From Bacteroidetes bacterium SW_9_63_38 (lineage in GTDB: Bacteria > Bacteroidota > Rhodothermia > Rhodothermales > Salinibacteraceae), in NCBI GenBank assembly GCA_003022435.1, contig PXUA01000003.1:1-64000 (forward strand): a DNA stretch of 64,000 nucleotides, given 5' to 3'. The position numbers and the translations under genes were made by a program. Below are positions 1-64,000 of this stretch, in pieces (position 1 is the stretch's first letter; every line of letters begins with the position of its first letter). A model generated the notes under the pieces. It searched no databases, had not been told where the DNA came from, and worked only from the letters and a program-made list of their open reading frames with translations.

Positions 1-483
1 CGCCGGAAAGAGTAATGCGGCGTCTCGTGATTGGCATGAACCCAATTCGACATTCATCCTGACAAAACAGGCGCACAGGCCGCCTGCTCTCCAGACTTGG
101 AAGAAAGATGGGGAGGTTTCTCTGAAATTCTACTTGCTCCTGCTGGTTTTTTGGATGCGAGGGGCGGGGCACCTTCAGCTTCGCGTCCAGCTCATAGCGC
201 ACAATGCCGTGAACCGTCGAATAACAGAGCTCCAAGTCCTGCTCCTCGGCGAGCCACTGCTGAATTTCCTTGTAGCTGCCGAATCCCTCCGGCCCGGCGA
301 GACGCTCTTTGAGCCGCTCCATTACGTCGGGGGGAATCGACTGCTGGCCGGGCTCCGCGCTTCGACTTTCGGCTTTCCCGGTCTTCATCAGAAGAAGCAT
401 CTGAAAGCGGCGCTGAATCTGAGCTTTTTCTCCTTGCGAACAAGGCGCTTGAGTTTATCGACGGGTTCGGTGATCTCGGGAAG
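1..483 (-). pseudogene. IS630-family transposase remnant (frameshifted, internally deleted, cut by window edge)
   Basis: On the minus strand an N-terminal piece (EITEPVDKLKRLVRKEK) is read in one frame. About 80 bp later the reading continues in another frame from 400 down to 1: MLLLMKTGKAESRS, then IPPDVMERLKERLAGPEGF, then SYKEIQQWLAEEQDLELCYS, then KVPRPSHPK, then LFCQDECRIGFMPITRRR. This order (HTH, winged helix, RPSHPK, then the first DDE aspartate in QDE) is that of IS630-type transposases. The second HTH segment normally lying between MKTG and the PPDV block is missing, and one base is gained or lost near the AAAAAG run at about 425. The 3' part lies beyond the left edge. It is very likely non-functional. 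Confidence 0.75.
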
Positions 484-567
484 ATTGTATATAGAAGCAG
501 GTGGCAGTGAGCGGACGCGAGGGGACTCTTGGTCCCCAAAGCTGAATAGTGATCCTCCGCACTTGGT

Positions 568-1162
568 ATGAGAGCAACTCGGTCGTCCCCTTCTTTCCTC
601 TCCGTCGTTGAGGAGCACGAGCCCGACCTGCTCGTCTTAAGCCTGAAGCTCCCGCATCTGAACGGATTCGACCTGCTGTACGCTGTACCATCTCCAGCGT
701 CGCTCCATCGACGTGAAGGTAGTCGTCATGGCCGTGTCCGCGAGTGAGGAGCAGGCACGGGCGGCATTCCAGCGAGGGGCGTCCGGATACGTGCGCAAGC
801 AGGATCCGTTGGACGAGCTCCATCGTGCCCTTGATACCGTTCAGGGCGGACGGCGGTACCTCAGCACGGCGTTGCCGCAGCACCTCCTGGAAACTGAGGC
901 CTGTAGCGACCCCGATTCGCTTGGGGAATGCGGGGCCCTGACACTGCGTGAGCGACAGGTTCTCCAGCTGACCGCCGAGGGCTACACGAGCCGCGAGATC
1001 GGCACGCTCCTCAGTGTCAGCCACCGCACCGTCGAGAAGCATCGCGAGAACATGAAGCAGAAGCTGGAGGTGGACAGCCTCGTGGACATGGTCCGGGTCG
1101 TCTTGGATCGGGCGGCGATGCTCGACGTGCGTATGCACCGGTCCGGATTGGTGGAGGGGTGA
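568..1162 (+). pseudogene. NarL/FixJ-type response regulator, truncated and frameshifted
   Basis: The C-terminal LuxR-type HTH is intact (LTLRERQVLQLTAEGYTSRE, SHRTVEKHRENMKQKL), and the second half of a receiver domain precedes it (VVVMAVSASEEQARAAFQRG, ending GYVRKQDP with the conserved Lys). The first part of the receiver is read in another frame from an ATG at 568 (EEHEPDLLVLSLKLPHLNGF). A frame change is needed near 690-710. The usual N-terminal acidic pair is absent, and the phospho-acceptor Asp of the VLLDLRLP-type motif is replaced by Ser (VLSLKLP). A GTG at 713 opens a 149-aa frame that could still make a free HTH protein. The IS630 remnant upstream suggests the gene was damaged by transposition. 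No partner kinase is adjacent. Confidence 0.65.
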
Positions 1163-1168
1163 GAGAGG

Positions 1169-2503
1169 TCAGGACCGTGCCTCCTCGACGGTTGGGGCCG
1201 GAAGAACCGTGCGTCCCCCCAGATACAAGAGCGCGCCCCCCCCGACGATGGCGAGGCCGGTCAGCGACTCGACCGGCTTGTCGATGAACACGTACACGAG
1301 GATCCATCCGTTGGCCCCCAGAAAAAGAAGAAGTGTGACGGGATACCCCCAGGTGGTGTAGGGACGCTCCAGCTCCGGCCGGCGCCAGCGCAGTACGAAG
1401 ACGCCCGCTACGGTCAGGATCATCGACAGCGTGAGCGTGAACCCGGTGTAGATGAGCACCTGCTCGAACGTGGAGGTGTAGAGGAAGACCAGGGCCAGCG
1501 TTGCCTGAAAGAGAATGGACGTGATGGGCGTGCCGCGGCTGCTTGTGGTGGCCAGCCACCGGAGCTCCGGCAGGTCCTCCCCCATGGCCTGTGTGACGCG
1601 AGGCCCCAGAAAGACCATCGCGCTCACCGACGAGATTTGTAGGACGGCGATGAAGAGCGACATGATCTGCCCCCCGATCTCCCCGAAAATCACGCGTCCG
1701 GAGAGGTAGCCGATTTCCACCTCGCCCGCCATTTCGGCCGCGGGCACCGTGTAGAGAAAAACGACGTTGAGAAGGAGGTACAGCACCGTGACGAGCCCCG
1801 TCCCCAGCAGGAGAGCGCGGGGCATCGTGCGCTGCGGGTTGCGAATCTCGCCGACGATGTAGATGGCCCCGTTCCACCCGGCGTAGGCGTAGGACACGAA
1901 CACCAGCGACACGGCGAATCCGGGACTCACGATTTCATTCACGCCCTCCATGCTTGGAAGCACGGCAAGGGTGTGGGACGGGTTTGCGCGGACGGCCGCT
2001 CCGATGAAGACCAGGATGAGTAGTACTTTCAGGCCCGTAAACACGTTCTGAAAGCGGCTTCCCCACCGGATGCTGGTGGCGTGGACGGCCGAGCACACGA
2101 CCACGAGGCCCGCCGCGAGGTGGGTCGACGAGAGTTCCGAGAAGACCGCGGTGGTGTAGTCGCCGAAAGCAATGGCCGACAGCGCGATGGGCCCCGCAAA
2201 GCCGAGCGTCGTCGTGATCCACCCCACGATGACGCCGAGCGACGGATGGTAGATTTCGGAGATCAGGTGGTACTCCCCGCCGGAGCGGGGCAGGGCCGCC
2301 CCCAGCTCCCCGTACGCCAGCGCCCCGCAGAGAGCAAGGCCGCCGCCGACGGCCCAGAGCGCAAGCAGGGCGAACGGGGACTCCAGGTACTGCACCTGAA
2401 AGCCGAGGCTCGTGAAGATGCCGGTGCCGACCATGCTGGCCACGACCAGGGCAGTGGCGGTCGTAAGGCCCACTTTCACGGGCGCCCGGTCCGGGGTGGT
2501 CAT
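1169..2503 (-). CDS. APC-family amino acid permease
   Basis: A 444-aa inner-membrane protein with about 12 hydrophobic segments. The first helix carries the APC signature region (ALVVASMVGTGIFTSLGFQ), the unwound TM1 that binds the amino-acid backbone in this superfamily. The conserved helix 6 region is seen as VSYAYAGWNGAIYIVGEIRN, followed by RTMPRALLLGTGLV. These features are typical of the LAT/YjeH-like branch of proton- or exchange-driven amino acid transporters; the substrate cannot be told. The ATG at 2503 was chosen because translation from 2581 only adds a basic Ser/Arg-rich stretch. It converges with the response-regulator remnant, with 6 bp between stops. Confidence 0.85.
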   Translation of the reverse strand: MTTPDRAPVKVGLTTATALVVASMVGTGIFTSLGFQVQYLESPFALLALWAVGGGLALCGALAYGELGAALPRSGGEYHLISEIYHPSLGVIVGWITTTLGFAGPIALSAIAFGDYTTAVFSELSSTHLAAGLVVVCSAVHATSIRWGSRFQNVFTGLKVLLILVFIGAAVRANPSHTLAVLPSMEGVNEIVSPGFAVSLVFVSYAYAGWNGAIYIVGEIRNPQRTMPRALLLGTGLVTVLYLLLNVVFLYTVPAAEMAGEVEIGYLSGRVIFGEIGGQIMSLFIAVLQISSVSAMVFLGPRVTQAMGEDLPELRWLATTSSRGTPITSILFQATLALVFLYTSTFEQVLIYTGFTLTLSMILTVAGVFVLRWRRPELERPYTTWGYPVTLLLFLGANGWILVYVFIDKPVESLTGLAIVGGGALLYLGGRTVLPAPTVEEARS

Positions 2504-2935
2504 GGGGCGGAAGGAAGAGCAAAGAAGCGACCGCAGAGGCGGGCGACGGGAGGGGTGGTGCGATGCCTCTGCGCTGCCCAACGGAGGCGCCTGGACGGAA
2601 GGTCCACGACGACAGAAGGACGCGTCGACCGCGCGTCCCCGTCAGCCAACGGCACCCTGCCCCGCGAAAATGTCCTGTGCCGGACCTGTGTGGTTGTTTT
2701 TCCGGTGCCACACCGTTACGTAAAGAACAGTCCCATTAACGCTGCGTAAGAGTATGTGAAGCGTTCTTGACATTTCGGGAATACACATCTCCGTCGTGCT
2801 GCGCCGTGCCGTGCTGGAGGTCCGAGATGCGGAGGGAGTCTCGTTTGGGGAAAATGCCGTCGTTTCGAAGGAGGCCCGTCCGGCGTAAATGCATCGCGTT
2901 GCCGTTCCACTCACAAACACACGTCCTCTTCCGCT
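2504..2935. other. Divergent intergenic region between permease and OmpA-domain gene
   Basis: 432 bp with no convincing gene in any frame. It must carry both divergent promoters. A TTGACA hexamer lies at about 2767 on the plus strand, but no good -10 follows at normal spacing. I see no repeats or strong hairpins. Confidence 0.4.
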
Positions 2936-4261
2936 ATGCGTGTCCGTCGTTTCTCTCCGTTTGCCGTTCTGTTTCCCGTTCTCATGATCGTGTTCAGCGT
3001 GTCGGCGGTGGGCACATCAGCCGGACAGATCCTCGACAAGGTCAAGGACGAGGTCGAAGAGCGCGCCGAGGAAAACGTTGACGAGGGCATTGAGAAGGGG
3101 GCCGACAAGGTGGAGGGCGGCATCAAAAATGCCGTCAAGTGTGCGGCTGGGGACGAAAAGTGCATTGAAGAGGCGAAAGAAGATGGAGAGACCGTCGTCC
3201 TTACCGATAAGGAGGGCAATGTGAAGCGCGACAAGGACGGCGAGCCGGTGACGGCGTCCGATCGGGAACAGGAGCAACAGACGAAGGAGGCCCCGGAGAA
3301 ACAGGGCACGGACCCGGGGGCGGCAAATGCGAACTACGACTTTAAGCCTGGAGAGCGCACGATCTTCGCCGAAGACTTTTCCGACGACAACATTGGCGAC
3401 TTTCCCCGCAACCTGGAATTTCGGAAGGGAAGCATGGCGGTCGTGGAGATGAAGGGGCAGCGCTTTCTGCGCATTAATGAGGCGGGGAGCGTTTTTCGCA
3501 TCCAGCTGCCGGAAAAGCTGCCGAAGCGATTTACGATCACGTTTGATTACTACACAGAAGATTGGGTCGATAGACTGTACATCTGGCCCCTGGACGGGTC
3601 CGGGGAGGCCGTTGGGACGAATTACTTCGACGTCGGCGGCCGCAAACTGGGCGTCGGCGGGCAGGGAGACGATGCGGTCGAGTCCGTCAAGAAATCACGC
3701 CGAGCCAGCAAGAAGATTGTCCCGATCCGAATTATGGTGGACGGGGCCTATGCGAAAGCCTACATGGGGAAAGAGCGGTTTGCGAATATCCCGAACGCGG
3801 ATATTTCGCGCACGAAGACGCTGCGCTTCGATTTCAGTCGTCTTAGTGAAAACGCAGCGTACATCGGAGATCTCCGGATCGCCGCCGGCGGGCGCGACCT
3901 GTACACGGCCCTCCAGGAAGAGGGACGCGTGGCGGTGCAGGACATTCAGTTCGACACCGGAAAGGCCACCCTCAAATCGTCGTCTACCGAGACCCTGAAG
4001 ACGGTGGCGTCCCTGCTCACGGAGCACCCGGATATCAATCTCATCATTGAGGGCCACACCGACAATACCGGTAAGTTCAAGGCCAATATGCAACTGTCTC
4101 GAGAGCGAGCCCGGGCGGTCAAGACGACGCTTGTGCAAGATCACGGGATTGACAAGGGGCGCCTGAAGACGGCGGGCCTCGGCTCGACCCAGCCCGCAAC
4201 GTCCAATGACAGCGAAGAGGGACGGGCCGAGAACCGCCGCGTGGAGTTGGTGAAGCGGTAG
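2936..4261 (+). CDS. Secreted OmpA-domain outer-membrane/peptidoglycan-binding protein
   Basis: 441 aa. The N terminus is a Sec signal peptide (MRVRRF, hydrophobic core AVLFPVLMIVFSVSAVGTSA, cleavage about residue 28). A highly charged helical segment follows (residues 30-90), then an acidic linker, then a beta-rich central domain (about 135-320). Residues about 330-441 are a classic OmpA C-terminal domain: IQFDTGKATLKSSSTETL, IIEGHTDNTGKFKANMQLSR, GLGSTQPATSNDSEEGR and NRRVELV, with the Asp and Arg that bind diaminopimelate. It probably links the outer membrane to peptidoglycan. The central domain resembles the jelly-roll part of other OmpA-family proteins of this phylum but is not a TM barrel. 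It stands alone between a divergent and a convergent gene. Confidence 0.85.
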   Translation: MRVRRFSPFAVLFPVLMIVFSVSAVGTSAGQILDKVKDEVEERAEENVDEGIEKGADKVEGGIKNAVKCAAGDEKCIEEAKEDGETVVLTDKEGNVKRDKDGEPVTASDREQEQQTKEAPEKQGTDPGAANANYDFKPGERTIFAEDFSDDNIGDFPRNLEFRKGSMAVVEMKGQRFLRINEAGSVFRIQLPEKLPKRFTITFDYYTEDWVDRLYIWPLDGSGEAVGTNYFDVGGRKLGVGGQGDDAVESVKKSRRASKKIVPIRIMVDGAYAKAYMGKERFANIPNADISRTKTLRFDFSRLSENAAYIGDLRIAAGGRDLYTALQEEGRVAVQDIQFDTGKATLKSSSTETLKTVASLLTEHPDINLIIEGHTDNTGKFKANMQLSRERARAVKTTLVQDHGIDKGRLKTAGLGSTQPATSNDSEEGRAENRRVELVKR

Positions 4262-4321
4262 CGCGGCCCTCGCAGTGACGGCGGCGGGCGGGCTGTCGGA
4301 CACGTTCGGGAGAAGGGAGCA

Positions 4322-4507
4322 CTACGCCCGACTCGCTTCCGTGTATCCCTTGAGAAACGCGTAGGCCACATCGCGGTCGTCGTAGAGGTCCTCCACGGGG
4401 CTGAGGTCTTCGTCAGTGTGGGCGGCCTTCGCGCCCTCGGCCCAGGCGGCGTAGAGCTCGGGTTCGTCGTCCTCGTCGTACGTGTTGTCCGGCGTTGGGT
4501 CGGGCAT
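4322..4507 (-). CDS. Small acidic hypothetical protein
   Basis: 61 aa, strongly acidic (DEDDEPELYAAWAEGAK, DEDLSPVEDLYDDRDVAYAF). The ATG at 4507 marks the switch from arginine/serine-rich translation upstream to acidic, coding-like sequence. I do not recognise a family. The composition is what is expected of a cytoplasmic protein in a salt-in halophile. It has no operon partner. Confidence 0.6.
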   Translation of the reverse strand: MPDPTPDNTYDEDDEPELYAAWAEGAKAAHTDEDLSPVEDLYDDRDVAYAFLKGYTEASRA

Positions 4508-4929
4508 GGGAGAAGAGAAGTTGGGGGAGAGGGCGACGAACGGGGTGTCCCAAGCTGTGGGGGCATCGCAGCCACAGCCAAGGGGATGTCCATCTGTACT
4601 TGGACGAGGGCGTGGGAGGATCTGATTCGCGGCGAGCGAGCAACGCCGCCCCCACACGGCGGCCGGTATGGACCCGATGAGTCCAAGGAGGAAGACGCTG
4701 GGGAGGTTGAGGTGCAGACCCGTTGAAGAGCCCCTGACTCCCAAACGAATCGCCGGTCTGAACGGGCGCGGGTCGAGGAACGGAAACATAGAACCGTGTT
4801 TGAGGACGACCCTGCTTACTACGGCCGGACGACCGGGCAGTGCGCAAAGGGGATGGTCCGCCCCACCAGTCATCTCGCAGCACAGGGCGGGACCGGACGA
4901 CCGTTTCATCCAGCATCACCCGACCCGAT
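4508..4929. other. Divergent intergenic region, no gene seen
   Basis: 422 bp between the small acidic gene (minus) and the NADAR gene (plus). Frames crossing it are open but arginine/proline-rich, and they look like shadows. No clear promoter or hairpin is seen. Confidence 0.35.
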
Positions 4930-5387
4930 ATGGACACCCAGTGGCCGACCGAGGAGGTCATCGGTCCTTCGAGGACGAGTACAGCTATCTCTCCAACTTT
5001 TCCGACATCAGCTTCGAGGTCTGGGACAATCGATTTCCCGCGGCCGAACACGCATATCAGGCCGGCAAGGCCATCGGGCAGCCGGACTGGCTTGCAAGCA
5101 TCCGGGATGCCGACTCGCTGAAAGAGGCCAAGGGGCTGGGCTATGAGGTGGATCTGCCGGACGAGTGGGACCGCATCGAGGATCGGTGCATGGTCGAAAT
5201 CGTCACCGCAAAGTTCGGCCAGAACCCGGATGTGCAGAAGCGTCTCGTTGAGACCGCCCCAACGCCCATCGTGATGCTCAACTCGTGGGACGATACGTAC
5301 TGGGGGGCCGACATCAACACCGGACACGGACGGAATCAGATGGGCCAGATCCCCGTGGGGGTGCGCGAGACCTTCAGTCGACTGTAG
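4930..5387 (+). CDS. NADAR (YbiA-like) family protein, with an apparent one-base frameshift near its start
   Basis: The region from 4965 encodes a clear NADAR/YbiA-type domain: FEDEYSYLSNFSD, FPAAEHAYQAGKA with the catalytic-site Glu, then MLNSWDDTYWGADINTGHGR and NQMGQIPVGVRE. NADAR proteins are N-glycosidases acting on ribosylated metabolites, including ADP-ribose derivatives and riboflavin intermediates, and some belong to phage-defence loci. The best start, an ATG at 4930 giving MDTQWPTEEVIG, is in another frame. Adding one G to the GG at 4963-4964 joins the two as EEVIGSFEDEYS. Without that, the frame opens far upstream (4668) with non-coding-like sequence. This is either a real inactivation or a sequencing error; the domain itself is intact to its stop. 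Confidence 0.65.
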
Positions 5388-5525
5388 CGTCTGGCTCGGG
5401 CAGAACAGCCGCCCTCCGACGCTGGCTCGATGCCAAAAGCTCGGCTTCGGGGGGCGTGTAGGGCTTCGTCGAAGGCGGGGACAACCCCGAGCGGTGCTGG
5501 GGAGAAGAATAAGAAGGGCTTTCGG

Positions 5526-5763
5526 TTACGGCTCGATAAGCCACTCGTGTTCGACATCGGGGGCGTCGTATGTGGACCGCCGTTGCACCGGCACGCCGTC
5601 GACGTGGGAGACGATTCGGGCTTGAACGGCCGCGTGCTTCAGGCCGGCGTTGCGGATGGCCCGGGAGACGGCCGACTCCGATGTATCCGGCTAGGTCTTC
5701 CTGCGAGCCGTCGAAGTGATCGAACGCTCGTCGGGCCTCGACGGACAGTTCCTCGACATTCAT
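5526..5763 (-). pseudogene. Small HTH DNA-binding protein, frameshifted by an apparent 8-bp deletion
   Basis: From the ATG at 5763 the protein reads MNVEELSVEARRAF, then DHFDGSQEDLAGYIGV. It then continues only in another frame as ESAVSRAIRNAGLKHAAV, QARIVSHVDGVPVQRRS and APDVEHEWLIEP, ending at a stop at 5526. Joined, it is a roughly 80-aa protein whose QEDLAGYIGVSESAVSRAI segment is a good helix-turn-helix. The break lies at about 5671-5682. Restoring one extra copy of TCGGAGTC there repairs the frame and adds the expected Ser-Glu of the HTH turn, so loss of one copy of an 8-bp tandem repeat is the simplest explanation. Its operator-like palindrome lies just upstream. Confidence 0.6.
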
Positions 5764-5767
5764 TGAG

Positions 5768-5786
5768 TTGTGACGTCAGGTCACAA
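5768..5786. promoter_or_regulatory. Operator-like palindrome upstream of the HTH gene
   Basis: TTGTGAC and GTCACAA form 7-bp arms around a 5-bp spacer, only 4 bp before the ATG (minus strand) of the broken HTH gene. The position suits an autorepressor site. Confidence 0.45.
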
Positions 5787-5802
5787 AACACACAAAGAAA
5801 AG

Positions 5803-5827
5803 AAGCCCGCCGTGAAGCACGGGCTTT
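5803..5827 (-). terminator. Hairpin, candidate rho-independent terminator
   Basis: AAGCCCG (5803-5809) pairs with CGGGCTT (5820-5826). On the minus strand the hairpin is followed by a T-rich stretch (CTTTTCTTTG), so it would end transcripts coming from the right, ahead of the HTH gene. Confidence 0.45.
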
Positions 5828-6413
5828 ATGTCCTACTGCATTCGTCAGCGTAGCAAAATTGCCCCTCGGTGTGTCAAGGGAAAAACGTCACGGGACCATA
5901 AAATCAACAGGCGAACGGCTCCAGCTCTATGGACGGATGGCCCAGTTTCATCTGTCCTCGGTTCCTCGATCAATGCTCCAGATTCAAAAATGCTCGCAGA
6001 TGGTGATCCAGTGCCCGAATCCGTACCCCGAGCGCTCGAACATCGCCGAGGCGTTTTCAACCGACCTGAAAGCTGGAAGAGGCGAGGGGCCTTCGGCGAG
6101 CCGGCCGATCAGCCTGGTTCCACGGCCATTCTAACGCCTCCGAGATCGCCGGTGAACGGCGCTTGCCGATACGTGAATACGTTTGCACCGATCCTGGAAA
6201 TCTCAGATTTCCTAGATCGGTACCCTCCGCTTCTTGCATGCGGCTGCACACGGTCCCGGGAATCTAGGATTCCCAGGATTTAGGATCTCTAGCAATCTAG
6301 GATTCCCAGGATCTCAGATCCCCAAGATCTTGCCGGACGAGTCCGGCTGACCTCCAATCTTTTGGGGAAAATGGTGTACGTACGTTCTCACGGATCGGTA
6401 GAGGCGTTTTAGG
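5828..6413. other. Gene-free flank of the island with degraded coding traces
   Basis: About 590 bp without an intact gene. On the minus strand a short frame ending near 5992 reads NASAMFERSGYGFGHWITIC and looks like the C-terminal end of a lost protein; I do not recognise it. The right half carries the palindrome array listed separately. Confidence 0.35.
6196..6322. repeat. Array of short palindromes and a 19-bp direct repeat
   Basis: GGAAATC-TCA-GATTTCC (6196-6212), GGGAATC-TAG-GATTCCC (6258-6274) and GGATCT-C-AGATCC (6309-6321) are perfect palindromes of similar design. A 19-bp direct repeat beginning AATCTAGGATTCCCAGG occurs at 6261-6279 and 6294-6312. No gene overlaps the array. It could be a protein-binding cluster or hairpin-forming DNA beside the element boundary. 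Confidence 0.6.
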
Positions 6414-6433
6414 GGTGCCCGAGAGAGGACTCG
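6414..6433 (-). repeat. Short tRNA-Leu 3'-end copy (older or secondary att remnant)
   Basis: GGTGCCCGAGAGAGGACTCG is identical to the plus-strand sequence covering the 3' end of tRNA-Leu (17973-17992). Scattered further similarity (ACATGGCCCTC near 6462) suggests a decayed longer copy. It lies 125 bp outside the main att copy. Confidence 0.6.
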
Positions 6434-6538
6434 CCCCTCCCCGTGCCGATGGCTGTCAGCACACATGGCCCTCCCGGCACAGTCCCAAGAAACAGAAAGG
6501 CTCCGGACCGCAAGGTGGCGATCCAGAGCAGTTCAGCA

Positions 6539-6596
6539 GTGCCCGAGAGAGGACTCGAACCTCCACTCCCTGTAACGGGAACATCCCTCAACCATG
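6539..6596 (-). repeat. Distal attachment site: partial tRNA-Leu(GAG) duplicate
   Basis: Bases 6539-6584 match 17974-18019 exactly (46 bp: acceptor 3' strand, T arm, variable arm). After a 2-bp deletion, 12 more bases of the anticodon arm match (6585-6596). This is the displaced 3' part of the tRNA gene left at the far end of an element that integrated into tRNA-Leu. Confidence 0.85.
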
Positions 6597-6664
6597 TGTG
6601 GAGTTATCGATTATTGGCCTCAGACGATGGCAGACGCCGATATTGACGGCAGTAGGAAAATCCT

Positions 6665-6682
6665 TTGCCCAAGTATTGACCA
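6665..6682 (+). promoter_or_regulatory. Candidate left arm-type integrase site
   Basis: TTGCCCA (6665-6671) and TTGACCA (6676-6682) start 11 bp apart. The pair sits in a 34-bp stretch resembling 17834-17867 at the other end of the element. Paired direct boxes flanking the core at both ends are the pattern of arm sites bound by the N-terminal domain of tyrosine integrases. Confidence 0.5.
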
Positions 6683-6689
6683 TGAGTTC

Positions 6690-7955
6690 GCGCGGGGGTG
6701 ACTCTTAGAATAATTGAGGGGAACGTCCTCTGAGATTGTGAGCTTTCCTCGTATCGACTGGTATCGACGAAACCAAAGCGAGGTACTCTGCGCGACTACG
6801 TAGGGATCTCCCTCTTCGACGTGATGCAGTGACTCGAAGAAGGTTCACCTGTGCTCAAGCGCAGTGCAGGGGGCTGGACGCGAATCGCTGCGCCTCCTCC
6901 ACGTTGAGTGAGGTGCCATAACGACGACTGTGCCGCCTCCGGTAGCGACTACTGCCGTTGTGCTGGTGCCGACGAGCGGTGTGGCTAATGCAGGGGGCAA
7001 AGTCCAGGTACGAGGGACATGCGCAGGAAGGCCCACGAACGCGGACTGGCGATCTTTTTGCGCCGCCCCAACGAGCCGGCATGGCGGAAAGCAGTTGCGG
7101 AAGCGTTCGTGTAGCTGGGCCCGGGCCGAAACCGCCCCCGTTGAGGTTGGAAAGATCGCTGCCGCTTGGGGGATGGTGCTGCCTTTTCGACGCTCGCGCC
7201 CGCCCCTGCATCGGAGATGGGCGCTGCCCGCCCGGATGGCCGCCGACACACGCACCCCCTTGGTGCGGACCCTGCAAAGATGGATTACCTTCCCCGGTGG
7301 CCGCCGTGGGGCGCGTGCCCCCGAAGCGGCTTTTGCAGGGGAGCGCACCAGCACGGCCATGATCTTGGCGCTGTGCGACCGTAGCGAATGCGGAGTGGAG
7401 CGCTGCGCCCTGTGAGGCTGCACGACCGACAGGGTTCGGAGGGAGTCGCTGCCGTGAACACGATTGAACGAACCGCAGGGTCTACAGACGGGCACCGGCT
7501 ATTCAGAGGAGCACCGCAGGAATTGTGAGCGGAGAGGGGGACCGCCCCTATTGGGAGCACCGATGCTGATACGAGCACCCCTGAGCGCCCCGCGCGTGGT
7601 AGGGGGAAGCGCGGGGGGAGCGACGCCGCTTTGCACGTGCACCGCCACGATGATTGGTCTCCTCGATTGGCAGACATCGGCGCGGATGCGACGGGGTGCG
7701 AGTTACTCAACATGACGCCCCGGAGCGGGCTGGACCTTGCTGAGTAGCGAAGCGTAGGGACGCGCTGTGCTCAGATAGAGAGGGGTAAACCCATCGACGC
7801 GCACCCTGGGGCAAGCGGAGGGACCGCCTTTTTGTGTCATTCGCACGTGTGTGAGCCTCCGCAGCGGAATGGCGTCTCCAACGCTTGCTGTGGAGGAGGT
7901 GGGCAGACTGCCCAGGATCTGCCGTCCTTAATTGGTGGCCGGGCCGGGGGCTGGT
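6690..7955. other. Unexplained left part of the element, no convincing gene
   Basis: About 1.3 kb, GC-rich, with several overlapping open frames on both strands. None shows a recognisable domain or the acidic composition of the neighbours. The most protein-like piece is a 31-aa frame at 7019-7114 on the plus strand (MRRKAHERGLAIFLRRPNEP), too short to trust. The region may hold decayed genes or a non-coding RNA. Confidence 0.4.
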
Positions 7956-7959
7956 TCGT

Positions 7960-8018
7960 GTTGCACTGCGCAACATTTTTGTTGCGAATACAGAGATTGT
8001 TGTTTATTATGCAACAAT
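7960..8018. promoter_or_regulatory. AT-rich control region with TTG/CAA palindromes
   Basis: GTTGC-ACTGC-GCAAC (7960-7974) and ATTGTTG-N9-CAACAAT (7996-8018) lie in an unusually AT-rich patch upstream of the small-protein operon at 8095. Further TTG-type half sites lie between them and up to the start. It is likely promoter plus operator DNA. Confidence 0.45.
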
Positions 8019-8094
8019 AAGATTGTGAAACAAAGTTGTATGTCTTTCGGTTTGGAGGGGCGAATCAGATCTTGGACAGCCACGCCCAATTCTT

Positions 8095-8493
8095 ATGTCC
8101 TACGAGCAGAGAAAGGAGATATCACGACGCCATTCGGAGCCTGACCGGGACGCTATTGCCTCGTACGTTGCGCAAGGGTGCTCCTTCAAGGAAGCAGAGA
8201 CGGTTGAGAGGCTTGAGCGGAGGATTTGTTGCATCGAGGAGCTGAAGGCAGAGGAGCTGGCAACCGCAGAGGAGGAGCTGGAGCGTCGTCGTCTTGTCTC
8301 TCGTCTCGCTTTGCTGAACGGTACGACGCCGGCGAGGGAGAACGAGGCTGTCGCTTGGGAGTGCAGGTGCGGATGGTCGATCATTGCTTCGCCGTCACCG
8401 CCCGACGATGGCAACGTTGGACCTGCTCGCTGTCCTGAGTGTGATGCGTTTACTGCGAAGCCTACCACGATCACTAAGCCCATGAGCCCATAA
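8095..8493 (+). CDS. Hypothetical protein with C-terminal zinc-ribbon-like motif
   Basis: 132 aa. The N-terminal two thirds is charged and helical (SFKEAETVERLERRICCIEE, then KAEELATAEEELERRR), likely a coiled coil. The C terminus has CRCGWSIIAS, then GPARCPECDAF, a C-x-C plus C-x2-C arrangement typical of zinc ribbons. No family is recognised. It is the first gene of a three-gene run (8095-8852) inside the element, preceded by an AT-rich operator-like region. Small zinc-ribbon proteins are frequent in phages and satellites, often as transcription or DNA-binding accessories; that role is an inference here. Confidence 0.6.
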   Translation: MSYEQRKEISRRHSEPDRDAIASYVAQGCSFKEAETVERLERRICCIEELKAEELATAEEELERRRLVSRLALLNGTTPARENEAVAWECRCGWSIIASPSPPDDGNVGPARCPECDAFTAKPTTITKPMSP

Positions 8494-8663
8494 TTGAGGA
8501 ACGCTTCGTCCCCTGCATACGCTGTGAGGAAGAGACGCGACACGAGATTCGCGAAGGGGTGGACACGGGCCGGATTGAGTTCGTAGAGGGGGGATGCCAG
8601 AACTGTGGCCGCTGCGGGCGCGTTTGCACAGGCACGAGAAGCTGTCGCCGTACAATCTCGTAG
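8493..8663 (+). CDS. Small Cys-rich (zinc-finger-like) protein with a non-standard start or a -1 frameshift
   Basis: The frame runs from just after a stop at 8475 to the TAG at 8661. It encodes IEERFVPCIRCEEETRHEI, then EFVEGGCQNCGRCGRVC: two C-x2-C pairs and a C-x2-C-x5-C run that can bind zinc. No ATG, GTG or TTG opens this frame; only ATA (8490) or ATT (8493) is available. Alternatively, a -1 slip at CCCA just before the TAA of the upstream gene fuses the two proteins. The frame overlaps the upstream stop by one base. The Cys pattern makes a real coding region likely; the start is uncertain. Confidence 0.5.
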   Translation: MEERFVPCIRCEEETRHEIREGVDTGRIEFVEGGCQNCGRCGRVCTGTRSCRRTIS

Positions 8664-8675
8664 CAGACGCAGCCA

Positions 8676-8852
8676 ATGGAAAAGATTGAGGACGTAAACC
8701 GCACCCGAGCAGTACGCCTCGACGGTGTTTCCCCGGCACGCCAAGCCGATTTGATGGAATGCGTCACGCCGCCGGAGGGGACCGACCTGCTCGCTGTACA
8801 GAGGCAAAGCGATCCCACTCCGGTAGTCCTGGGGGGAATGACGATCGAGTAG
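8676..8852 (+). CDS. Small hypothetical protein, 58 aa
   Basis: ATG at 8676, 12 bp after the preceding stop; its TAG (8850-8852) directly abuts the stop of the convergent recombinase. The sequence (MEKIEDVNRTRAVRLDG, PEGTDLLAVQRQSDPTPVVL) is acidic at the N terminus and has no known motif. The tight spacing argues that it belongs to the same transcript as the two Cys-rich proteins upstream. Confidence 0.4.
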   Translation: MEKIEDVNRTRAVRLDGVSPARQADLMECVTPPEGTDLLAVQRQSDPTPVVLGGMTIE

Positions 8853-9416
8853 TTACAGCCCCTTCATGGCTTCCTCCAGTTCGCCGTCAACGATATGCGT
8901 GTAGATCATCGTCGTGGAGATATCGGAGTGACCGAGGGCCTTCTGGACCTTTCGAATGTTGCCGGTTTCTCTCAGAAGGCGCGTGGCGAAGGTGTGGCGT
9001 AGTGTGTGTGGACTGACGCGGTCGATCTCTGCGATCTCTGCTTTCTTCGCGTACCGCTTCACAGAGCGTCGCAAGTGTGACGTGTCCACCTTCGTTCCCT
9101 TCTTCGTCGGGAGCAAGAAATCCGATTCGGGCCGCCGGTCCATCCATTCCCCGATTCCGTCTCGAAGGTCGTTGCTGATCCAGAGCGTCCGATCTTTGGC
9201 GCCCTTCCCTTCCCGGACTACGATCTTGCCGGTGGGCATGTCGATGTGATCCGGTTCAAGGGAGACGACTTCCGCTGATCGGAGGCCCGCTTTGAGCATC
9301 AGCCGAATGAACAGATAGTCGCGGTGCGGGCCGAAATAGCGCTGATTGGGCTGTTCGAGAAGGTGTTCGGCTTCGTCGTCAGTGAGAATCTTGGGGAGCT
9401 TGTCAGGTCGGTTCAT
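8853..9416 (-). CDS. Tyrosine recombinase, catalytic domain only
   Basis: 187 aa from the ATG at 9416. It holds the whole catalytic domain of the phage-integrase/Xer fold: Arg in LKAGLRSAEVVSLE, Lys in VREGKGAKDRTLW, H-x2-R in SPHTLRHTFATRLL, His in LGHSDISTTM and the Tyr nucleophile in IYTHIVDGE. The N-terminal SAM-like core-binding domain (about 100 aa) is absent, so it is far shorter than XerC/XerD. It may act as a DNA invertase or resolvase-like enzyme, or be a relict. It is read toward the small-protein operon and sits in the middle of the element, away from the att sites, so it is probably not the integrase that inserted the element. Confidence 0.85.
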   Translation of the reverse strand: MNRPDKLPKILTDDEAEHLLEQPNQRYFGPHRDYLFIRLMLKAGLRSAEVVSLEPDHIDMPTGKIVVREGKGAKDRTLWISNDLRDGIGEWMDRRPESDFLLPTKKGTKVDTSHLRRSVKRYAKKAEIAEIDRVSPHTLRHTFATRLLRETGNIRKVQKALGHSDISTTMIYTHIVDGELEEAMKGL

Positions 9417-9453
9417 TGCTTTGGATCGAGTCGATTGGAGAGGAAGACCGATT

Positions 9454-9538
9454 GTCACGGTTTTATGTCTTTCCGTGACGCATTCACAATGAAAACCGAT
9501 GCAGGGCAGAATGCCAAGGAAAACGTGACGCATTCACG
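9454..9538. promoter_or_regulatory. Repeated GTGA-TCAC palindromes between divergent genes
   Basis: CGTGACGCATTCAC occurs twice as a 14-bp direct repeat (9474-9487 and 9524-9537), 50 bp apart. Each copy is itself a palindrome with GTGA and TCAC arms around CGCAT. GTCACGG (9454-9460) and CCGTGAC (9473-9479) form a further inverted repeat overlapping the first copy. They lie between the recombinase start (9416, minus) and the gene at 9630 (plus). Confidence 0.55.
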
Positions 9539-9629
9539 TAATAGCCTGTCTTGTGGATCCGAGATACGATCCGCTCGACGAATGGGTGCTGGGGGGAGCG
9601 GAAGTTCTTCCAAACGTTTGGTGGTTGCA

Positions 9630-9980
9630 ATGCGAGATATCGATGATCTTCCTCCGGATCAGTGTGTCCTGTGCGCTGCCGCCTCGGAGATGTGGGAGAT
9701 GCCTGCTGTTGACGACTGGGGCATTCCCCTCATCTACCGGGCTGGCGGCTGTTGGAGGGGTTTGCGGAACCGATACGGGGTGCGCTCCTCGCCTGACTCG
9801 ACGCTTTGGTACCTGATTCGGCGTGAGACGCAGGATCTCGTAGATGGGGAACCGCTCCAGTTCTGGGATGCGATCCTCCGCGTGAAGTTCTACGAGGAGT
9901 ACAGGACAGCTTCGCCTCGGCAGAGGCGTCCCTTCAAGGCCTGGATTCGCTCGAAGGTGGATCCCCCCTGGGAGGGGTAG
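9630..9980 (+). CDS. Hypothetical protein, 116 aa
   Basis: ATG at 9630 after a divergent promoter region; the frame is open further upstream but not protein-like. MRDIDDLPPDQCVLCAAA has a C-x2-C pair near the N terminus, and the rest is aromatic and charged (FWDAILRVKFYEEYR, PFKAWIRSKVDPPWEG). No family is recognised. It faces the 780-aa gene, with hairpins between the two stops. Confidence 0.5.
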   Translation: MRDIDDLPPDQCVLCAAASEMWEMPAVDDWGIPLIYRAGGCWRGLRNRYGVRSSPDSTLWYLIRRETQDLVDGEPLQFWDAILRVKFYEEYRTASPRQRRPFKAWIRSKVDPPWEG

Positions 9981-10096
9981 CCCCCCCTTGCCCTCGCGCG
10001 TCCCCAAAGCGCTCCCGGCCCGCCGCCGCGCCCCGCCCGGAGTAGTATATCCGTCCGCGTGTGGCTTTCAACCCCGTCTTGCCCATCTCGAAGTAA

Positions 10097-10136
10097 CACC
10101 CCGAAGGGGGGTGAAGATACTGCCCCCGTCCGGGGG
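10097..10136. terminator. Two GC hairpins between convergent genes
   Basis: CACCCC (10097-10102) pairs with GGGGTG (10108-10113), and CCCCC (10123-10127) with GGGGG (10132-10136). T-runs are weak on both strands; AAAATTT beside the second hairpin gives some TTTT on the minus strand. They probably separate the genes ending at 9980 and 10260. Confidence 0.35.
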
Positions 10137-10259
10137 GAAAATTTCGCGATGGGATTTCTGAACCCCAGCTGGGTGGATGCTTTCTCGTTCCCCTCTCACT
10201 GAACCTTCTGCTTTCCAGGCGCTCGACGTGGAGTGGGAGGAGAAAAAGATCTGAGGGAG

Positions 10260-12602
10260 TTACTGCCCCGCCTTCGGTATCCAGAAGTCCCGAATCTTTT
10301 CAGCCGCCTCTCGTGACGGTACGACGGTTTCGGCGGGTGCTTTCCGATTGGGGCCGATCACCTTCACGTCGTACTTCCCGTCCGGTCGCGGGACAATCTC
10401 AGCCGTATCCCCCTCCGCCACGTTCTTGATCCCCGCCGCCCGCAACTCTCGCCGGGCCCGGCGCTTGCGGGCTTTCTGGCGTTGCTGATCAACCGCCTCT
10501 GAGGCTGCCTCCCCAACCGCCGCCATTGACTCTTCGGCACGTTGCTGCCGGGCTTGCTCTTTCGCTCTGTCGGTGACAGAGCGGAAATCGTTCGGTCCCA
10601 TGACCACCTGCGCGTTCTCTCCCTGCTGCACGACGAGCGCGAAGTCCTCGTTGCTCTCCATCCGGCCCCGAAGCTGCTGCCGCTCCTCGTCGGACATATG
10701 CCCCAACTCCTCCATCGTCACCCGCTGCCGCTGGAGGTCCACCCCCTGCTCCTGCTCGTACTCGTTGAGCCGCTGCTCAACGCGCCGGACGCCCTGTGCC
10801 GTCTGATCCGGCTGTTCATCGGGTGCCGGCTGCTGCCCATCGGATGCACGTTGCTCGCCACCTGTGGAGTCGCTGGGGGCGCCGCGCAGCCCGTTCTTAC
10901 CCAGGAACGCCGAAAGCTTGCTGCCCGCCGAGCTTTGCTGGCCTCCAGACGCTTTACCACCACTCTGCCCCCCAGCCACCTGCGGGCTGCCTGGAGACGG
11001 TTGCCCCCCTCCAGGTGCTGGTTGCCCACCACCGGGCGACGGCTGCTGGCCGGGCGTGCCACCCTGAAAAGCCTGCGGGTATCGGGCCTTGAGATACCGG
11101 TTGGCCGGGTCCTCGGGGCCGGTGTACCAAGACGGTCGCTGTCGCCCCTGTCCGTCGGGCTTCGTCTGGGACGTAACGGCATTCAGGTACCGCTGGAACG
11201 GTTTAATCGCTTGCTCCACGATATCCGCGCTGTCCACGTCCGTCACTTTCGTGCTCTCAATGATGTCCCGCTTTTTCTTCATCGTCGAGACGAGGTTCTT
11301 GAGCCGCTGGGGCACCTCCCGCCCCGCCGACTCCAGCTTCTGAATTCGCCGCTCCGCGTCGGAGACTACCCGCCTGACTTGATCGGACAAGCTCACGCGC
11401 TGGGCCTCCAGATCCTTCAGGTAGCTCCGCTGCTCCCCGCTGGGGCTCTCGTACTCCGTGTCGCGCGAGGAAAACCAGCCATCTGTCTCGTCGTACTGCC
11501 GCTTGAGGTCCGTGAAACTACTGACCGACACGGCGAGATCTTGCATTGGCTGCGGCACCGTCGGCCCCTCTCCGCCTCCTTCCCCATTGACCGTGCGAGA
11601 AAGAGCGACCTTCTCCCCAATCATGCGGCGGATCTGCTCGTCGGAGGCGTCGGGGTACAGCTGCCGCGCCATGGACTCCACCCGGGGCCAGAGTTGCGGG
11701 TCGTCGCCGGCCTCCTTCACGAGGTCGTTGAACTGCTCGCGCAGGCTGTTTTGCTGGTCCACCCACGCAGAATACTCCTCGGCCTCCGCTTTCTTCTCGG
11801 CGGCGTCGAGGCGGGACTGCTGCTCGACGAGGCTCTGATACGCGCTCGCCAGATCGCCCCGTAGGCCCTGTTCTGCTTCGTAGCGGGCCCGCTTCGCTTC
11901 GCGCTCCCGCTTCGCGTTTTGCTGCTCCTCCTGCACGTCCAGCTCTGCCTTCCGCATCATGCGCTCCCGCTCGGCCTGCGCGTAGTTCTGCTCGCCGCTC
12001 CGCTCCAGTGCGTGGGCCTGCTGCCGTGCTTCGCGGGCAAGGCGCATGCTTTCCTGTGTGCCCGTATTGACCGGCGCTCCCGACACGGTCTTGAAAACTT
12101 CCGGGCCCATCATGTGCCAGAACGTCCGGAACATCGACCGCTCCATTTCTTTGCGATTCCGCTTTTTGAGTTCCTGAAGCTGCTGCCGCTGCTGCTCCGA
12201 TGCTTTTCGAAGGGTGCGTCGGTACGGCTCGTAGTTCACCTTCGTGGGGTCGTAGAGGCCTTCCGGCGGCTTCTCGTAGGCGGACTGGAGGAACCGGGCC
12301 TGCTGCTTCAGCCGCTCGTTCGAGATGCCGACCTTTCCGGGGTCCACGTTGAAGATGTCCATGCCTCCGTCCCCACTGTTCTCCGCCGCCCCACTTTCCG
12401 GCGGGTCGTCGGGCCCGTCGTTGCGGCCCGGACCCTGGTTCGCCCGGCTCTGGGTGGACGGGCCCGGGCTGGAGAAGGTCTGCCCCAGCACGTCGGGGAT
12501 CTCCATAACCGTTCCCGACTGCCGCCGGGAAGACGTGCCCGGCAGCGAGATGAACTCGGAGTCTTGGCTGTTTAGGTTCAGGCTCGGCGTGGGCATGGGC
12601 AT
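10260..12602 (-). CDS. Large Gln-rich coiled-coil protein of the element
   Basis: 780 aa from the ATG at 12602 (another ATG two codons on); the longer frame to 12794 adds only non-acidic low-complexity sequence. Residues 1-90 are Gly/Ser/Asp-rich, with a conserved-looking block around DIFNVDPGKVGISNERLKQQ. Residues about 100-270 form a long charged coiled coil (RKASEQQRQQLQELKKRNRK and similar heptads). Another helical region spans about 390-480. Then comes a Gly/Pro/Gln low-complexity linker (about 520-620), and a basic C-terminal part with RKRRARRELRAAGIKN. No enzymatic motif, signal peptide or TM segment. It could be a structural or DNA-transfer protein of a phage-like particle, or a filament-forming cytoplasmic protein. 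Confidence 0.65.
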   Translation of the reverse strand: MPMPTPSLNLNSQDSEFISLPGTSSRRQSGTVMEIPDVLGQTFSSPGPSTQSRANQGPGRNDGPDDPPESGAAENSGDGGMDIFNVDPGKVGISNERLKQQARFLQSAYEKPPEGLYDPTKVNYEPYRRTLRKASEQQRQQLQELKKRNRKEMERSMFRTFWHMMGPEVFKTVSGAPVNTGTQESMRLAREARQQAHALERSGEQNYAQAERERMMRKAELDVQEEQQNAKREREAKRARYEAEQGLRGDLASAYQSLVEQQSRLDAAEKKAEAEEYSAWVDQQNSLREQFNDLVKEAGDDPQLWPRVESMARQLYPDASDEQIRRMIGEKVALSRTVNGEGGGEGPTVPQPMQDLAVSVSSFTDLKRQYDETDGWFSSRDTEYESPSGEQRSYLKDLEAQRVSLSDQVRRVVSDAERRIQKLESAGREVPQRLKNLVSTMKKKRDIIESTKVTDVDSADIVEQAIKPFQRYLNAVTSQTKPDGQGRQRPSWYTGPEDPANRYLKARYPQAFQGGTPGQQPSPGGGQPAPGGGQPSPGSPQVAGGQSGGKASGGQQSSAGSKLSAFLGKNGLRGAPSDSTGGEQRASDGQQPAPDEQPDQTAQGVRRVEQRLNEYEQEQGVDLQRQRVTMEELGHMSDEERQQLRGRMESNEDFALVVQQGENAQVVMGPNDFRSVTDRAKEQARQQRAEESMAAVGEAASEAVDQQRQKARKRRARRELRAAGIKNVAEGDTAEIVPRPDGKYDVKVIGPNRKAPAETVVPSREAAEKIRDFWIPKAGQ

Positions 12603-13036
12603 GGAGGGGGATGTCCAGAAAGAATGTCGATTACTCAACGGTCGCGGGGGGGGCGTGGTCACGAATTTGCGGCGCGAGAATGGAGGGGCTTCCAGGTCGG
12701 GGGGGTAGGCCTCTGCATAACAGATGTAATCAGCCGTGTGGAGGGGGGCATGGGAGGTTTTCCCCCTGTTTGTGGTCGCGTGGGGGGAAAGCACGGGGGC
12801 GCGGGTATACCCTCTGTGATGGAGTCACACGAGTAGATCCTCGTTCGTCCCCCGGGTGTGATGGGTCACAGGTCCGTGCATACCATTCTCTTACACCTGG
12901 TCGGATTGTGGAGGGGGACTTCGGGTGAAGCATGATGTTTTGGGGCTGTGAAGGTGGGGCCATGTGCCCCTGTTACGTGGGGGGTGACCCCGCTCTGCGT
13001 GTTGTTCAGACGCGATTCGTTGGGCGTGCGGGCGCG
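12603..13036. other. Gene-free, G-rich control region with two TGTGA-TCACA palindromes
   Basis: 434 bp between the HNH gene and the 780-aa gene. TGTGA-TGGAG-TCACA (12815-12829) and TGTGA-TGGG-TCACA (12857-12870) are near-identical palindromes 28 bp apart, good candidates for a shared regulator site. G-runs are unusually frequent on the plus strand. No gene is seen. Confidence 0.45.
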
Positions 13037-13441
13037 TCAGGTCGCGACGGCCCGGTTGTGTCGCGTCGTGTGTTCGCTCAGTGACAGTATCTCCAAGTTA
13101 TTGAGGCGATTATCTGTCGGATCCCCATTTGTATGGTGCACGACCATTTTCGAAGGGATTGGGCCTCTATGGCTGTGCCAGATGAGGCGGTGGACGAGCC
13201 ACTTTTCTTCTTTCCCATCTCGATTGAGACCGATGCGACGATGTTTCGTGCGCTTCCTGTGTCGAGTCGGTGTAAGCAGGGTGGGACGCTCCCCATGTAG
13301 TGAAACGACCTGCCCCTCTTCTGACACGAGATACGTATCTTCGAAGGGGGGTGGAGCTGGTTTCCAGATGACATCTCCTTCACCCGTACCGGCCTCGGTG
13401 GGAAGATCCTGCGCACTCGCGTTGTCCTGCTGGTCTGACAT
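13037..13441 (-). CDS. HNH homing-type endonuclease
   Basis: 134 aa. The N-terminal half has a NUMOD4-like element (YLVSEEGQVVSLHGERP), then a basic strand pair (RKRTKHRRIGLNRDGK). An HNH core follows: WLVHRLIWHSHRG, then MVVHHTNGDPTDNRLNNLEI, where HH-x-N-G and NRL-x-NLE are the metal- and DNA-contacting motifs, ending SEHTTRHN. This is the architecture of phage-borne free-standing HNH endonucleases that cut DNA and spread by homing; HNH proteins of this size also help phage DNA packaging. It lies between the ATPase and the 780-aa gene on the same strand. Confidence 0.85.
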   Translation of the reverse strand: MSDQQDNASAQDLPTEAGTGEGDVIWKPAPPPFEDTYLVSEEGQVVSLHGERPTLLTPTRHRKRTKHRRIGLNRDGKEEKWLVHRLIWHSHRGPIPSKMVVHHTNGDPTDNRLNNLEILSLSEHTTRHNRAVAT

Positions 13442-13490
13442 TGTTCGTCATGGGTCTGTGAGATCTATCGTTGAGTGCGCGGATTAGGAA

Positions 13491-13607
13491 TCACGACCGA
13501 TCACGATGCTCTTCAGCGGTCGTGAAATGAGTCTCGAAAATCAGTCTTCAGCGGCGCTCAGGGCCGTTCATGATTCACGATCCCTTATAATCGTGAAATC
13601 GTGAATC
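13491..13607. repeat. Iteron-like cluster of six TCACGA boxes
   Basis: TCACGA occurs at 13491, 13501 and 13575, and its reverse TCGTGA at 13520, 13591 and 13599, in an AT-richer patch. The last copies form the perfect inverted repeat GATTCACGAT (13572-13581) / ATCGTGAATC (13598-13607), with tandem ATCGTGAA units at 13590 and 13598. It lies just downstream of the RepA-like ATPase and could be a replication origin, an operator or, in part, a terminator. Confidence 0.55.
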
Positions 13608-13614
13608 GTCGATT

Positions 13615-14808
13615 CTAGAAGGATGCGTCCGACTCGTATTTCGCCTTTGCAGGGAGCACTCCCTCGCCTTCTGCGCTCACCACGTCGTCGCTCTGTCGGA
13701 GAGCGGTGAGATGGTTGCGGACTGTACCGACGGCCACTGAGGTGCACCCGTCTCTCTCGTCGCGCCATTCCACGACATTCTCCGGGAGTACCGCTCCTTC
13801 GAATGTCTCATACAGCTTCTTCACGGCAGTGAGCGTCACGCCCTCCGAGGACAGATCTGAGAGAAGGTCAGCGGCCCGCTCGTCGGCTTCATCGATATGC
13901 TCGAAAGTCACAGCGTCTTCCTCAAAGGTCGTGGCGTAGTAGAGACGGGCATCTCCTGCGTCGAAGTTCGACTTCTCCTGCTGGATGACGTATCCGCCCG
14001 TGTCGGCCTTGGCCAGCGTCAGAGAGGAGCGAGCGGCGTTGCGTTTGAAAACGGAGCCGAACGCTCGGGCTTTGGAAGCGGAGCTCCGGGCCGTAGAATG
14101 CGAGACATGATCGATCGCGAGTGTCGTGGGCCACTGCCGGATCTGCTGGGCGATGGGGACGAAGTCGGACTGGTCTTTGATGTCTCCAGCAGCGCCCATC
14201 GTCAGGGAGTCGAGCACGACGAAGTCAATGTCGAGCCGATCCACGTACTCCAGAACCTTGATGTGATGATCGTCGGTCCCGAGGGGATGATGAGGGCGGG
14301 TATAGAAGAGCCGGTGCCGGAGCGCTTCGTCATGGGCGCCCAGTCCCATGCCGGCAGCGACTCGCCAGACACGCCGCCGCTGCTCATCCTCGTCGAGTTC
14401 ATGGTCGATGTAGAGGACGCGTCCGCGATCCACGCCCCGGCCCAGGAAAGGTTGGCCGCTGGCGATGCAGAGGGCGAGATGGAGCGCAAGAAAGCTCTTC
14501 CCTGTTCCTCCATCCGCTATGAGCATCGTCAGGTGGCCCTCCGGGACGAGCCCGGCGACGAACCACTGGAGCGGATCCGGGCGCTCGAAGTCGTAGAGGG
14601 GAACTACCCCTTCCGGTAACTTACGCTTCGTGTGCTCGCGGTACAACTTTTCCCACCGCTCCGTAGACATTGCGCCCCGGTCCTCCAAAGCACTCAGACG
14701 CCTCTCGATCTCCTCGACTGATAGTGAGCTGGGATTTGCAACTGGCTCACCATTGGTAGACGAGACAGTTGAGACATGGCCGTTTGTTTGGACTGAGGGG
14801 CTACTCAT
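13615..14808 (-). CDS. RepA-like AAA ATPase (RecA-fold, replication-type)
   Basis: 397 aa from the ATG at 14808. Walker A is LIADGGTGKSFLALHLAL (about residue 100), and Walker B-like strands are RVLYIDHELDEDEQRRRV and DFVVLDSLTMGAAGD. The Q/H region is TLAIDHVSHSTARSSASKAR. This is the AAA_25/RepA hexameric-helicase-like family seen in plasmids, phages and satellites (compare RSF1010 RepA). A C-terminal segment from about 310 looks like a winged helix (TSVAVGTVRNHLTALRQSDD). Its start overlaps the preceding HTH gene by 8 bp (ATGAGTAG), indicating translational coupling. It likely drives replication of the excised element, perhaps at the repeats downstream. Confidence 0.8.
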   Translation of the reverse strand: MSSPSVQTNGHVSTVSSTNGEPVANPSSLSVEEIERRLSALEDRGAMSTERWEKLYREHTKRKLPEGVVPLYDFERPDPLQWFVAGLVPEGHLTMLIADGGTGKSFLALHLALCIASGQPFLGRGVDRGRVLYIDHELDEDEQRRRVWRVAAGMGLGAHDEALRHRLFYTRPHHPLGTDDHHIKVLEYVDRLDIDFVVLDSLTMGAAGDIKDQSDFVPIAQQIRQWPTTLAIDHVSHSTARSSASKARAFGSVFKRNAARSSLTLAKADTGGYVIQQEKSNFDAGDARLYYATTFEEDAVTFEHIDEADERAADLLSDLSSEGVTLTAVKKLYETFEGAVLPENVVEWRDERDGCTSVAVGTVRNHLTALRQSDDVVSAEGEGVLPAKAKYESDASF

Positions 14809-15103
14809 GAGAGCCGCCCTCCCGCTCCGCTCGGGACCGAACGAATGCGTTGAGTGTGTCGATGTGGAAGAGCACTCGGTTCCGGATCCGTATCGGGCAG
14901 AGGTCTCCCTCAGCAACGACCGTGTTCAGGGTCCGGACCGAGAGGCGCAAATACTCTGCTGCCTCTTCGCGGTTCAAAAGCGGAGATTCGGGCGTTCGGC
15001 CCAGTGCGTCGATCTTGGCGCGTAGAGCTGCCATCTCGACCTGGAGGCTCTCCAGATCGTCGGTGGTCAGGATCTTGCTCCCGTCGCCGCCGTTTTCTAT
15101 CAT
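14801..15103 (-). CDS. Helix-turn-helix (excisionase/MerR-like) DNA-binding protein
   Basis: 100 aa from the ATG at 15103. The first half is a short coiled coil (LESLQVEMAALRAKIDAL). The second half is an HTH_17-type winged helix: LLNREEAAEYLRLSVRTLNT, then CPIRIRNRVLFHIDTLNAFV. Such proteins are excisionases or copy-control regulators in mobile elements. It is cotranscribed and coupled with the RepA-like ATPase, so control of replication is a reasonable guess. Confidence 0.75.
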   Translation of the reverse strand: MIENGGDGSKILTTDDLESLQVEMAALRAKIDALGRTPESPLLNREEAAEYLRLSVRTLNTVVAEGDLCPIRIRNRVLFHIDTLNAFVRSRAEREGGSHE

Positions 15104-15191
15104 TGTACTGTCTATTCTGTGCCGATCCCGGCTCAGAAATCCCGCCCGTCCTCGTGCAGCAACACGGGGATGGGCTTCTCTGGGTGCGCAC

Positions 15192-15232
15192 AAAAAATGG
15201 CGGCGCCTCCGGGCCGGAACGGAGACGCCGCC
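15192..15232 (-). terminator. Strong rho-independent terminator
   Basis: GGCGGCGCCTCCG (15199-15211) pairs with CGGAGACGCCGCC (15220-15232) with one mismatch. On the minus strand it is followed by ATTTTTTG (15191-15198 on plus). It lies downstream of the 312-aa gene and upstream of the HTH-ATPase pair, so it insulates the two units. Confidence 0.75.
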
Positions 15233-15338
15233 TGTGCGCGAAGCCGCCTGGATCGGCGGGTCCTAAAATCTGATGAGCGACCGTCCGGCCTCCGGTTCGG
15301 GGGCTGTATGCGGAGCCCAAAGAGGCCGTTCAGGTCTC

Positions 15339-15374
15339 AGATCTCAGATGATTTCAGATGCTCAACTGAGATCT
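15339..15374. repeat. Inverted repeat over the stop of the 312-aa gene
   Basis: AGATCTCAG (15339-15347) and CTGAGATCT (15366-15374) are perfect 9-bp arms. Further TCAGAT copies lie between them. The motif resembles boxes in the 6196-6322 array. Confidence 0.45.
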
Positions 15375-16300
15375 CCGTACTCCTTCGTGTAGCCGATCAC
15401 GTTCTCAATTACTTCACGCAATGGGCCAGTCTTTCCCTGCCTCTCGGAGGCCCAACAATCGGTTTGTTTCAGCCATCTAATGACTGCCCCATTGCTGTAA
15501 CGCTCATCTCTTTCTCGCTCCTCGGCTACTACTTGGCCAGCATGGCGATAGAACGTCTCCCTATTTTCCAACATCCATCCTGGTAGACCATCTTCGAAGA
15601 CTTGCATTTCCTCGATGAGGTCAGTTCCAATCAGGATCACCGCTTCGTGACTGGCACCACCGACATTCGGTGGATGCTCCTCCTTCTGTTTCGAGATGCA
15701 CTTTCTTGTCAGTTCCAGAAGCGGACGAGCGTGCTGCAAGACCTGATCGAGAATTAGGAGATCGGCGTGCAGATGAATGACGTGCCGCGTGTGCTCGATA
15801 ATCCACTCTTTCGCCTCTTCGAAGCTCTGCTCAGCGTCCTCGTACAGTCGACCTTCTGACGTGTCGGGGGGCAACTCGATGTCTCGGAGATCGAGTTCAG
15901 CGGTGCCCTCCCCGCCCGGTGAGGCAATTTTGTTGAGGCGTGCAGCTACGCCTCGAAGTACGTCGTCGTCTTCCAGTGGTCTATCGAATGCCCCACTCTT
16001 CAGTCTGACACCTTTCTCGTGCTCCCCAAGCTGTGACTCAACGGATGCCTCCCGCTTCCTTTTTTGCTCTGCTTCGAACCATTCTCTTCTCTGATCCGGA
16101 GGCATTTGGAGAAGTCGAATCACCTTCTGATTGACCTCTCCGAAGCGTTTCTGGATTTCCTCTTCGATCTCGTCGCGCTGTTCATGCAGTGCTTGCCACC
16201 CATTGTGACGGCCCTTTCCATCGAGCACAGCGAGACTACGTCGAACAAGTTCTCTTTCTCGCTCCTCGTTGAAAAGCGGTAGCTGAACGTATTCTTCCAT
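15362..16300 (-). CDS. Hypothetical protein, 312 aa, unknown function
   Basis: ATG at 16300; acidic, mostly helical, no signal peptide or TM segment. It begins MEEYVQLPLFNEERERELVR and has a charged helical region (EIEEEIQKRFGEVNQKVIRL). A middle acidic block (LDLRDIELPPDTSEG) leads to a helix rich in His (IIEHTRHVIHLHADLLILDQ). The C-terminal part ends with a possible winged region (NGAVIRWLKQTDCWASE). No catalytic motif is recognised. It is divergent from the excisionase-like gene with a small operator between, and ends at a strong terminator, so it is a separate transcription unit: the position where satellites often carry a regulator or a defence/cargo gene. Confidence 0.65.
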   Translation of the reverse strand: MEEYVQLPLFNEERERELVRRSLAVLDGKGRHNGWQALHEQRDEIEEEIQKRFGEVNQKVIRLLQMPPDQRREWFEAEQKRKREASVESQLGEHEKGVRLKSGAFDRPLEDDDVLRGVAARLNKIASPGGEGTAELDLRDIELPPDTSEGRLYEDAEQSFEEAKEWIIEHTRHVIHLHADLLILDQVLQHARPLLELTRKCISKQKEEHPPNVGGASHEAVILIGTDLIEEMQVFEDGLPGWMLENRETFYRHAGQVVAEERERDERYSNGAVIRWLKQTDCWASERQGKTGPLREVIENVIGYTKEYGDLS

Positions 16301-16351
16301 CGTCTCTCACCAGCCGTGTTCATTTCGCGCACACCTTCATCACACACAAAT

Positions 16352-16366
16352 GGAACAAAGTGTTCC
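16352..16366. promoter_or_regulatory. Palindrome in the divergent promoter region
   Basis: GGAACA-AAG-TGTTCC lies between the 312-aa gene (minus) and the excisionase-like gene (plus). It is a likely operator for a dimeric regulator. Confidence 0.45.
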
Positions 16367-16418
16367 CTTTTCTGTGGCCTCGACCAACTCGTACAGAGAA
16401 CAACCTCGATCCCACGCT

Positions 16419-16637
16419 ATGCCGGACATCAGCGACGTACTCTCCTTCACCGAAGCCGCCGAAATTAAAGACTGCGGGCGGAATACCCTGTACCGGGCCG
16501 CCGACGACGGGCGGATCAACACCGTTGAGGTAGGAGGCCGGCGCATGATCGTCCAGAACGAAAATTGGGAGCAGTTTGAGTCGGAGCTGACCGGCCATCG
16601 GGCACGGCAGCAGGCCGATACGCCCGATTACGAGTAG
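16419..16637 (+). CDS. Excisionase-like HTH protein
   Basis: 72 aa from the ATG at 16419. DVLSFTEAAEIKDCGRNTLY is a helix-turn-helix, followed by RAADDGRINTVEVGGRRMIV, the wing of HTH_17/AlpA-Xis-type proteins. It lies 48 bp upstream of the integrase on the same strand, the usual xis-int order. It probably binds near the att arms and controls integration versus excision. Confidence 0.75.
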   Translation: MPDISDVLSFTEAAEIKDCGRNTLYRAADDGRINTVEVGGRRMIVQNENWEQFESELTGHRARQQADTPDYE

Positions 16638-16685
16638 ACCGCCCCCCATTCATTCGATTCCGCGCACACATCCTCCGCATACTCC

Positions 16686-17816
16686 ATGCCCTCGATGCGA
16701 AAGCAGAGCGGGCGCTACTATGCCCGCTTCTACGACCGATCTCGATCCCCCAAACGAAAGAGCTGGCCCCTTCGCACGCACCGAAAGGATGTCGCCAGTC
16801 GGAAGCTCACCGAACTGAAACGTGCCTACGAAGAAGGGGAGTTCGACCCGTGGGACGGTGGGTGGCAGCGGGGGAATCGTACCGTGCCAGAGGCGGCAGA
16901 GGCCTTTCTCGAAACGAAGAAGGAAGCGGGGCTACGGCCCAACACGATCGAGGTGTACCACTACGTCCTGAAGGGATTGAAGGAGCACACGCCGCCGGGT
17001 GTCATGGTGCGCGACGTGGCCCCGGAGCACGTCCGGGCGTACGTGCACGAGCCGAAGGAGGTGGCTGGTGAGGAAGAGTCCGTGAGCAACGCGACGAAGC
17101 GACACCGGCACAGTCACCTCTCTACCTTTTTTCGCTGGGCCATCGACCAGGGCTGGGCCGACGAGAACCCGGTCGAGGAGGTCAAGAAGCCACGCAAGGA
17201 GGAAACCAAGAAAGCATTTCTCAGCCCCGATGACGTTGAGAAGGTGTTGGCCGCCGTGGATGCGTACCGGAACCTGCGCCTGGACGAGCCGGGGCCGACG
17301 CCGAACGACGACTGGTTGAAACAGATGATCATCGTTGCCGTCTCGACGGGCCTCCGACGGGGCGAGCTTCTGAACCTGCGGTGGATGGATGTGGACTTTG
17401 AGACCGGGCGCCTCTACGTCCGCAGCCGAGAGGACTTCAAGGCGAAGAACGGAGACGAGCGAGCCGTTCCCCTCGTTGGGGATGCACGTAGCAAACTCGA
17501 AGAGCTGAATGACTGTCGCTCACCAGACCCTACAGATCACGTCTTTTTCGATGACCGAGGCGAGCCGCCGAAGCCTGATCGGGTGACGCGACGATTCAAG
17601 TTCTACGTCCGAAAAGCGAAGCTCCCGCACCGGGAGGACCTATCATTTCACTCGTGTCGGCACACCACGGCGTCCTGGCTCACGATGAACGGTGCCCCGC
17701 GAAAAGCGATCTCCGAGATTCTGGGACACACGACGACTCGGATGACGGAGCGGTACAGTCACCTCTCACCGGGCGTAGAAGAAGAGGCGATGAAAGACAC
17801 ATTCGGCAGCACGTAG
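16686..17816 (+). CDS. Tyrosine site-specific integrase of the element
   Basis: 376 aa, ATG at 16686. A short N-terminal basic AP2-like arm-binding region (MRKQSGRYYARFYDR) is followed by a core-binding SAM-like domain (about 60-165: AAEAFLETKKEAGLRPNTIE). The catalytic domain has Arg in STGLRRGELLNLRW, Lys in REDFKAKNGDERAVPL, H-x2-R in SFHSCRHTTASWL, His in LGHTTTRMTERY, and Tyr in that last motif. The stop is 158 bp from the tRNA-Leu 3' end, the usual place for an integrase using that tRNA. The direct TTGCCCA boxes right after the stop are candidate arm sites. Confidence 0.9.
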   Translation: MPSMRKQSGRYYARFYDRSRSPKRKSWPLRTHRKDVASRKLTELKRAYEEGEFDPWDGGWQRGNRTVPEAAEAFLETKKEAGLRPNTIEVYHYVLKGLKEHTPPGVMVRDVAPEHVRAYVHEPKEVAGEEESVSNATKRHRHSHLSTFFRWAIDQGWADENPVEEVKKPRKEETKKAFLSPDDVEKVLAAVDAYRNLRLDEPGPTPNDDWLKQMIIVAVSTGLRRGELLNLRWMDVDFETGRLYVRSREDFKAKNGDERAVPLVGDARSKLEELNDCRSPDPTDHVFFDDRGEPPKPDRVTRRFKFYVRKAKLPHREDLSFHSCRHTTASWLTMNGAPRKAISEILGHTTTRMTERYSHLSPGVEEEAMKDTFGST

Positions 17817-17842
17817 GGATGTTTGCCAGGCGTGGGAAATCT

Positions 17843-17860
17843 TTGCCCACATATTGCCCA
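17843..17860 (+). promoter_or_regulatory. Candidate right arm-type integrase site
   Basis: TTGCCCA occurs at 17843-17849 and 17854-17860, starting 11 bp apart, between integrase stop and tRNA-Leu. The surrounding 34 bp resemble the boxes at 6665-6682 near the other end, in the same orientation and with the same 11-bp spacing. Confidence 0.55.
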
Positions 17861-17920
17861 CGCAGTTGCTTTTTCTCTCAGCAGGTGAAATGAAAGAACC
17901 TGCGAGAACGTGAAGCGCAA

Positions 17921-17969
17921 AAAGCAAAGCCCGCCTCAATCGCCGGTTTCAGGCGCTGAAGCGGGGTTT
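17921..17969 (-). terminator. Candidate terminator after tRNA-Leu
   Basis: AAAGCCCGC (17926-17934) can pair with GCGGGGTTT (17961-17969) with one mismatch. Inside it, CGCC (17941-17944) pairs with GGCG (17952-17955). On the minus strand it is followed by GCTTTTTGC, suiting termination of the tRNA-Lys/tRNA-Leu transcript. Confidence 0.45.
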
Positions 17970-17974
17970 TGCGG

Positions 17975-18060
17975 TGCCCGAGAGAGGACTCGAACCTCCA
18001 CTCCCTGTAACGGGAACATGGCCCTCAACCATGCGCGTCTACCAATTCCGCCACTCGGGC
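17975..18060 (-). tRNA. tRNA-Leu(GAG)
   Basis: 86 nt. The acceptor stem GCCCGAG pairs with CTCGGGC. The anticodon arm CATGG-TTGAGGG-CCATG gives anticodon GAG. The long variable arm (TTCCCGTTACAGGGAG) is typical of a class II tRNA, and the T arm contains GGTTCGAGTCC. CCA is not encoded. Its 3' half is the integration target of the neighbouring element, which regenerated it. Confidence 0.95.
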
Positions 18061-18068
18061 AGAACAGT

Positions 18069-18146
18069 GTCGAGTTGCGAGTGTCGAATGCCGAGTGAGA
18101 GCAAGATGTTTCAGTATTCGACACCCGACATTCGACACTTGCAAAT
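18069..18146. repeat. Intergenic palindromic repeat, copy 1
   Basis: TTGCGAGTGTCGAATG on one side and CGACATTCGACACTTGC on the other form an imperfect inverted repeat between the two tRNA genes. Closely related sequence occurs at 22780-22862. Confidence 0.6.
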
Positions 18147-18150
18147 GTTG

Positions 18151-18224
18151 TGACCCCGGATGGATTCGAACCATCGACTCACGGATTAAAAGTCCGTTGC
18201 TCTGCCAAGCTGAGCTACGGGGCC
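18151..18224 (-). tRNA. tRNA-Lys(TTT)
   Basis: 74 nt. Acceptor GGCCCCG pairs with CGGGGTC (one G-T); D arm AGCTCAGCTTGGCAGAGC; anticodon arm ACGGA-CTTTTAA-TCCGT gives anticodon TTT; T arm GATGGTTCGAATCCATC. It lies 90 bp upstream of tRNA-Leu on the same strand, probably in one transcript. Confidence 0.95.
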
Positions 18225-18382
18225 GAGCACGCTAAATATGCGATTCTATGTATGCCCCCACCGCACATCTGTTCGCGGGGGCGGCCCACACGGCTTTGAA
18301 TCGTTTGTGAGTCCGGGATCGGCACGACTGAGGGGCTCGCACCGGGCCGAGGGGCCGCGGACGGACAGGGGCGTGCGGAGGG

Positions 18383-20443
18383 TCAGGGGATCTCGGGGCC
18401 CCGGGATGAAGGCAGTTCCTCCAGGAGGGGCCGGTGATGGGGCAAAACGATAGAAAGACGGGTGCCCTCCCCGGCCGTGGAGGCAAGTTCAAACGTCCCG
18501 TTCAGCCGCTCGACCCGGCGCCGGATGCCCTCCAGGCCAAAGCTTTTGTCATCGTCGTGATTCGACACGTCGAAGCCACGCCCCTCATCGAGGATGTGGA
18601 GGGACAGCCGGTGCTCGTCGGAGGTGATCACGACGTGAGCTTCGTCCGTGTCGGCGTGGAGGGACACGTTGATCAGTGCCTCTTGAATGATCCAGTAGAC
18701 CGTCCGCTCGACCAGGGTCGAGAACCGATCGTCCGGGGCGAGGTCACTGTCGTCGGTGACCATCAGTCCGTACTCCGTCTCCAGGTCCCTGTAGAGAGAG
18801 GGCAGTACCTCCGCGAGCCCGCGCACGGACAGAGCGCCGGGGTACAGCTTTCGGGAAATCTTCCGCGTGGCCGTCGAGAGGCCGTCCACGAGCTCTTCCA
18901 TCTGTTCGAACTGCGATGTCGGCACCGTCGCCTCGGGAAGCTCGCGGCGGAGGAGGTCGATCTTGAATTGGAGCGCGGACATCAGCCCGCCCATTTGGTC
19001 GTGAATTTCCTGATCGATGCGGCGGCGTTCCTCCTCCTGCACCTCCAAAAGGCGTTCCAGCATGCGGCGCCGTTCGGTCACGTCGCGGAAGCTCCAGAGC
19101 CGGCCGAAGTGGGTGCCCTGGTGCACGATGGGCGAGCTGTACCAGTCGATCCATCGATCGTCGACGAGGTGAAAGAGCGCACGGGTTTCCGCTCGCGGGT
19201 GGGTGCGTAGGTGTTCCACCTTGTCCGCAAACGCATCGGGGTGAGGAAGCAGAGGGTCGATCAGGGCACGGCGCACCTGGAGGAAGGATTGCTCGTCCAG
19301 CGACGCGTCCGGGAGGTCGTCGGACGATGTCCAGAGTTCAAGAAATCGGTCGTTGTAGAACACGACGCGGAAGTCGGGGTCGACCACCAGGAGGCCGTCG
19401 AGCGTCGACTCGGCCTGCGCCTCCAGGAGCGCCTTGCGGCGCGCGAGGGCTTTCTGCTGTTCGAAGCGGTCCGTGACGTCCGTCGAGAGCAGGAGCTGGC
19501 GGGACGGGGAGGACCCAACAGCCACCTCGCCGGTGCTCAGCTGGTAGTAGCGCAGCGACGAACCCTGAGGGCGCTGGAGGATCGACGTGCCGTCCTGCAG
19601 GGCCGCGGCCACGTCCGGAAGCACATGGGCGAGGGGCTGGCCGAGGGCGCTGTCGGGGTGCGAGGCCGGAAGGAGGGCGGCGGCTTGTTCGTTGTAGTCC
19701 ACCAGTGTGCCGTCGGGGGCCATCCGGAAGGTCGGCGCCGTTCGGGTGCCGGTGATCTGGACGGATTGAAACTGGTCGCGGTAGAGACCCGTGACCCCGA
19801 TTGCGAACGCCGCCACGCCCAGCGGCTCGTGCGCGACGTTGAGAAGTCCAGGGAGGAGCTCGCCGGTGATGCTTCCGGCAAGGGGGAGGGCCGTGAGGCC
19901 GGCCAGGAGTCCGAGCCGGCCGCCTCCGGATTCCACCGTGCGGAATAAGGAAAAGAGCAGAAAATAGCCAACCCCCGCGAGCCCGTACGCCAGGCCCACG
20001 TTGATCCAGTACAAGGGCTGGTAGTGGACCGCGAGATGGGGAAACGGGAGCGCGGCCGGCTCCGTGTAGAAGTAAAGGCCGTGCCAGGGATTGGTGAGCT
20101 TGGTGCCGGCGATCCCCACGAAGAGCACGAGGGCCGTGCGCTGGAGAATCGGGTTTCTGTGGAGGGTGCGTCCCGTGTAGGCGGAGCAGAACCAGAGCCA
20201 GGCGCCCACGGTGGAGGCGCCCACCACGAGGCCCGCGAGGTAGAATCCTCGCACCAGGGTAGGGGGCGAGGCGAGAAACGCCCCGATGTAGGTTCCCGCC
20301 CAGCCCGCACTGGTAAGCAGAAGGGCCACGAGCCCGGCTCGGGTGTCCGGGTCCGAAATGCGGCGCGCCCGATACGCGCCCAGGAGGCAGGCAGCGGCCG
20401 CGGCCCCGAATACGGCAAGGTATCCGACGAACGGTGTGTTCAT
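18383..20443 (-). CDS. Membrane sensor histidine kinase, NarL/DegS type, with 7TM and PAS domains
   Basis: 686 aa from the ATG at 20443. Residues 1-215 hold seven hydrophobic segments (His_kinase N-terminal 7TM type). Two PAS-like domains follow: about 225-340 (FRMAPDGTLVDYNEQAAALL) and 350-475 (GLLVVDPDFRVVFYNDRFLE). The DHp helix is HisKA_3: EEERRRIDQEIHDQMGGLMS with the phospho-His. The ATPase has N-box QEALINVSLHAD, G1 DEGRGFD and G2 FGLEGIRRRV. Such kinases pair with LuxR-type response regulators; none is adjacent, and the only one in the window (568-1162) is broken. It is probably an orphan kinase acting on a regulator elsewhere. The ligand is unknown. Confidence 0.9.
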   Translation of the reverse strand: MNTPFVGYLAVFGAAAAACLLGAYRARRISDPDTRAGLVALLLTSAGWAGTYIGAFLASPPTLVRGFYLAGLVVGASTVGAWLWFCSAYTGRTLHRNPILQRTALVLFVGIAGTKLTNPWHGLYFYTEPAALPFPHLAVHYQPLYWINVGLAYGLAGVGYFLLFSLFRTVESGGGRLGLLAGLTALPLAGSITGELLPGLLNVAHEPLGVAAFAIGVTGLYRDQFQSVQITGTRTAPTFRMAPDGTLVDYNEQAAALLPASHPDSALGQPLAHVLPDVAAALQDGTSILQRPQGSSLRYYQLSTGEVAVGSSPSRQLLLSTDVTDRFEQQKALARRKALLEAQAESTLDGLLVVDPDFRVVFYNDRFLELWTSSDDLPDASLDEQSFLQVRRALIDPLLPHPDAFADKVEHLRTHPRAETRALFHLVDDRWIDWYSSPIVHQGTHFGRLWSFRDVTERRRMLERLLEVQEEERRRIDQEIHDQMGGLMSALQFKIDLLRRELPEATVPTSQFEQMEELVDGLSTATRKISRKLYPGALSVRGLAEVLPSLYRDLETEYGLMVTDDSDLAPDDRFSTLVERTVYWIIQEALINVSLHADTDEAHVVITSDEHRLSLHILDEGRGFDVSNHDDDKSFGLEGIRRRVERLNGTFELASTAGEGTRLSIVLPHHRPLLEELPSSRGPEIP

Positions 20444-20706
20444 GCAGGGGCGGAGACGGAGCAGAGGGAAGCCGGAACGGGGCGCGGTGAGTGGTCGGCA
20501 GGAGTCTTTCAGGACCAATATCGCATTCTGCTTGCGCAGTTGTCCCGGAGAGGGAGTGGTGGATCCCGCAAAGGATGTGCCTGAAAAGGTGTAAGCACCG
20601 GCGTTGGGAATCGACGCGCCCGTATGTACCGCCAACCTACTGCGTCGTACAGAAGGGGTTCAAGCGCTGGGGGCGGCTTTCCCCTATCGCAATCGAAACG
20701 GGGAGG

Positions 20707-21123
20707 TTAAGAGCGGTCCCAAAGGGTCGGCATCGGGGTGCGGAGCACGAGCACGCCCTCCAGCAGTGTACGGTCGTAGTTGATGAAGCCGTGGGCCGTG
20801 TAGACCTCCGGCGGTGTGCAGTCGACCAGCAGCTTGACCTCGCGGTCGCCCTGTCGGTAATCGGTCGTCAGGATGAGGCCGACGAGGCCGGTGTCCCCGT
20901 TGCCCACGAAGACATCGACCGGTTCGCCATCGGTGCCGGTCGTGCCGGGAAGAAAGCCGTAGTCGAGCGGGTAGATGACGGACGGGCAGTCCGGGTGCGC
21001 CGTCCGGGCCGGGCGGTCGATGGTCACGCCGCGCTCCGCAATGCAGCGGGTCCAGGCCGCCCACGGGAAGTGGTCGCGGACGAGGGGCCGCAGGGCCGCC
21101 AGATCGAGAGCAGGAAAGGACAT
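20707..21123 (-). CDS. Inorganic-pyrophosphatase-like protein
   Basis: 138 aa. HPDCPSVIYPLDYGFLPGTT and DGEPVDVFVGN match the core of soluble family I inorganic pyrophosphatases (PLDYGF, then the D-x-D-P-x-D metal-binding signature), but the second metal-binding Asp is Glu here. The protein is shorter than the usual 170-180 aa and lacks the classic C-terminal helix. TDYRQGDREVKLLVDC corresponds to the later strand. It starts 33 bp after pyrB in the pyrR-pyrB operon. Pulling pyrophosphate away from the PRPP-using steps of pyrimidine synthesis would make sense, but catalytic activity is uncertain. Confidence 0.65.
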   Translation of the reverse strand: MSFPALDLAALRPLVRDHFPWAAWTRCIAERGVTIDRPARTAHPDCPSVIYPLDYGFLPGTTGTDGEPVDVFVGNGDTGLVGLILTTDYRQGDREVKLLVDCTPPEVYTAHGFINYDRTLLEGVLVLRTPMPTLWDRS

Positions 21124-21156
21124 GGTCGAGCGAGGATCGGTGGGGGGCGAGCGTTA

Positions 21157-22125
21157 TCACGCCTCTTCCCGCCGCGGCGCCAGCAGGTAGAGCACCGCCA
21201 TGCGGAGGGCGACGCCGTTGGTGACCTGACTCAGGATGATGGCGCGCTCGTGGTCCACGACCTCGTTGGCCAGCTCCACACCGCGGTTCACAGGACCGGG
21301 GTGCATAATCAGGAGATCTGGATGGCGCTCCAGATGCTCGGGCGTGATGCCGTACTGCATGTGGTACTCCCGGATGCTGGGGAAGAGGCCCTCGTCCTGC
21401 CGCTCCATCTGGATGCGGAGGGCCATCGCGATGTCGCAGCCGTCGAGCGCCTCGCCGAGATTCGTCGTGGTGCGGACGTCCATGGCCTGTTCCATTTCCA
21501 CCGGCAGCATGGTCGCGGGCCCGCAGAGCGTGACGTGGGCCCCGAGCGTGGTGAGGGCGTTGATGTTGGAGCGCGCCACGCGGCTGTGGGTGATGTCGCC
21601 GATGATCGACACGTCCAGGTCCTCGAACGTGTCGACGTGCTTTTTCATCGTGAGCGTATCGAGCAGGGCCTGCGTGGGGTGGGCGTGGGCCCCGTCGCCC
21701 GCATTCAGGATCACGCTGTCGGTGCGACGGGACAGGAAGTGCGGCGCGCCGGGCGAGCTGTGGCGCATCACCACTACGTCCACCTTCATCGCCTCCACGT
21801 TGCGGGCGGTGTCCTTGAGCGTCTCGCCCTTCTTGACCGACGAGCCGGACTTGGAGAGACTCAGCGTCTCAGCGGAGAGGCGCCCGGCGGCCAGGCCGAA
21901 CGAGAGTTTGGTGCGGGTCGAGGGCTCAAAGAAGAGGCTGGCGACGGTTGTGCCCTGGAGGGTGGGCACCTGCCGGATGGGACGGTCCAGCACGGCCCGA
22001 AATTCCTCGGCGGTGTCCAGAATGTGGAGGATTTCCTCGCGGCTGTACGCGGACAGGTCCAGCAGGTGGCGGTGCTGGAGCGGCGTGGAGTCGTCGGCGG
22101 CGAGGGGAGCGGCGTAGTCGGCCAT
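21157..22125 (-). CDS. pyrB: Aspartate carbamoyltransferase, catalytic subunit
   Basis: 322 aa. It condenses carbamoyl phosphate with aspartate to N-carbamoyl aspartate, the first committed step of UMP synthesis. The carbamoyl-phosphate loop is [18 protein letters not shown], the [14 protein letters not shown] loop supplies the active-site Ser/Lys, the [11 protein letters not shown] helix follows, and the C-terminal [10 protein letters not shown] motif is conserved. Length is normal for the class with PyrR-type regulation and no PyrI. It lies directly after pyrR, with 57 bp between them, so it is likely under PyrR control. Confidence 0.95.
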
Positions 22126-22182
22126 AGGGGGTGGCGTCGGGGGGGTGGGGAGTCGGCAAAAACGGGCGAGGGCGAGAAGGAA

Positions 22183-22764
22183 TCAGCGGTCGGCGTCGGC
22201 GGGCGTTTCGACGAGCCAGACCCCGTCGGCGTCGTCGATCTCGTCAACGCGGACACGCACCTCCTCGTCGGGCAGCGTGGGCACCTCGCGCCCCACGATG
22301 TCGGTGGCGATGGGCAGCTCGCGGTGCCCACGGTCAATGATGACCAAGAAATGGACGGAGGCGGGGCGGCCCAGGTCCATGAGGGCGTCGAGCGCCGCGC
22401 GGCCCGTGCGGCCGGTGAACACCACGTCGTCCACGAGCACAAGGTGGCGGTCGGTAACGCTGAACGGAATGCGCGTCTCCTGCATGTGGGGCTGCTCCAG
22501 CCGCATCCGCACGTCGTCGCGGTACATCGTGACGTCGAGCATGCCCAGGGGGAGGTCGATGTTTTCCTGGGCCTCGATGCGATCCTGCAGGCGTTGGGCC
22601 AGGTACACGCCCCGCGTCTGCATGCCCACGAGGGCAAACTGATCGGCGGCATTCTCCGCGTCCGGGTCCACAAGTTCCAGGATCTGCTGGGCCATCCGGT
22701 CGAGGGTCCGCTCCAGGTCGCGAGCGGTCATGAGCTGGGCCTTAATGCGATCGTCGGACACCAT
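22183..22764 (-). CDS. pyrR: Bifunctional pyrimidine regulator / uracil phosphoribosyltransferase
   Basis: 193 aa from the ATG at 22764. The type I PRTase loop is LVLVDDVVFTGRTGRAALDA, and the N-terminal region (LMTARDLERTLDRMAQQILE) is typical of PyrR. In Gram-positives PyrR attenuates pyr mRNA by binding a leader anti-antiterminator; in this phylum it may act the same way or mainly as uracil PRTase. The leader upstream (22765-22865) contains a strong palindrome, but it is a dispersed repeat, and I could not define a PyrR-type attenuator. First gene of the pyrR-pyrB-pyrophosphatase-like unit. Confidence 0.93.
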   Translation of the reverse strand: MVSDDRIKAQLMTARDLERTLDRMAQQILELVDPDAENAADQFALVGMQTRGVYLAQRLQDRIEAQENIDLPLGMLDVTMYRDDVRMRLEQPHMQETRIPFSVTDRHLVLVDDVVFTGRTGRAALDALMDLGRPASVHFLVIIDRGHRELPIATDIVGREVPTLPDEEVRVRVDEIDDADGVWLVETPADADR

Positions 22765-22779
22765 GGGGCAGTTTCGATT

Positions 22780-22862
22780 TTCGAATTGCGAATGTCGAAT
22801 GAGGCGAGCGTCGGGACGGAAAAAACGGGCATTCGGAATTCGACATTCGACACTCGACACTG
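22780..22862. repeat. Intergenic palindromic repeat, copy 2
   Basis: GAATTGCGAATGTCGAATG (22784-22802) and CATTCGACACTCGAC-type sequence to its right form an inverted repeat. It shares the TTGCGARTGTCGAATG and CGACATTCGACACT cores with the copy at 18069-18146. Confidence 0.6.
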
Positions 22863-23171
22863 ACAAGGAACCGAACAGGAGTGAGACTTTCTAACCAGCC
22901 CGGCCGGGCGATCGTAAGAGAGAATGCTTCCGGGGGCAGTTTCCCGGTGGAGGCTGAAGAGGGGCGTGTGGGCGTCGTGCGTTAGAGGTCGGACGTCAGG
23001 CGTTCTGCGTCCGGAGGGGAAGGCGTCGGGCTTTCACGGGGGCGATTCTCATTCTTCGGGACGAGATCTACGAGGTCGCAGGCCGCAACACGTTCCCCAG
23101 ACAATCCGCCAAACAGGTTCTCAACGCGGCATTCTTTTCTTACGCTTTTTCACTCGCCTGTTGCGCTGCCC
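22863..23171. other. Divergent promoter region between pyrR and DUF58 gene
   Basis: About 310 bp with no gene. It must contain promoters for pyrR (minus) and the DUF58 gene (plus). CTTACGCTTTTTCACTCGCC sits shortly before the plus-strand start. No clear consensus elements. Confidence 0.35.
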
Positions 23172-24104
23172 ATGGCCGATTCGGATACGACGCTTCGCTA
23201 CCTCGATCCCGTCGTCATTTCGCAACTGGCCAATATGGAGCTACGGGCGCGGCTGATCGTGGAGGGCTTCATCACAGGCCTGCATCGCAGCCCGTACCAC
23301 GGCTTCTCGGTCGAATTTGCCGAGCACCGGCCCTACAACCCGGGCGACGAGCTGCGGCACGTAGACTGGAAGGTCTACGCCAAGACGGATCGCTACTACA
23401 TCAAGCAGTACGAGGAGGAGACGAACCTGCGACACCACGTGGTGCTTGACACGTCCCCCTCGATGCGATACAAGGGCGAGGCCGATCTCTCGAAGTTGGA
23501 GTACGGCGCCTACCTGGCCGCCGGGCTCCACAACCTGATGTTGAAACAGCGGGACGCCACCGGACTCATCGGGTTCGACGAGACGGTACATACGGTCCGC
23601 CCTCCGAAGGCTACGCCCGGCTACCTGCGACAGCTGCTGGTGACCCTCGAGCAGATGATCGACGAGGAGCCCACGGAGCGTCGGACCAGTGCCGCTGCGG
23701 CGCTCGACGAGGTGGCCGAACGTATCGGGCGGCGCTCCCTCGTGGTTGTCATCACGGACCTGTTCGAAAACATTGGGGCGCACGAGGATCTGCTCAACTC
23801 GCTGCGCCACCTGCGCCACCGCGGGCACGAGGTCATCGTCTTCCACGTCCTAGAGGGACAGACCGAGCGCCGCTTTTCGTTTCCGGATCGGCCCATGCTC
23901 TTTCGCGACGTGGAGACGGGCGAGGAGGTGACCTTGCAGCCGAGTCAGCTCCGCGAGCACTACGCAGAGGCAGTGGACCACTTCACCGAGCACTTCCGCC
24001 ACAGCTGCCTGGAGCACGACATCGACTTCGCCGAGCTCGACACCAACGCGCCGTACGACGAGGCCCTGATGGCGTGCCTGAACAAACGGGGACAGCTGGT
24101 CTAA
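23172..24104 (+). CDS. DUF58 (von Willebrand A-like) protein
   Basis: 310 aa. The DUF58 hallmark is seen as HRSPYHGFSVEFAEHRPYNP, then GDELRHVDWKVYAKTDRYYI. A vWA-type MIDAS follows: VVLDTSPSMRYKG with D-x-S-x-S. The later strands (GRRSLVVVITDLFENIG) give the second metal-site Thr-Asp. DUF58 proteins usually sit beside MoxR AAA ATPases in complexes for protein maturation or envelope stress; no MoxR is adjacent here. Soluble and acidic. Confidence 0.88.
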   Translation: MADSDTTLRYLDPVVISQLANMELRARLIVEGFITGLHRSPYHGFSVEFAEHRPYNPGDELRHVDWKVYAKTDRYYIKQYEEETNLRHHVVLDTSPSMRYKGEADLSKLEYGAYLAAGLHNLMLKQRDATGLIGFDETVHTVRPPKATPGYLRQLLVTLEQMIDEEPTERRTSAAAALDEVAERIGRRSLVVVITDLFENIGAHEDLLNSLRHLRHRGHEVIVFHVLEGQTERRFSFPDRPMLFRDVETGEEVTLQPSQLREHYAEAVDHFTEHFRHSCLEHDIDFAELDTNAPYDEALMACLNKRGQLV

Positions 24105-24113
24105 CGAGGACCA

Positions 24114-24698
24114 CTACGCGGTCGACACGGCTGTTTCCGCGGTGTCCATCGGGGCTGTCTCAAGGTGGCGTTTCAGCGCCGCCCGGTCGTCGGCGTCGGG
24201 CAGGCCCACGACGACGGGGCCGTCGGGCGTGCGCAGCAACAGGAGCTCATCCGGCACGCGGCTCACGAATATCTTCGTGGCGGCGTACCGGCGGTAGTGC
24301 CGATGGTAGGTGGTCGCCGAGATCGGCACCACGCGGTCGAGTCCGTCGTACGGCACGGTATACGTGCGTCCCCCCTGGTGGAGTTTGACCGTTGAGGACG
24401 TGCACGACACCGTCACGCCCGGTCGGAGGCCCACCAGTCCCACGACGCCCCAGATGACGGCGGAGGCCAGCTGGCCCGCCCAGAAGAGCAGCTGCCAGGA
24501 CGGATGGTCCGTAAACACCGGCTGCAGGAGCGCCCAGCCCAAGTAGTGGGTCATCAGCAGCACCAGGGCGAGCCCCGTGACCGCAACGATGTACAGGGCC
24601 TCCCCGCGCAGCCGGTCGCCGATCCCATACCGAAACGCGCGCCCGAGGAGCGAATAGCTGGGGTCGAACGAGCTTTGGGACTGGAAGGTGGGCGTCAC
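24114..24698 (-). CDS. Membrane protein with two TM helices and PH-like domain
   Basis: 194 aa from a GTG at 24698 (VTPTFQSQSSFDPS); the open frame upstream to 25004 overlaps the permease gene and looks non-coding. Two TM helices (EALYIVAVTGLALVLLMTHY and QLLFWAGQLASAVIWGVVGL) are followed by a beta-rich domain (VTVSCTSSTVKLHQGGRTYT, then FVSRVPDELLLLRTPDG), resembling bacterial PH-like domains. Function unknown. It converges with the DUF58 gene, 9 bp between stops. Confidence 0.6.
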   Translation of the reverse strand: MTPTFQSQSSFDPSYSLLGRAFRYGIGDRLRGEALYIVAVTGLALVLLMTHYLGWALLQPVFTDHPSWQLLFWAGQLASAVIWGVVGLVGLRPGVTVSCTSSTVKLHQGGRTYTVPYDGLDRVVPISATTYHRHYRRYAATKIFVSRVPDELLLLRTPDGPVVVGLPDADDRAALKRHLETAPMDTAETAVSTA

Positions 24699-24873
24699 GG
24701 TGGGAACACACGTGCTATGAGGAGAGCCCGGAATCGTCGCAAAAAGTACAAAGCAGAGCGACAACCCCCAACTGCGAGGAGACGGTCGTTGTGACAGTTC
24801 TCCAAAGAACACCGGCTTCGGGCCGTAGCGTGCCGGCAACGCGGCGGCGGGCGTCGACCGAACGGGGACTTCC

Positions 24874-26235
24874 TTATGATGACCCGGCGTCCGAAGGATT
24901 CGGCTCGCCGCCGTACTCGCCCAGCTCCAGGGTGAGCTCTTCTCGGTACGCGCGGTAGGCGGTGACGAGGATGGCCGTGAGGGGGACGGCAATGAGCAGG
25001 CCAAACACGCCCAGAAACATCCCGAACGTCAGCAGCGAGAACAGGACGAGCAGGGGATGGAGGCCCACCTGGTAGCTGAGAATGTTGGGCGTCAGGACAC
25101 TCTGCTCGAGAAAGCCTTGTCCAATTAGCACAGCGACTACGATGAATGCCTTTATCCATCCTCCCAAGAGGAAGGCCAGCAGCCCTCCGATTACCATTGT
25201 CACGATGGAGCCGAGCTGCGGAATGAAGTTCAGGAGGCCTGCCACCAGCCCGATGAGCAGCCAGAAGGGCACGTCGAACAGGAAGAGCGCCACCGACACG
25301 TTGAACGCGGCAATGGAGCTAATCATGAGCTGGCCGCGGAGGTACTGCCCCACGATGCCGCCGGCCTGAACGAGGTAGTCGCGGCGTCCCCCGGCAGTCG
25401 GGAACAGGCCGGTAAGACTGTCCTGGATCTCGGGGTAGTCGCGGAGGGCGTAGAACAGCAGCACCGGCACGAGGGCGGCGATGGTGAGCACGCCCAGGAC
25501 CGAGCCGAGGGACGAGGCGACGCCCTCTACGGCCTCCGGCAGGCGGCGCGCCTGACGCTGCAGCAACGACTGAATTTGCTGCAGCGCCTCCTGCTTTTCG
25601 ATGAGTCCCGTGCTGGAGAGCGTGTCGAGGACGGACGAGGCCGCCAGCCAGGAGCGTATCCCGTCGATGCCCGATAGCAGCTGCTGGGACAGCACGTCGA
25701 CCTGGTCGGCCACGCTCGGGGCCAGGATCAGGATGATGAGGGCCAGGGTGCCGACGACTGCGCCCGTGATGAGCAAGGACGAGGCCCAGCGGGGCAGCCG
25801 AAATCGCTTCCTCAGCGATCTCATAACCGGGTTCAGGAGGTACGCGAGCAGGTAGACGCCCGCAAACGGAATCAGGATGCGGCTCAGCTTGTCAATCGTC
25901 CAGAGCAGTAATAGAGCCCCGCCGGACAGCATCAGGGCCCGGGCGGCCTTCTGCCGACGAAGCGGCCACAGCAGCAGTGCCCCCGCCAGGCCCACGAGCG
26001 GCGGATTGAGGAAACTCTCCTCCCGGGCCGGCACCTGCATCTGATACAGCAGCGCCAGAAACAGGACGACGCCCCCCGCGATGAGTACTGTCTCGAAGGC
26101 GGTGATGCGGTCGAAGGCCGACTGCGCGAGGTCCCCGACGGACGGAGCCGAGCGGTCGGACGACGGATCGGACGCCGCGGAATCGGATTCCGACGCAGGG
26201 GCGTCTGTAGAAGAGGACGTAGAGGAGGACGACAT
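24874..26235 (-). CDS. AI-2E/PerM family transporter
   Basis: 453 aa from the ATG at 26235. A Ser/Asp-rich cytoplasmic N terminus (about 45 aa) is followed by eight or so TM segments. The family signature is in SIAAFNVSVALFLFDVPFWL, then GLVAGLLNFIPQLGSIVTMV and GGWIKAFIVVAVLIGQGFLE, with LGVFGLLIAVPLTAILV near the C terminus. Members export autoinducer-2 or small osmolytes, or act as cation antiporters; the substrate cannot be told. It is preceded by the TamB gene on the same strand with 219 bp between. Confidence 0.88.
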   Translation of the reverse strand: MSSSSTSSSTDAPASESDSAASDPSSDRSAPSVGDLAQSAFDRITAFETVLIAGGVVLFLALLYQMQVPAREESFLNPPLVGLAGALLLWPLRRQKAARALMLSGGALLLLWTIDKLSRILIPFAGVYLLAYLLNPVMRSLRKRFRLPRWASSLLITGAVVGTLALIILILAPSVADQVDVLSQQLLSGIDGIRSWLAASSVLDTLSSTGLIEKQEALQQIQSLLQRQARRLPEAVEGVASSLGSVLGVLTIAALVPVLLFYALRDYPEIQDSLTGLFPTAGGRRDYLVQAGGIVGQYLRGQLMISSIAAFNVSVALFLFDVPFWLLIGLVAGLLNFIPQLGSIVTMVIGGLLAFLLGGWIKAFIVVAVLIGQGFLEQSVLTPNILSYQVGLHPLLVLFSLLTFGMFLGVFGLLIAVPLTAILVTAYRAYREELTLELGEYGGEPNPSDAGSS

Positions 26236-26454
26236 GAACCCGTGTCGGACGGCCGAAAAGAAAATCACAGAGAGGCGACGAACGGTATCCGTCGAAGGGC
26301 TGCAACCGCTGGCGCTACACTGGGTTCGGCAACATCGCGTTGTACGTTAAACGTTTCCACGTTGAACGTTTTGGGGGATGCTTGGGGCGGCAATGGGCAG
26401 TCATTCTCGATTCGGCGCATCGGGATGGACAGAGGTTTTCTCCTGAACACAACA

Positions 26455-29400
26455 TCAGTATGCGTACTCGAACAGCAGGTTGAGTTGAAGCGACTGCTGA
26501 TTGTTCAGCGTGCGCAGGAGCAGCGTATCGGTGAGCTGGTACTCCAGCATGAGGTCCGGAAGGTGCTGCGAGGTTTGGTTGAGGTTGGAGGTTGTGATCG
26601 GTTGCTCCATCGACACGAAGAAGCGCGGCGTGATGTACCGTCCCACCGTGAGGTAGGACGTGCCGGAGGTGCGAAGCTGCACGCGGACCACATCGAGGCC
26701 CAGTTCGCTCGCAGCGAGGTTCTCGACGAAGTTGGACGCCTGTCCCAGCGCCACCTGTGTCGCCAGGTTTCCATTTTCCTCCCCGCTTCCGCTCAGCAAC
26801 TCGTCGGCCGGGCGCCCGGTCGCGAGGTACGACAGGATACTGCGGGTGTCCATTGGCGGCTCCGACGAGAGCGACGGTGTGAGGTCGGGCGGGCGTCCCT
26901 CCAGGCCCAGCGTGATCCGGACCTCCGTGCCCTGGCTGCCCCGGGCGCGCTGCTCGTAGACCGCCGTGAGGGCCAGGTAGGGCGTAAACGGATCCCCGTT
27001 GAAGGTCAGTGCCCCCTCCGTAATTTCGAACTCCTGGCCGAACTGGCGAAGGGTGCTTCGTCCCGTTACCACTTCGATTGAGCCGAAGACCTTCGGGTCC
27101 TTCTCCGGGGCCTTCGAAAGGTCGAGGTCCCCCATGAACTGTACGTCCAGCTCCGGGTTGCTCTTCGAGCGGAGCCAGGTGTTGCGCTGGAGTTGCACGT
27201 TGAGGTCCATCTCCAGGGCGTCGTAGGCGTCGAACGTGGTGGTATCGGCGGCCGAGAGGCGAAGTCCGAACCGGTTTTCGAGGGTCAGCTTGTCGTCTTC
27301 GGTAAGACGGACCGTGCTGCCGGCCACGTCGCTGTCGGAAAGCACCTCGTTGTAGAAAAGGTCGGCACTTTTGACGGTTACCCTTCCGGAGAGGGCGGGA
27401 CGGGTGAGGGTGCCCGTGAGCGTCATATCGCCGCCGATGAGGGCGCGTCGGAAGGCCCGGGTGTCAATGGCAATGAAGTTCCGCGCGCTCAGGCTCAGGT
27501 CGTATTCTCCGATCGTGAGGGACGGAAAGTTGATGACGCCCTCGGCCCGGAGTCGGCCGTCGTTGGAGGAGCGCAGCACGGCCTTGTCGAGCGTCAGCCG
27601 ATCGTCGTTCAGTTGAAGGGTGGCGGCGGCGTCCGTGTAGCGCGTCTCCAGCGGGGGGAGGTCCGCAGCTCCGTTCGCCAGCGACGCCGTTCCCGAAAAC
27701 GCAGGATTGTCCCGAGTGCCCCGGATCTGAACGTCCGCCGCGAGCGTGCCCGCGGGGTTACGGACGGTCGCGGGGTCGAGAAACGGATCGATCCAGTTGA
27801 CCGGAAAGCGGTCGGTGGAGAGGTCAAACCGGACGGGCCGGTCGGCAAGGAGCGCGGGCTCGGGGGCCCGCAGGCGCAGGTCTACGGGCAGTGTGCCCTC
27901 CGCGGTCAGGACGCTGCCGTCGGTGTGGGCGAGACGGGCGTCGAGGGCCAGCGACAGATCATGGTAGCTGGCATCGAGGGCCAGGGTGCCGACCTTTCGG
28001 TCTCCGGAGCGGAGGGCCAGCGACAGCTCCGTGATGAGGCGGGGACTTGTGGCCTCCCCCGTAAGGACCAGCGAGCCGGACAGGGTACCGGCCAATCCCG
28101 ACAGGCCCACGAGGGAGGAGACGGAGCCCAGCCGGACCGACTCGACGGTAGTGACGAGGCTTTGCGAGCCCTGTGGATCGACCGAGCCGTCGACGGTGAT
28201 CGACTGATCGCCGCTTTCGAGCAAAAATCCGCGGATGAGGTACCGATCCCCGACGGTGATCGTTGCCTCTTGCAGCAACGACCAGCGGTTGCCCTCCAGG
28301 GTGAGTCCGAGTTTTTGGAGGGTGACCTGCGTGTCGGTGTCGCGTTGCCGCACGTCGGCCTGGAGGGAGGCAGTGTGTGTCGGGTCGAGGCGGACGTTGG
28401 CCGATACGGCCGTTGCGGTGCCGTCGTAGGTGGCGTCGAACTGCGTGCGGTCGACCGAGAGGGACGGCAGCGACAGATAGCCCACGGTGCCTTCCACCTC
28501 CAGCTGTTGCAGCAGCTGGCTTCGACCGCGCCGCCCGTTGAATGTGAGGTCCGCCTCCGCCAGGCGCACATCGTCGTACAGGAGCCCCTTGAGTTCAAAT
28601 TCTCCATCGAAGCGTTGCGTAGCAAGCGACGACCCGTAAATGCGCGTTTCGAGCCGGCCGCGCTGCAGCTGGAGTGACTCTGCGCCAAAAAGCGGTTTGA
28701 GGGGAGCCGGATTCGTGATGCCGACGCGGAGGTTGAAGTCCGTGGCGGCGGTCGAGTCGGTCACGGCCAGCGTGCCGCGCCCGCTGCCGACGACGGCGTT
28801 GGATTGGACCGACAGGGTATCGAGGGCGAGCTGGCCCCGCTGAAGAGTGCCCTCGGTGTGGACGGTGTTGAGCATAAACTGGTTGACGCGGACCTGTGCG
28901 GCGGCGAGCTCTGTGGAAGCCGTGAGGGTCTGCGGGTCGAGGCCGCGACCGTCGAGCGTCCACGTGAGAGTATCGATCCGTGCGGTCAGCGAGTCCCGCC
29001 CGGCCAGGGCCGCGACGTTCAGGCGTCCCACCTCCGTGCGCAGAGCGTAGGTCGGCGTGGCGTCGAGGGCGTCCACATGGCCAGTAAGGCGGACGCGTCC
29101 CTCCGCCACGGAGACATCGCCGTCGACTTCGGCGCGGCCCGCTTCGGCGGACACGGAGAGGGTCCCGGCCGGGAGCGACGCGTCGTTGATGCGAGAGTCC
29201 GAGAGGGAAAGATCGGCGTCCAGCGTGAGGGCATCGAGCGTCGCCCCGCGTCCCTCCCCCGATACGGTTCCGGAGAGGGCTGTCGTGAGGCCCGGACGGT
29301 CGGCGAGCGCCCCCACGTTGAGGTCCGTAAACGAGCCGTTGGTGATCCGAAGCCAGGGTACCTCCTCGAACGGCCGGGAAACGACCCGGAGCTCGGTGCC

Positions 29401-31623
29401 GCCGTTGGGCGTGCGGAGGGTGAGATCGGTATTCATCTGGGCGGACGCCAGGCGCATGGTCAGGACGGCCGTTTCGATGCGCTGCCGGTTGACGCGGGAC
29501 GAATCGAGGCGGAGGCGGAGATCCGCCGTCATGGTTTCGAGCTCCGTCCCTGCTAAGCGCCCCTCTACGGTCCCACGGAGCCGACTCGACTGCGTCGTGT
29601 CCGCCAGCAGTGTGCCGACATCTAGGTTTTCGAATTGCCCGTCTGCGAGTTCAAGGGTTGGGGGGTCGGCGAACGGCGTTCCGTTGAGGGAAAACTGCCA
29701 CCGGCTCCCGTTCAGCGCCGCCTCGGTCGAGGACGTGAGACGGCCGTCGCTCAGGGTCGCCGTCGTCTCCAGCGACGACCGCCGGTAGGGGCCGTAGTAC
29801 GTATCGTGCAGGGATGCGGTGGCGTCGAGTTGCATCGCGTCGGGCGAGAAGCCGCGTCCGGTCGCCTGGATCGATCCCGACACGCGGCTCGCCGTGGTGT
29901 CGCCGATCAGGGCCGCCGGATTTACGTCGTCGAAGCGCAGCGTATCGAGGGCGAAGCGTTCGCTGCCGTCCAGGGTGGCCGAGCCGCGGGCCGCCACGGC
30001 TCCCTCGGGCAGCGTCAGGGAGCTGTTGACGGTGGCGCGGGTGGGCCGAATCGAGGCCGAAAGCGTTCCGCCGGACAGGGGTTGACGTTCGATCCGCGAG
30101 GAATCGAGCTGGAGCGTGAGGTCTATCGCCCGTGCATCGGTTCCCAGCCCCTGCGCGTCGAGGGTCGTCGTAGCGGCGAGGTCGCTTTCGAGTCCGGCCT
30201 CCGGCGCCCAGTCGGCGAGATTGACGGAGGGAGTGCGGGCAACGAGCGTCGCACGGGGGGCCTCGTCCAGCGGACGGGCCTGTCCCGTCACGTTCAGCGG
30301 CGTGTCGTTGAGAGAGCCGTCGAGCGTGATGGCGGCTTGACCGTCGCTCAGAGGAGCCGTCAGCATGAGGTCGGAGGTGCGAAGCGGCCCCCAGCGCGTA
30401 TCCGTAATTTTCAGCCGCACCGGACCGCTGAGCGAAGACAGCGACGCCCCCTGCAGGTCGGTGCTGAGCGTCGCGTTGAGCCGATTTTGCGTCGAATCCG
30501 GAGGCCCGAGGAGGCTCGTCGTAAGGTTCTGAACGGTGGCGTTCAGCCGGTACTGGAGGGGAGAGCCGTCGGAGGGCGGAGCGGTCGTCGGCGTCGCCGT
30601 GGTTTTCACCGAGACGGTGCCGCCCGTACTAAACCGCGCGTCCGCGGCAGCGGTGATCCGACGCCCCGTTCCTCCGACCGTCAGGTCGAGACGGACGGTT
30701 TCGAACGGGTCCACGTCGAGCCCCGGGGCAAACGGGGTCAGGTCGGCCAGGGCGAACGGCGTGGCGCGGAGACGGAACTGCACGTCGTCTGCCGGGACGT
30801 CGGGGGCCTTCGCAAACTGCACCGATCCGTGCCCGCGCACCCGGCTGCGCGGGGAATCGAGGCGCAGGGTATCGAGCGTGACGCCCGATGCAGACAGGGC
30901 TCCCTTTGTGGACAGTTCCAAATCGGGCGGAGCCTGCGGCAATTGCGCACGCAGGCCGAGCGTGTCGAGCCGGACTGTCAGCGCAGTATCGGAGGTTACG
31001 TCTCGCGCCCGCAGGACAAGGTCTTGCACCCGGGCCGTCGAGTCGCGACCGTCCGTGTAGAAGGCGGCCGCAAACGAGCCGTCCGTGATGCGGACCCGGT
31101 CCACGCGAATGGCGAGTCCGCCGGTGCTCGTGTCGGCGTCGGGCGACGATTCAGGGAGCACGCGGCTCCAGTCCCAGGTCGAGTCGGCGGCCTGTCGGGC
31201 TGTCACGGCGGGCCCGGCCGCCGTCGCCGAGAGGATGTGCAGGCGACCTTGAAGGAGCGGCCACAGACGGTAGCGAGCCGACAGCGTGTCGACGTGGGCC
31301 ATCGTCACACTGGTATCGGACCGGGGGGCCGGACGGGTCAGCGTCACGCTCGTCAGGGAAAGCGACTGCACCCAGCTGCCGGAGACGCTCTCGACCGTCA
31401 GTTCGGTCTCAGGCAGTGGATTGGTCTGCGCCATGGCCCACCGCGCCGCGGTCGTGGCCCCGAATTCCGTTTGCAGTATGAGCAGCAGGCTCCCGAGGAG
31501 AAGGAGCACGATTCCGACGAGGGTGGCCAGCAGTCCGGCCGTACGACGGCCCCAGCGCCGAAGGAACGAAGTCGTCTCCGGGGAATCAGGCTCCGCGTCG
31601 GAGGAAGAGGTCGCGTCGGACAC
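26455..31623 (-). CDS. tamB: TamB-type translocation and assembly module protein (DUF490)
   Basis: 1722 aa, GTG start at 31623. A single N-terminal TM anchor (GLLATLVGIVLLLLGSLLLI) is followed by about 1600 residues of repeated beta-strand sequence (AsmA/Vps13-like groove). The C-terminal DUF490 block is seen as VFGSIEVVTGRSTLRQFGQE, then ITEGALTFNGDPFTPYLALT, then SSEPPMDTRSILSYLATGRP, near the end. TamB spans the periplasm and, with TamA, inserts outer-membrane proteins and moves phospholipids between membranes. It starts 30 bp after the TamA-like gene, a conserved operon. Its length exceeds E. coli TamB (about 1259 aa), as is common in this phylum. Confidence 0.9.
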   Translation of the reverse strand: MSDATSSSDAEPDSPETTSFLRRWGRRTAGLLATLVGIVLLLLGSLLLILQTEFGATTAARWAMAQTNPLPETELTVESVSGSWVQSLSLTSVTLTRPAPRSDTSVTMAHVDTLSARYRLWPLLQGRLHILSATAAGPAVTARQAADSTWDWSRVLPESSPDADTSTGGLAIRVDRVRITDGSFAAAFYTDGRDSTARVQDLVLRARDVTSDTALTVRLDTLGLRAQLPQAPPDLELSTKGALSASGVTLDTLRLDSPRSRVRGHGSVQFAKAPDVPADDVQFRLRATPFALADLTPFAPGLDVDPFETVRLDLTVGGTGRRITAAADARFSTGGTVSVKTTATPTTAPPSDGSPLQYRLNATVQNLTTSLLGPPDSTQNRLNATLSTDLQGASLSSLSGPVRLKITDTRWGPLRTSDLMLTAPLSDGQAAITLDGSLNDTPLNVTGQARPLDEAPRATLVARTPSVNLADWAPEAGLESDLAATTTLDAQGLGTDARAIDLTLQLDSSRIERQPLSGGTLSASIRPTRATVNSSLTLPEGAVAARGSATLDGSERFALDTLRFDDVNPAALIGDTTASRVSGSIQATGRGFSPDAMQLDATASLHDTYYGPYRRSSLETTATLSDGRLTSSTEAALNGSRWQFSLNGTPFADPPTLELADGQFENLDVGTLLADTTQSSRLRGTVEGRLAGTELETMTADLRLRLDSSRVNRQRIETAVLTMRLASAQMNTDLTLRTPNGGTELRVVSRPFEEVPWLRITNGSFTDLNVGALADRPGLTTALSGTVSGEGRGATLDALTLDADLSLSDSRINDASLPAGTLSVSAEAGRAEVDGDVSVAEGRVRLTGHVDALDATPTYALRTEVGRLNVAALAGRDSLTARIDTLTWTLDGRGLDPQTLTASTELAAAQVRVNQFMLNTVHTEGTLQRGQLALDTLSVQSNAVVGSGRGTLAVTDSTAATDFNLRVGITNPAPLKPLFGAESLQLQRGRLETRIYGSSLATQRFDGEFELKGLLYDDVRLAEADLTFNGRRGRSQLLQQLEVEGTVGYLSLPSLSVDRTQFDATYDGTATAVSANVRLDPTHTASLQADVRQRDTDTQVTLQKLGLTLEGNRWSLLQEATITVGDRYLIRGFLLESGDQSITVDGSVDPQGSQSLVTTVESVRLGSVSSLVGLSGLAGTLSGSLVLTGEATSPRLITELSLALRSGDRKVGTLALDASYHDLSLALDARLAHTDGSVLTAEGTLPVDLRLRAPEPALLADRPVRFDLSTDRFPVNWIDPFLDPATVRNPAGTLAADVQIRGTRDNPAFSGTASLANGAADLPPLETRYTDAAATLQLNDDRLTLDKAVLRSSNDGRLRAEGVINFPSLTIGEYDLSLSARNFIAIDTRAFRRALIGGDMTLTGTLTRPALSGRVTVKSADLFYNEVLSDSDVAGSTVRLTEDDKLTLENRFGLRLSAADTTTFDAYDALEMDLNVQLQRNTWLRSKSNPELDVQFMGDLDLSKAPEKDPKVFGSIEVVTGRSTLRQFGQEFEITEGALTFNGDPFTPYLALTAVYEQRARGSQGTEVRITLGLEGRPPDLTPSLSSEPPMDTRSILSYLATGRPADELLSGSGEENGNLATQVALGQASNFVENLAASELGLDVVRVQLRTSGTSYLTVGRYITPRFFVSMEQPITTSNLNQTSQHLPDLMLEYQLTDTLLLRTLNNQQSLQLNLLFEYAY

Positions 31624-31653
31624 GGCGGGCGAGGAGCAGACGAGGCAGGAGGA

Positions 31654-33912
31654 TTAAAAGGAGCGCCCAACGCCAAAGTGTAGCCGAAACCGGCGAATGG
31701 TTCGGGTGGACGTACTCTCAATCGGATCGGTATTCCCTGATTCCACAGCGCTGCCCACGGCCCCGGGCCGCCGTAGGTCCAGTGCGTCCGGCGTGAGCTT
31801 GTACGCAAGGTCGAGACGGATAAAGCCGAACTGCGTTTTGTAGCGCACCCCGCCGCCCGTGCCGATCAGCAGCTGGGACGGGTTTGTGCTGACGGCGTCC
31901 CCGTCGGGAGTAGCCGCAATGTCCGAGAGGCCTGCTGGAGGCGTCAGCGACAGGGAGCCGGGCGTCAGGTAGGCGCCGTCGAGGAAGATTGCGGTTCGCC
32001 AACTGGAGCCGAGGCCGGGGAAGGGAAGCCGGGCTTCCAGGTTGACGCCGAGTTTGAGCCGGCCACCGATAGAACGATACACGTACTCCGTCCGCGCAAT
32101 GTCGGACTTGCGCAGCACCTTCCCACCGGCGAGCTGCGACTGCCAGCCCCGCACGTCGGTGCCTCCGCCGGCATAGAATAGATGGTTGGAGAAACGATCC
32201 TGAAACGTTCGGTTCAGGCGGCGCTGTTCCGGGGGCGCGGGCGACGGAAGGATCAAGTTGTCTCGGCTTTCGCCGAGCGGCCATATGACGCCGCCGAAGA
32301 GTCGTCCCGCCAGTTCGATGTCGTCCGAGTAGGGGAGGTAGCCGCTCAGGCCGCCGCTCGTTCGCGCAAACTCGACGCCCGAATTCAAGAGAAGCCCGCC
32401 TACCTGCGCGGACGGACGAAAAATCACTCCCTCGGTCGGATTGACAAAGTCATCGGCTTTTCCAAACGTTCCACTTATCGAAAAGATGCTTCGGTCGAAG
32501 AGGTCGTCTCCGAGTGGGGCCGCATCCGTCCCGGAGGGAGGGGGAAATTGCTGCACCCGGGTCAGTGAGTGTTCGAGGGAGATGGAGCGGAAGGGAAGAA
32601 GATCATAAACCAGGCGGGTATTGAGACCGATCTGGCGCTCACTCAGATCGAGGAACCGGGTCGGGTTTGCCCCGAGGGTGGGATTGATTTTCTCCTCCGC
32701 GAACGGCTCCAGCGACGCGGACAGGCGATCGACGAAAAAATACGGCTGGCGAAGCGTCACCGACGTGCGAAACCGGCGCTTCGGATCCTGCGTCGTCGAG
32801 CGGGACAAAAAGTCCGGAATGAAGCTGGGGGGATTTTCCGGGTACCCGGTCTCCGCAATGCCGCCGACGTTGAGGGTGCGGGCATCGCCCTGAAAGTTGC
32901 GGTGCCGCCAGTTGCCTTCGAGCGTGACCCCCTTCTGGGTGCCGTATCCGAGCTGGCCGGAGTAGGCCCGCAGCTTGGCTTCGCGCACACGGTACCGGAC
33001 GGTCACGGACCGGTCGCGGGGCTGGTCCGGGATGTCGGCCAGGGCCACGCGAAACAGGTTGAGGTCGAACAGCTGCTGTTGCCCGTCCGACACGTCCGTC
33101 GCCGAAAAGCGATCGCCGACCTGGAAGGGCAACTCGCGCAGCACGATCTGATCGCTGACCGACGAGTTCCCCTCGATCCGGATTTCGGAGACCGTCCCGC
33201 GAGGCCCCGGATCGACGGTCAATTCGAGAGAGACGGCGGCGGCCGCGGTATCGATCTGGGTCGTGGACGTGACCTGGGGAAAGGCAAAGCCTCGATTGCG
33301 GAGCCAGGACTGGACGTTGTCTTCGAGCTGAGTGCGTTTAAATTGGGTGTAGCGCTCGCCCGTCTGGAGGGTGGTTCGAGCCCGAAAGTCGATCCATTCC
33401 CGGTGGAGTGCATCGTCGAACTCGGTTTCGGCCGGCGCCGCTCCGTCGCCGCTCCGAAAGTCAATGTTCCGAAGCGTGAGCGGCGGTCCCTCCCGGATCG
33501 TAAAGATCACGTGAATGGCGTTGGCGGAGGTGTCGAGCTGGGAGGCCGGATAGTCGATGTCCGGCTTCAGAAATCCATTCTGCTGATAGAACTGGCGTAG
33601 TCGGGCGACATCCTTCTGCAGGGTGATCGGGTCGAAGGGGAACGCGATCCGCTTCAGGCCGGGCAGGAACGCGAAGGTGTTGCGGAGGCGAGCCACGAAG
33701 CCGGGCACCTGGGTGGCGATTTGCTCCTGCAGGCGCTCCGGGGGAAACGTCTGGCTGTCGACGAACCGGTAGGAGATTTCGCTGACCGATGTGTTTTCGT
33801 TGGTGAGGCGCAGCGGCGCCTGGGCTCGGCTTGGAAGAGTGACGGTGGAGAGACCGAGGAGCAGACTGAGAACAGCGATGCCCCAGCGGGGGCGGAGGGA
33901 CAACGAAGTCAC
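31654..33912 (-). CDS. tamA: TamA/Omp85-family outer-membrane assembly protein
   Basis: 752 aa from a GTG at 33912, which puts a good signal peptide at the very N terminus (core WGIAVLSLLLGLSTVTLP, cut after SRAQA); an ATG at 33993 would add 27 residues before it. POTRA-like repeats span about 40-340 (LTLRNIDFRSG, GTVSEIRIEGNSSVSDQIVL). The C-terminal 400 residues are a 16-strand barrel with the Omp85 markers AGGGTDVRGWQ (the VRG loop) and a terminal aromatic strand ending VGRSF. Paired with TamB downstream. Confidence 0.88.
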   Translation of the reverse strand: MTSLSLRPRWGIAVLSLLLGLSTVTLPSRAQAPLRLTNENTSVSEISYRFVDSQTFPPERLQEQIATQVPGFVARLRNTFAFLPGLKRIAFPFDPITLQKDVARLRQFYQQNGFLKPDIDYPASQLDTSANAIHVIFTIREGPPLTLRNIDFRSGDGAAPAETEFDDALHREWIDFRARTTLQTGERYTQFKRTQLEDNVQSWLRNRGFAFPQVTSTTQIDTAAAAVSLELTVDPGPRGTVSEIRIEGNSSVSDQIVLRELPFQVGDRFSATDVSDGQQQLFDLNLFRVALADIPDQPRDRSVTVRYRVREAKLRAYSGQLGYGTQKGVTLEGNWRHRNFQGDARTLNVGGIAETGYPENPPSFIPDFLSRSTTQDPKRRFRTSVTLRQPYFFVDRLSASLEPFAEEKINPTLGANPTRFLDLSERQIGLNTRLVYDLLPFRSISLEHSLTRVQQFPPPSGTDAAPLGDDLFDRSIFSISGTFGKADDFVNPTEGVIFRPSAQVGGLLLNSGVEFARTSGGLSGYLPYSDDIELAGRLFGGVIWPLGESRDNLILPSPAPPEQRRLNRTFQDRFSNHLFYAGGGTDVRGWQSQLAGGKVLRKSDIARTEYVYRSIGGRLKLGVNLEARLPFPGLGSSWRTAIFLDGAYLTPGSLSLTPPAGLSDIAATPDGDAVSTNPSQLLIGTGGGVRYKTQFGFIRLDLAYKLTPDALDLRRPGAVGSAVESGNTDPIESTSTRTIRRFRLHFGVGRSF

Positions 33913-34014
33913 AGACGAAGCAGGCGAGCAGGCAGTAGCAACGGAGCAGAATACCCGTACGACCCATTCCGGATTCCGTTCGAGGCACGGCAAACCCTTC
34001 GGAAAAATGCGGAG

Positions 34015-35115
34015 TCAAGAAGAGGTTGAGGGTGAAGGATCGGGAGAGGGGGACGGGTCGGACGCGTCGGGCACATCGGTCGCGTCGTCGTGGTCGGGAG
34101 GGTCGTGAGCAGGCGAGGGGGGGCCGTAGGTGTCGTCCGTGATGGGCAGCTCGTCCGGGGGCGGCTCGTCGCCCGGCAGGTGGCCGGCGGTCACGTGCTT
34201 GTGTTCGTGCAGCGAGGCGATGATGGCGCCCAGCATGAGCACGATGCTCGAAAAGTAGACCCAGAACACGAAGGCGATGACGAGGCCGAACGTGTTGCCC
34301 AGGGCACTCAAGCCCTCGGCGCCGGTCTGGTACTGATCGAATTGGCCGACGTAGGTGGCGTAGTAGGTAAATGCCTGCTTGGTGATTTCCCAGAGCAGGC
34401 CGGCGATGAGCGCGCCGGAGAAGGCACTTCGTTTGCGGGGATGCGGCTCGGGCACAAGGTAGTACAACTGAAAAAACATTGCCGTCGTAATGAGGAACGG
34501 CAGGAGGAGGCCCGTGGCCTGAAGACTTTGGTTCCAGAACCAGTGCAGCCACCGTACGTCGCTGCCGAGGTCGTTGAGGATGACGTCGTTGAAGAAGGAC
34601 GGCAGCACCACCGAGAGGCCCACCGTCAGCAGAAAGAGAAGGCCTACCTGTAGCACCATGCGCACGTCGAAGACGTAGCCCCGGAGCAGGGAGCGTTCCT
34701 CGTGCCAGTTTTGTTCGAACGCATTACTGACGGCGATCCGCAGTGTGATGAAGAGAGAAATTGCCGACAGAAACAGCCCGACGCCGCCGAGGCCGACAAT
34801 CGTGCCGCTGGCGGCTTCTACCTGCTCGAGGAAGGTGATGAGCTCGTTGCTCTGACTCGGGGGAAGTAACCCCCGGATGAACTGTTCGACGGCACTGAAC
34901 GCGTCTTCGCCCTGCAGGAGGCGCCCGAGAATCCCGGTGGCCAGAATGACGATGGGGACGATGGTGACCAGCACCTTGAAGGCGATGGCCTGCGCCCACA
35001 GGAACACGTTCTTGGCTGTCAGCTCGCGGTACAGGCCCCGCAGGTAGTACTGGATGCTCTCCGTAAGCACCGACCGGTACGAGGAAATCACCTCAAGGGG
35101 GCGGGGTATGTCCAC
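34015..35115 (-). CDS. YihY/BrkB-family inner-membrane protein
   Basis: 366 aa from a GTG at 35115; the longer frame to 35391 overlaps the next gene and is unlikely. Six TM segments. The family pattern appears in KNVFLWAQAIAFKVLVTIVP, then LFLSAISLFITLRIAVSNAF, then LLWEITKQAFTYYATYVGQF and YSSIVLMLGA-like sequence in helix 6. The C-terminal 60 residues are an Asp/Pro-rich tail (DDTYGPPSPAHDPPDHDDAT). Members are related to virulence factor BrkB; recent work on relatives links them to phospholipid transport between membranes, which fits the tamA/tamB neighbours. Exact role unknown. Confidence 0.85.
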   Translation of the reverse strand: MDIPRPLEVISSYRSVLTESIQYYLRGLYRELTAKNVFLWAQAIAFKVLVTIVPIVILATGILGRLLQGEDAFSAVEQFIRGLLPPSQSNELITFLEQVEAASGTIVGLGGVGLFLSAISLFITLRIAVSNAFEQNWHEERSLLRGYVFDVRMVLQVGLLFLLTVGLSVVLPSFFNDVILNDLGSDVRWLHWFWNQSLQATGLLLPFLITTAMFFQLYYLVPEPHPRKRSAFSGALIAGLLWEITKQAFTYYATYVGQFDQYQTGAEGLSALGNTFGLVIAFVFWVYFSSIVLMLGAIIASLHEHKHVTAGHLPGDEPPPDELPITDDTYGPPSPAHDPPDHDDATDVPDASDPSPSPDPSPSTSS

Positions 35116-35269
35116 GCGGACGGGTCTCGAAACGAAGGCAAAAGGTGAGGATGAGGTCGGTTGTACCCGCACCCGAAGGATGGTGATTCCGAGCTCCCGC
35201 GCGGGCTTCCCGAGGACTCCCCTGTAGAAAATCGGTGCAAGACGCAGACCAGATTCTCCTCGTTCCGGC

Positions 35270-37423
35270 TCAGTCGAAGATGGGCCAGTGGACGCCGAAT
35301 CGAAATTGTCGTGCCGGGAGGGGGTATACGGGCACCACATACGTCCCGGGCGTGAGGGTGGCCTGCTGCTCGGACGAGCCCGCCGGGGCAAATGAGGACT
35401 GCACGTTCTCCACTGCGAAGAACAGGGTGGCCCCGCGGAGTTCGATCTCGGCGTGCACGTCGAGCGTACCGTTCGGGCCGGGGCGGAACTGCGGGCCGAG
35501 TGTGGGGACCACGTTTGTGGCGGGCGGCACCACCAGGCGGCCTGTGGGCGGATGAAACCACCGGCTGCTCATCTGCGTCCAGCCACGGGCCTGCAGGTAG
35601 AGGTCCGTCGTGAGGTCCTGGAAGACCACGAACCGGACGCCGATGCGGCCCCGACCATGCAGCGTCGGAAGGGTGTCGGCGAGCCGCGTGTGGAGGGTCG
35701 AGGCGTCAGCGTTCAGGGTGCGGAGGACCGTGCCGGTTCCAGTTGCATAAAGGCCGCGGGCCGCGCTGCGCCGCCAGCCGCCCGAAATGGTGGCGCCGAT
35801 CCGTCGGACCGGCGTCGACGTGCGGCGGGCGATGACCGAGTCAGCGGAGGCGACGCGCGAACCGAGCGGCAACGGCGGGGCGAACAGGTCCGCGGCCTCC
35901 CGGATCTGGTGGGCGAACCCTTTGACCGACACATCGAACGGCTCCGCCTGGTATGCCATTCCGGCCCCTGCCCGGAGTACGCCTCCAGCTGAGACAGTCG
36001 ATTCGTCAGAAAGTGGGCGCACGAAGCCCGGAAAGCCGTCGGCGCTGAACCAGGAGCGGCGCTGCCCCGACATGGACAGTGAGGCAGACCACTCGACGGC
36101 CCCCGTCGGGCGGGCCCACTCGACTGCGGCGGACGGGTACATATGGTCGGACGTGGTGTGCCAGCCGGCGTCGAGGGTCAGCCGATGGCGGCCCAGCGCC
36201 AGCGAGTCCCGGGCGAAGACGTGGGCCGACCAGCGACGGCCGTCGACCGACGCCACGTTACTCCGCTCCACCTGCCAGAGACTGCCCTGCGCCCCTAGCG
36301 TAAGGGCGTGGGTTCCGAGGCGGAGCGACTGCTGGACGCGCCCGTGGCCCCCGTTCATCACGACCGACCACGTCGTGTCGGGGCCACTGGCAGCAGACGA
36401 AGGGCTCCCTCCGGGGTCGAAATCAAAGGTGTTGGAGGTCCACGTCACTGACACGTCTGTGGGAGCATCGAGCCCCGGTACAAGTGGGGCCCGCAGCCGG
36501 ATCGTGAGGTCGTTCCGGAACGTGCGGCGGCTCGCATTGGCGTTCTGGCTGCAGGACTCGCAGAAGGGAAGGCGATAAATGGTGGAGAACGGCTGGCCCT
36601 CGGGGGGCACGACTCCGCTGTGCGCCCCGATACGCCGTCGCGAGGCCAGATCCGTAATCTCCACGGCCCAGTCGGCCCGCTGGTAGCGCACACGGCCCCA
36701 GAGCCGCCGCTCGCGTCGGAGATCATCCCCGACGTAGAACCCCTCGGTGGCTCGCCCGCCGTACCCGATGCTGGCCTGAAGAACCCCGGGCGCCCCAAAG
36801 ACGGACAGGCGGTGCTTCTGCGAGTGGCCCACTTCGATGGCCGACTGCCCGTTGCTGTCCCGCCGAAAGCGAAGCTCCGTGATCGGGCGCCGTTGATCGT
36901 ACGCGCGCCAGGCGGTGTGCACGCCCACCGCCGCCCCGCCCGGATCTGTGCCGACGCGCGGGGATTGGAGGAACGATGGGGGGAGCAGGTCGAACCGGGC
37001 CCGGCCCGTGAGGGGGCTGTTGTAGGGATGCCCGTTGATCCAGAGCCGGGAGCGATGCGGCCCCAGGCCCGCCGGGCTCCAGCCGTGGGGCCAGCCCACC
37101 GCGCCGAGGTCGTAGAGGAAACTGCCCGGCTGCTGAGCGATCACATGCTCGACGCCGGTGTGGGGAGTGATTGCCGGTCGGGAGTCGACGATGGGGCGCC
37201 CGCGTCCGAGAGACGGCAGGGTTTGGGGCGAGGACGGAAGGGAGGCGGTCCCCTTTTTCGACGAATCAGCCGCGACGGTGTCCGGCGGCGTAGCGGTCGT
37301 ATCGGTCTGCCCGTAGGCGGCCTGGTCCCCTGCGCCGATCAAAAGGAGCACAAGAACACCGATCCCCCAGAGACGCCTACACGGGCGAGGCGACTGCCCG
37401 ACAGTCCGAAAGGGCCGAGGCAT
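35270..37423 (-). CDS. Outer-membrane protein with TonB-plug-like domain and beta-barrel
   Basis: 717 aa. Signal peptide: LWGIGVLVLLLIGAGDQAAY, cut near residue 38. A plug-like domain follows (about 80-165: VEHVIAQQPGSFLYDLGAVG, then RSRLWINGHPYNSPLTG), resembling TonB-dependent receptor plugs without a clear TonB box. The rest is amphipathic beta strands of a barrel, ending with RQFRFGVHWPIFD. A CESC motif occurs near residue 285 (LPFCESCSQN). It could be a nutrient receptor or a putative porin; the substrate is unknown. It is upstream of the BrkB-like gene on the same strand and downstream of the dNK gene. Confidence 0.7.
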   Translation of the reverse strand: MPRPFRTVGQSPRPCRRLWGIGVLVLLLIGAGDQAAYGQTDTTATPPDTVAADSSKKGTASLPSSPQTLPSLGRGRPIVDSRPAITPHTGVEHVIAQQPGSFLYDLGAVGWPHGWSPAGLGPHRSRLWINGHPYNSPLTGRARFDLLPPSFLQSPRVGTDPGGAAVGVHTAWRAYDQRRPITELRFRRDSNGQSAIEVGHSQKHRLSVFGAPGVLQASIGYGGRATEGFYVGDDLRRERRLWGRVRYQRADWAVEITDLASRRRIGAHSGVVPPEGQPFSTIYRLPFCESCSQNANASRRTFRNDLTIRLRAPLVPGLDAPTDVSVTWTSNTFDFDPGGSPSSAASGPDTTWSVVMNGGHGRVQQSLRLGTHALTLGAQGSLWQVERSNVASVDGRRWSAHVFARDSLALGRHRLTLDAGWHTTSDHMYPSAAVEWARPTGAVEWSASLSMSGQRRSWFSADGFPGFVRPLSDESTVSAGGVLRAGAGMAYQAEPFDVSVKGFAHQIREAADLFAPPLPLGSRVASADSVIARRTSTPVRRIGATISGGWRRSAARGLYATGTGTVLRTLNADASTLHTRLADTLPTLHGRGRIGVRFVVFQDLTTDLYLQARGWTQMSSRWFHPPTGRLVVPPATNVVPTLGPQFRPGPNGTLDVHAEIELRGATLFFAVENVQSSFAPAGSSEQQATLTPGTYVVPVYPLPARQFRFGVHWPIFD

Positions 37424-37468
37424 GAGTGAGTGGGGAGGGCGTCTACGGAAACGGAGTGAGAGCGGGTG

Positions 37469-38128
37469 CTATTCGTCGGCAAACAGGCCGAAGAGGCGGC
37501 GTTCGATGCGGTTTAAGACCGCGCGGCGGTCGCTTTTGTCGTTGACGAAGTCGAGCTCGTCGATATCGATGATGAGCTTGGGGCCGCGGTCGTACTCGTC
37601 AATCCACGTTTCGTAGTGCTCTTGTAGCCGTTCGAGGTATTCGATTCGAATCGTGGACTCGTACTCACGCCCCCGCTTCTGAATGTGGTCGACGAGGGTC
37701 GGCACGGACGCCCGCAGGTACACCAGCAGCGACGGCGGCGAGACGTACGACGTCACAATTGAGAAGAGCGTCGTGTAGTTCTTGTAGTCCCGCGCACTCA
37801 TGAGGTCCATCTCGTAGAGGTTGCGGGCAAAAATCTGAGCGTCCTCGTAAATCGACCGGTCCTGTACCACCGACGCGTCCATCTCCTCAATCTCCTGCAG
37901 TTGCTCGAAGCGGCGGGACAGGAAGAACACCTGCAGGTTGAAGGCCCACCGCCGCATGTCGTTGTAGAAGTCGGTGAGATACGGGTTGTCGTCCACCTTT
38001 TCGTAGACGGGGGTCCACTCGGAGTACTGCCCCATCACCTCGGTTAGGGCCGTCTTGCCGGCGCCGATGTTGCCGGCGACGGCGATGTGCTTCTTTTTCT
38101 GAGAAGGGTTGTCGAAGAGGTCGGGCAT
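37469..38128 (-). CDS. Deoxynucleoside kinase (dNK/dGK-dCK family)
   Basis: 219 aa. P-loop IAVAGNIGAGKTALTEVMGQ; the substrate-site Glu in PVYEKVDDNPYLTDFY; the RWAFNLQVFFLSRRFEQ helix; the DRS motif in VVQDRSIYEDAQIFARNLYE; lid Arg residues in KRGREYESTIRIEYLERLQE. It phosphorylates deoxynucleosides in salvage, with deoxyadenosine/deoxyguanosine or broad specificity; the exact base preference cannot be read. Short adjacent intergenic distances suggest cotranscription with the outer-membrane gene downstream. Confidence 0.9.
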   Translation of the reverse strand: MPDLFDNPSQKKKHIAVAGNIGAGKTALTEVMGQYSEWTPVYEKVDDNPYLTDFYNDMRRWAFNLQVFFLSRRFEQLQEIEEMDASVVQDRSIYEDAQIFARNLYEMDLMSARDYKNYTTLFSIVTSYVSPPSLLVYLRASVPTLVDHIQKRGREYESTIRIEYLERLQEHYETWIDEYDRGPKLIIDIDELDFVNDKSDRRAVLNRIERRLFGLFADE

Positions 38129-38265
38129 CGGAACGGTGAATCGTACGTGGATGGCCGGACGCTCGGGGGCATCAGAGGAGTTAATCTAGCAGCAACGGCC
38201 CGGAATCGACACGGACGATTGATTGCTTTCCTGAGAAGACGGCGCCGTGGGAGGAGGCGGACGCG

Positions 38266-38769
38266 CTACCGGTCCTGGGTCGCCGCCCGGATCCAGGCGA
38301 CTTCTAGGCCAAAGCCCCCATCCTGCTTGTCGGCGATGAGGAAGCCGAGGGAATAGACCGACGAGGGATCAAACGGGGGCGCATCCGGGACGCGGGTGCC
38401 GCGGTGGTAGGGCGTGAGGGCGTCAAAGGGAATCGTGACGATGTCCCATTCCGGCTCAGGGTGCAGGCGGGCCCGGTAACTGGGGCTGTTGGGGCCGGTG
38501 TAGGTGGTCCACCAGTAGTCCTGCTCGTCGCCACGGAGGCGGAGTTGGAAGGCGTCGTGGGCACTGAGGTCGCGGGCCTCGTCGGGCGCCCGCACCGACG
38601 CAAAGCCGCCGTTGTTTTCCAGGGACACCGTACCGCGAAAGGTGGCACCGTCGTCGGTGGCCTCGAACGTGCTGTCCGAGACGCCGCCCATGACCACGTC
38701 GTCGATGGAGCGCCAGTCGGACGCGTGGTGGTTGTCGGCGGTGAAGTCGAAGAGCGTGGTGGCGGTCAT
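38266..38769 (-). CDS. CIA30-family (NADH:ubiquinone oxidoreductase intermediate-associated protein 30) domain protein
   Basis: 167 aa from the ATG at 38769. The family pattern is DWRSIDDVVMGGVSDSTFEA, then RGTVSLENNGGFASVRAPDE, then LRLRGDEQDYWWTTYTG, and a terminal SLGFLIADKQDGGFGLEVAW with the Ile-Arg end. It is a jelly-roll fold; bacterial members are soluble and of unknown function (the human homologue NDUFAF1 assembles complex I). It is read after the aminotransferase gene on the same strand, with 88 bp between. Confidence 0.85.
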   Translation of the reverse strand: MTATTLFDFTADNHHASDWRSIDDVVMGGVSDSTFEATDDGATFRGTVSLENNGGFASVRAPDEARDLSAHDAFQLRLRGDEQDYWWTTYTGPNSPSYRARLHPEPEWDIVTIPFDALTPYHRGTRVPDAPPFDPSSVYSLGFLIADKQDGGFGLEVAWIRAATQDR

Positions 38770-38857
38770 AGCGGAGGGGGCGCCGTGCGTTGACAGAGAC
38801 TGACAACCGGGCCGAACGACGCCGTCGGACTGCGTCGAGTTCGAATGCCGTGTCTTC

Positions 38858-40045
38858 CTACCACTCGTCCGCCAGTACGGTCCGCAGCGCCGACACGAAC
38901 CGGTTGATCTCAGCCTCCGTGTTGTAGTAGTGGACCGACGCTCGAACGAGATCGGGGAGCGCACGGGCCTCGGCGTCGAGCCGGGTGGAGTTGGGCGTGG
39001 ACACCGACACGTTGATGTCGTCCTCGCGGAGGGCGGCCTGTACGGACCGGGCGTCTTTCTGGTCAGCACTGAACGTCACAATTCCACAGCGCCTGCGGCC
39101 CTGGTCCTGGACGGTGACTCCGAACACGGTGGCCAGTCGGTCGCGCAGTGTGGCTGCGAGGGACTGGACGCGCTTCCGAATGGAGTCGAGGCCAAGGCGG
39201 AGTGCGTAGTCGACGGCCACGCCGAGGCCCACCTTTCCCGCAACGTGCCCCTCGTACGTTTCGAAGCGACGGGCGTCCGGGCGGATCTCGTAGGTGTCGG
39301 GGCCGGTCCAGGTGGCGGAATGCAGATCGAGCAGGGGCGGCGTCAGGCGCTCGATCCCGTCTTTCTGCACGTACAGGAAGCCGGTGCCGCGCGGGCCGCG
39401 CAGGTACTTCCGGCCGGTCGCCGAGAGCATGGTGCACCCGAGTTCGTCGACCGACAAGGGCATCTGCCCGGCGGACTGGCACGCGTCCAGCAGAAACGGC
39501 ACCTCTGCGTCCCGAGCGATAGTGCCCACTTCGGCGGCCGGATTCACGAGCCCCCCGTTCGTGGGCACGTGCGTGAGTGCGATGAGCGCGACGTCGTCGT
39601 CCATGGCCGACCGGAGTGCGTCCACGTCGATCTCGCCACGCGTCGTGCTGGGCACCACATCCACCGTCGCTCCCGTCCGCTTGGCCACCTGTAGACAGGC
39701 GATGTGGTTGCTCGCGTAGGCGGCCCGCGAGGTCAGGATGCGGTCGCCTTCCTCAAACGGCATCGCGTAGAAGGCCATGTCCCAGGCGCGCGTGGCATTT
39801 TCGACGATGGCCACCTCGTCGGCGTCCCCCCCCAGCATATGGGCAATTGCGTCGTACGTGTGCCGCAACCGTTCCGCCGCGTCCGCCTCCGCCTCGTAGC
39901 CGCCGATCATCGCCTCCCGCTCCAGGTGAGTCATCTGCGCATCCAGAACAGGCTGGGGGGGGAGCGAGGCCCCGGCACTGTTGAAATGGAGCACGTGGTC
40001 GGTCCCGGGCGTGTCGGCCCGGACGGCGTCGAGGTCGATCGGCAT
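38858..40045 (-). CDS. Class V aminotransferase (cysteine desulfurase/EgtE-like fold)
   Basis: 395 aa. The PLP-dependent fold type I is seen as FNSAGASLPPQPVLDAQ, then VAIVENATRAWDMAFYAMPF, then LIALTHVPTNGGLVNPAAEV. Asp-Ala-Cys-Gln-Ser (FLLDACQSAGQMP) contacts the PLP ring, and the Schiff-base Lys is in LSATGRKYLRGPRGTGFLYV. Closest in pattern to the EgtE/isopenicillin-N-epimerase-like branch rather than IscS: no catalytic Cys loop near the C terminus. Substrate unknown; C-S lyase or racemase activity is possible. Operon with the CIA30-like gene. Confidence 0.87.
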   Translation of the reverse strand: MPIDLDAVRADTPGTDHVLHFNSAGASLPPQPVLDAQMTHLEREAMIGGYEAEADAAERLRHTYDAIAHMLGGDADEVAIVENATRAWDMAFYAMPFEEGDRILTSRAAYASNHIACLQVAKRTGATVDVVPSTTRGEIDVDALRSAMDDDVALIALTHVPTNGGLVNPAAEVGTIARDAEVPFLLDACQSAGQMPLSVDELGCTMLSATGRKYLRGPRGTGFLYVQKDGIERLTPPLLDLHSATWTGPDTYEIRPDARRFETYEGHVAGKVGLGVAVDYALRLGLDSIRKRVQSLAATLRDRLATVFGVTVQDQGRRRCGIVTFSADQKDARSVQAALREDDINVSVSTPNSTRLDAEARALPDLVRASVHYYNTEAEINRFVSALRTVLADEW

Positions 40046-40376
40046 GGACGGGAAAAAGCGGTGCGCAGCAAATGGACGACGATAAACGGCTTTTTCGGCC
40101 GCCCGTTCTCAGGGTGCAGGAGACGGACTGAATCATCCAGTCGGGGGCTGCGCTCGGGAGGAAACGGAACCGCGCTCCGAGGTGTAATGCCCGCAAAAAG
40201 AGGGGTCGAAAGGCAGAAATGTCCGATCTTTTGTCACAGTCTTGACCTATCGTGCACGTAATCTCGGGGTAATATGGATGTTTTGGGAAATGGGATCACG
40301 TCGGTCGCAATTCTCGGGCGCTCCCCGCACGTTGTACGTTGCAAATTTCTTCTACATGAATCCCCTCCGTACGTCT

Positions 40377-42686
40377 ATGGCGACGGCAAGTAATCTTGGA
40401 TTTCCCCGGATCGGTGCGCATCGCGAACTCAAGCGGGCCGTGGAAGGGTACTGGAAAGGCGACCTCTCAAAAAGTGAACTGAAAGACAAGGCTGAAGAGC
40501 TCCGCGAGACGCACGTGACGGAGCAGGACGACCTCGGGCTCGACCTCGTGTCCTCGAACGACTTTTCCTACTACGACCAGGTGCTCGATACCTGCGCGAT
40601 GGTGGGTGCGGTGCCGGACCGCTTTCCCGAAAGCCTTCGGGACGGCGACGCGGTCGATCTCGACACCTACTTCGCGATGGCCCGCGGCCTGCAGGAAAAG
40701 GACCTGGAGGATGAGGAGTCCGGTGTGCAGGCGATGGAGATGACGAAGTGGTTCGACACGAACTACCACTACATCGTCCCGGAGTTCTCGAAAGACACGG
40801 AGTTCTCGCTCTCCTCCACGAAGCCGGTGGATGAGTACGAAGAGGCCAAAGAGCTGGGCGTCGACACGCGTCCGGTGCTCATCGGGCCGGTCTCGTTCCT
40901 GCTGCTCGGCAAGACGCAGGAGGACGACCTCGACGCGCTCGACCTGCTCGACGACCTGCTGCCGGTGTACGCCGGGGTTCTGCAGGAGCTCGCCGACGCC
41001 GGCGCCGACGCGGTGCAACTCGACGAGCCGAACCTCGTGCTCGACCTCAGCGATGAGGAACGGGCGGCCTTTGAAGAGGCATACGAGGCGCTTTCGGACG
41101 CGGCGGATCTCGATCTCCACGTCGCCACGTACTTTGGGGCGCTGGACGACAACCTGCCGACCGCGCTCGACCTCCCGGTGGACGCCCTGCACCTCGACCT
41201 CGTTCGGGGCGAGGGGCAGCTGGAGGATGCCCTCGATCACGGAGTGCCCGAGGACCTGAGCCTCTCGCTCGGCCTCATCGACGGTCGAAACGTGTGGCGG
41301 GCCGACCTCGATGCCCTCCGCGACACGGTGGAGACGGCGATCGATGCCCTCGGCGAGGACCGCGTTCTCGTGGGCCCGTCCTGCTCGCTGCTCCACGTGC
41401 CGGTCGACCTCGACACCGAGCCGGCGCTCGACGACGACATGAAGCTGTGGCTCGCCTTCGCGAAGCAGAAGGTGGAAGAGATTGTGGCGCTGGCCGACGG
41501 CGAGACCGACGCCACCGCCGACCTCTATGAGAAGAGCCGCGAGGCGATCACGGCGCGCGCCGAGTCCGACTGGATTAACGACCTGAACGTGCAGAGCCGC
41601 GTGGACGGCATCGACGACTCGATGGCGGAGCGCAACTCGCCGCATTCCACGCGTCGCACCATCCAGCGCGACGCCCTGAACCTGCCGAGCCTCCCGACCA
41701 CGACAATAGGCTCCTTCCCGCAAACCGACGAGGTGCGTCAGATGCGGGCGAAGTACAAGAAGGACGAGATCTCGCAGGAGGAATATGAGGACTTCCTTGA
41801 AGGGCAGATTGCCGACACCATCGCGACGCAGGAGGAGATTGGCCTCGACGTGCTCGTCCACGGCGAAAGTGAACGGGGCGACATGGTGGAGTACTTCGGG
41901 CGCAAGCTCGACGGCTTCCTCTTCACCGAAAACGGCTGGGTCCAGAGCTACGGCAGCCGCTGTGTGCGGCCGCCCATCATCGCCGGTGACGTGAGCCGTC
42001 CCGAGCCGATGACTGTGCGTTGGCTCTCCTACGCCAACGAGCAGACCGACAAGCCGGTCAAGGGCATGCTCACCGGTCCGGTCACGATTCTGCAGTGGTC
42101 CTTTGTGCGTGACGATCAGCCGCGTGCCGAGACGTGCCGCCAGATCGCGCTCTCGATCCGCGATGAGGTCGTGGACCTCGAAGAGGCCGGCGTGCAGGCC
42201 ATCCAGATCGACGAGCCCGCCTTTCGCGAGGGGCTGCCGCTGCGCGAGAGCCAGTGGGACGATTACCTCGACTGGGCGGTGGAGTGCTTCCGGCTCTCTT
42301 CCTGTGGGGTGACCGACGAGACGCAGATTCACACCCACATGTGCTACTCGGAGTTCAACGACATCATCGAGGCGATTGCCGACATGGACGCGGACGTGAT
42401 TTCCGTCGAGGCGTCGCGCTCGAAGATGGAGCTGCTCGACTCGTTCGACGAGTTCGACTACCCGAACGAGATTGGGCCGGGCGTCTACGACATCCACTCC
42501 CCGCGCGTGCCGAGCGTCGAGGAGATGGAGGACCTCACCAAGAAGGCCCTCGAGGTGCTCGACACCGAGCAGATGTGGGTCAACCCGGACTGCGGCCTCA
42601 AGACGCGCCGCTGGGTCGAGGTCAAGCCGGCGCTCAAGAACATGGTCCAGGCCGCGGAGAATGTGCGCGAGCCCGCCGTGGCCTAA
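40377..42686 (+). CDS. metE: Cobalamin-independent methionine synthase
   Basis: 769 aa from the ATG at 40377 (MATASNLGFPRIGAHRELKR); another ATG at 40356 adds 7 residues. N- and C-terminal TIM barrels. The second contains LPTTTIGSFPQTDEVRQMRA, then LVHGESERGDMVEYFGRKLD and LTGPVTILQWSFVRDD. Zinc ligands are His and Cys in HTHMCYSEFND, a Glu, and Cys in WVNPDCGLKTR. It transfers a methyl group from 5-methyl-THF triglutamate to homocysteine. It is very acidic (DDLDALDLLDDLLPVYA), consistent with a salt-in halophile. It is a single-gene unit with a strong terminator. No SAM riboswitch is seen upstream. Confidence 0.95.
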   Translation: MATASNLGFPRIGAHRELKRAVEGYWKGDLSKSELKDKAEELRETHVTEQDDLGLDLVSSNDFSYYDQVLDTCAMVGAVPDRFPESLRDGDAVDLDTYFAMARGLQEKDLEDEESGVQAMEMTKWFDTNYHYIVPEFSKDTEFSLSSTKPVDEYEEAKELGVDTRPVLIGPVSFLLLGKTQEDDLDALDLLDDLLPVYAGVLQELADAGADAVQLDEPNLVLDLSDEERAAFEEAYEALSDAADLDLHVATYFGALDDNLPTALDLPVDALHLDLVRGEGQLEDALDHGVPEDLSLSLGLIDGRNVWRADLDALRDTVETAIDALGEDRVLVGPSCSLLHVPVDLDTEPALDDDMKLWLAFAKQKVEEIVALADGETDATADLYEKSREAITARAESDWINDLNVQSRVDGIDDSMAERNSPHSTRRTIQRDALNLPSLPTTTIGSFPQTDEVRQMRAKYKKDEISQEEYEDFLEGQIADTIATQEEIGLDVLVHGESERGDMVEYFGRKLDGFLFTENGWVQSYGSRCVRPPIIAGDVSRPEPMTVRWLSYANEQTDKPVKGMLTGPVTILQWSFVRDDQPRAETCRQIALSIRDEVVDLEEAGVQAIQIDEPAFREGLPLRESQWDDYLDWAVECFRLSSCGVTDETQIHTHMCYSEFNDIIEAIADMDADVISVEASRSKMELLDSFDEFDYPNEIGPGVYDIHSPRVPSVEEMEDLTKKALEVLDTEQMWVNPDCGLKTRRWVEVKPALKNMVQAAENVREPAVA

Positions 42687-42718
42687 GCACTACTGCGGAC
42701 CAGACGGTCTGAGTACCG

Positions 42719-42756
42719 AAAGGGACGAACGGGGGGTTGCCCGTTCGTCCCTTTTC
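42719..42756 (+). terminator. Rho-independent terminator of metE
   Basis: AAAGGGACGAACGGG (42719-42733) pairs perfectly with CCCGTTCGTCCCTTT (42740-42754) around a 6-nt loop and is followed by TTTC. It lies 33 bp after the metE stop. Confidence 0.9.
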
Positions 42757-42937
42757 TATGTGTAAAGCAGAATATTGCCATTCTCGAAACGAGGCCTGGC
42801 GGTGAGGTCCCAGTTCTGGAGCGACCGAGTCGAAAGAGACATATGAACAAGGCGTAGTTGAACTTTCGTCTCTTCAACTGATTTCACCTGCAAGAGCTTG
42901 TAGAAACGAGTACCTCCATACAACCCGTCGGTGCACC

Positions 42938-43111
42938 ATGGCGACAACGGATCAAAGCAACAAGGCATCTTCCGTAGATTCGGAGGAGGTACAGGATTGT
43001 CGCCATCGTTCCCGTGAGGTGACAGACGAGGAACGTGAAGCCCTACTTCAGGACGCCAAGAACTTTAAAGAGGTGCACGACCGCACCTTTCGAATCTTGT
43101 CTGACGGATAG
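42938..43111 (+). CDS. Putative antitoxin of the Doc-like toxin
   Basis: 57 aa, ATG at 42938, TAG at 43109-43111, 10 bp before the toxin start. It is charged and probably disordered at the N terminus (MATTDQSNKASSVDSEEVQD), with a helical C-terminal part (VTDEEREALLQDAKNFKEVH) that could wrap the toxin like the C-terminal neutralising helix of Phd. I do not recognise a DNA-binding Phd/YefM fold in it, so autoregulation is uncertain. Order and spacing (antitoxin then Fic/Doc toxin) are those of type II modules. Confidence 0.65.
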   Translation: MATTDQSNKASSVDSEEVQDCRHRSREVTDEEREALLQDAKNFKEVHDRTFRILSDG

Positions 43112-43121
43112 GGCGGTCGGC

Positions 43122-43517
43122 ATGGACGTGACGTGGCTGGACGCTGAGACGGTGAGAGCCCTGAACCGGATCGCGCTTTATGACTACGAGACCCATGAGG
43201 AAAATCAGGGGAGTGATCTGGAAGGCGCCCTCCACCGTCCACGTGCCTACCACTTCTACGAAGAAGCTACGTCTTTGTCTGAACTCGCCGCCCGGTACGC
43301 CGTCGCTCTCGTGAGGGCGCACGCGTTCCAAGACGGCAATAAGCGCACGGCTCTGCTCTCCATTCGTGTGTTCCTCAAGGCAAACGGCCGTACATTCGAC
43401 TACGGGGCGCTCGACGAGGAAGCTGCGGAGATGATGGTTGATATCGCCACCAATTCCGTCGACGTAGACGATGTCACGGCGTGGATCCGGCGGAATGTGG
43501 AGGAGTCAGCTGCGTGA
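43122..43517 (+). CDS. doc: Doc-like Fic-family toxin (death-on-curing)
   Basis: 131 aa from the ATG at 43122. The Fic core is HAFQDGNKRTALLSIRVFL, matching H-x-F-x-D-G-N-K-R-x-x, the variant of Doc (Lys in place of Gly in the anion hole), so it is expected to phosphorylate EF-Tu rather than AMPylate. The upstream substrate-binding region is ALHRPRAYHFYEEATSLSEL with LAARYAVALV. Full length, no inhibitory helix of its own; inhibition should come from the small gene immediately upstream. The chromosomal module sits between metE and the BI-1-like gene. Confidence 0.88.
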   Translation: MDVTWLDAETVRALNRIALYDYETHEENQGSDLEGALHRPRAYHFYEEATSLSELAARYAVALVRAHAFQDGNKRTALLSIRVFLKANGRTFDYGALDEEAAEMMVDIATNSVDVDDVTAWIRRNVEESAA

Positions 43518-43708
43518 GTGGCAGTGTTTCCGTCATGCCAAATCCGACTACAAAGTTCGGGTATACAGATTTAACGGTACGGGTGCAAGTACTTGCTCCT
43601 CACGCACATACACACATACTCCCATACTCACATACCCAACGGAGCTGCCTTTCCAGAAAGGCGGCACAACTAGTTGGGCACCGTACGAGTTCGGCTGCGG
43701 AGTTGGTA

Positions 43709-44419
43709 TCACTCCCGCCCCATCATCAGGCTGAGGATGTACCAGAACATCAAGGCCACGGAGGCGAAGAGCTCCAGCGCGGCGGCCACGTAGCGGTCCT
43801 CCGAGTAGTGGTGGAGGATGTTGGAGGTGTCGTAGAGGATAGCGGCGCCGGCAAACGCGACCATCGCCACACTGAAGAAGGTGCCGAGCTGGAAGCCGAA
43901 GAGTGTGCCCGCGGCGATGAGCACAAGGGCCACCACGCCGCCCCACATCAGGAACGGCTGCAGGAAGCTGAAGTCCTTGCGGGTGTAGAACGCGATGGCC
44001 GTGAGGCCCGCAAAGCCCATCAGGGTCACATAGGCGGCACTCTCAATGACGCCGCCGCCGGCCTTGTACTGCGCCACGTAGAGCAGGGGCACGAAAATGA
44101 GGGCCTGTGCGGCCACGAAGCCCGCGAGTGCCAAGTACTGGAGTCCCAGCGAGTCGGCCCGATGGGCGACCCCCCGTGCCAGCCAGCCCACGACCATAAA
44201 GCCGCCGAGGACGAGCAGCCAGCTCGTGCCCAGCATCGACTCGGCAATCGGTTGGGCCCATCCGCTCGAAAAGAGCGCGACTTCAAGCCCGGCAAAGCCG
44301 AGGATGGCCGCCATGACGTGCAGGTAGGTGCGCCCGATAAAGGTTGCGCGCGCCGAAACATCAAGCGCGATGACGGGGGTCTCGTGAAGCGCAGCAGCGT
44401 TCGGGGACGAGTTGGACAT
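43709..44419 (-). CDS. Bax inhibitor-1 / YccA family membrane protein
   Basis: 236 aa from the ATG at 44419. Seven TM helices. Family pattern: FIGRTYLHVMAAILGFAGLE, then YVTLMGFAGLTAIAFYTRKD, then VAMVAFAGAAILYDTSNILH with the buried Asp pair region (YDTSNILHHYSEDRYVAA), ending ELFASVALMFWYILSLMMGR. Bacterial members such as YccA restrain FtsH or act as pH-gated Ca2+ leak channels. Next to htpX, another membrane-protein quality-control gene, which supports a link with the FtsH/HtpX system. Confidence 0.88.
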   Translation of the reverse strand: MSNSSPNAAALHETPVIALDVSARATFIGRTYLHVMAAILGFAGLEVALFSSGWAQPIAESMLGTSWLLVLGGFMVVGWLARGVAHRADSLGLQYLALAGFVAAQALIFVPLLYVAQYKAGGGVIESAAYVTLMGFAGLTAIAFYTRKDFSFLQPFLMWGGVVALVLIAAGTLFGFQLGTFFSVAMVAFAGAAILYDTSNILHHYSEDRYVAAALELFASVALMFWYILSLMMGRE

Positions 44420-44807
44420 GGGCAGGGGGGATGGGGGAGAGGCGTTATGACCGTGTGCGCCAACGAGGAACCGCCGGGGCCCGTTTCGGCTGCGACGCGA
44501 CGCCTGGAGGCTTAGAACCTGTTTTAATTTACGATCGGGTTCATCTTTGCTGTTCGTTCTTTCGAGATGCATGCTGAGCCGGACCCCGGATGTCCAGAAA
44601 ACCGATCTATTCCGGACGTGTCTGCAGTTGTTACGACCCGATCAGGGCACGAAGCATGAAATTAAAACAGCTTCTTAGTGCAGCTTCAACTGGTCCGTTG
44701 TGCAATCGAGCTTTGGACGGACCTCGTCCGTCCATCCCTCAAGCTGGAGCGTGGAGCAATAGCAAACTGCTTTCGTTCGTGCATCCATGCATTTGTGCAT
44801 CCACGCG
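44420..44807. other. Intergenic region between BI-1-like gene and htpX
   Basis: 388 bp with no gene. It contains a perfect hairpin, GGACGGAC (44715-44722) with GTCCGTCC (44726-44733), and a near-tandem TGCATCCA motif around 44780-44805. The hairpin lacks a T-run. Promoter of the BI-1-like gene is expected at its left side. Confidence 0.4.
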
Positions 44808-45632
44808 TCACCGAGTTGCCATCTCCTCCAGCCGGGCGATGCGTTCTTCCGTGGGGGGGTGCGTCGAGAAGAGCTTCCGCAGGCCACTGAGGCCGCCGGT
44901 GAACGGGTTCACGATAAACATGTGAGAGGTCGTCTTATTCGCGTTGCGCATGGGGCGCTGGCTGGCGGCGGCTTCCATCCGGCGCAGGGCGTCGGCGAGG
45001 CCGAGCGGATTGCCCGCAATCTCGGCGCCCTCGCGGTCGGCCGCGTACTCCCGGCTCCGCGAGATCGCCATCTGGATGAGCATGGCCGCCAGCGGGGCCA
45101 GAATCATCATCAGCAGCGACGTGACGAAGCCCTGGTCGCGGTCGAAAAAGATGCCGAACCGCGCCAGCAGTGTGATGGCGGCGGCGAGAGTGGCTGCGAC
45201 CGTCGAGGTCAGCATGTCGCGGTTCTTGACGTGCGCGAGTTCGTGGGCAATCACGCCCGCCAACTCGTCCCGGTCGAGCGTATTCATGATGCCCTCGGTA
45301 ACGGCCACCACGGCGTTGTCGGGATTGCGGCCCGTGGCGAAGGCATTGGGCTGGTCCGACGGAACGATGCACACTTTCGGCATCGGGAGGTTGGCGCGCC
45401 GGCGGAGCCGGTCGACCATGTCGTGGAGGTCCGGCGCCTCGGCCCGGCTGACCTCCTCGGCTCCGTACATTCGCAGTACGATGGCGCTACTGTACCAGTA
45501 GCTCACACCGTTCATGCCCAGGGCAATGACGAAGGCCAGCAGCATGCCGCCGATGCCCCCCAGCGCCTGCCCGATGAGGGCAAACAGCACAAACATGGCG
45601 GCCATGAGTCCGGTGGTGCGAAGGGTGTTCAT
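44808..45632 (-). CDS. htpX: HtpX-type M48 membrane metalloprotease
   Basis: 274 aa. Two N-terminal TM helices (GLMAAMFVLFALIGQALGG, GMLLAFVIALGMNGVSYWYS). The zinc motif is GVIAHELAHVKNRD with the distal Glu in SREYAADREGAEIAG. A conserved pre-catalytic block is VPSDQPNAFATGRNPDNAVV. Two further TM helices lie between them. C-terminal STHPPTEERIARLEEM is the family ending. It degrades misfolded inner-membrane proteins together with FtsH. Confidence 0.95.
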   Translation of the reverse strand: MNTLRTTGLMAAMFVLFALIGQALGGIGGMLLAFVIALGMNGVSYWYSSAIVLRMYGAEEVSRAEAPDLHDMVDRLRRRANLPMPKVCIVPSDQPNAFATGRNPDNAVVAVTEGIMNTLDRDELAGVIAHELAHVKNRDMLTSTVAATLAAAITLLARFGIFFDRDQGFVTSLLMMILAPLAAMLIQMAISRSREYAADREGAEIAGNPLGLADALRRMEAAASQRPMRNANKTTSHMFIVNPFTGGLSGLRKLFSTHPPTEERIARLEEMATR

Positions 45633-45778
45633 AGAACGTTAGATTGAGGGTAATGAACAAAGGGTTCACGCATGCAACAGCACCATGCTGATACAGCAAG
45701 CGGTATACCGCGGTTCGGTATTCCGCCGAACTGGCAGGGAATTCCGCCGAAATGTTGCAGGGAAGACACGCGGCGTGC

Positions 45779-46510
45779 TTACCCGAACAGGCTCGTCACA
45801 ACCATCACGTCATACAGGGCGTGCGTCCACGCGGCGACCCCGAAGCCGCGCCACAGAAAGAGGACGTTCAGGGCCAGCCCGAAGAGGAAGCGAAACGTGA
45901 AGGACGGTAGCGCAAAGGGGTCGCCGAGGGGACCGAGATAGTGGACGAGGCTAAACACGCCGGCTCCAAGAATCGCGGCGAGCAGGTACCCGGCGTTGGG
46001 ATTTTCAAAAAAGGGGCGGAAGAGAAGGGCAAGCCCGCCCACGAGGACCACGCGAAAGACCAGCTCTTCGTACAGCCCGGCGCCGATCGAGAGAGCGAGC
46101 TGGGTCCAGAGACCGCCCTCGGGGGACGGCGCCGCGGCAAATAGGGCGGCCACCAAGTTGGAGACCAGAAGTGCGACGACGACGGCGTACATGGTGCTCT
46201 CCACCACAATGCTCACGAAGTATCGTCGCCGCAGCGGAATGGACTTATTGCGGTCGATGACGTAAGCGGCGACGCCGGCCACGACGGCAATCACGACGAG
46301 CAGGAGACCGCCGCGGAGGCCCGTTGTAGACAAGAGCTCCTTGATCCACACGTCGGCGCTTACGCGCACCGGAGCGGTCGTCCCGCTGTTGACGGCCACG
46401 ATCATTGCCTCGTACAGCACGAACAGCGGCAGTGCGCTCCACACGCCGTACGTGGCCGTGCGGGTATAGCGATGGTACGCGCGGAGACCGGTTTCGGAGG
46501 GGCGCGGCAC
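45779..46510 (-). CDS. CPBP-family intramembrane metalloprotease
   Basis: 243 aa from a GTG at 46510; a second GTG at 46573 would overlap the upstream stop and translate a 15-bp tandem repeat, so I prefer 46510. Six to eight TM helices. The CAAX/CPBP motifs are GLYEELVFRVVLVGG (EE-x3-R), FSLVHYLGPLGD with the zinc His, and WTHALYDVMVV (H-x3-D/N). Bacterial members process small peptides or act on prenylated or signal-peptide-like substrates; the target here is unknown. It ends 147 bp upstream of htpX. Confidence 0.82.
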   Translation of the reverse strand: MPRPSETGLRAYHRYTRTATYGVWSALPLFVLYEAMIVAVNSGTTAPVRVSADVWIKELLSTTGLRGGLLLVVIAVVAGVAAYVIDRNKSIPLRRRYFVSIVVESTMYAVVVALLVSNLVAALFAAAPSPEGGLWTQLALSIGAGLYEELVFRVVLVGGLALLFRPFFENPNAGYLLAAILGAGVFSLVHYLGPLGDPFALPSFTFRFLFGLALNVLFLWRGFGVAAWTHALYDVMVVTSLFG

Positions 46511-46515
46511 AGCAA

Positions 46516-46556
46516 GGGCGAGGGGCGAGAGGGCGAGGGGCGAGAGGGCGAGGGGG
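46516..46556. repeat. 15-bp tandem repeat, 2.7 copies
   Basis: GGGCGAGGGGCGAGA is repeated at 46516-46530 and 46531-46545, with a partial third copy. It lies between the alternative starts of the CPBP gene and the stop of the LysM gene. Unit number changes keep the reading frame (PLALS repeats if translated). Confidence 0.75.
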
Positions 46557-46557
46557 G

Positions 46558-47574
46558 TTACTCGGCTGTCCACACGACGCGGAGGGCGACGGTGGGAGCC
46601 GTGCCCTCGGTCGGAAGGCTCAGTTGTTCGGCGACGGCGGCCGATACGTCCAGGAGCATGTCCTCCTTGATCGGTCCTCGATCGAGGACGCGGGCGAAGG
46701 TGTGGCGCTCCGGATTTTTGGTGGACAGAAGCACCACGGAGTCGAAGGGAAGTGAAGGATGGCTTACGACGAGATCCTCAGGGTTGTAGGCGGTGCCGCT
46801 GGCCGTGAGGCGGCCGGCAAACGCCTTCGGGTAGCGTGCCGCGGGACCGGTGGTATCGGGCGCGGTCCACTTGCCGGGCGGCGGCAGGTCGGGGCCCGGC
46901 CCGTGAGGAATGTGCAGCGTCTGGCCGGGTTGGAGCGTGTCGGACGTGAGGTCGTTCTCGGCCTTCAGGGAACGGACGCTGACGCCGTACTCGCCGGCGA
47001 TACTGTAGAGGGTCTGTCCCTTTTTGACGGAGTGAACGGGCGGGCCGAAGCGACGAGGAAGGCGGAGTGAGCGACCGGACGCAAGCGGGGCCGTGGTGCT
47101 GTCGTTGAGGGCAAAGAGGGTGTCGGCGGTGGTCCCGAGGCGGAGCGCCAGGTTCACAAAGGTGTCGACGGATTCGACCGCGTGGCGGCCGTAGGGGGGC
47201 GGCTGTGCGGCCCCGGTGTCTGCCGTGTCTGCAGAAGACGAGGAGGAACCTGCGGCGTCGGCGGCGTCCGGGCCGGCGGCGGCTGTATCCGGGGGCGATT
47301 CGGGAGGGGAGACGGTTGTATCGCCGGACGCGGCCGGCGGACGCACACGCAGCGTCTGTCCGGTCTGGATCGACGGATCGTCCAGGTCATTCCAGTGCAC
47401 CAGTGTCTGCACCGACACCCCCGTCTTCTGGGCAATCTCGTACAGCGTATCTCCGTCCTGGACGGTGTATGTGGAATCGGATTGGTTCTGGGCCGAGGCG
47501 GGGAGGACCCCCGGACCGGCAAGGACGAGCAGCCCAACGAGTAGAGCAGCGAAGACATGCATGGGGCGACGCAT
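46558..47574 (-). CDS. Secreted LysM and RlpA-like (DPBB) protein
   Basis: 338 aa from the ATG at 47574. Signal peptide: MRRPMHVFAALLVGLLVLAG, cut after PASAQ. LysM 1 at about 37-80 (YTVQDGDTLYEIAQKTGVSV), then a Ser/Asp/Ala linker, then LysM 2 at about 185-230 (HSVKKGQTLYSIAGEYGVSV). The C-terminal domain (about 250-338) is a double-psi beta-barrel of the RlpA type (AFAGRLTASGTAYNPEDLVV, then FARVLDRGPIKEDMLLDVSA). It should bind or trim peptidoglycan in the periplasm, possibly as a septal lytic transglycosylase-like factor. Confidence 0.85.
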   Translation of the reverse strand: MRRPMHVFAALLVGLLVLAGPGVLPASAQNQSDSTYTVQDGDTLYEIAQKTGVSVQTLVHWNDLDDPSIQTGQTLRVRPPAASGDTTVSPPESPPDTAAAGPDAADAAGSSSSSADTADTGAAQPPPYGRHAVESVDTFVNLALRLGTTADTLFALNDSTTAPLASGRSLRLPRRFGPPVHSVKKGQTLYSIAGEYGVSVRSLKAENDLTSDTLQPGQTLHIPHGPGPDLPPPGKWTAPDTTGPAARYPKAFAGRLTASGTAYNPEDLVVSHPSLPFDSVVLLSTKNPERHTFARVLDRGPIKEDMLLDVSAAVAEQLSLPTEGTAPTVALRVVWTAE

Positions 47575-47621
47575 CGCAGGGCACGGAAGAACATCGTACA
47601 CGGGGGAAAAACACCCATCAC

Positions 47622-47951
47622 TCATTCGAACCCGACCCCCTCTGCCTTCAGCTTCGCGTCCTGCAGCTCCGACAGGTTCTTCTGATCCTTCTGCTCGCGC
47701 GCCACCTCAATGCCTTGCTCGTAGGTGGTGATCGCCTCTTCCGTTCGACCGAGGCGTTCGTAGAGCTTACCGAGGTGATAGTAGGTGCCCACGTAGTCGG
47801 GATCCGTCTCGACCAGTTCCTCGAAGAACGAGAGTGCTTCGTCCACGTCGTCGTTCTTCAGGTGCTCCTGCGCAAGAGCAAACCGGGTGAATGGATCCTC
47901 CGGATCGTCCTCGTAAAACGACTCCAACTGAGACAGACGGTCGGCACTCAT
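47622..47951 (-). CDS. Small tetratricopeptide-repeat protein
   Basis: 109 aa from the ATG at 47951. Two to three TPR units: PFTRFALAQEHLKNDDVDEA, then YVGTYYHLGKLYERLGRTEE with AITTYEQGIEVAREQ. No signal peptide; acidic. Probably a scaffold for protein contacts; the partner is unknown. 47 bp before the LysM/RlpA-like gene on the same strand, so likely one transcript. Confidence 0.85.
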   Translation of the reverse strand: MSADRLSQLESFYEDDPEDPFTRFALAQEHLKNDDVDEALSFFEELVETDPDYVGTYYHLGKLYERLGRTEEAITTYEQGIEVAREQKDQKNLSELQDAKLKAEGVGFE

Positions 47952-48133
47952 GAAAACAGGGGCCGTGGTGGAGGAAGCGTGTGTGGAGGGAGGGAAACGG
48001 GGACGACGGGGCGTTGGGTTTCCGAGTATGAGGTCCGGCGGTTGTACGCAGAGGAGCGGCCGCCGGAAAACGGCAATGGCTCCGGCGATCCCGTTCGACA
48101 CGACACTCCGTCTGCCGTTTGGGGCAGAGACGA

Positions 48134-48658
48134 TTAGGGGGCCTCTGTTTCGAAGCGAACGACGAGATGCACCTTATCGCGAGCCCATTCGACGTGTCCC
48201 TTACGCTGAAGGCCGAGCACAATGACACCGGCGTACGCCCCCACGCGGTCGAAGAAATACTCGAGGGTTGACGGGACGGACTCTGCGTCGTCCGGCCCGT
48301 CGTCGTGGGTGTGTGAAAACAGCGGGTCGGCCCTGTCGAAGTACAGCAGGGCGCTTTCCTCAGCTGCGTGGTCGAACGCCTTCCGCAAGTTGTTCTGCGT
48401 CTGCATCCGATACTCGCTCAGCAGAGACGGCACCTGAAACTGGTGGATGTTGCCCGTGGTGTACCGCGTCAGTGTGCCCAGGGCCTGTTGACGATCCTCA
48501 CGCACGCCTGCATGGAACAACAGCCCGGTGCCGGTGCGCGCGTCCTCGTTGTCCATCAGGTGCTCCAGATGTTGCGCAAACGCGCTCGGCTCATATGATA
48601 CCAGGGGCGTCGGGGCGGCCGCTGGATCTGCGTCGTCGGACTGAGAGCGAGTAGACAT
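48134..48658 (-). CDS. Degenerate AAA-ATPase-like protein
   Basis: 174 aa from the ATG at 48658. The layout resembles a single AAA domain: GTGLLFHAGVREDRQQALGT lies where Walker A would be but lacks the GxxGxGKT residues, and ALLYFDRADPLFSHTHDD matches the Walker B region (LLFFDEADALFG-type) with Arg in place of the catalytic Glu. TTGNIHQFQVPSLLSEYRMQ corresponds to the segment between. It therefore probably does not hydrolyse ATP. Function unknown; a pseudo-ATPase adaptor is possible. It is divergent from nothing obvious and lies between TPR and ppc genes. Confidence 0.55.
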   Translation of the reverse strand: MSTRSQSDDADPAAAPTPLVSYEPSAFAQHLEHLMDNEDARTGTGLLFHAGVREDRQQALGTLTRYTTGNIHQFQVPSLLSEYRMQTQNNLRKAFDHAAEESALLYFDRADPLFSHTHDDGPDDAESVPSTLEYFFDRVGAYAGVIVLGLQRKGHVEWARDKVHLVVRFETEAP

Positions 48659-48799
48659 GGAACGATAAAGAGACGGTGAAGGGAGCAGAGACTGGAAGGA
48701 GAAAGGTCTCCATCTGTTCCTCATCCGCCCGAGCATCGTCCCATGTTCGGGGAGTGCACGGCAGGCCGTTCCCCGACGTGCCGCTCACGTCTCAATCCG

Positions 48800-51676
48800 C
48801 TATCCGGTACTCTGCATGGCCGCCGCGATGCCGTTGAGGCTAAGCAACAGCGCTTCGCCGAGGGTCTCGCGGTGCGAGGAGTCGTCGGTGGCCCGGTACC
48901 GCTTGAGCAACTCCACCTGGAGCAGGTTGAGCACGTCGGTGTACGGGTTGCGGAGCTGAATCGATTTTCTCAGCACCTGGCCGTGGTCGAAGAGGACCTC
49001 TTGATCGGCGATCTCAAGGATGGCCTCTTTGGCCCGAGTGTAGTCGTCCACGATGGTGTCGTGGAAGGAGAGCTCCGAGTCGGTCAGGTTATCGTACTGC
49101 TCGGCAATCGGGAGGCGGGCCCGGGCCATCTCCCGCTGGGCACTGTCCAGAATGCCCCGGAAGAACGACCAGTTCTGGTACAGGGAGCGCAGCGTGTCGA
49201 GGGCCTCTGGGTCTTCATCGATGATCTTCGACAGCGCGTGGCCGGTACCGTACCAGCCCGGGACAATGTATCGGGGCTGTGTCCACGAGAAGTTCCAGGG
49301 GATGGCCCGGAGCGAGTCGAAGTCGACCTCGTCGCCCTCCGAGGCGCGAGAAACCGGCCGCGACGCGATGGGCAGCTGGCTGATGTGCTCGATGGGCGTG
49401 ACCTGTGTGTACCACTGCCACCCACGCCCCGTGCCGTCGCCGATGAGTTCGCGATAGGCGTCCATGGCGTGGTTGGCAAGTCGGTCCATGAGGTCGGCCA
49501 CGTCGGAGTTGGTCGACACCTTTTCGTCGAGCATATTCCTGTAGCTTGTCTCCGTCTGGGCCCGGGCGGTTGAAATGAGCGTAGCGTTGACAAGCTGCTC
49601 CACGTGGCGCCGGGCGATGTCGGGGAGCGCGTACCGGAACGAGATAATCTCGCCCTGCTCGGTCATCCGGATGCGGCCGTTGTGGACAACTGGCGGAAGG
49701 GCCTTGATGGCCTGCGAGGAGCGCCCGCCGCCGCGTCCGACTGTGCCGCCGCGACCATGGAAGAGGCGCAGATCCACGTCGTACTCCTTGCACACGATGC
49801 CAAGGTCGTTGATGGCCTTGTGGAGCGCCCAGTTGGCCATCCAGTAGCCGCCGTCCTTATTGCTGTCGGAGTAGCCCAGCATGATCTCCTGAAAGCCGTC
49901 GCGGCCCTCGATCTGTTTGGCGTAGACCGGATGCGTGAAGAGCGTCTCCATCCGGTCGTCGGCCGCGTCCAGGTCGTCGATCGTCTCGAAGAGCGGGACC
50001 ATGTCGAGCGGGCACTGGAAGGCCCCGTCCTGAACCTCCCCGAGTCCGGCCTCCTTCGCCAGCAGCATCGGCTCCAGCAGGTCGCTCACCGTGTGGGTCA
50101 TGCTCACGATGTAGCTGCCCACAGCCTCGGGATCGACGGCGTGGATGGCCCGCATCACATCGAAGACCTCCATCATCTCGGCAGGCATGTCCCCAAGGGC
50201 ATCGTGGTCGGAGACCAAAGGACGCGGGTTCGTGAGCTCGTCCTCCAAGACATCCAGCTTCTCTTCCTCCGACAGGCCCGCGTAATCGTCCACCACGCCG
50301 GCGGAGGACAGCAGTGCTCCCACTGTGTCCTCGTGCACGCCGCTGTGCTGGCGCACGTCGAGGGCGGCGAGGTGGAAGCCGAAGGTCTTCACCAGCGACC
50401 GAACGCGATGCAGGCGTCCGCTGAGGCCCGCGTGTTCGAAGCCGTGCTGGTTGAGGCTTTCGGCGACCAGGTCGAGGTCGGCCAGCAGATCGTCGGCCGT
50501 GTAGTCGGCGGCCATGTCCTCGACGTGCGTCTCGTCGATCTGGTCGAGCAGCGCCTCCAGGCGTGCCTCCATGTAACAGAGCTTGAGCCGGTACGGCTCG
50601 TGTCGGTATTGGTGCAACGACTCGTCGTCGAGGTCGACCTCCGAGGCGTCGGCCTCGATGGAGGCAAGCAGGTCCTCCGAGGGCGCTACCTGACGGCGCG
50701 ACAGGCTGAGGTCGTCGTGCAGGTTGTCAAGCTCATCAAGGTAATGCTCAATCGTGTCTTGGCGCTGCCGGGCAAAGGTCCAGCGCGTCACGTCGGACGT
50801 GACGTTCGGATTGCCGTCCCGGTCACTGCCGATCCAGGAGCGATACTGAAGGAAGGCTGGCACCTCGGCCGTGTCGTCGTAGTGCCGCCGCAGGGCGTGC
50901 TGCACGTCGCGATGCACGTTCGCGATGGTGTCCCAGATGGGGCCGTGCAGGAAATAGTGTCCCTGTTCCACCTCCTCCTGCACCGTGGGCCGGTCGGCGC
51001 GAATCTCGTCGGTGCCCAGCAGGAAGGCCACCTGCGCGTACAGGTCGTCGAGCGTTTCTGCGCGCTCGGCGGGCGTGGCGTCCGAACGGCTGAGGGTCGC
51101 CAGCAGCTCCGCAATCCGCTTCTGTTTCCGGAGCACCGTCCGCCGTCGCGCCTCGGTCGGGTGGGCCGTCAGCGTCGGCTGGATGTCGAGCTGGCGAAAC
51201 ACCTCGGCCGTCTCATCCAGGGAGTAGCCCTTCTCCTTGAGTTCGGCGACGGCCGCGTCGATGGACTCAGAGCGCGACTTTCCATTCTCAACGCCGTTGC
51301 CGGAGCCGGGCCCCATCGGCCAGTCCGCCGGGCCGGACCGCTTTGCACGGTCGCGGTTGATGCGAATGATTTCCTGCTGTTCCGCCTGGTTGGTAAGATG
51401 GAAAAACGTCGTGTACACGTGAAGGAGCCGCACGATGTCCTCTTCCGACAGGTCCTCAATGAGGGAAGCAGCCTTTTCCCGGAGGGCGGGCGTGTCTTCC
51501 CGCTCGGCCCGTTTGCAGAGCACCCGCAACTCCTCAACGTGCTCAAACAACTCTTCACTGACTTGCTCTCGGGTGACCTGCCCGAGCACTGAGCCCAACA
51601 GATTGACCTGTCGGCTGAGCGGTTCGGAAATGCCGGTGCCTTCCGTTTCGAGTTCGAGTCCGTCCCAACGAGGCAT
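48800..51676 (-). CDS. ppc: Phosphoenolpyruvate carboxylase
   Basis: 958 aa from the ATG at 51676. It fixes bicarbonate onto PEP to make oxaloacetate, refilling the TCA cycle. Motifs in order: PTLTAHPTEARRRTVL with the catalytic His, SWIGSDRDGNPNVTS, LGYSDSNKDGGYWMAN, LFHGRGGTVGRGGGRSSQAI, then the C-terminal LLSLNGIAAAMQSTG (usual end is NG-x-AAG-x-RNTG). Length is normal for bacteria. Acidic insertions are frequent. Single-gene unit. Confidence 0.97.
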   Translation of the reverse strand: MPRWDGLELETEGTGISEPLSRQVNLLGSVLGQVTREQVSEELFEHVEELRVLCKRAEREDTPALREKAASLIEDLSEEDIVRLLHVYTTFFHLTNQAEQQEIIRINRDRAKRSGPADWPMGPGSGNGVENGKSRSESIDAAVAELKEKGYSLDETAEVFRQLDIQPTLTAHPTEARRRTVLRKQKRIAELLATLSRSDATPAERAETLDDLYAQVAFLLGTDEIRADRPTVQEEVEQGHYFLHGPIWDTIANVHRDVQHALRRHYDDTAEVPAFLQYRSWIGSDRDGNPNVTSDVTRWTFARQRQDTIEHYLDELDNLHDDLSLSRRQVAPSEDLLASIEADASEVDLDDESLHQYRHEPYRLKLCYMEARLEALLDQIDETHVEDMAADYTADDLLADLDLVAESLNQHGFEHAGLSGRLHRVRSLVKTFGFHLAALDVRQHSGVHEDTVGALLSSAGVVDDYAGLSEEEKLDVLEDELTNPRPLVSDHDALGDMPAEMMEVFDVMRAIHAVDPEAVGSYIVSMTHTVSDLLEPMLLAKEAGLGEVQDGAFQCPLDMVPLFETIDDLDAADDRMETLFTHPVYAKQIEGRDGFQEIMLGYSDSNKDGGYWMANWALHKAINDLGIVCKEYDVDLRLFHGRGGTVGRGGGRSSQAIKALPPVVHNGRIRMTEQGEIISFRYALPDIARRHVEQLVNATLISTARAQTETSYRNMLDEKVSTNSDVADLMDRLANHAMDAYRELIGDGTGRGWQWYTQVTPIEHISQLPIASRPVSRASEGDEVDFDSLRAIPWNFSWTQPRYIVPGWYGTGHALSKIIDEDPEALDTLRSLYQNWSFFRGILDSAQREMARARLPIAEQYDNLTDSELSFHDTIVDDYTRAKEAILEIADQEVLFDHGQVLRKSIQLRNPYTDVLNLLQVELLKRYRATDDSSHRETLGEALLLSLNGIAAAMQSTG

Positions 51677-51828
51677 ACAGAAGAAAGATATTAAGGCCAG
51701 ATGTACCGAGAGAACCAGTGCCAACGTATGGAAGCGGGGTGAAGGCTCCAAATTTGGAGATTCCTCCGGGGGCGCTTTCAGCAGATCCTAACATCTGTGT
51801 GGGGACGAGTGTGTGGGGGCGAGCGGTT

Positions 51829-53886
51829 TCAGTCGTCGGAGCGGGATTCGGCATCGTCCGCGGGGGCACCGCTCAGGTCCGGCAGCAGGTAGCTGATGAG
51901 GAGAAAGCCGCTCCCTGCTCCGAGGAAAAGGACAACGCGGCCGAGGGCCGACAGGGTGTCGAGATCGACGAAGAAGAGCTTTCCGACAAAGAGGACCAGC
52001 ACGGCGAGCCCGGTTTTCTGGAAAAGGGGATGGCGAGTCCAGGCGCCGCCCAGGAGAAGGGCCGCCGCGGTGCTGCCCCAGACGACGGAGACGTAGGCCT
52101 GTCCATTCGGGAGCCCCCCGAGTTCGTGCAGACTCCAGCTCAGCCAGCCCGCCAGGACGGCTCCCCGATAGCTCCAGCGCCTCCAGGTGGTCGCGCTCAG
52201 GCGAGCCGCTCCGAGGCCGGCGCTCAGGACCCCGAGCTCGAGGAGGGCGGGGACGCGGAGGAGCGGCGTTCGGTCGTCGGGAACAGGAGAGGCAAGGCGT
52301 TCGACCATCCAGAGTCCGACGCCTACGAAGAGCGCGTGCCCGGCGAGTCGAAGCAGACGGTCGTCGAGACGTCGGCCGATTTGGAGGAGCAGGACGGCCT
52401 CTACGGCCCAGGCGGCAAGCAGGGACGGCCCGCCCAGTAGGTCACTTACGCCGTAGGTTAGGAGCACGGCCGCCACGAGGCCGTGGGCCGGAGCGTAGCG
52501 AGACCCCGCGAGGCGTTGCAGTGCCACGTAGAGGAGGCCGTATCCCAGCGCTCCGGCCCCGGCCACGACGGCCCAGGTGTGATCCGGAGCGCCGGGCCAG
52601 AGCAGGCGGGAGGCGACGAATGCCAGGAGAGGCGATGCCGTCACCGGCCCGATTGGATGCCGGCCGAGGAAGCGGCCGAGCCACGACCATGCCGGGGGGC
52701 TGAGGACGGGCCAGTGGGACGGGCGAGTCTTGCAAAGATACGCCCGCAGGACCGGCGTGCTGCCTAGCAGGAGCCACGCTCCTACGAGTCCGCCCTGAAT
52801 GCCCCAGGCGTCATTGGGGCTGTTTCCGCTGAGGGTCGCATTCACGGGCGCGCCCATCAACACGAGCCAGCCGCCCGCCGTGGCCAGATACACGAGCGAG
52901 CGCCACCCGCGGTACAGGTAGATGGCACAGGCGCCGGCGAGGACGAGGCACGTGTAGAGTGCAAGGCCCGCTCCGCTGCCGGCGTCGGTGGAAAGGAGGA
53001 AGGGCGTGCCCAATCCCCCAGCGACCCCGATGAGAGCGGTGCTCGCGTGGTCGGTTTGAACGGCCAGTGCGATTGTCGCGACCGTGATGAACACCATGCT
53101 TCCGAAGGCCAGCGGGTACGACACCAGCCCGTAGAGCTGGTAGGCCGCGAAGATCGTCCCGTAAAAGGCGGCGCTGCTGCCGCCGAATAGGATCTGTCGT
53201 AGCAACAACGGGCGGTCTGGAGATCGGCGTGCACCGCCAAGGAGGAGAAGGCTGCCCAGGAGGGCCCCGAAGCCCACGCGCACCGTCGGGGTAAGCCAGC
53301 CCTGGTCAATGGAGTATTTGAACAGAATGGCGAGCCCGAACAGCAGCAGGCCGATGCCGACGTAGCTGATCCAGTCCTCGCTGCGGGGGCCGAGGGTGGT
53401 GGCGTACCGCTGAAGGCGCTTGTTCATCGACGGGCCGGACGGATTGGCCGCACGCGAGTCCGCATCCGATGATGGGGGCGAGACGTCCCGGTCGGACGGA
53501 GCGTCCGGGGCTGCATCTGCGTCTTCCTCCTGAGCGGACGCGTCGTCGTGATCATTCGGGGCGCGTTCGGCGGCAGTATCGCGGTCGGAGGGCACGTTCG
53601 CGGGGGCGTCGGGGGGCGGCTCGTCCGTATTCGCCGCTTCGGGCGCCTCCATGTCGTCTGCCGTCGATGCGTCGTCCTTGGCGACGGAACCCGGGACCGG
53701 TGCGTCGGAAGATCCCTCAGGGGAAGCCGCCTCGTCCCCTGTCGAAGACGGCTCGGGGAGTGCCACGTCGGCATCCAATGCGGTCTCCACCGCCTCGCAA
53801 AGGGCGGCGACGGTTTGTTCGAGGCGGTCCAGGCGCGCTTCGATCTGGTCGAGGCGAGCGTCGGCGGGCGACTCATCCGAAGACAT
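51829..53886 (-). CDS. DUF2339 multi-pass membrane protein
   Basis: 685 aa from the ATG at 53886; translation further upstream looks non-coding. An N-terminal coiled coil (DQIEARLDRLEQTVAALCEA) is followed by an Asp/Pro/Ala-rich disordered stretch (about 35-125), then some 20 hydrophobic segments. The DUF2339 marker is SEDWISYVGIGLLLFGLAIL, with YSIDQGWLTPTVRVGFGALL next. Members are large, poorly studied inner-membrane proteins. Function unknown. It ends with a short acidic tail after the last helix. Confidence 0.8.
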   Translation of the reverse strand: MSSDESPADARLDQIEARLDRLEQTVAALCEAVETALDADVALPEPSSTGDEAASPEGSSDAPVPGSVAKDDASTADDMEAPEAANTDEPPPDAPANVPSDRDTAAERAPNDHDDASAQEEDADAAPDAPSDRDVSPPSSDADSRAANPSGPSMNKRLQRYATTLGPRSEDWISYVGIGLLLFGLAILFKYSIDQGWLTPTVRVGFGALLGSLLLLGGARRSPDRPLLLRQILFGGSSAAFYGTIFAAYQLYGLVSYPLAFGSMVFITVATIALAVQTDHASTALIGVAGGLGTPFLLSTDAGSGAGLALYTCLVLAGACAIYLYRGWRSLVYLATAGGWLVLMGAPVNATLSGNSPNDAWGIQGGLVGAWLLLGSTPVLRAYLCKTRPSHWPVLSPPAWSWLGRFLGRHPIGPVTASPLLAFVASRLLWPGAPDHTWAVVAGAGALGYGLLYVALQRLAGSRYAPAHGLVAAVLLTYGVSDLLGGPSLLAAWAVEAVLLLQIGRRLDDRLLRLAGHALFVGVGLWMVERLASPVPDDRTPLLRVPALLELGVLSAGLGAARLSATTWRRWSYRGAVLAGWLSWSLHELGGLPNGQAYVSVVWGSTAAALLLGGAWTRHPLFQKTGLAVLVLFVGKLFFVDLDTLSALGRVVLFLGAGSGFLLISYLLPDLSGAPADDAESRSDD

Positions 53887-54075
53887 GAGGTAGACGCGTC
53901 CCGTTCGAGAAAAGCGACGGAGGAAAGAGGCAGCTTTGCGAATCGAACGACCGCCGCGGAGACCGAGATGGGAGAGCAACGACCTCGCTGCCATGATACA
54001 CTCCGGCCTCTCCGGACGAACGCTCCTTGAGAAAAGCCAACACGCGCTGTCCCGGAAGCTGTTCGGCATGCCCCG

Positions 54076-55233
54076 TCAGGAGCTCCCGTCCACGCTGTAG
54101 ATTGTGGTCTCGGGGCGGAAGGCAAACCACGCGAACGAGAAATAGTTACCGTGGGCAATGCGCTTCAGCTGAGAGCCCTTGAGCGGACCCTTCACGGCGC
54201 GACCCGTCACGGTCCACGTGCTTCCAGTATTCTCGTCCTTGAAGCGACCGTCGCCGTCGTAGATAAACGTTAACGTTTGGCCGTCCACCGTTCGGCTGAA
54301 CACGCCGGTCGAGCCGTCCTCTTTCGAGTTGGCGATCCGACGCGCGTCGAGGGCCGAGACGGCGCCCGGTGCGTGAAAGACCGCGAGGGTACGGTCCCCC
54401 ACCGTATCGTGGATGACGCGTTTCTCCGTCGTCACGGAGTGGGGATAGGCCTTGTGCGTGCCGTCCAGGCTGACTGTAATCACCTTTTCCTTCGGGGGCA
54501 GCCGGTCGTCGGTGGGGCCGTCGTACAGGAAGGGCGACTCGTCGACGTTGTCGTAGCCGGCGTACGGGTTCTGGCCGTAGGGGCGGTTGTAGCCGGTGTT
54601 GCGCGAGAGCACGTCGGCGTCCGGGAAGTTTTCTGCAAACTGCTGAAAGGAGATCAGCTGGGAGGGAATGACCTCCAGCGTCTGACCGGCGAGATCCCCA
54701 ACGACGGCGTCGCCGGTCAGTTGCTGCCACAGCGTTTCCGTCTTCCGGTCGTACATCACGAGGTCGGAGTGCCGGAGTAGGCCCGAGACCCCGAATGTGA
54801 CGGGCTCGCCGTCGAGCGTGCGCCGGAAGGCAACGGAGCTGTAACAGAGGGGACAGAAGGTGACGGCAACGGGGGTGTCCCCAATCCTGTCGTTGACGAT
54901 CTCGTGGTGGGTGAGGATTTGAAGCGGGTAGCCCCTCACGGCGCCGTCGCGCTCAATCACGATGATAGGCTCTTTTGGGTCGATCCAGTCGCGGGCCGAT
55001 GCGACGGAGACGAATGACGGATCATCGATGGACGGAATGCCGTCTTTCGGCGGGCCGCCCGAGCGGAGCGTTGACAGGTCGATTGTGGACTGCGAATAAT
55101 CGGTCTCGAACTGACGGAGCTCTTCCGGGGCGTCCGGCGGGGGGGCGGGTTGGGCGTGGGCACGAAGTCCCTCACTCAGTCCCAAAAGTCCTACGAAGAG
55201 CACGAACATCCATCTGGAGAGCGGAGCATTCAT
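54076..55233 (-). CDS. DUF3179 domain protein, secreted
   Basis: 385 aa from the ATG at 55233. Signal peptide: WMFVLFVGLLGLSEGLRAHA, cut before QPAPPP. The DUF3179 pattern is GYPLQILTHHEIVNDRIGDT, then VAVTFCPLCYSSVAFRRTLD with its Cys pair, then LLRHSDLVMYDRKTETLWQQ. A second half repeats related strands (HKAYPHSVTTEKRVIHDTVG) and ends FAWFAFRPETTIYS. The Cys pair and His residues suggest metal or thiol chemistry outside the cytoplasm. Role unknown. It is read before the DUF2339 gene on the same strand (189 bp between). Confidence 0.83.
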   Translation of the reverse strand: MNAPLSRWMFVLFVGLLGLSEGLRAHAQPAPPPDAPEELRQFETDYSQSTIDLSTLRSGGPPKDGIPSIDDPSFVSVASARDWIDPKEPIIVIERDGAVRGYPLQILTHHEIVNDRIGDTPVAVTFCPLCYSSVAFRRTLDGEPVTFGVSGLLRHSDLVMYDRKTETLWQQLTGDAVVGDLAGQTLEVIPSQLISFQQFAENFPDADVLSRNTGYNRPYGQNPYAGYDNVDESPFLYDGPTDDRLPPKEKVITVSLDGTHKAYPHSVTTEKRVIHDTVGDRTLAVFHAPGAVSALDARRIANSKEDGSTGVFSRTVDGQTLTFIYDGDGRFKDENTGSTWTVTGRAVKGPLKGSQLKRIAHGNYFSFAWFAFRPETTIYSVDGSS

Positions 55234-55461
55234 GTACACGGGGCGGCTGGGAAGGAGAGAGACGTACAACAAGACGCGTGGGCATTAGGGAATACTGGGG
55301 GACAAGCGTTACGGCATGGGAAAAGACCTCCGAGGGGGACCGCTATCGGGGAGCGGTGGACGCAGTAGGTTTCTGGGCGGAATCAAGTGTAACAAAGCCC
55401 CCCGGTTCGAAGTATACTAATCCGCACAGCCTGCGTCCTTTTTTCACGACGAACCGTCGTT

Positions 55462-56229
55462 ATGTCTGCTTGGTCCCGATTGAAACGCCTCTTGAACGCG
55501 CTCTTCGGCGGTGCCCTGACCGCGATGGAGGATCCGCGCACGATTCTGGAGCAAAACATCCGGGAGTTGAACGATCAGGTGCCGGAGATGAACGAGAACA
55601 TCGCCACGGTGAAGGCGAACATGATCATGCTCCAGAAGGAGCTGGACCAGTCCGAAGACCGAGTCAAACAATTGTCCAGCCGCATCCGGACGGCCATCCA
55701 GTCCGACCGGGACGACATCGCCAAGAAGTACGCGATGCGATTGGAGGACGCGAAGGAGACGCTGGAGCGGACCCGAGAGCAACTGGAGAACGCGGAGCGA
55801 GCCTACGAGAAGGCGCTTGAGGTCAAAAAGGCGTTCATGCGTGAGAAGGAGCAGAAGATTCAGGAGGCAAAGGATGCGCTACGCCAGCATGAGCGGTCGC
55901 AGTGGCAGGCTGAGATTGCGGACACGATGGAGCAGTTCGAGGTGGCGGGGCTTGACCAGACACACGACGAGATGGTCAATCGCCTCAACGAGGAGGCGGC
56001 GAAGAACGAAGCGCGTATGGAAATGGCCCTCGATTCGGTCGACAGCGAGGCGCTGCAGATTGAAGAGGACGCCGAGGAGCTTCGGGCCGAAGAGGTGGTC
56101 AACCAGTTTAAGGCCGAGATGGATGCGGGGGCGGAGTCTGAGGCGAAGGGCGAGTTGGAGGCGCCTGCGGAGGAGAAACGAGACCCGTCTACCGGGACAA
56201 CCGACAAGCAAGAGACGACGTCGGGGTGA
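55462..56229 (+). CDS. pspA: PspA/IM30 (Vipp1-like) membrane-stress protein
   Basis: 255 aa. It starts MSAWSRLKRLLNALFGGALT, the amphipathic helix that binds membranes. EDPRTILEQNIRELNDQVPE follows, then long coiled-coil hairpins (residues about 30-200: IMLQKELDQSEDRVKQLSSR). C-terminal tail is acidic. ESCRT-III-like protein that polymerises on damaged inner membranes. A 225-bp upstream region divergent from the DUF3179 gene carries its promoter. No pspF/pspB/C regulator is nearby. The next gene is a coiled-coil membrane protein that may work with it. Confidence 0.92.
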   Translation: MSAWSRLKRLLNALFGGALTAMEDPRTILEQNIRELNDQVPEMNENIATVKANMIMLQKELDQSEDRVKQLSSRIRTAIQSDRDDIAKKYAMRLEDAKETLERTREQLENAERAYEKALEVKKAFMREKEQKIQEAKDALRQHERSQWQAEIADTMEQFEVAGLDQTHDEMVNRLNEEAAKNEARMEMALDSVDSEALQIEEDAEELRAEEVVNQFKAEMDAGAESEAKGELEAPAEEKRDPSTGTTDKQETTSG

Positions 56230-56333
56230 GGAGCGAGCACAGAGGTTTTTGGGTCGCGAGTTTGGGGATATGAGGGTGGAAGGTCGGAGTTGAGGGCCGC
56301 TGATCGAGGACGCGTATTTCTGTTCTTCTCAGT

Positions 56334-57242
56334 ATGAGGGATGTGATGAACGACACGACGGCGGCGCTCTTGCACCCGGCGAACCTGGTGTTCCTACTCG
56401 TCGTGGCCGTTGCGGGCGTCGGAGCGAGCTTCTGGCCCTTCCCGCCCGCTGGACTAACAGAGGTGCTATGGGGCATCGGCCTCGGGCTGGAGGCCGCGTA
56501 CCTCGGCGTCGCACCGCGGATCGGCCGATTTCTGCGCCCCGTGCGCACGCGCGGCCAACGAGAAGAACAGGGACGTCCCACACGGCGCGATCTGTATCAA
56601 TCTCTTCCCCGCCGCAGCCGACAGCGTTATTATCGCCTGCGCACGCTCAAGGCCGACATTCGGACCCACTACGCGCAACCCAGCGATGCCTCGCGGGGCC
56701 TGATCGACGCGCACCTCGACAGGCTGGATCGTCTGCTCCGCTCGTATCTCGAGCTCTTGTGGCGGCGCGAGCAGTATCGGGTCCTGACCGAGCGGACCTC
56801 CACGGCTCGCCTCCGGGAGGCTGTCGAGACGCTCGACACGGACATGGAGGACGACGCGGAGCGGGTGCAATCGGTCAAGCAGCGGCGGCGGACCGTGCTG
56901 AAGAAGCGGCTGGAGCGCCTCCGAACCATTCGCGAGCACCTGGAAGTGGTGGGGGCGCAGTTGGGGACGATCGAGGACGCCGTGAAGTACATTCACGAGC
57001 AGTCGTGGACCCTCCAGGACCCGGAAGAGGGAACGACGCAGCTGGAGACGCTACTGGAAGAGGTCGACGAGACACAGCGGTCAATCCGCGACGTAGAACG
57101 TCTGCTCTCGGCGGAAACGGGGACAATCGACGACGACCTCGCAGCGCTGGATCGGGAGCTTCGGGCTGCAACCGGAGAGGCTTCGGACCAGCCCGACGAG
57201 CAGGCATCGGAGGGAGCTGCGGCGTCCCGCGCGCCGGAATGA
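56334..57242 (+). CDS. Membrane-anchored coiled-coil protein next to pspA
   Basis: 302 aa, ATG at 56334 (another at 56346). Two TM helices near the N terminus (ANLVFLLVVAVAGVGASFW and AGLTEVLWGIGLGLEAAYLG). The rest is a long cytoplasmic coiled coil (LDRLDRLLRSYLELLWRREQ, then KQRRRTVLKKRLERLRTIRE) with a disordered acidic end. Same strand and 104 bp after pspA, so probably cotranscribed. It could anchor or sense PspA filaments; that is an inference. It ends 4 bp before a convergent stop. Confidence 0.7.
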   Translation: MRDVMNDTTAALLHPANLVFLLVVAVAGVGASFWPFPPAGLTEVLWGIGLGLEAAYLGVAPRIGRFLRPVRTRGQREEQGRPTRRDLYQSLPRRSRQRYYRLRTLKADIRTHYAQPSDASRGLIDAHLDRLDRLLRSYLELLWRREQYRVLTERTSTARLREAVETLDTDMEDDAERVQSVKQRRRTVLKKRLERLRTIREHLEVVGAQLGTIEDAVKYIHEQSWTLQDPEEGTTQLETLLEEVDETQRSIRDVERLLSAETGTIDDDLAALDRELRAATGEASDQPDEQASEGAAASRAPE

Positions 57243-57246
57243 GACG

Positions 57247-57861
57247 CTATTCTGACGCGTCGGACGCTTCGTTGTTCGAGCCGACGGGCGGCGCTCCACG
57301 TCGGCCGTAGGCGAGCACCAGCTTGAGGTGGGCCACCGTTGGGCCGACGAGGTCAAGCGACGCGAGCCGCTCCTGAGGCGTCTCCGGCAGTTTCGGGGGA
57401 CTCACGCGCCCCATCCACAGCTCCATTTTGTCGCCGAGCGCGTGCGGCCCGGGGAATTGCCTCTCGGGCAGATGCGCGGTGTAAAACTCGCGCTTTCGTT
57501 GCAGCCGCTCGTGCACCTCATCGGCCATCTGTGAAAGGTCGGGGTCGTCGTCCGCCACCATGGCCTTGCCGATCAGGTAGTCGCGGTATGTGAACGGAAG
57601 GGCGAGGAGCGTTTCCGTGATTGTGGGAGCGTGGTCGGGCTCCTCCTCTAGGCCTACCTCGGCAGCACGGGCGGTGGCGGTGGCGACGAGGGTGAGCGTC
57701 TCCTCCGCGACCAGTTCCGGGTCCGTCTCCTCCATGTTGCCGATGCTTTCCAAAACCGCGTGCGTGAGGTCCTGCGTGAGGCCCAGGGCCCCGACGGTTG
57801 TGAAAGCGGTGAAGCCGGCAACCCGATCGAGGGAGTCCGTAACGGCGTCCGGAAGGCTCAT
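57247..57861 (-). CDS. Hypothetical acidic protein
   Basis: 204 aa from the ATG at 57861. Mostly helical and acidic; no signal peptide. An early hydrophobic-rich segment (RVAGFTAFTTVGALGLTQDL) could be an amphipathic helix. A middle stretch (TITETLLALPFTYRDYLIGK) is followed by MADEVHERLQRKREFYTAHL. No family is recognised. Same strand as moaC upstream with 83 bp between, so the two may share a transcript. Confidence 0.6.
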   Translation of the reverse strand: MSLPDAVTDSLDRVAGFTAFTTVGALGLTQDLTHAVLESIGNMEETDPELVAEETLTLVATATARAAEVGLEEEPDHAPTITETLLALPFTYRDYLIGKAMVADDDPDLSQMADEVHERLQRKREFYTAHLPERQFPGPHALGDKMELWMGRVSPPKLPETPQERLASLDLVGPTVAHLKLVLAYGRRGAPPVGSNNEASDASE

Positions 57862-57944
57862 GCTGAGGAGGAACGGCGGGGGAGAAAGGACAGGCGTCAC
57901 ACACAAGGGGCCTTGCGCAGGGCCAAGGCGAGCACAGCCGGACG

Positions 57945-58469
57945 CTAATTCTTCGACGGCGTCGGTGTGGACTCGTCAGCGGGCACCTCGCTCTTCCAGT
58001 TGCCACTCTGGCCACCCGTCTTGGCTCGCAAATGGACATCGCCAATCCGGATGTCCTTCGTGACGGATTTGCACATGTCGTAGACGGTAAGGGCAGCGAC
58101 CGACACGGCCGTGAGGGCCTCCATTTCCACCCCTGTTACGCCGAAGGACTTCGTGAACGCCCGGACGTCGATGGCCTGCGCCTCTTCGCTGAGGGTGAGG
58201 TCCACCTCCACCCCGTTGATCGTTACATCGTGGCACAGGGGAATGAGCTTGTCGGTTTGCTTCGCACCCATGATGCCAGCAATCTGGGCCGTGGTCAGAA
58301 CGTCCCCCTTGCTGACGTCATGGTCGCGCACGCGACGGAATGCCTCCTCGCCCAGGTGCACGCGGCCAAAGGCAACGGCGGTGCGGGGCGAGTCTGACTG
58401 TTCAGACACGTCGGCCATCCGAACGCCGCCGCTGCGGTCAACGGGGGTAAGCGTAGAAGAGTCAGCCAT
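57945..58469 (-). CDS. moaC: Cyclic pyranopterin monophosphate synthase
   Basis: 174 aa from the ATG at 58469. It converts the MoaA product to cPMP in molybdenum-cofactor synthesis. Motifs: KGDVLTTAQIAGIMGAKQTD, then LIPLCHDVTINGVEVDL with the active-site His, then GVEMEALTAVSVAALTVYDM and CKSVTKDIRIGDVHL with the catalytic Lys. Normal length (about 160 aa) plus a short acidic C-terminal tail. No other moa gene is in the window. Confidence 0.95.
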   Translation of the reverse strand: MADSSTLTPVDRSGGVRMADVSEQSDSPRTAVAFGRVHLGEEAFRRVRDHDVSKGDVLTTAQIAGIMGAKQTDKLIPLCHDVTINGVEVDLTLSEEAQAIDVRAFTKSFGVTGVEMEALTAVSVAALTVYDMCKSVTKDIRIGDVHLRAKTGGQSGNWKSEVPADESTPTPSKN

Positions 58470-59375
58470 GGTCGAAGCGGAAACCGTGGAAAAAAGTGAT
58501 GTCGGACGGCGACCGTCGAGGCCAGGCGCTTGCCTGGGCACTGGCAGCCATACACCGTCCCTTCGAATCGGAAGGGGTGGTGTTGGTTTCGAAGGCGAGG
58601 GGCCGGGGGTCCACAATCACGCCATCGTTTCGGACAGGGGAGGTCATTCCGGCGTTCCTTTGCCCGGAAACCCTTCAAGGATCGCGCCAATCCGAGGGAA
58701 CGGTTCTACCGGCCTGGAAGAGCCGCCGGAGCGCACGACCCGGCGGCCGTCCCTTAGAGGGGACGACGGCGCTCGGCGGTGGGGCATCTGCGGTTTCGGA
58801 GGAGGGGAGAGATCCACCGCACTAGATCGCCCCCTGGCAGAAGCGGAGGGTGTAACGTATTATCCAACTCGTGAAGGTGTGCGTGAGCATTGATGAACCC
58901 CGGAACGATTACGGGTTCCCCCGCGTCGGCAATGTGTCCATCAGTACAGGTGAACTATTCCTCTACCTTTAATTTTGCCCGTAAGGAAGGGGCTACCTTG
59001 GCGCTGTCGCCCCTGTGCATCATGCTTGTGCACTGCGGCATGCCCGTGCATTATGGTTGTGTAGGCGGTCGTGTTGAGGCCGGTGGCCGAAACGAAATAC
59101 CCTCCGTTCCGCCTCCCAAGGTTGGGAAGAATGCTACTTGTACCTGTGCTTTCACATACGAACGTGTGGGGGGAAGCATTGCGGAGTTTGGGGAATCGTA
59201 AACGTGAAGAAGTGGTGAGTGAAAGCGCTTCAAGCCGAGGGTTGGTTTGATAGTAACGGGCGATTCATTGAAATAATGGGGTCCCAGCTCTGGCAAAACG
59301 GAAAGACCCTTGCTCGGAGCAGGTTTTTCCCCAGCAGCGCAAATTATATTCTGTCGAGGCGTAACCAACGCGACT
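58470..59375. other. Long intergenic region upstream of gltB
   Basis: 906 bp between moaC (minus) and gltB (plus). A 109-aa frame at 58496-58825 (MMSDGDRRGQALAWALAAIH) is open, but I see no conserved motif and its second half is low-quality. The stretch 58850-59370 is poorer in GC than the genes and contains GTGCA/TGCAC-type words (GTGCATCATGCTTGTGCAC near 59015), possible regulator half-sites. It may hold a long gltB leader. Confidence 0.4.
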
Positions 59376-62300
59376 ATGGGCCACTCCCCGCAATCATCCT
59401 CACAGCTGAGCCCCTCGAACGACGCCGCGCTCGGACCCCGACGAGATCGGTCCAACTGCGGTGTCGGGGTGCTCATGGATCTGGATGGCACGAAGAGCCA
59501 CTCGATGATCGAGGAGGCCCTCGGCGTGCTAGACAACCTCGACCACCGCGGGGCGCGCGGGGCGGAGGAAAACACCGGCGATGGGGCGGGTATCCTTATC
59601 CAGAAGCCCCACGCGCTATTCACAGACGTGGTATCGGGGCTGGGGGACTTCGATTCGTACGGAGTCGGGCAGTTTTTCATGCCGCCCGACCGGGACGCAC
59701 AGGTCGAGCTCCGCGAATTCATCGAGGAGCGCGTTGAGGAGGAGGGCTTTCGCGTTATCGCATGGCGGGACGTGCCGACGGAGGCGTCGGGCCTCGGCCC
59801 GTCGGCGCAGGCTATGGAGCCGGACGTGTGGCAACTGTTTGTGGAGCCGTCGGAGTCGATGGATCCGGAGACGCTGGATGCGCAGCTCTACATTCTCCGG
59901 CGCCTCATCGAAAACAGTGTCGCTGCGTGCGATCTCCCGGACAGCGAGATTTTTTACGTGTGTTCCCTCGACCGGCGGAAGATCGTCTACAAGGGACTGC
60001 TCACGAACGCGCAGGTGCGCGGCTACTATCCCGACCTGTCGGACCGACGCGTCGAGTCGAGCCTTGCGCTCGTGCACTCCCGGTTCTCGACCAACACGCT
60101 GGGCTCGTGGCGGCTGGCGCACCCGTACCGCACGATTGTTCACAACGGAGAAGTCAACACGCTCCGGGGAAACTTCAACTGGATGCGTGCGCGCGAAGAA
60201 AACTTGAAGAGTGAGCTTTTCGGAGACGAGTTGGAACGCATCCGTCCGGTTACCACGGAGGCGCAGAGCGACACCGCGGTGCTCGACAACGTGCTCGAAC
60301 TGCTGGTCGAGAGCGGGCGGTCGCTGCCGCACGCGCTTCGGATGCTGATTCCGGAGGCCTGGGGCAAGAATCCGGACATCGATCCTGAGCGCCGGGCCTG
60401 GTACGACTATCACTCCACCCTCATCGAGCCGTGGGACGGGCCGCTGCTGGTGGCCTTCACCGACGGCTACAGCGTGGGTGCGGTGCTGGACCGCAACGGC
60501 TTGCGTCCCTGCCGCTACTGGGTGACCCACGACAATCGCCTCGTGATGGCCAGTGAGGCCGGCGTGGTGGACCTCCCGCCTGAGAGAGTGGCGCGCAAGG
60601 AACGGCTCCAGCCCGGACAGCTCTTCCTGGCCGACGCCGAGGAGGGCCGCATTGTGCCGGAGGACGAGGTGTTCAACCGCCTCACGGACGAGAAGTACGA
60701 GCAGTGGCTTGACGAGCAGCGCGTTCGGCTGCGCACCCTCATGTCCACCGACACGGAGCGGGGCGACCTCATCCCCGACGTGGACCTCCACCTCAACGGC
60801 GATCCGCACGCGCTGTCCCGACGGCAAAAGTCGTTCGGCTACTCACGGGAGCACGTGCGTCGGCTCATGCAGCCGATGGTTGAAGACGGAAAGGATCCGG
60901 TGGGGGCGATGGGCAACGACACACCGCCCGCCGTGCTCTCCGACCATAACAAGACGCTCTTTACGTACTTTAAGCAGCTATTCGCGCAGGTCTCCAACCC
61001 TCCTCTCGACTATATCCGGGAGGAACTGGTGACCTCGCTCGAAAGCCACATCGGCAGCAAGGAGAATCTGCTTTCCGAGGGGCCGGAACACTGCCGACAA
61101 TTGCACCTGGAGTCGCCGATTCTGAGCGATGCCGAGTTCGATGCTATTCGCGACATCGACGTGAACGGCATCCGGTCGGCGACGATCGACACGACCTTCG
61201 ACCCGGAGACGAAGATGGCGGACGCTGTGGAGCGGGTCGAGCGTGATGCCGAGCAGGCCATCGAGAACGGCGCTGAGATCATCATCTTGTCGGACCGCGC
61301 GGCTGAGGCCGAACGTCTCGCGATTCCGAGTCTGCTGGTCACCGGGGCCGTCCATCATGGATTGATCCGGTCCGGACTCCGGACCGACGCTGCGTTGGTG
61401 CTGGAAAGCGGGCAGCCCTGCGCGGTGCATCACTTCTGCACGGCGATCGGCTACGGCGCCGATGCCGTGCACCCGTACCTCGCCTACGCGACGGTGCGCG
61501 ACCTCGCTGGTCGGAGCGACGAGACGGCCGACGCGGCCATCGCCATCGAGCGCTACATCGGCGCTATCGAGCAGGGCCTGCTGAAGGTGATGGCCAAGAT
61601 GGGCATCTCCACGCTCGAAAGCTACAAGGGGGCCCAGGTCTTCGAGGCCGTGGGGCTCAACTCCGAGTTCGTGGAGAGCTACTTCTTCGGCACGACCTCT
61701 CGGATTGAGGGCGTTGGCATCGAGGAGCTGGAGCAGGACGTGCGCGAGCGGCACGAGAACGCGTTCGACGCGGACATTCCGGGCAGTACGGAGCTTGAGA
61801 CCGGCGGCGAGCTCTACTGGCGCCGCGACGGCGAACACCACCAGTGGAACCCGCAGACGCTCGGCAAGCTGCAACATGCCGTGCGCGTGAACGAGCGGGC
61901 GGCCTACGACGAGTTTGCGACGCTTCTCAACGATCAGTCGCGCAAACACCAGACGCTGCGCGGCCTGATGGAGTTCGATACCGACGCCGACGACGCCATT
62001 CCCGTCAGTGAAGTGGAGCCGGTCGAAAGCATCGTCCAGCGCTTCTTCACGTCGTCGATGTCGCTCGGCTCGCTGAGCCCGGAGGCCCACGAGACGCTCG
62101 CGGTGGCCATGAACCGCCTCGGCGGAAAGGGCAGTACGGGCGAAGGGGGCGAGCAGGTCGGTCGCTTTAACACGGAGGGCGAGTGTTCGATCAAGCAGGT
62201 GGCCAGCGGTCGCTTCGGGGTGACGAGCACCTACCTCAAGAACGCCGACCACATCGAGATTAAGATGGCGCAGGGGTCGAAGCCCGGCGAGGGGGGGCAC

Positions 62301-63947
62301 CTGCCCGGCCAGAAGGTCAACTCGCTCATTGCTGAGACCCGGTACACCACGCCGGGCGTGTCGTTGATCTCACCGCCGCCGCACCACGACATCTACTCGA
62401 TTGAGGACCTGGCGCAGCTGATCCACGACCTGAAAAGCGCCAACCCGGATGCCGACGTGCACGTGAAGCTCGTGGCGGCGGCCGGCATCGGCGTCATCGC
62501 GGCGGGGGTGGCGAAGGCCAAGGCCGACGCGGTACTTATCAGCGGCGAGTCCGGCGGAACCGGCGCGTCCCCGAAGACCTCGATCAAGTCGGCGGGACTG
62601 CCCTGGGAACTGGGGGTCACGGAGGCGCAACAGGTGTTGCTGGAGAATAACCTTCGCTCCCGCATCCGCGTCCGGGTGGACGGCGGCATGAAGACGGGGC
62701 GCGACGTGGCCGTGGCGGCTCTCATGGGAGCCGAGGAGTACGGCTTCGGCACTGCGGCACTGGTGACACTCGGATGCATCATGCTCCGCAAGTGCCACTG
62801 CAACACCTGCTCGGTCGGCATCGCCACGCAGGATCCGGACCTGCGGGAGAAGTTCGTGGGTGAGCCGGAGCACGTGATGAACTACATGCGCTTCATTGCT
62901 CAGGAGCTGCGTGAGATCATGGCGGACCTTGGATTCCGCACGGTCGATGCAATGATTGGCCGCACTGACAAGCTGCGTCAGGTGGAGACCGAGCACAGAA
63001 AGGCGAGTCGCCTGGATCTGAGTCCACTGCTTCGTCGCCCGGACAGCGAAGACGACTCCTACAAGACGCGCGAGCAGAATCACAAGCTCGACGAGAAGCT
63101 CGACTTTACCCTGATTGAAGAGGCCCAGCCGGCCCTGGAGAACCAGACGCCGGTGCGCCTCGACCACGACATCCGCAACCGGGACCGCACCGTGGGGGCG
63201 ACCCTTAGCTCGGAGGTCACCGGCCGCTACGGTCCCGAAGGGCTGCCCGACGACACGATCCACGTTGATTTCGACGGCGTAGCGGGGCAGAGCTTCGGGG
63301 CGTTTCTCGCAACAGGCGTCACGCTCGACCTCAACGGCGAAGCCAACGACTACGTCGGTAAGGGCCTCTCCGGCGGACACATCATCGTGAAAACACCCGG
63401 GTCTGCCGGGTACGTGGCCGATGAGAACATGATTATCGGCAACGTGGCCCTGTACGGGGCGACGCGCGGCGAGGCCTACTTCAACGGCCAGGCCGGCGAG
63501 CGCTTTGCGGTTCGCAACTCCGGTGTGCACACGGTGGTCGAGGGCGTCGGCGATCACGGCTGCGAGTACATGACCGGTGGTGTGGTCGTCGTGCTCGGCG
63601 ACACCGGGCGCAACTTCGGCGCGGGCATGAGCGGCGGCGAAGCTTACGTGCTCGACGAAGAGGGCACCTTCGACGAGAAGGTGAACCGCGGCATGGTACG
63701 CGTCGAAGACCTCACCGGCGACCGGGACCGTCGCGTCGTCCGTCGCCTCGTGGAGACGCATCTCCATCACACCGGAAGCGAGAAGGCCCAGCGGGTGCTG
63801 GACCACTGGGACGAGGTCGTCGGTCAGTTCCGAAAGGTGATGCCGGAGGCGTTTGCTAAACAGATTGAGGAGCACCTGCAGCAGGGGGAGGACATTCGTC
63901 CGGATATCCTTCCGGATCCGGAAGAACGGATGCCCGTGGCGGCCTAG
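59376..63947 (+). CDS. gltB: Glutamate synthase, large subunit
   Basis: 1523 aa from the ATG at 59376. It transfers the amide N of glutamine to 2-oxoglutarate. A 27-residue propeptide precedes the nucleophilic Cys28 (CGVGVLMDLDG), which starts the class II amidotransferase domain (to about 430: HSRFSTNTLGSW, HNGEVNTLRGN). A central domain follows (about 470-770), then the FMN-binding synthase barrel (about 840-1230: GGKGSTGEGGEQ, SGESGGTGASP). The 3Fe-4S cysteines are in GCIMLRKCHCNTCSVGIATQ. C-terminal GXGXG helix about 1290-1500 (GQAGERFAVRNSG, GGVVVVLGDTGRNFGAGMSG). The gltD small subunit, if NADPH-type, would lie beyond the right edge. Confidence 0.97.
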   Translation: MGHSPQSSSQLSPSNDAALGPRRDRSNCGVGVLMDLDGTKSHSMIEEALGVLDNLDHRGARGAEENTGDGAGILIQKPHALFTDVVSGLGDFDSYGVGQFFMPPDRDAQVELREFIEERVEEEGFRVIAWRDVPTEASGLGPSAQAMEPDVWQLFVEPSESMDPETLDAQLYILRRLIENSVAACDLPDSEIFYVCSLDRRKIVYKGLLTNAQVRGYYPDLSDRRVESSLALVHSRFSTNTLGSWRLAHPYRTIVHNGEVNTLRGNFNWMRAREENLKSELFGDELERIRPVTTEAQSDTAVLDNVLELLVESGRSLPHALRMLIPEAWGKNPDIDPERRAWYDYHSTLIEPWDGPLLVAFTDGYSVGAVLDRNGLRPCRYWVTHDNRLVMASEAGVVDLPPERVARKERLQPGQLFLADAEEGRIVPEDEVFNRLTDEKYEQWLDEQRVRLRTLMSTDTERGDLIPDVDLHLNGDPHALSRRQKSFGYSREHVRRLMQPMVEDGKDPVGAMGNDTPPAVLSDHNKTLFTYFKQLFAQVSNPPLDYIREELVTSLESHIGSKENLLSEGPEHCRQLHLESPILSDAEFDAIRDIDVNGIRSATIDTTFDPETKMADAVERVERDAEQAIENGAEIIILSDRAAEAERLAIPSLLVTGAVHHGLIRSGLRTDAALVLESGQPCAVHHFCTAIGYGADAVHPYLAYATVRDLAGRSDETADAAIAIERYIGAIEQGLLKVMAKMGISTLESYKGAQVFEAVGLNSEFVESYFFGTTSRIEGVGIEELEQDVRERHENAFDADIPGSTELETGGELYWRRDGEHHQWNPQTLGKLQHAVRVNERAAYDEFATLLNDQSRKHQTLRGLMEFDTDADDAIPVSEVEPVESIVQRFFTSSMSLGSLSPEAHETLAVAMNRLGGKGSTGEGGEQVGRFNTEGECSIKQVASGRFGVTSTYLKNADHIEIKMAQGSKPGEGGHLPGQKVNSLIAETRYTTPGVSLISPPPHHDIYSIEDLAQLIHDLKSANPDADVHVKLVAAAGIGVIAAGVAKAKADAVLISGESGGTGASPKTSIKSAGLPWELGVTEAQQVLLENNLRSRIRVRVDGGMKTGRDVAVAALMGAEEYGFGTAALVTLGCIMLRKCHCNTCSVGIATQDPDLREKFVGEPEHVMNYMRFIAQELREIMADLGFRTVDAMIGRTDKLRQVETEHRKASRLDLSPLLRRPDSEDDSYKTREQNHKLDEKLDFTLIEEAQPALENQTPVRLDHDIRNRDRTVGATLSSEVTGRYGPEGLPDDTIHVDFDGVAGQSFGAFLATGVTLDLNGEANDYVGKGLSGGHIIVKTPGSAGYVADENMIIGNVALYGATRGEAYFNGQAGERFAVRNSGVHTVVEGVGDHGCEYMTGGVVVVLGDTGRNFGAGMSGGEAYVLDEEGTFDEKVNRGMVRVEDLTGDRDRRVVRRLVETHLHHTGSEKAQRVLDHWDEVVGQFRKVMPEAFAKQIEEHLQQGEDIRPDILPDPEERMPVAA

Positions 63948-63960
63948 CGGCCTCAGCGTC

Positions 63961-63975
63961 CGGGCCTCCGGCCCG
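63961..63975 (+). terminator. GC hairpin after gltB
   Basis: CGGGCC (63961-63966) pairs with GGCCCG (63970-63975) around TCC. There is no clear T-run afterwards, so it may be a weak terminator or just an mRNA end hairpin. Confidence 0.35.
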
Positions 63976-64000
63976 TTGACCCCGACACTCCTGATTTGCC

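Follow-up and report, generated by a model that had tools for sequence, protein, structure and literature searches.

An integrative element at tRNA-Leu(gag) in a Salinibacter-group genome, its probable need for an outside vehicle, and its relatives at other leucine tRNA genes

An 11.4-kb unit at tRNA-Leu(gag) in Bacteroidetes bacterium SW_9_63_38 is probably a replicating integrative 'hitcher' element, belonging to a tRNA-Leu family of the Salinibacter group and needing an outside vehicle to move. The stretch analyzed, referred to here as the window, covers positions 1–64,000 of contig PXUA01000003.1. The original prediction, made from sequence alone, suggested a phage satellite or integrative plasmid of no known family. 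The integrase, excisionase-like and replication genes place the unit in that neighborhood, but it is no one-off: four related elements are located at tRNA-Leu genes (cag and caa) in its own genome and in three other Salinibacter-group genomes.

The unit is bounded by a perfect 46-bp direct repeat on the plus strand (6539–6584 and 17974–18019), as originally proposed, and this repeat is the 3′ part of tRNA-Leu(gag). The proximal att core lies within the tRNA gene itself (17973–18060, minus strand; called by ARAGORN and Rfam), which is the target gene that the element appears to restore, and the distal core is a copy of its 3′ part. With an integrase gene at one end, att cores derived from a tRNA 3′ part, and an empty site in relatives, the unit has the features of an island placed by a tRNA-targeting tyrosine integrase. 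A search of the window for a 19-mer of the repeat, allowing up to three mismatches, identified three sites (6415, 6539, and 17974, compared with 0.07 expected), all without mismatches. The copy at 6415–6433 (plus strand), found in both the direct-repeat and 19-mer searches, is part of an older, degenerate att site. Adjoining the restored tRNA is a terminator-like hairpin (17917–17972, judged by eye) that is like the flanks of tRNA-Leu(cag) and unlike the gag flank of three empty sites. Rfam identified two tRNAs and nothing else over 2500–20000.

Empty sites were present at three of the seven tRNA-Leu(gag) loci retrieved, in congeners where a permease gene lies 117–136 bp from the tRNA. The corresponding gap in the window is 15.5 kb, comprising the 11.4-kb element and about 3.9 kb of an older insert. 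The total insertion, from about 2.5 to 17.97 kb by empty-site comparison, is larger than the element. A remnant of one or more earlier inserts at the same tRNA lies outside the unit at 2600–6538 (empty-site comparison and Pfam), containing an OmpA gene, a NADAR gene, and an interrupted terminator. The original prediction had named two observations that would speak against it, namely these genes at the same place in relatives without the 46-bp repeat, or a known prophage with the whole set. Instead, the insert is missing in its entirety from the three congeners, and the set was found in no record of phages or viral contigs.

Genes for integration, excision, and replication are arranged divergently within the unit. 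The integrase gene, int (16686–17816, plus strand), encodes a 376-aa tyrosine integrase (PF00589, 2.9e-31; phrog_1, 2.6e-69). Preceding it is an HTH_17 excisionase-like gene, xis (16350–16637, plus strand), with matches to Pfam (5.4e-5), TIGR01764 (1e-4), and phrog_66 (1.7e-3); the first two are below their cut-offs, with PF12728 scoring 23.8 bits against a cut-off of 27. On the minus strand, a second HTH_17 gene (14801–15193, with a start perhaps at 15103; Pfam 6e-8, PF12728 33.3 bits, above the same cut-off) encodes a likely regulator and is followed by a gene for a RepA-like AAA_25 ATPase/helicase (13615–14916, minus strand; Pfam 1e-31). The sole solved-structure match of this protein is the plasmid helicase RepA (PDB 1g8y, E 1e-3), and relatives were identified in 3 of 99 other genomes (E 1e-20). 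The replication ATPase of the original prediction is thus present, but the repeats described with it are not borne out as an iteron array; no such array or recognizable replication origin was found.

Related elements share much of this arrangement. We define a Salinibacter tRNA-Leu int-xis // HTH-Rep family by a related int, an adjoining xis, and a divergent HTH gene with a replication gene. The window element belongs to it, with identities to other members of 55–58% for int, 49–62% for xis, and 41–51% for the HTH regulator, the last across three tRNA-Leu elements. The same divergent plan is common to the C7 element of its own genome and to elements in genomes G009 and G012, each of which has att copies at both ends. 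The integrase is 58% identical to that of the G012 element and 55% to that of G009, while fragments of the C7 integrase give 43–62%; across four related elements or remnants, xis identity is 46–62%. The element at tRNA-Leu(caa) in genome G010 falls outside the family, as neither xis nor HTH was found there. The replication genes of the window element and of the three sisters sharing its plan belong to replication helicase/primase families, with DUF3987 (PF13148) in the sisters compared with AAA_25 RepA in the window. Cargo also varies between elements; for example, one sister has proteins matching models of Druantia- and DISARM-like helicases. A more distant island on contig 16 of G069, another Rhodothermales genome, likewise has int divergent to HTH-RepA (38% identity for RepA, 32% for int, and 31% for HTH) but has no xis match. 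A NikA-like mobilization gene follows its RepA relative, and PLD, Mrr, macro-domain, and NOV_C proteins are also neighbors.

The two ends of the element carry putative integrase arm-type sites. On the plus strand, TTTGCCCAAGTATTGACCA is located at the distal end (6664–6682; identified as an 11-bp-spaced direct repeat and in an end-pairing matrix), and TTTGCCCACATATTGCCCA at the proximal end, directly past int (17842–17860; identified by pattern search and the same matrix). The pattern occurs only at these two ends, compared with zero expected from 100 shuffles, for a pattern that was written after the ends had been seen. Five elements were compared in this way. Four of them carry their own pair of 11-bp-spaced repeats at both ends, and in each of these the left and right ends agree with one another at 16–18 of 19 bases; none of 60 mononucleotide shuffles exceeded 14. 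The window element pairs at 16 of 19 bases, compared with 15 for the best foreign pair, which is the smallest margin among the four matched elements. The C7 element has mismatched ends and a broken int. An apparent chimera in the same genome was also flagged by the end motifs.

Much of the remaining content appears to be cargo. An HNH_3 homing-type endonuclease gene (13037–13441, minus strand) is supported by PF13392 (1.1e-16) and the PADLOC 'homing endonuclease' model (2.6e-11), with a weak NUMOD4 match (0.009); together with int and xis, it agrees with the original prediction. The 780-aa (778 aa here) and 312-aa proteins named there are also present. Neither has a profile match: PHROGs gave nothing up to E 0.1, NCBIfam nothing up to 0.01, and Pfam nothing below 0.07. 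The 778-aa protein (10260–12596, minus strand) has a Gly/Pro/Gln-rich linker and is predicted to be largely helical. A single-sequence AlphaFold model contains a helix at 181–296 but has a mean pLDDT of 58, and Foldseek searches with it against BFVD and PDB gave nothing at E ≤1e-3; we therefore make no claim about its fold. Homologs among 100 genomes were confined to its own genome, with up to nine best candidates considered in each. A search of 395 genomes of the phylum added one weak match of 111 residues (E 6e-4), and is a weak negative since only the best two candidates at most were considered per genome. Viral contigs, genome contigs, and plasmids gave no homolog of this protein, and phages only matches of E 9 or worse. 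The 312-aa protein (15362–16300, minus strand) was found in 1 of 100 genomes, its own, and in none of the other 99; it matched nothing among PDB sequences, phage matches were at chance level, and its predicted structure has a pLDDT of 48 from a two-row alignment. One pairwise test with a 313-aa protein of the G009 element gave E 1e-3 over 26 aa, which is only suggestive of a positional counterpart. On these comparisons, both proteins are orphans without an informative homolog.

Two further reading frames lie toward the distal end. The original gene list overlooked a second, catalytic-only tyrosine recombinase of 187 aa (8853–9416, minus strand; profile matches). It is of a Salinibacter plasmid type, with 68.6–70.7% identity to genes on four Salinibacter plasmids and relatives of 62–74% identity at six places in genomes G003, G004, and G010. 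Plasmid NC_007678.1 (35,505 bp) is the source of the 68.6% match; comparison of window positions 1–18200 with G003 contig 2, taken to be this plasmid, gave no further shared gene, only a match of int to the same recombinase and a short weak match beside it. On two plasmid-size contigs, copies of the last ∼95 bp of the recombinase gene lie within 3 kb downstream. The idea that the enzyme targets its own 3′ end was dropped for the window element, as a blast search with that end of the gene turned up no other copy there. The 132-aa protein originally proposed does correspond to an ORF (8095–8493, plus strand), but it is a doubtful gene that is absent from codon-score calls, which also miss the profile-supported HNH gene, and it had one weak match (E 1e-3) outside its own genome among 60 searched. 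About 2.2 kb (6.6–8.85 kb) has no codon-score call. Together with the second recombinase, this gap raises the possibility that part of the unit could be decaying.

Absence of virion and transfer genes was part of the original prediction, and it holds. A Pfam and PHROGs scan of every ORF of 60 aa or more overlapping 6539–18019, 73 in total, identified no capsid, terminase, portal, relaxase, or other conjugation family, and so neither the virion genes that mark a prophage nor the relaxase that marks an ICE or IME. For 64 of these ORFs, matches up to E 0.01 consisted of one repressor PHROG (6e-5) and one unnamed PHROG (0.006). As no transfer machinery is recognizable, the element probably moves with a helper; the particle of a phage, a conjugation apparatus, or the uptake of DNA could serve. 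Capsid or relaxase families that are not yet known would escape profile searches, so the element may conceivably be autonomous, and the 778-aa protein could be structural. We propose that Int would be directed by arm-type sites of its own at the two ends and would recombine the 46-bp core with the 3′ portion of the tRNA-Leu(gag) gene, returning a 3′ end and terminator to that gene. The HTH_17 protein adjoining int would steer excision, and the divergent HTH_17-RepA module would start replication in the circle. The HNH endonuclease, 778-aa protein, and short recombinase may be cargo or accessory functions that vary between elements.

Different vehicles can be suggested for such an element. The reading as a plasmid that integrates, or as an integrative mobilizable element, has close to an even chance of being correct; the element would be driven by RepA and would spread either through conjugation functions supplied in trans or through transformation. 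It is consistent with the structural match to plasmid RepA, the plasmid-type recombinase, the NikA-like gene in the G069 island, and the presence of comEC and comF in Salinibacter ruber strains (PMC6060240). Nevertheless, the unit lacks a relaxase family and iterons by the searches above, and int had no match at E 1e-20 in 72,556 plasmid records. The ATPase domain of RepA matches 691 phage records but 7 plasmid records at E 1e-3, from collections that differ in make-up, and none of the 691 matches at least 80% of the protein. This count runs against a plasmid and toward a phage, but it was not used to choose a vehicle because the collections differ. The G012 Rep matches 41 phage records. That the unit is a prophage in decay, or a genomic island that no longer moves, is unlikely. 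Tandem remnants at the same tRNA, the distal region devoid of codon-score calls, and the damaged C7 copy would fit with decay, but int, xis, HTH, and RepA are all open, the att cores are identical, the end motifs match, and PHROGs reveal no remnants of virion genes.

A phage satellite resembling the PICMIs of Vibrionaceae is possible, though we regard it as tentative; here the integrase, AlpA/Xis-type HTH_17 protein, and replication protein would excise and amplify the element on phage infection, and a helper phage would package it, with cargo that may include anti-phage functions. According to PMC10803314, PICMIs have a similar backbone of integrase, small excisionase-type HTH regulator, and replication gene, are like the window element in having no capsid-remodeling genes, and are detected by a model that calls for an integrase (with PF00589 as one accepted profile), an AlpA match to PF05930 or PF12728, a DUF3987 or DUF5906 primase, and fis. 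The C7, G009, and G012 sisters have int, DUF3987, and relatives of both HTH_17 proteins of the window (identified by that likeness), and the Druantia and DISARM matches in one sister would suit anti-phage cargo. The window element itself has an integrase and a PF12728 regulator (14801–15193), but has AAA_25 RepA in place of a DUF3987/DUF5906 primase, lies at tRNA-Leu(gag) and not at fis, carries two orphan proteins, and is 11.4 kb compared with about 6 kb (8 copies in ∼49 kb). By these features it is not a PICMI, while the gene triad of its sisters resembles one. Furthermore, no helper is known for it, and viral contigs gave no relative of the 778-aa protein, 312-aa protein, RepA, int, G012 Rep, or int alignment. 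A bolder proposal, and a quite improbable one, is a new Rhodothermota lineage of phage satellites in which Rep is freely swapped between DUF3987 and RepA, integrases have private arm-site addresses, and the 778-aa protein is a particle-directed factor, acting in packaging, as a scaffold, or in ejection, by which a helper phage would be redirected.

Islands of related character have been described in S. ruber. As presented in the parts of PMC6060240 and PMC2800850 consulted, strain-specific islands of horizontally transferred genes are similarly flanked by tRNAs, repeats, and XerD or phage-related recombinases, but no unit that combines att sites and end motifs with a shared int // Rep backbone is defined there. 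Among literature retrieved in part on Salinibacter phage satellites, S. ruber tRNA genomic islands, and arm sites, no description of the tRNA-Leu family was met, and a literature search pairing Salinibacter with phage satellite found nothing.

Considered as a family of hitcher elements, what had been a single odd island becomes a comparative system, with swappable replication modules, differing cargo, and leucine tRNA sites. The putative private addresses help to pair up ends where insertions lie in tandem and have decayed, a situation in which the att copies by themselves leave the pairing ambiguous. If it is true that each integrase reads only its own address, this would suggest how islands that share one type of tRNA avoid excising each other.

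The element at tRNA-Leu(gag) is a real mobile element and is probably intact. In the tRNA search, the tRNA gene was placed at 17973–18060 on the minus strand, where a tRNA-Lys gene adjoins it. The 3′ part of tRNA-Leu provides the proximal att core, a stretch of 46 bases (17974–18019) with a perfect copy at 6539–6584, as the original prediction had it for both repeat and coordinates. A 19-mer of the att core, with up to three mismatches, is found at three places in the 64 kb (6415, 6539, and 17974) and nowhere else, against 0.07 expected; the copy at 6415 is a third, degenerate one, beyond the predicted pair. Short stretches lying between a pair of att copies resemble each other at two different tRNA-Leu loci, at 6434–6471 in the window and at 380–413 of L042, a locus on a second contig (C7) of the same genome.

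Integrase (int; PF00589, 2.9e-31; 16686–17816) and a small HTH_17 protein scoring below the Pfam cut-off (16350–16637) are both read toward the tRNA. In the opposite direction run two orphans, one of 312 aa and one of 778 aa, and four genes with profile support: an HTH_17 regulator, an AAA_25 RepA-like ATPase, an HNH_3 endonuclease (matched weakly by NUMOD4 as well), and a short recombinase. The gene list proposed originally is sound, except that it overlooked this second tyrosine recombinase at 8853–9416; the repeats it placed at the replication gene were searched for and no repeat array was found there. No capsid, terminase, portal, or relaxase family was matched (Pfam, PHROGs) by any of the 73 ORFs that overlap 6539–18019 and are 60 aa or longer. 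A codon score picks up most genes of the element and misses the HNH gene, so the region 6.6–8.85 kb cannot be proved empty by it.

Seven tRNA-Leu(gag) loci (L028–L034) and five tRNA-Leu(cag) loci (L035–L039) of congeners were compared, the amino-acid permease gene lying outside the fetched stretch at three of the seven. From the 5′ end of this gene to tRNA-Leu(gag) the distance is 134, 117, and 136 bp in genomes G003, G007, and G004, and 2.1 kb in G010, with an int fragment and an excisionase-like gene (xis) inside. In the window (permease gene at 1169–2503) it is 15.5 kb, which, compared with the empty sites, points to an older insert of ∼3.9 kb (2.6–6.54 kb) besides the 11.4-kb unit. The five tRNA-Leu(cag) loci hold an int relative in two cases, an int fragment in one, and neither in two. 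A NADAR-domain gene (4941–5387; PF08719, 3.3e-21) lies in the remnant of the older insert. Separately, a non-coding, MITE-like repeat of ∼240 bp (6164–6402), its ends imperfect inverted repeats as judged by eye, interrupts an apparent tRNA-element terminator, whose halves lie at 6133–6163 and 6403–6414 (by eye against L029 near 3515–3545). This repeat has 53 matches in its own genome, 22 in G008, one in G007, and none in 13 other genomes searched.

An int search of 28 genomes gave matches at E 1e-40 or better in 14, the source genome included. Four further tRNA-Leu elements were studied closely: that on C7 (cag; 7.8 kb between att copies; int broken) and those of G009 (cag; 29.3 kb), G012 (cag; 8.1 kb), and G010 (caa; 14.7 kb). 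Identity to the window proteins is 58% (G012), 55% (G009), 43% (G010), and 43–62% (C7 fragments) for int; 62% (G012), 56% (C7), and 49% (G009) for xis; and 41–51% across G012, C7, and G009 for the HTH protein. Comparison with the window proteins found neither xis nor HTH in the G010 element, so it has in common with the window only int, the end layout, and the short recombinase. The replication gene in G009, G012, and C7 is DUF3987, not the RepA of the window, relatives of which occur in 3 of 99 other genomes searched. In another genome (G069) the divergent plan of int opposite HTH-RepA is seen again, next to NikA-like, PLD, Mrr, and macro-domain genes. The cargo of the G009 element (L040/L041) includes a macro-domain protein and proteins matched by the Druantia DruE and DISARM DrmD models; the G010 caa element carries a protein of DNA polymerase III alpha type that contains an intein and a LAGLIDADG domain (L062, 4486–7926). 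Behind the G012 element, a block (L061, 8982–19335) that is probably a tandem insertion holds a gene set that by eye looks like metal efflux (RND), and a further remnant of int, which has an end motif of its own. No description of these related elements was met in the literature on Salinibacter genomic islands, tRNA-Leu, or phage satellites.

A direct repeat with 11-bp spacing is found just inside each end of the window element: TTTGCCCAAGTATTGACCA at 6664, and TTTGCCCACATATTGCCCA at 17842, where it directly follows the stop codon of int. A search pattern for it, composed after the ends were seen, matches only at these two positions. The G012, G009, and G010 elements have the same layout with different motifs, one site or cluster per unit end; in 44 kb of control sequence, one of five motif patterns matched once and four not at all. 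When five left ends were compared with five right ends over 19 positions, own pairs agreed at 16–18 in four elements, foreign pairs among these four at no more than 15, and 60 mononucleotide shuffles reached 14; the window element has the smallest margin of the four (16 versus 15). These motifs support 6539–18019 being one unit. Arm-type sites are a feature of lambda-type integrases, and by analogy we read the motifs as putative sites of this kind. Within the C7 element (L042, 414–8209) the two ends agree at 12 of 19 positions. They agree better with ends of other elements, the left one with the right end of G012 at all 19 positions and the right one with the left end of G009 at 18, so the C7 element is apparently a chimera, assembled from two types of element.

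The second recombinase (187 aa, catalytic-only in the profile search, opposite to int) is 68.6–70.7% identical to genes on four Salinibacter plasmids and 62–74% identical to relatives at six places in three congeners; the G010 caa element has one of these copies, broken, at its distal end. This recombinase of plasmid type suggests that plasmid DNA entered the distal part of these elements. The last ∼95 bp of its gene recur as a direct repeat within 3 kb on two plasmid-size Salinibacter contigs (L084, 9342–9436 and 11163–11733; L086, 13902–13996 and 16892–17458), as if the 3′ end of the gene were an insertion site there.

Site-specific integration and excision driven by Int/Xis, combined with autonomous replication and with transfer through a helper, would explain every part of the element save the orphans. 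Whether it is called a satellite or an integrative plasmid, the vehicle is the sole difference. We place an integrative plasmid or IME slightly ahead: the one PDB match of RepA is the plasmid helicase RepA (E 1e-3), and this and the plasmid-type recombinase lean this way. The RepA ATPase domain leans the other way, with matches in 691 phage records versus seven plasmid records (80% coverage in none), toward a phage satellite resembling the Phage-Inducible Chromosomal Minimalist Islands (PICMI) of Vibrionaceae, a reading placed slightly behind. The PICMI model asks for a triad of int, HTH_17-like, and DUF3987 genes (PMC10803314), and the sister elements hold a triad like it. However, DUF3987 is absent from the window element and fis is the site of none of the five, so the window element is not classed as a PICMI.

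Searches of genomes, viral contigs, phages, and plasmids brought up no convincing relative of the 778-aa protein; because they were seeded with exact peptides and scored only a few candidates in each genome, they may have missed distant relatives. The predicted structure of this protein is too poor for use. The general kind of this element is already known, and the parts worth following are its private end addresses and its pair of orphan proteins.
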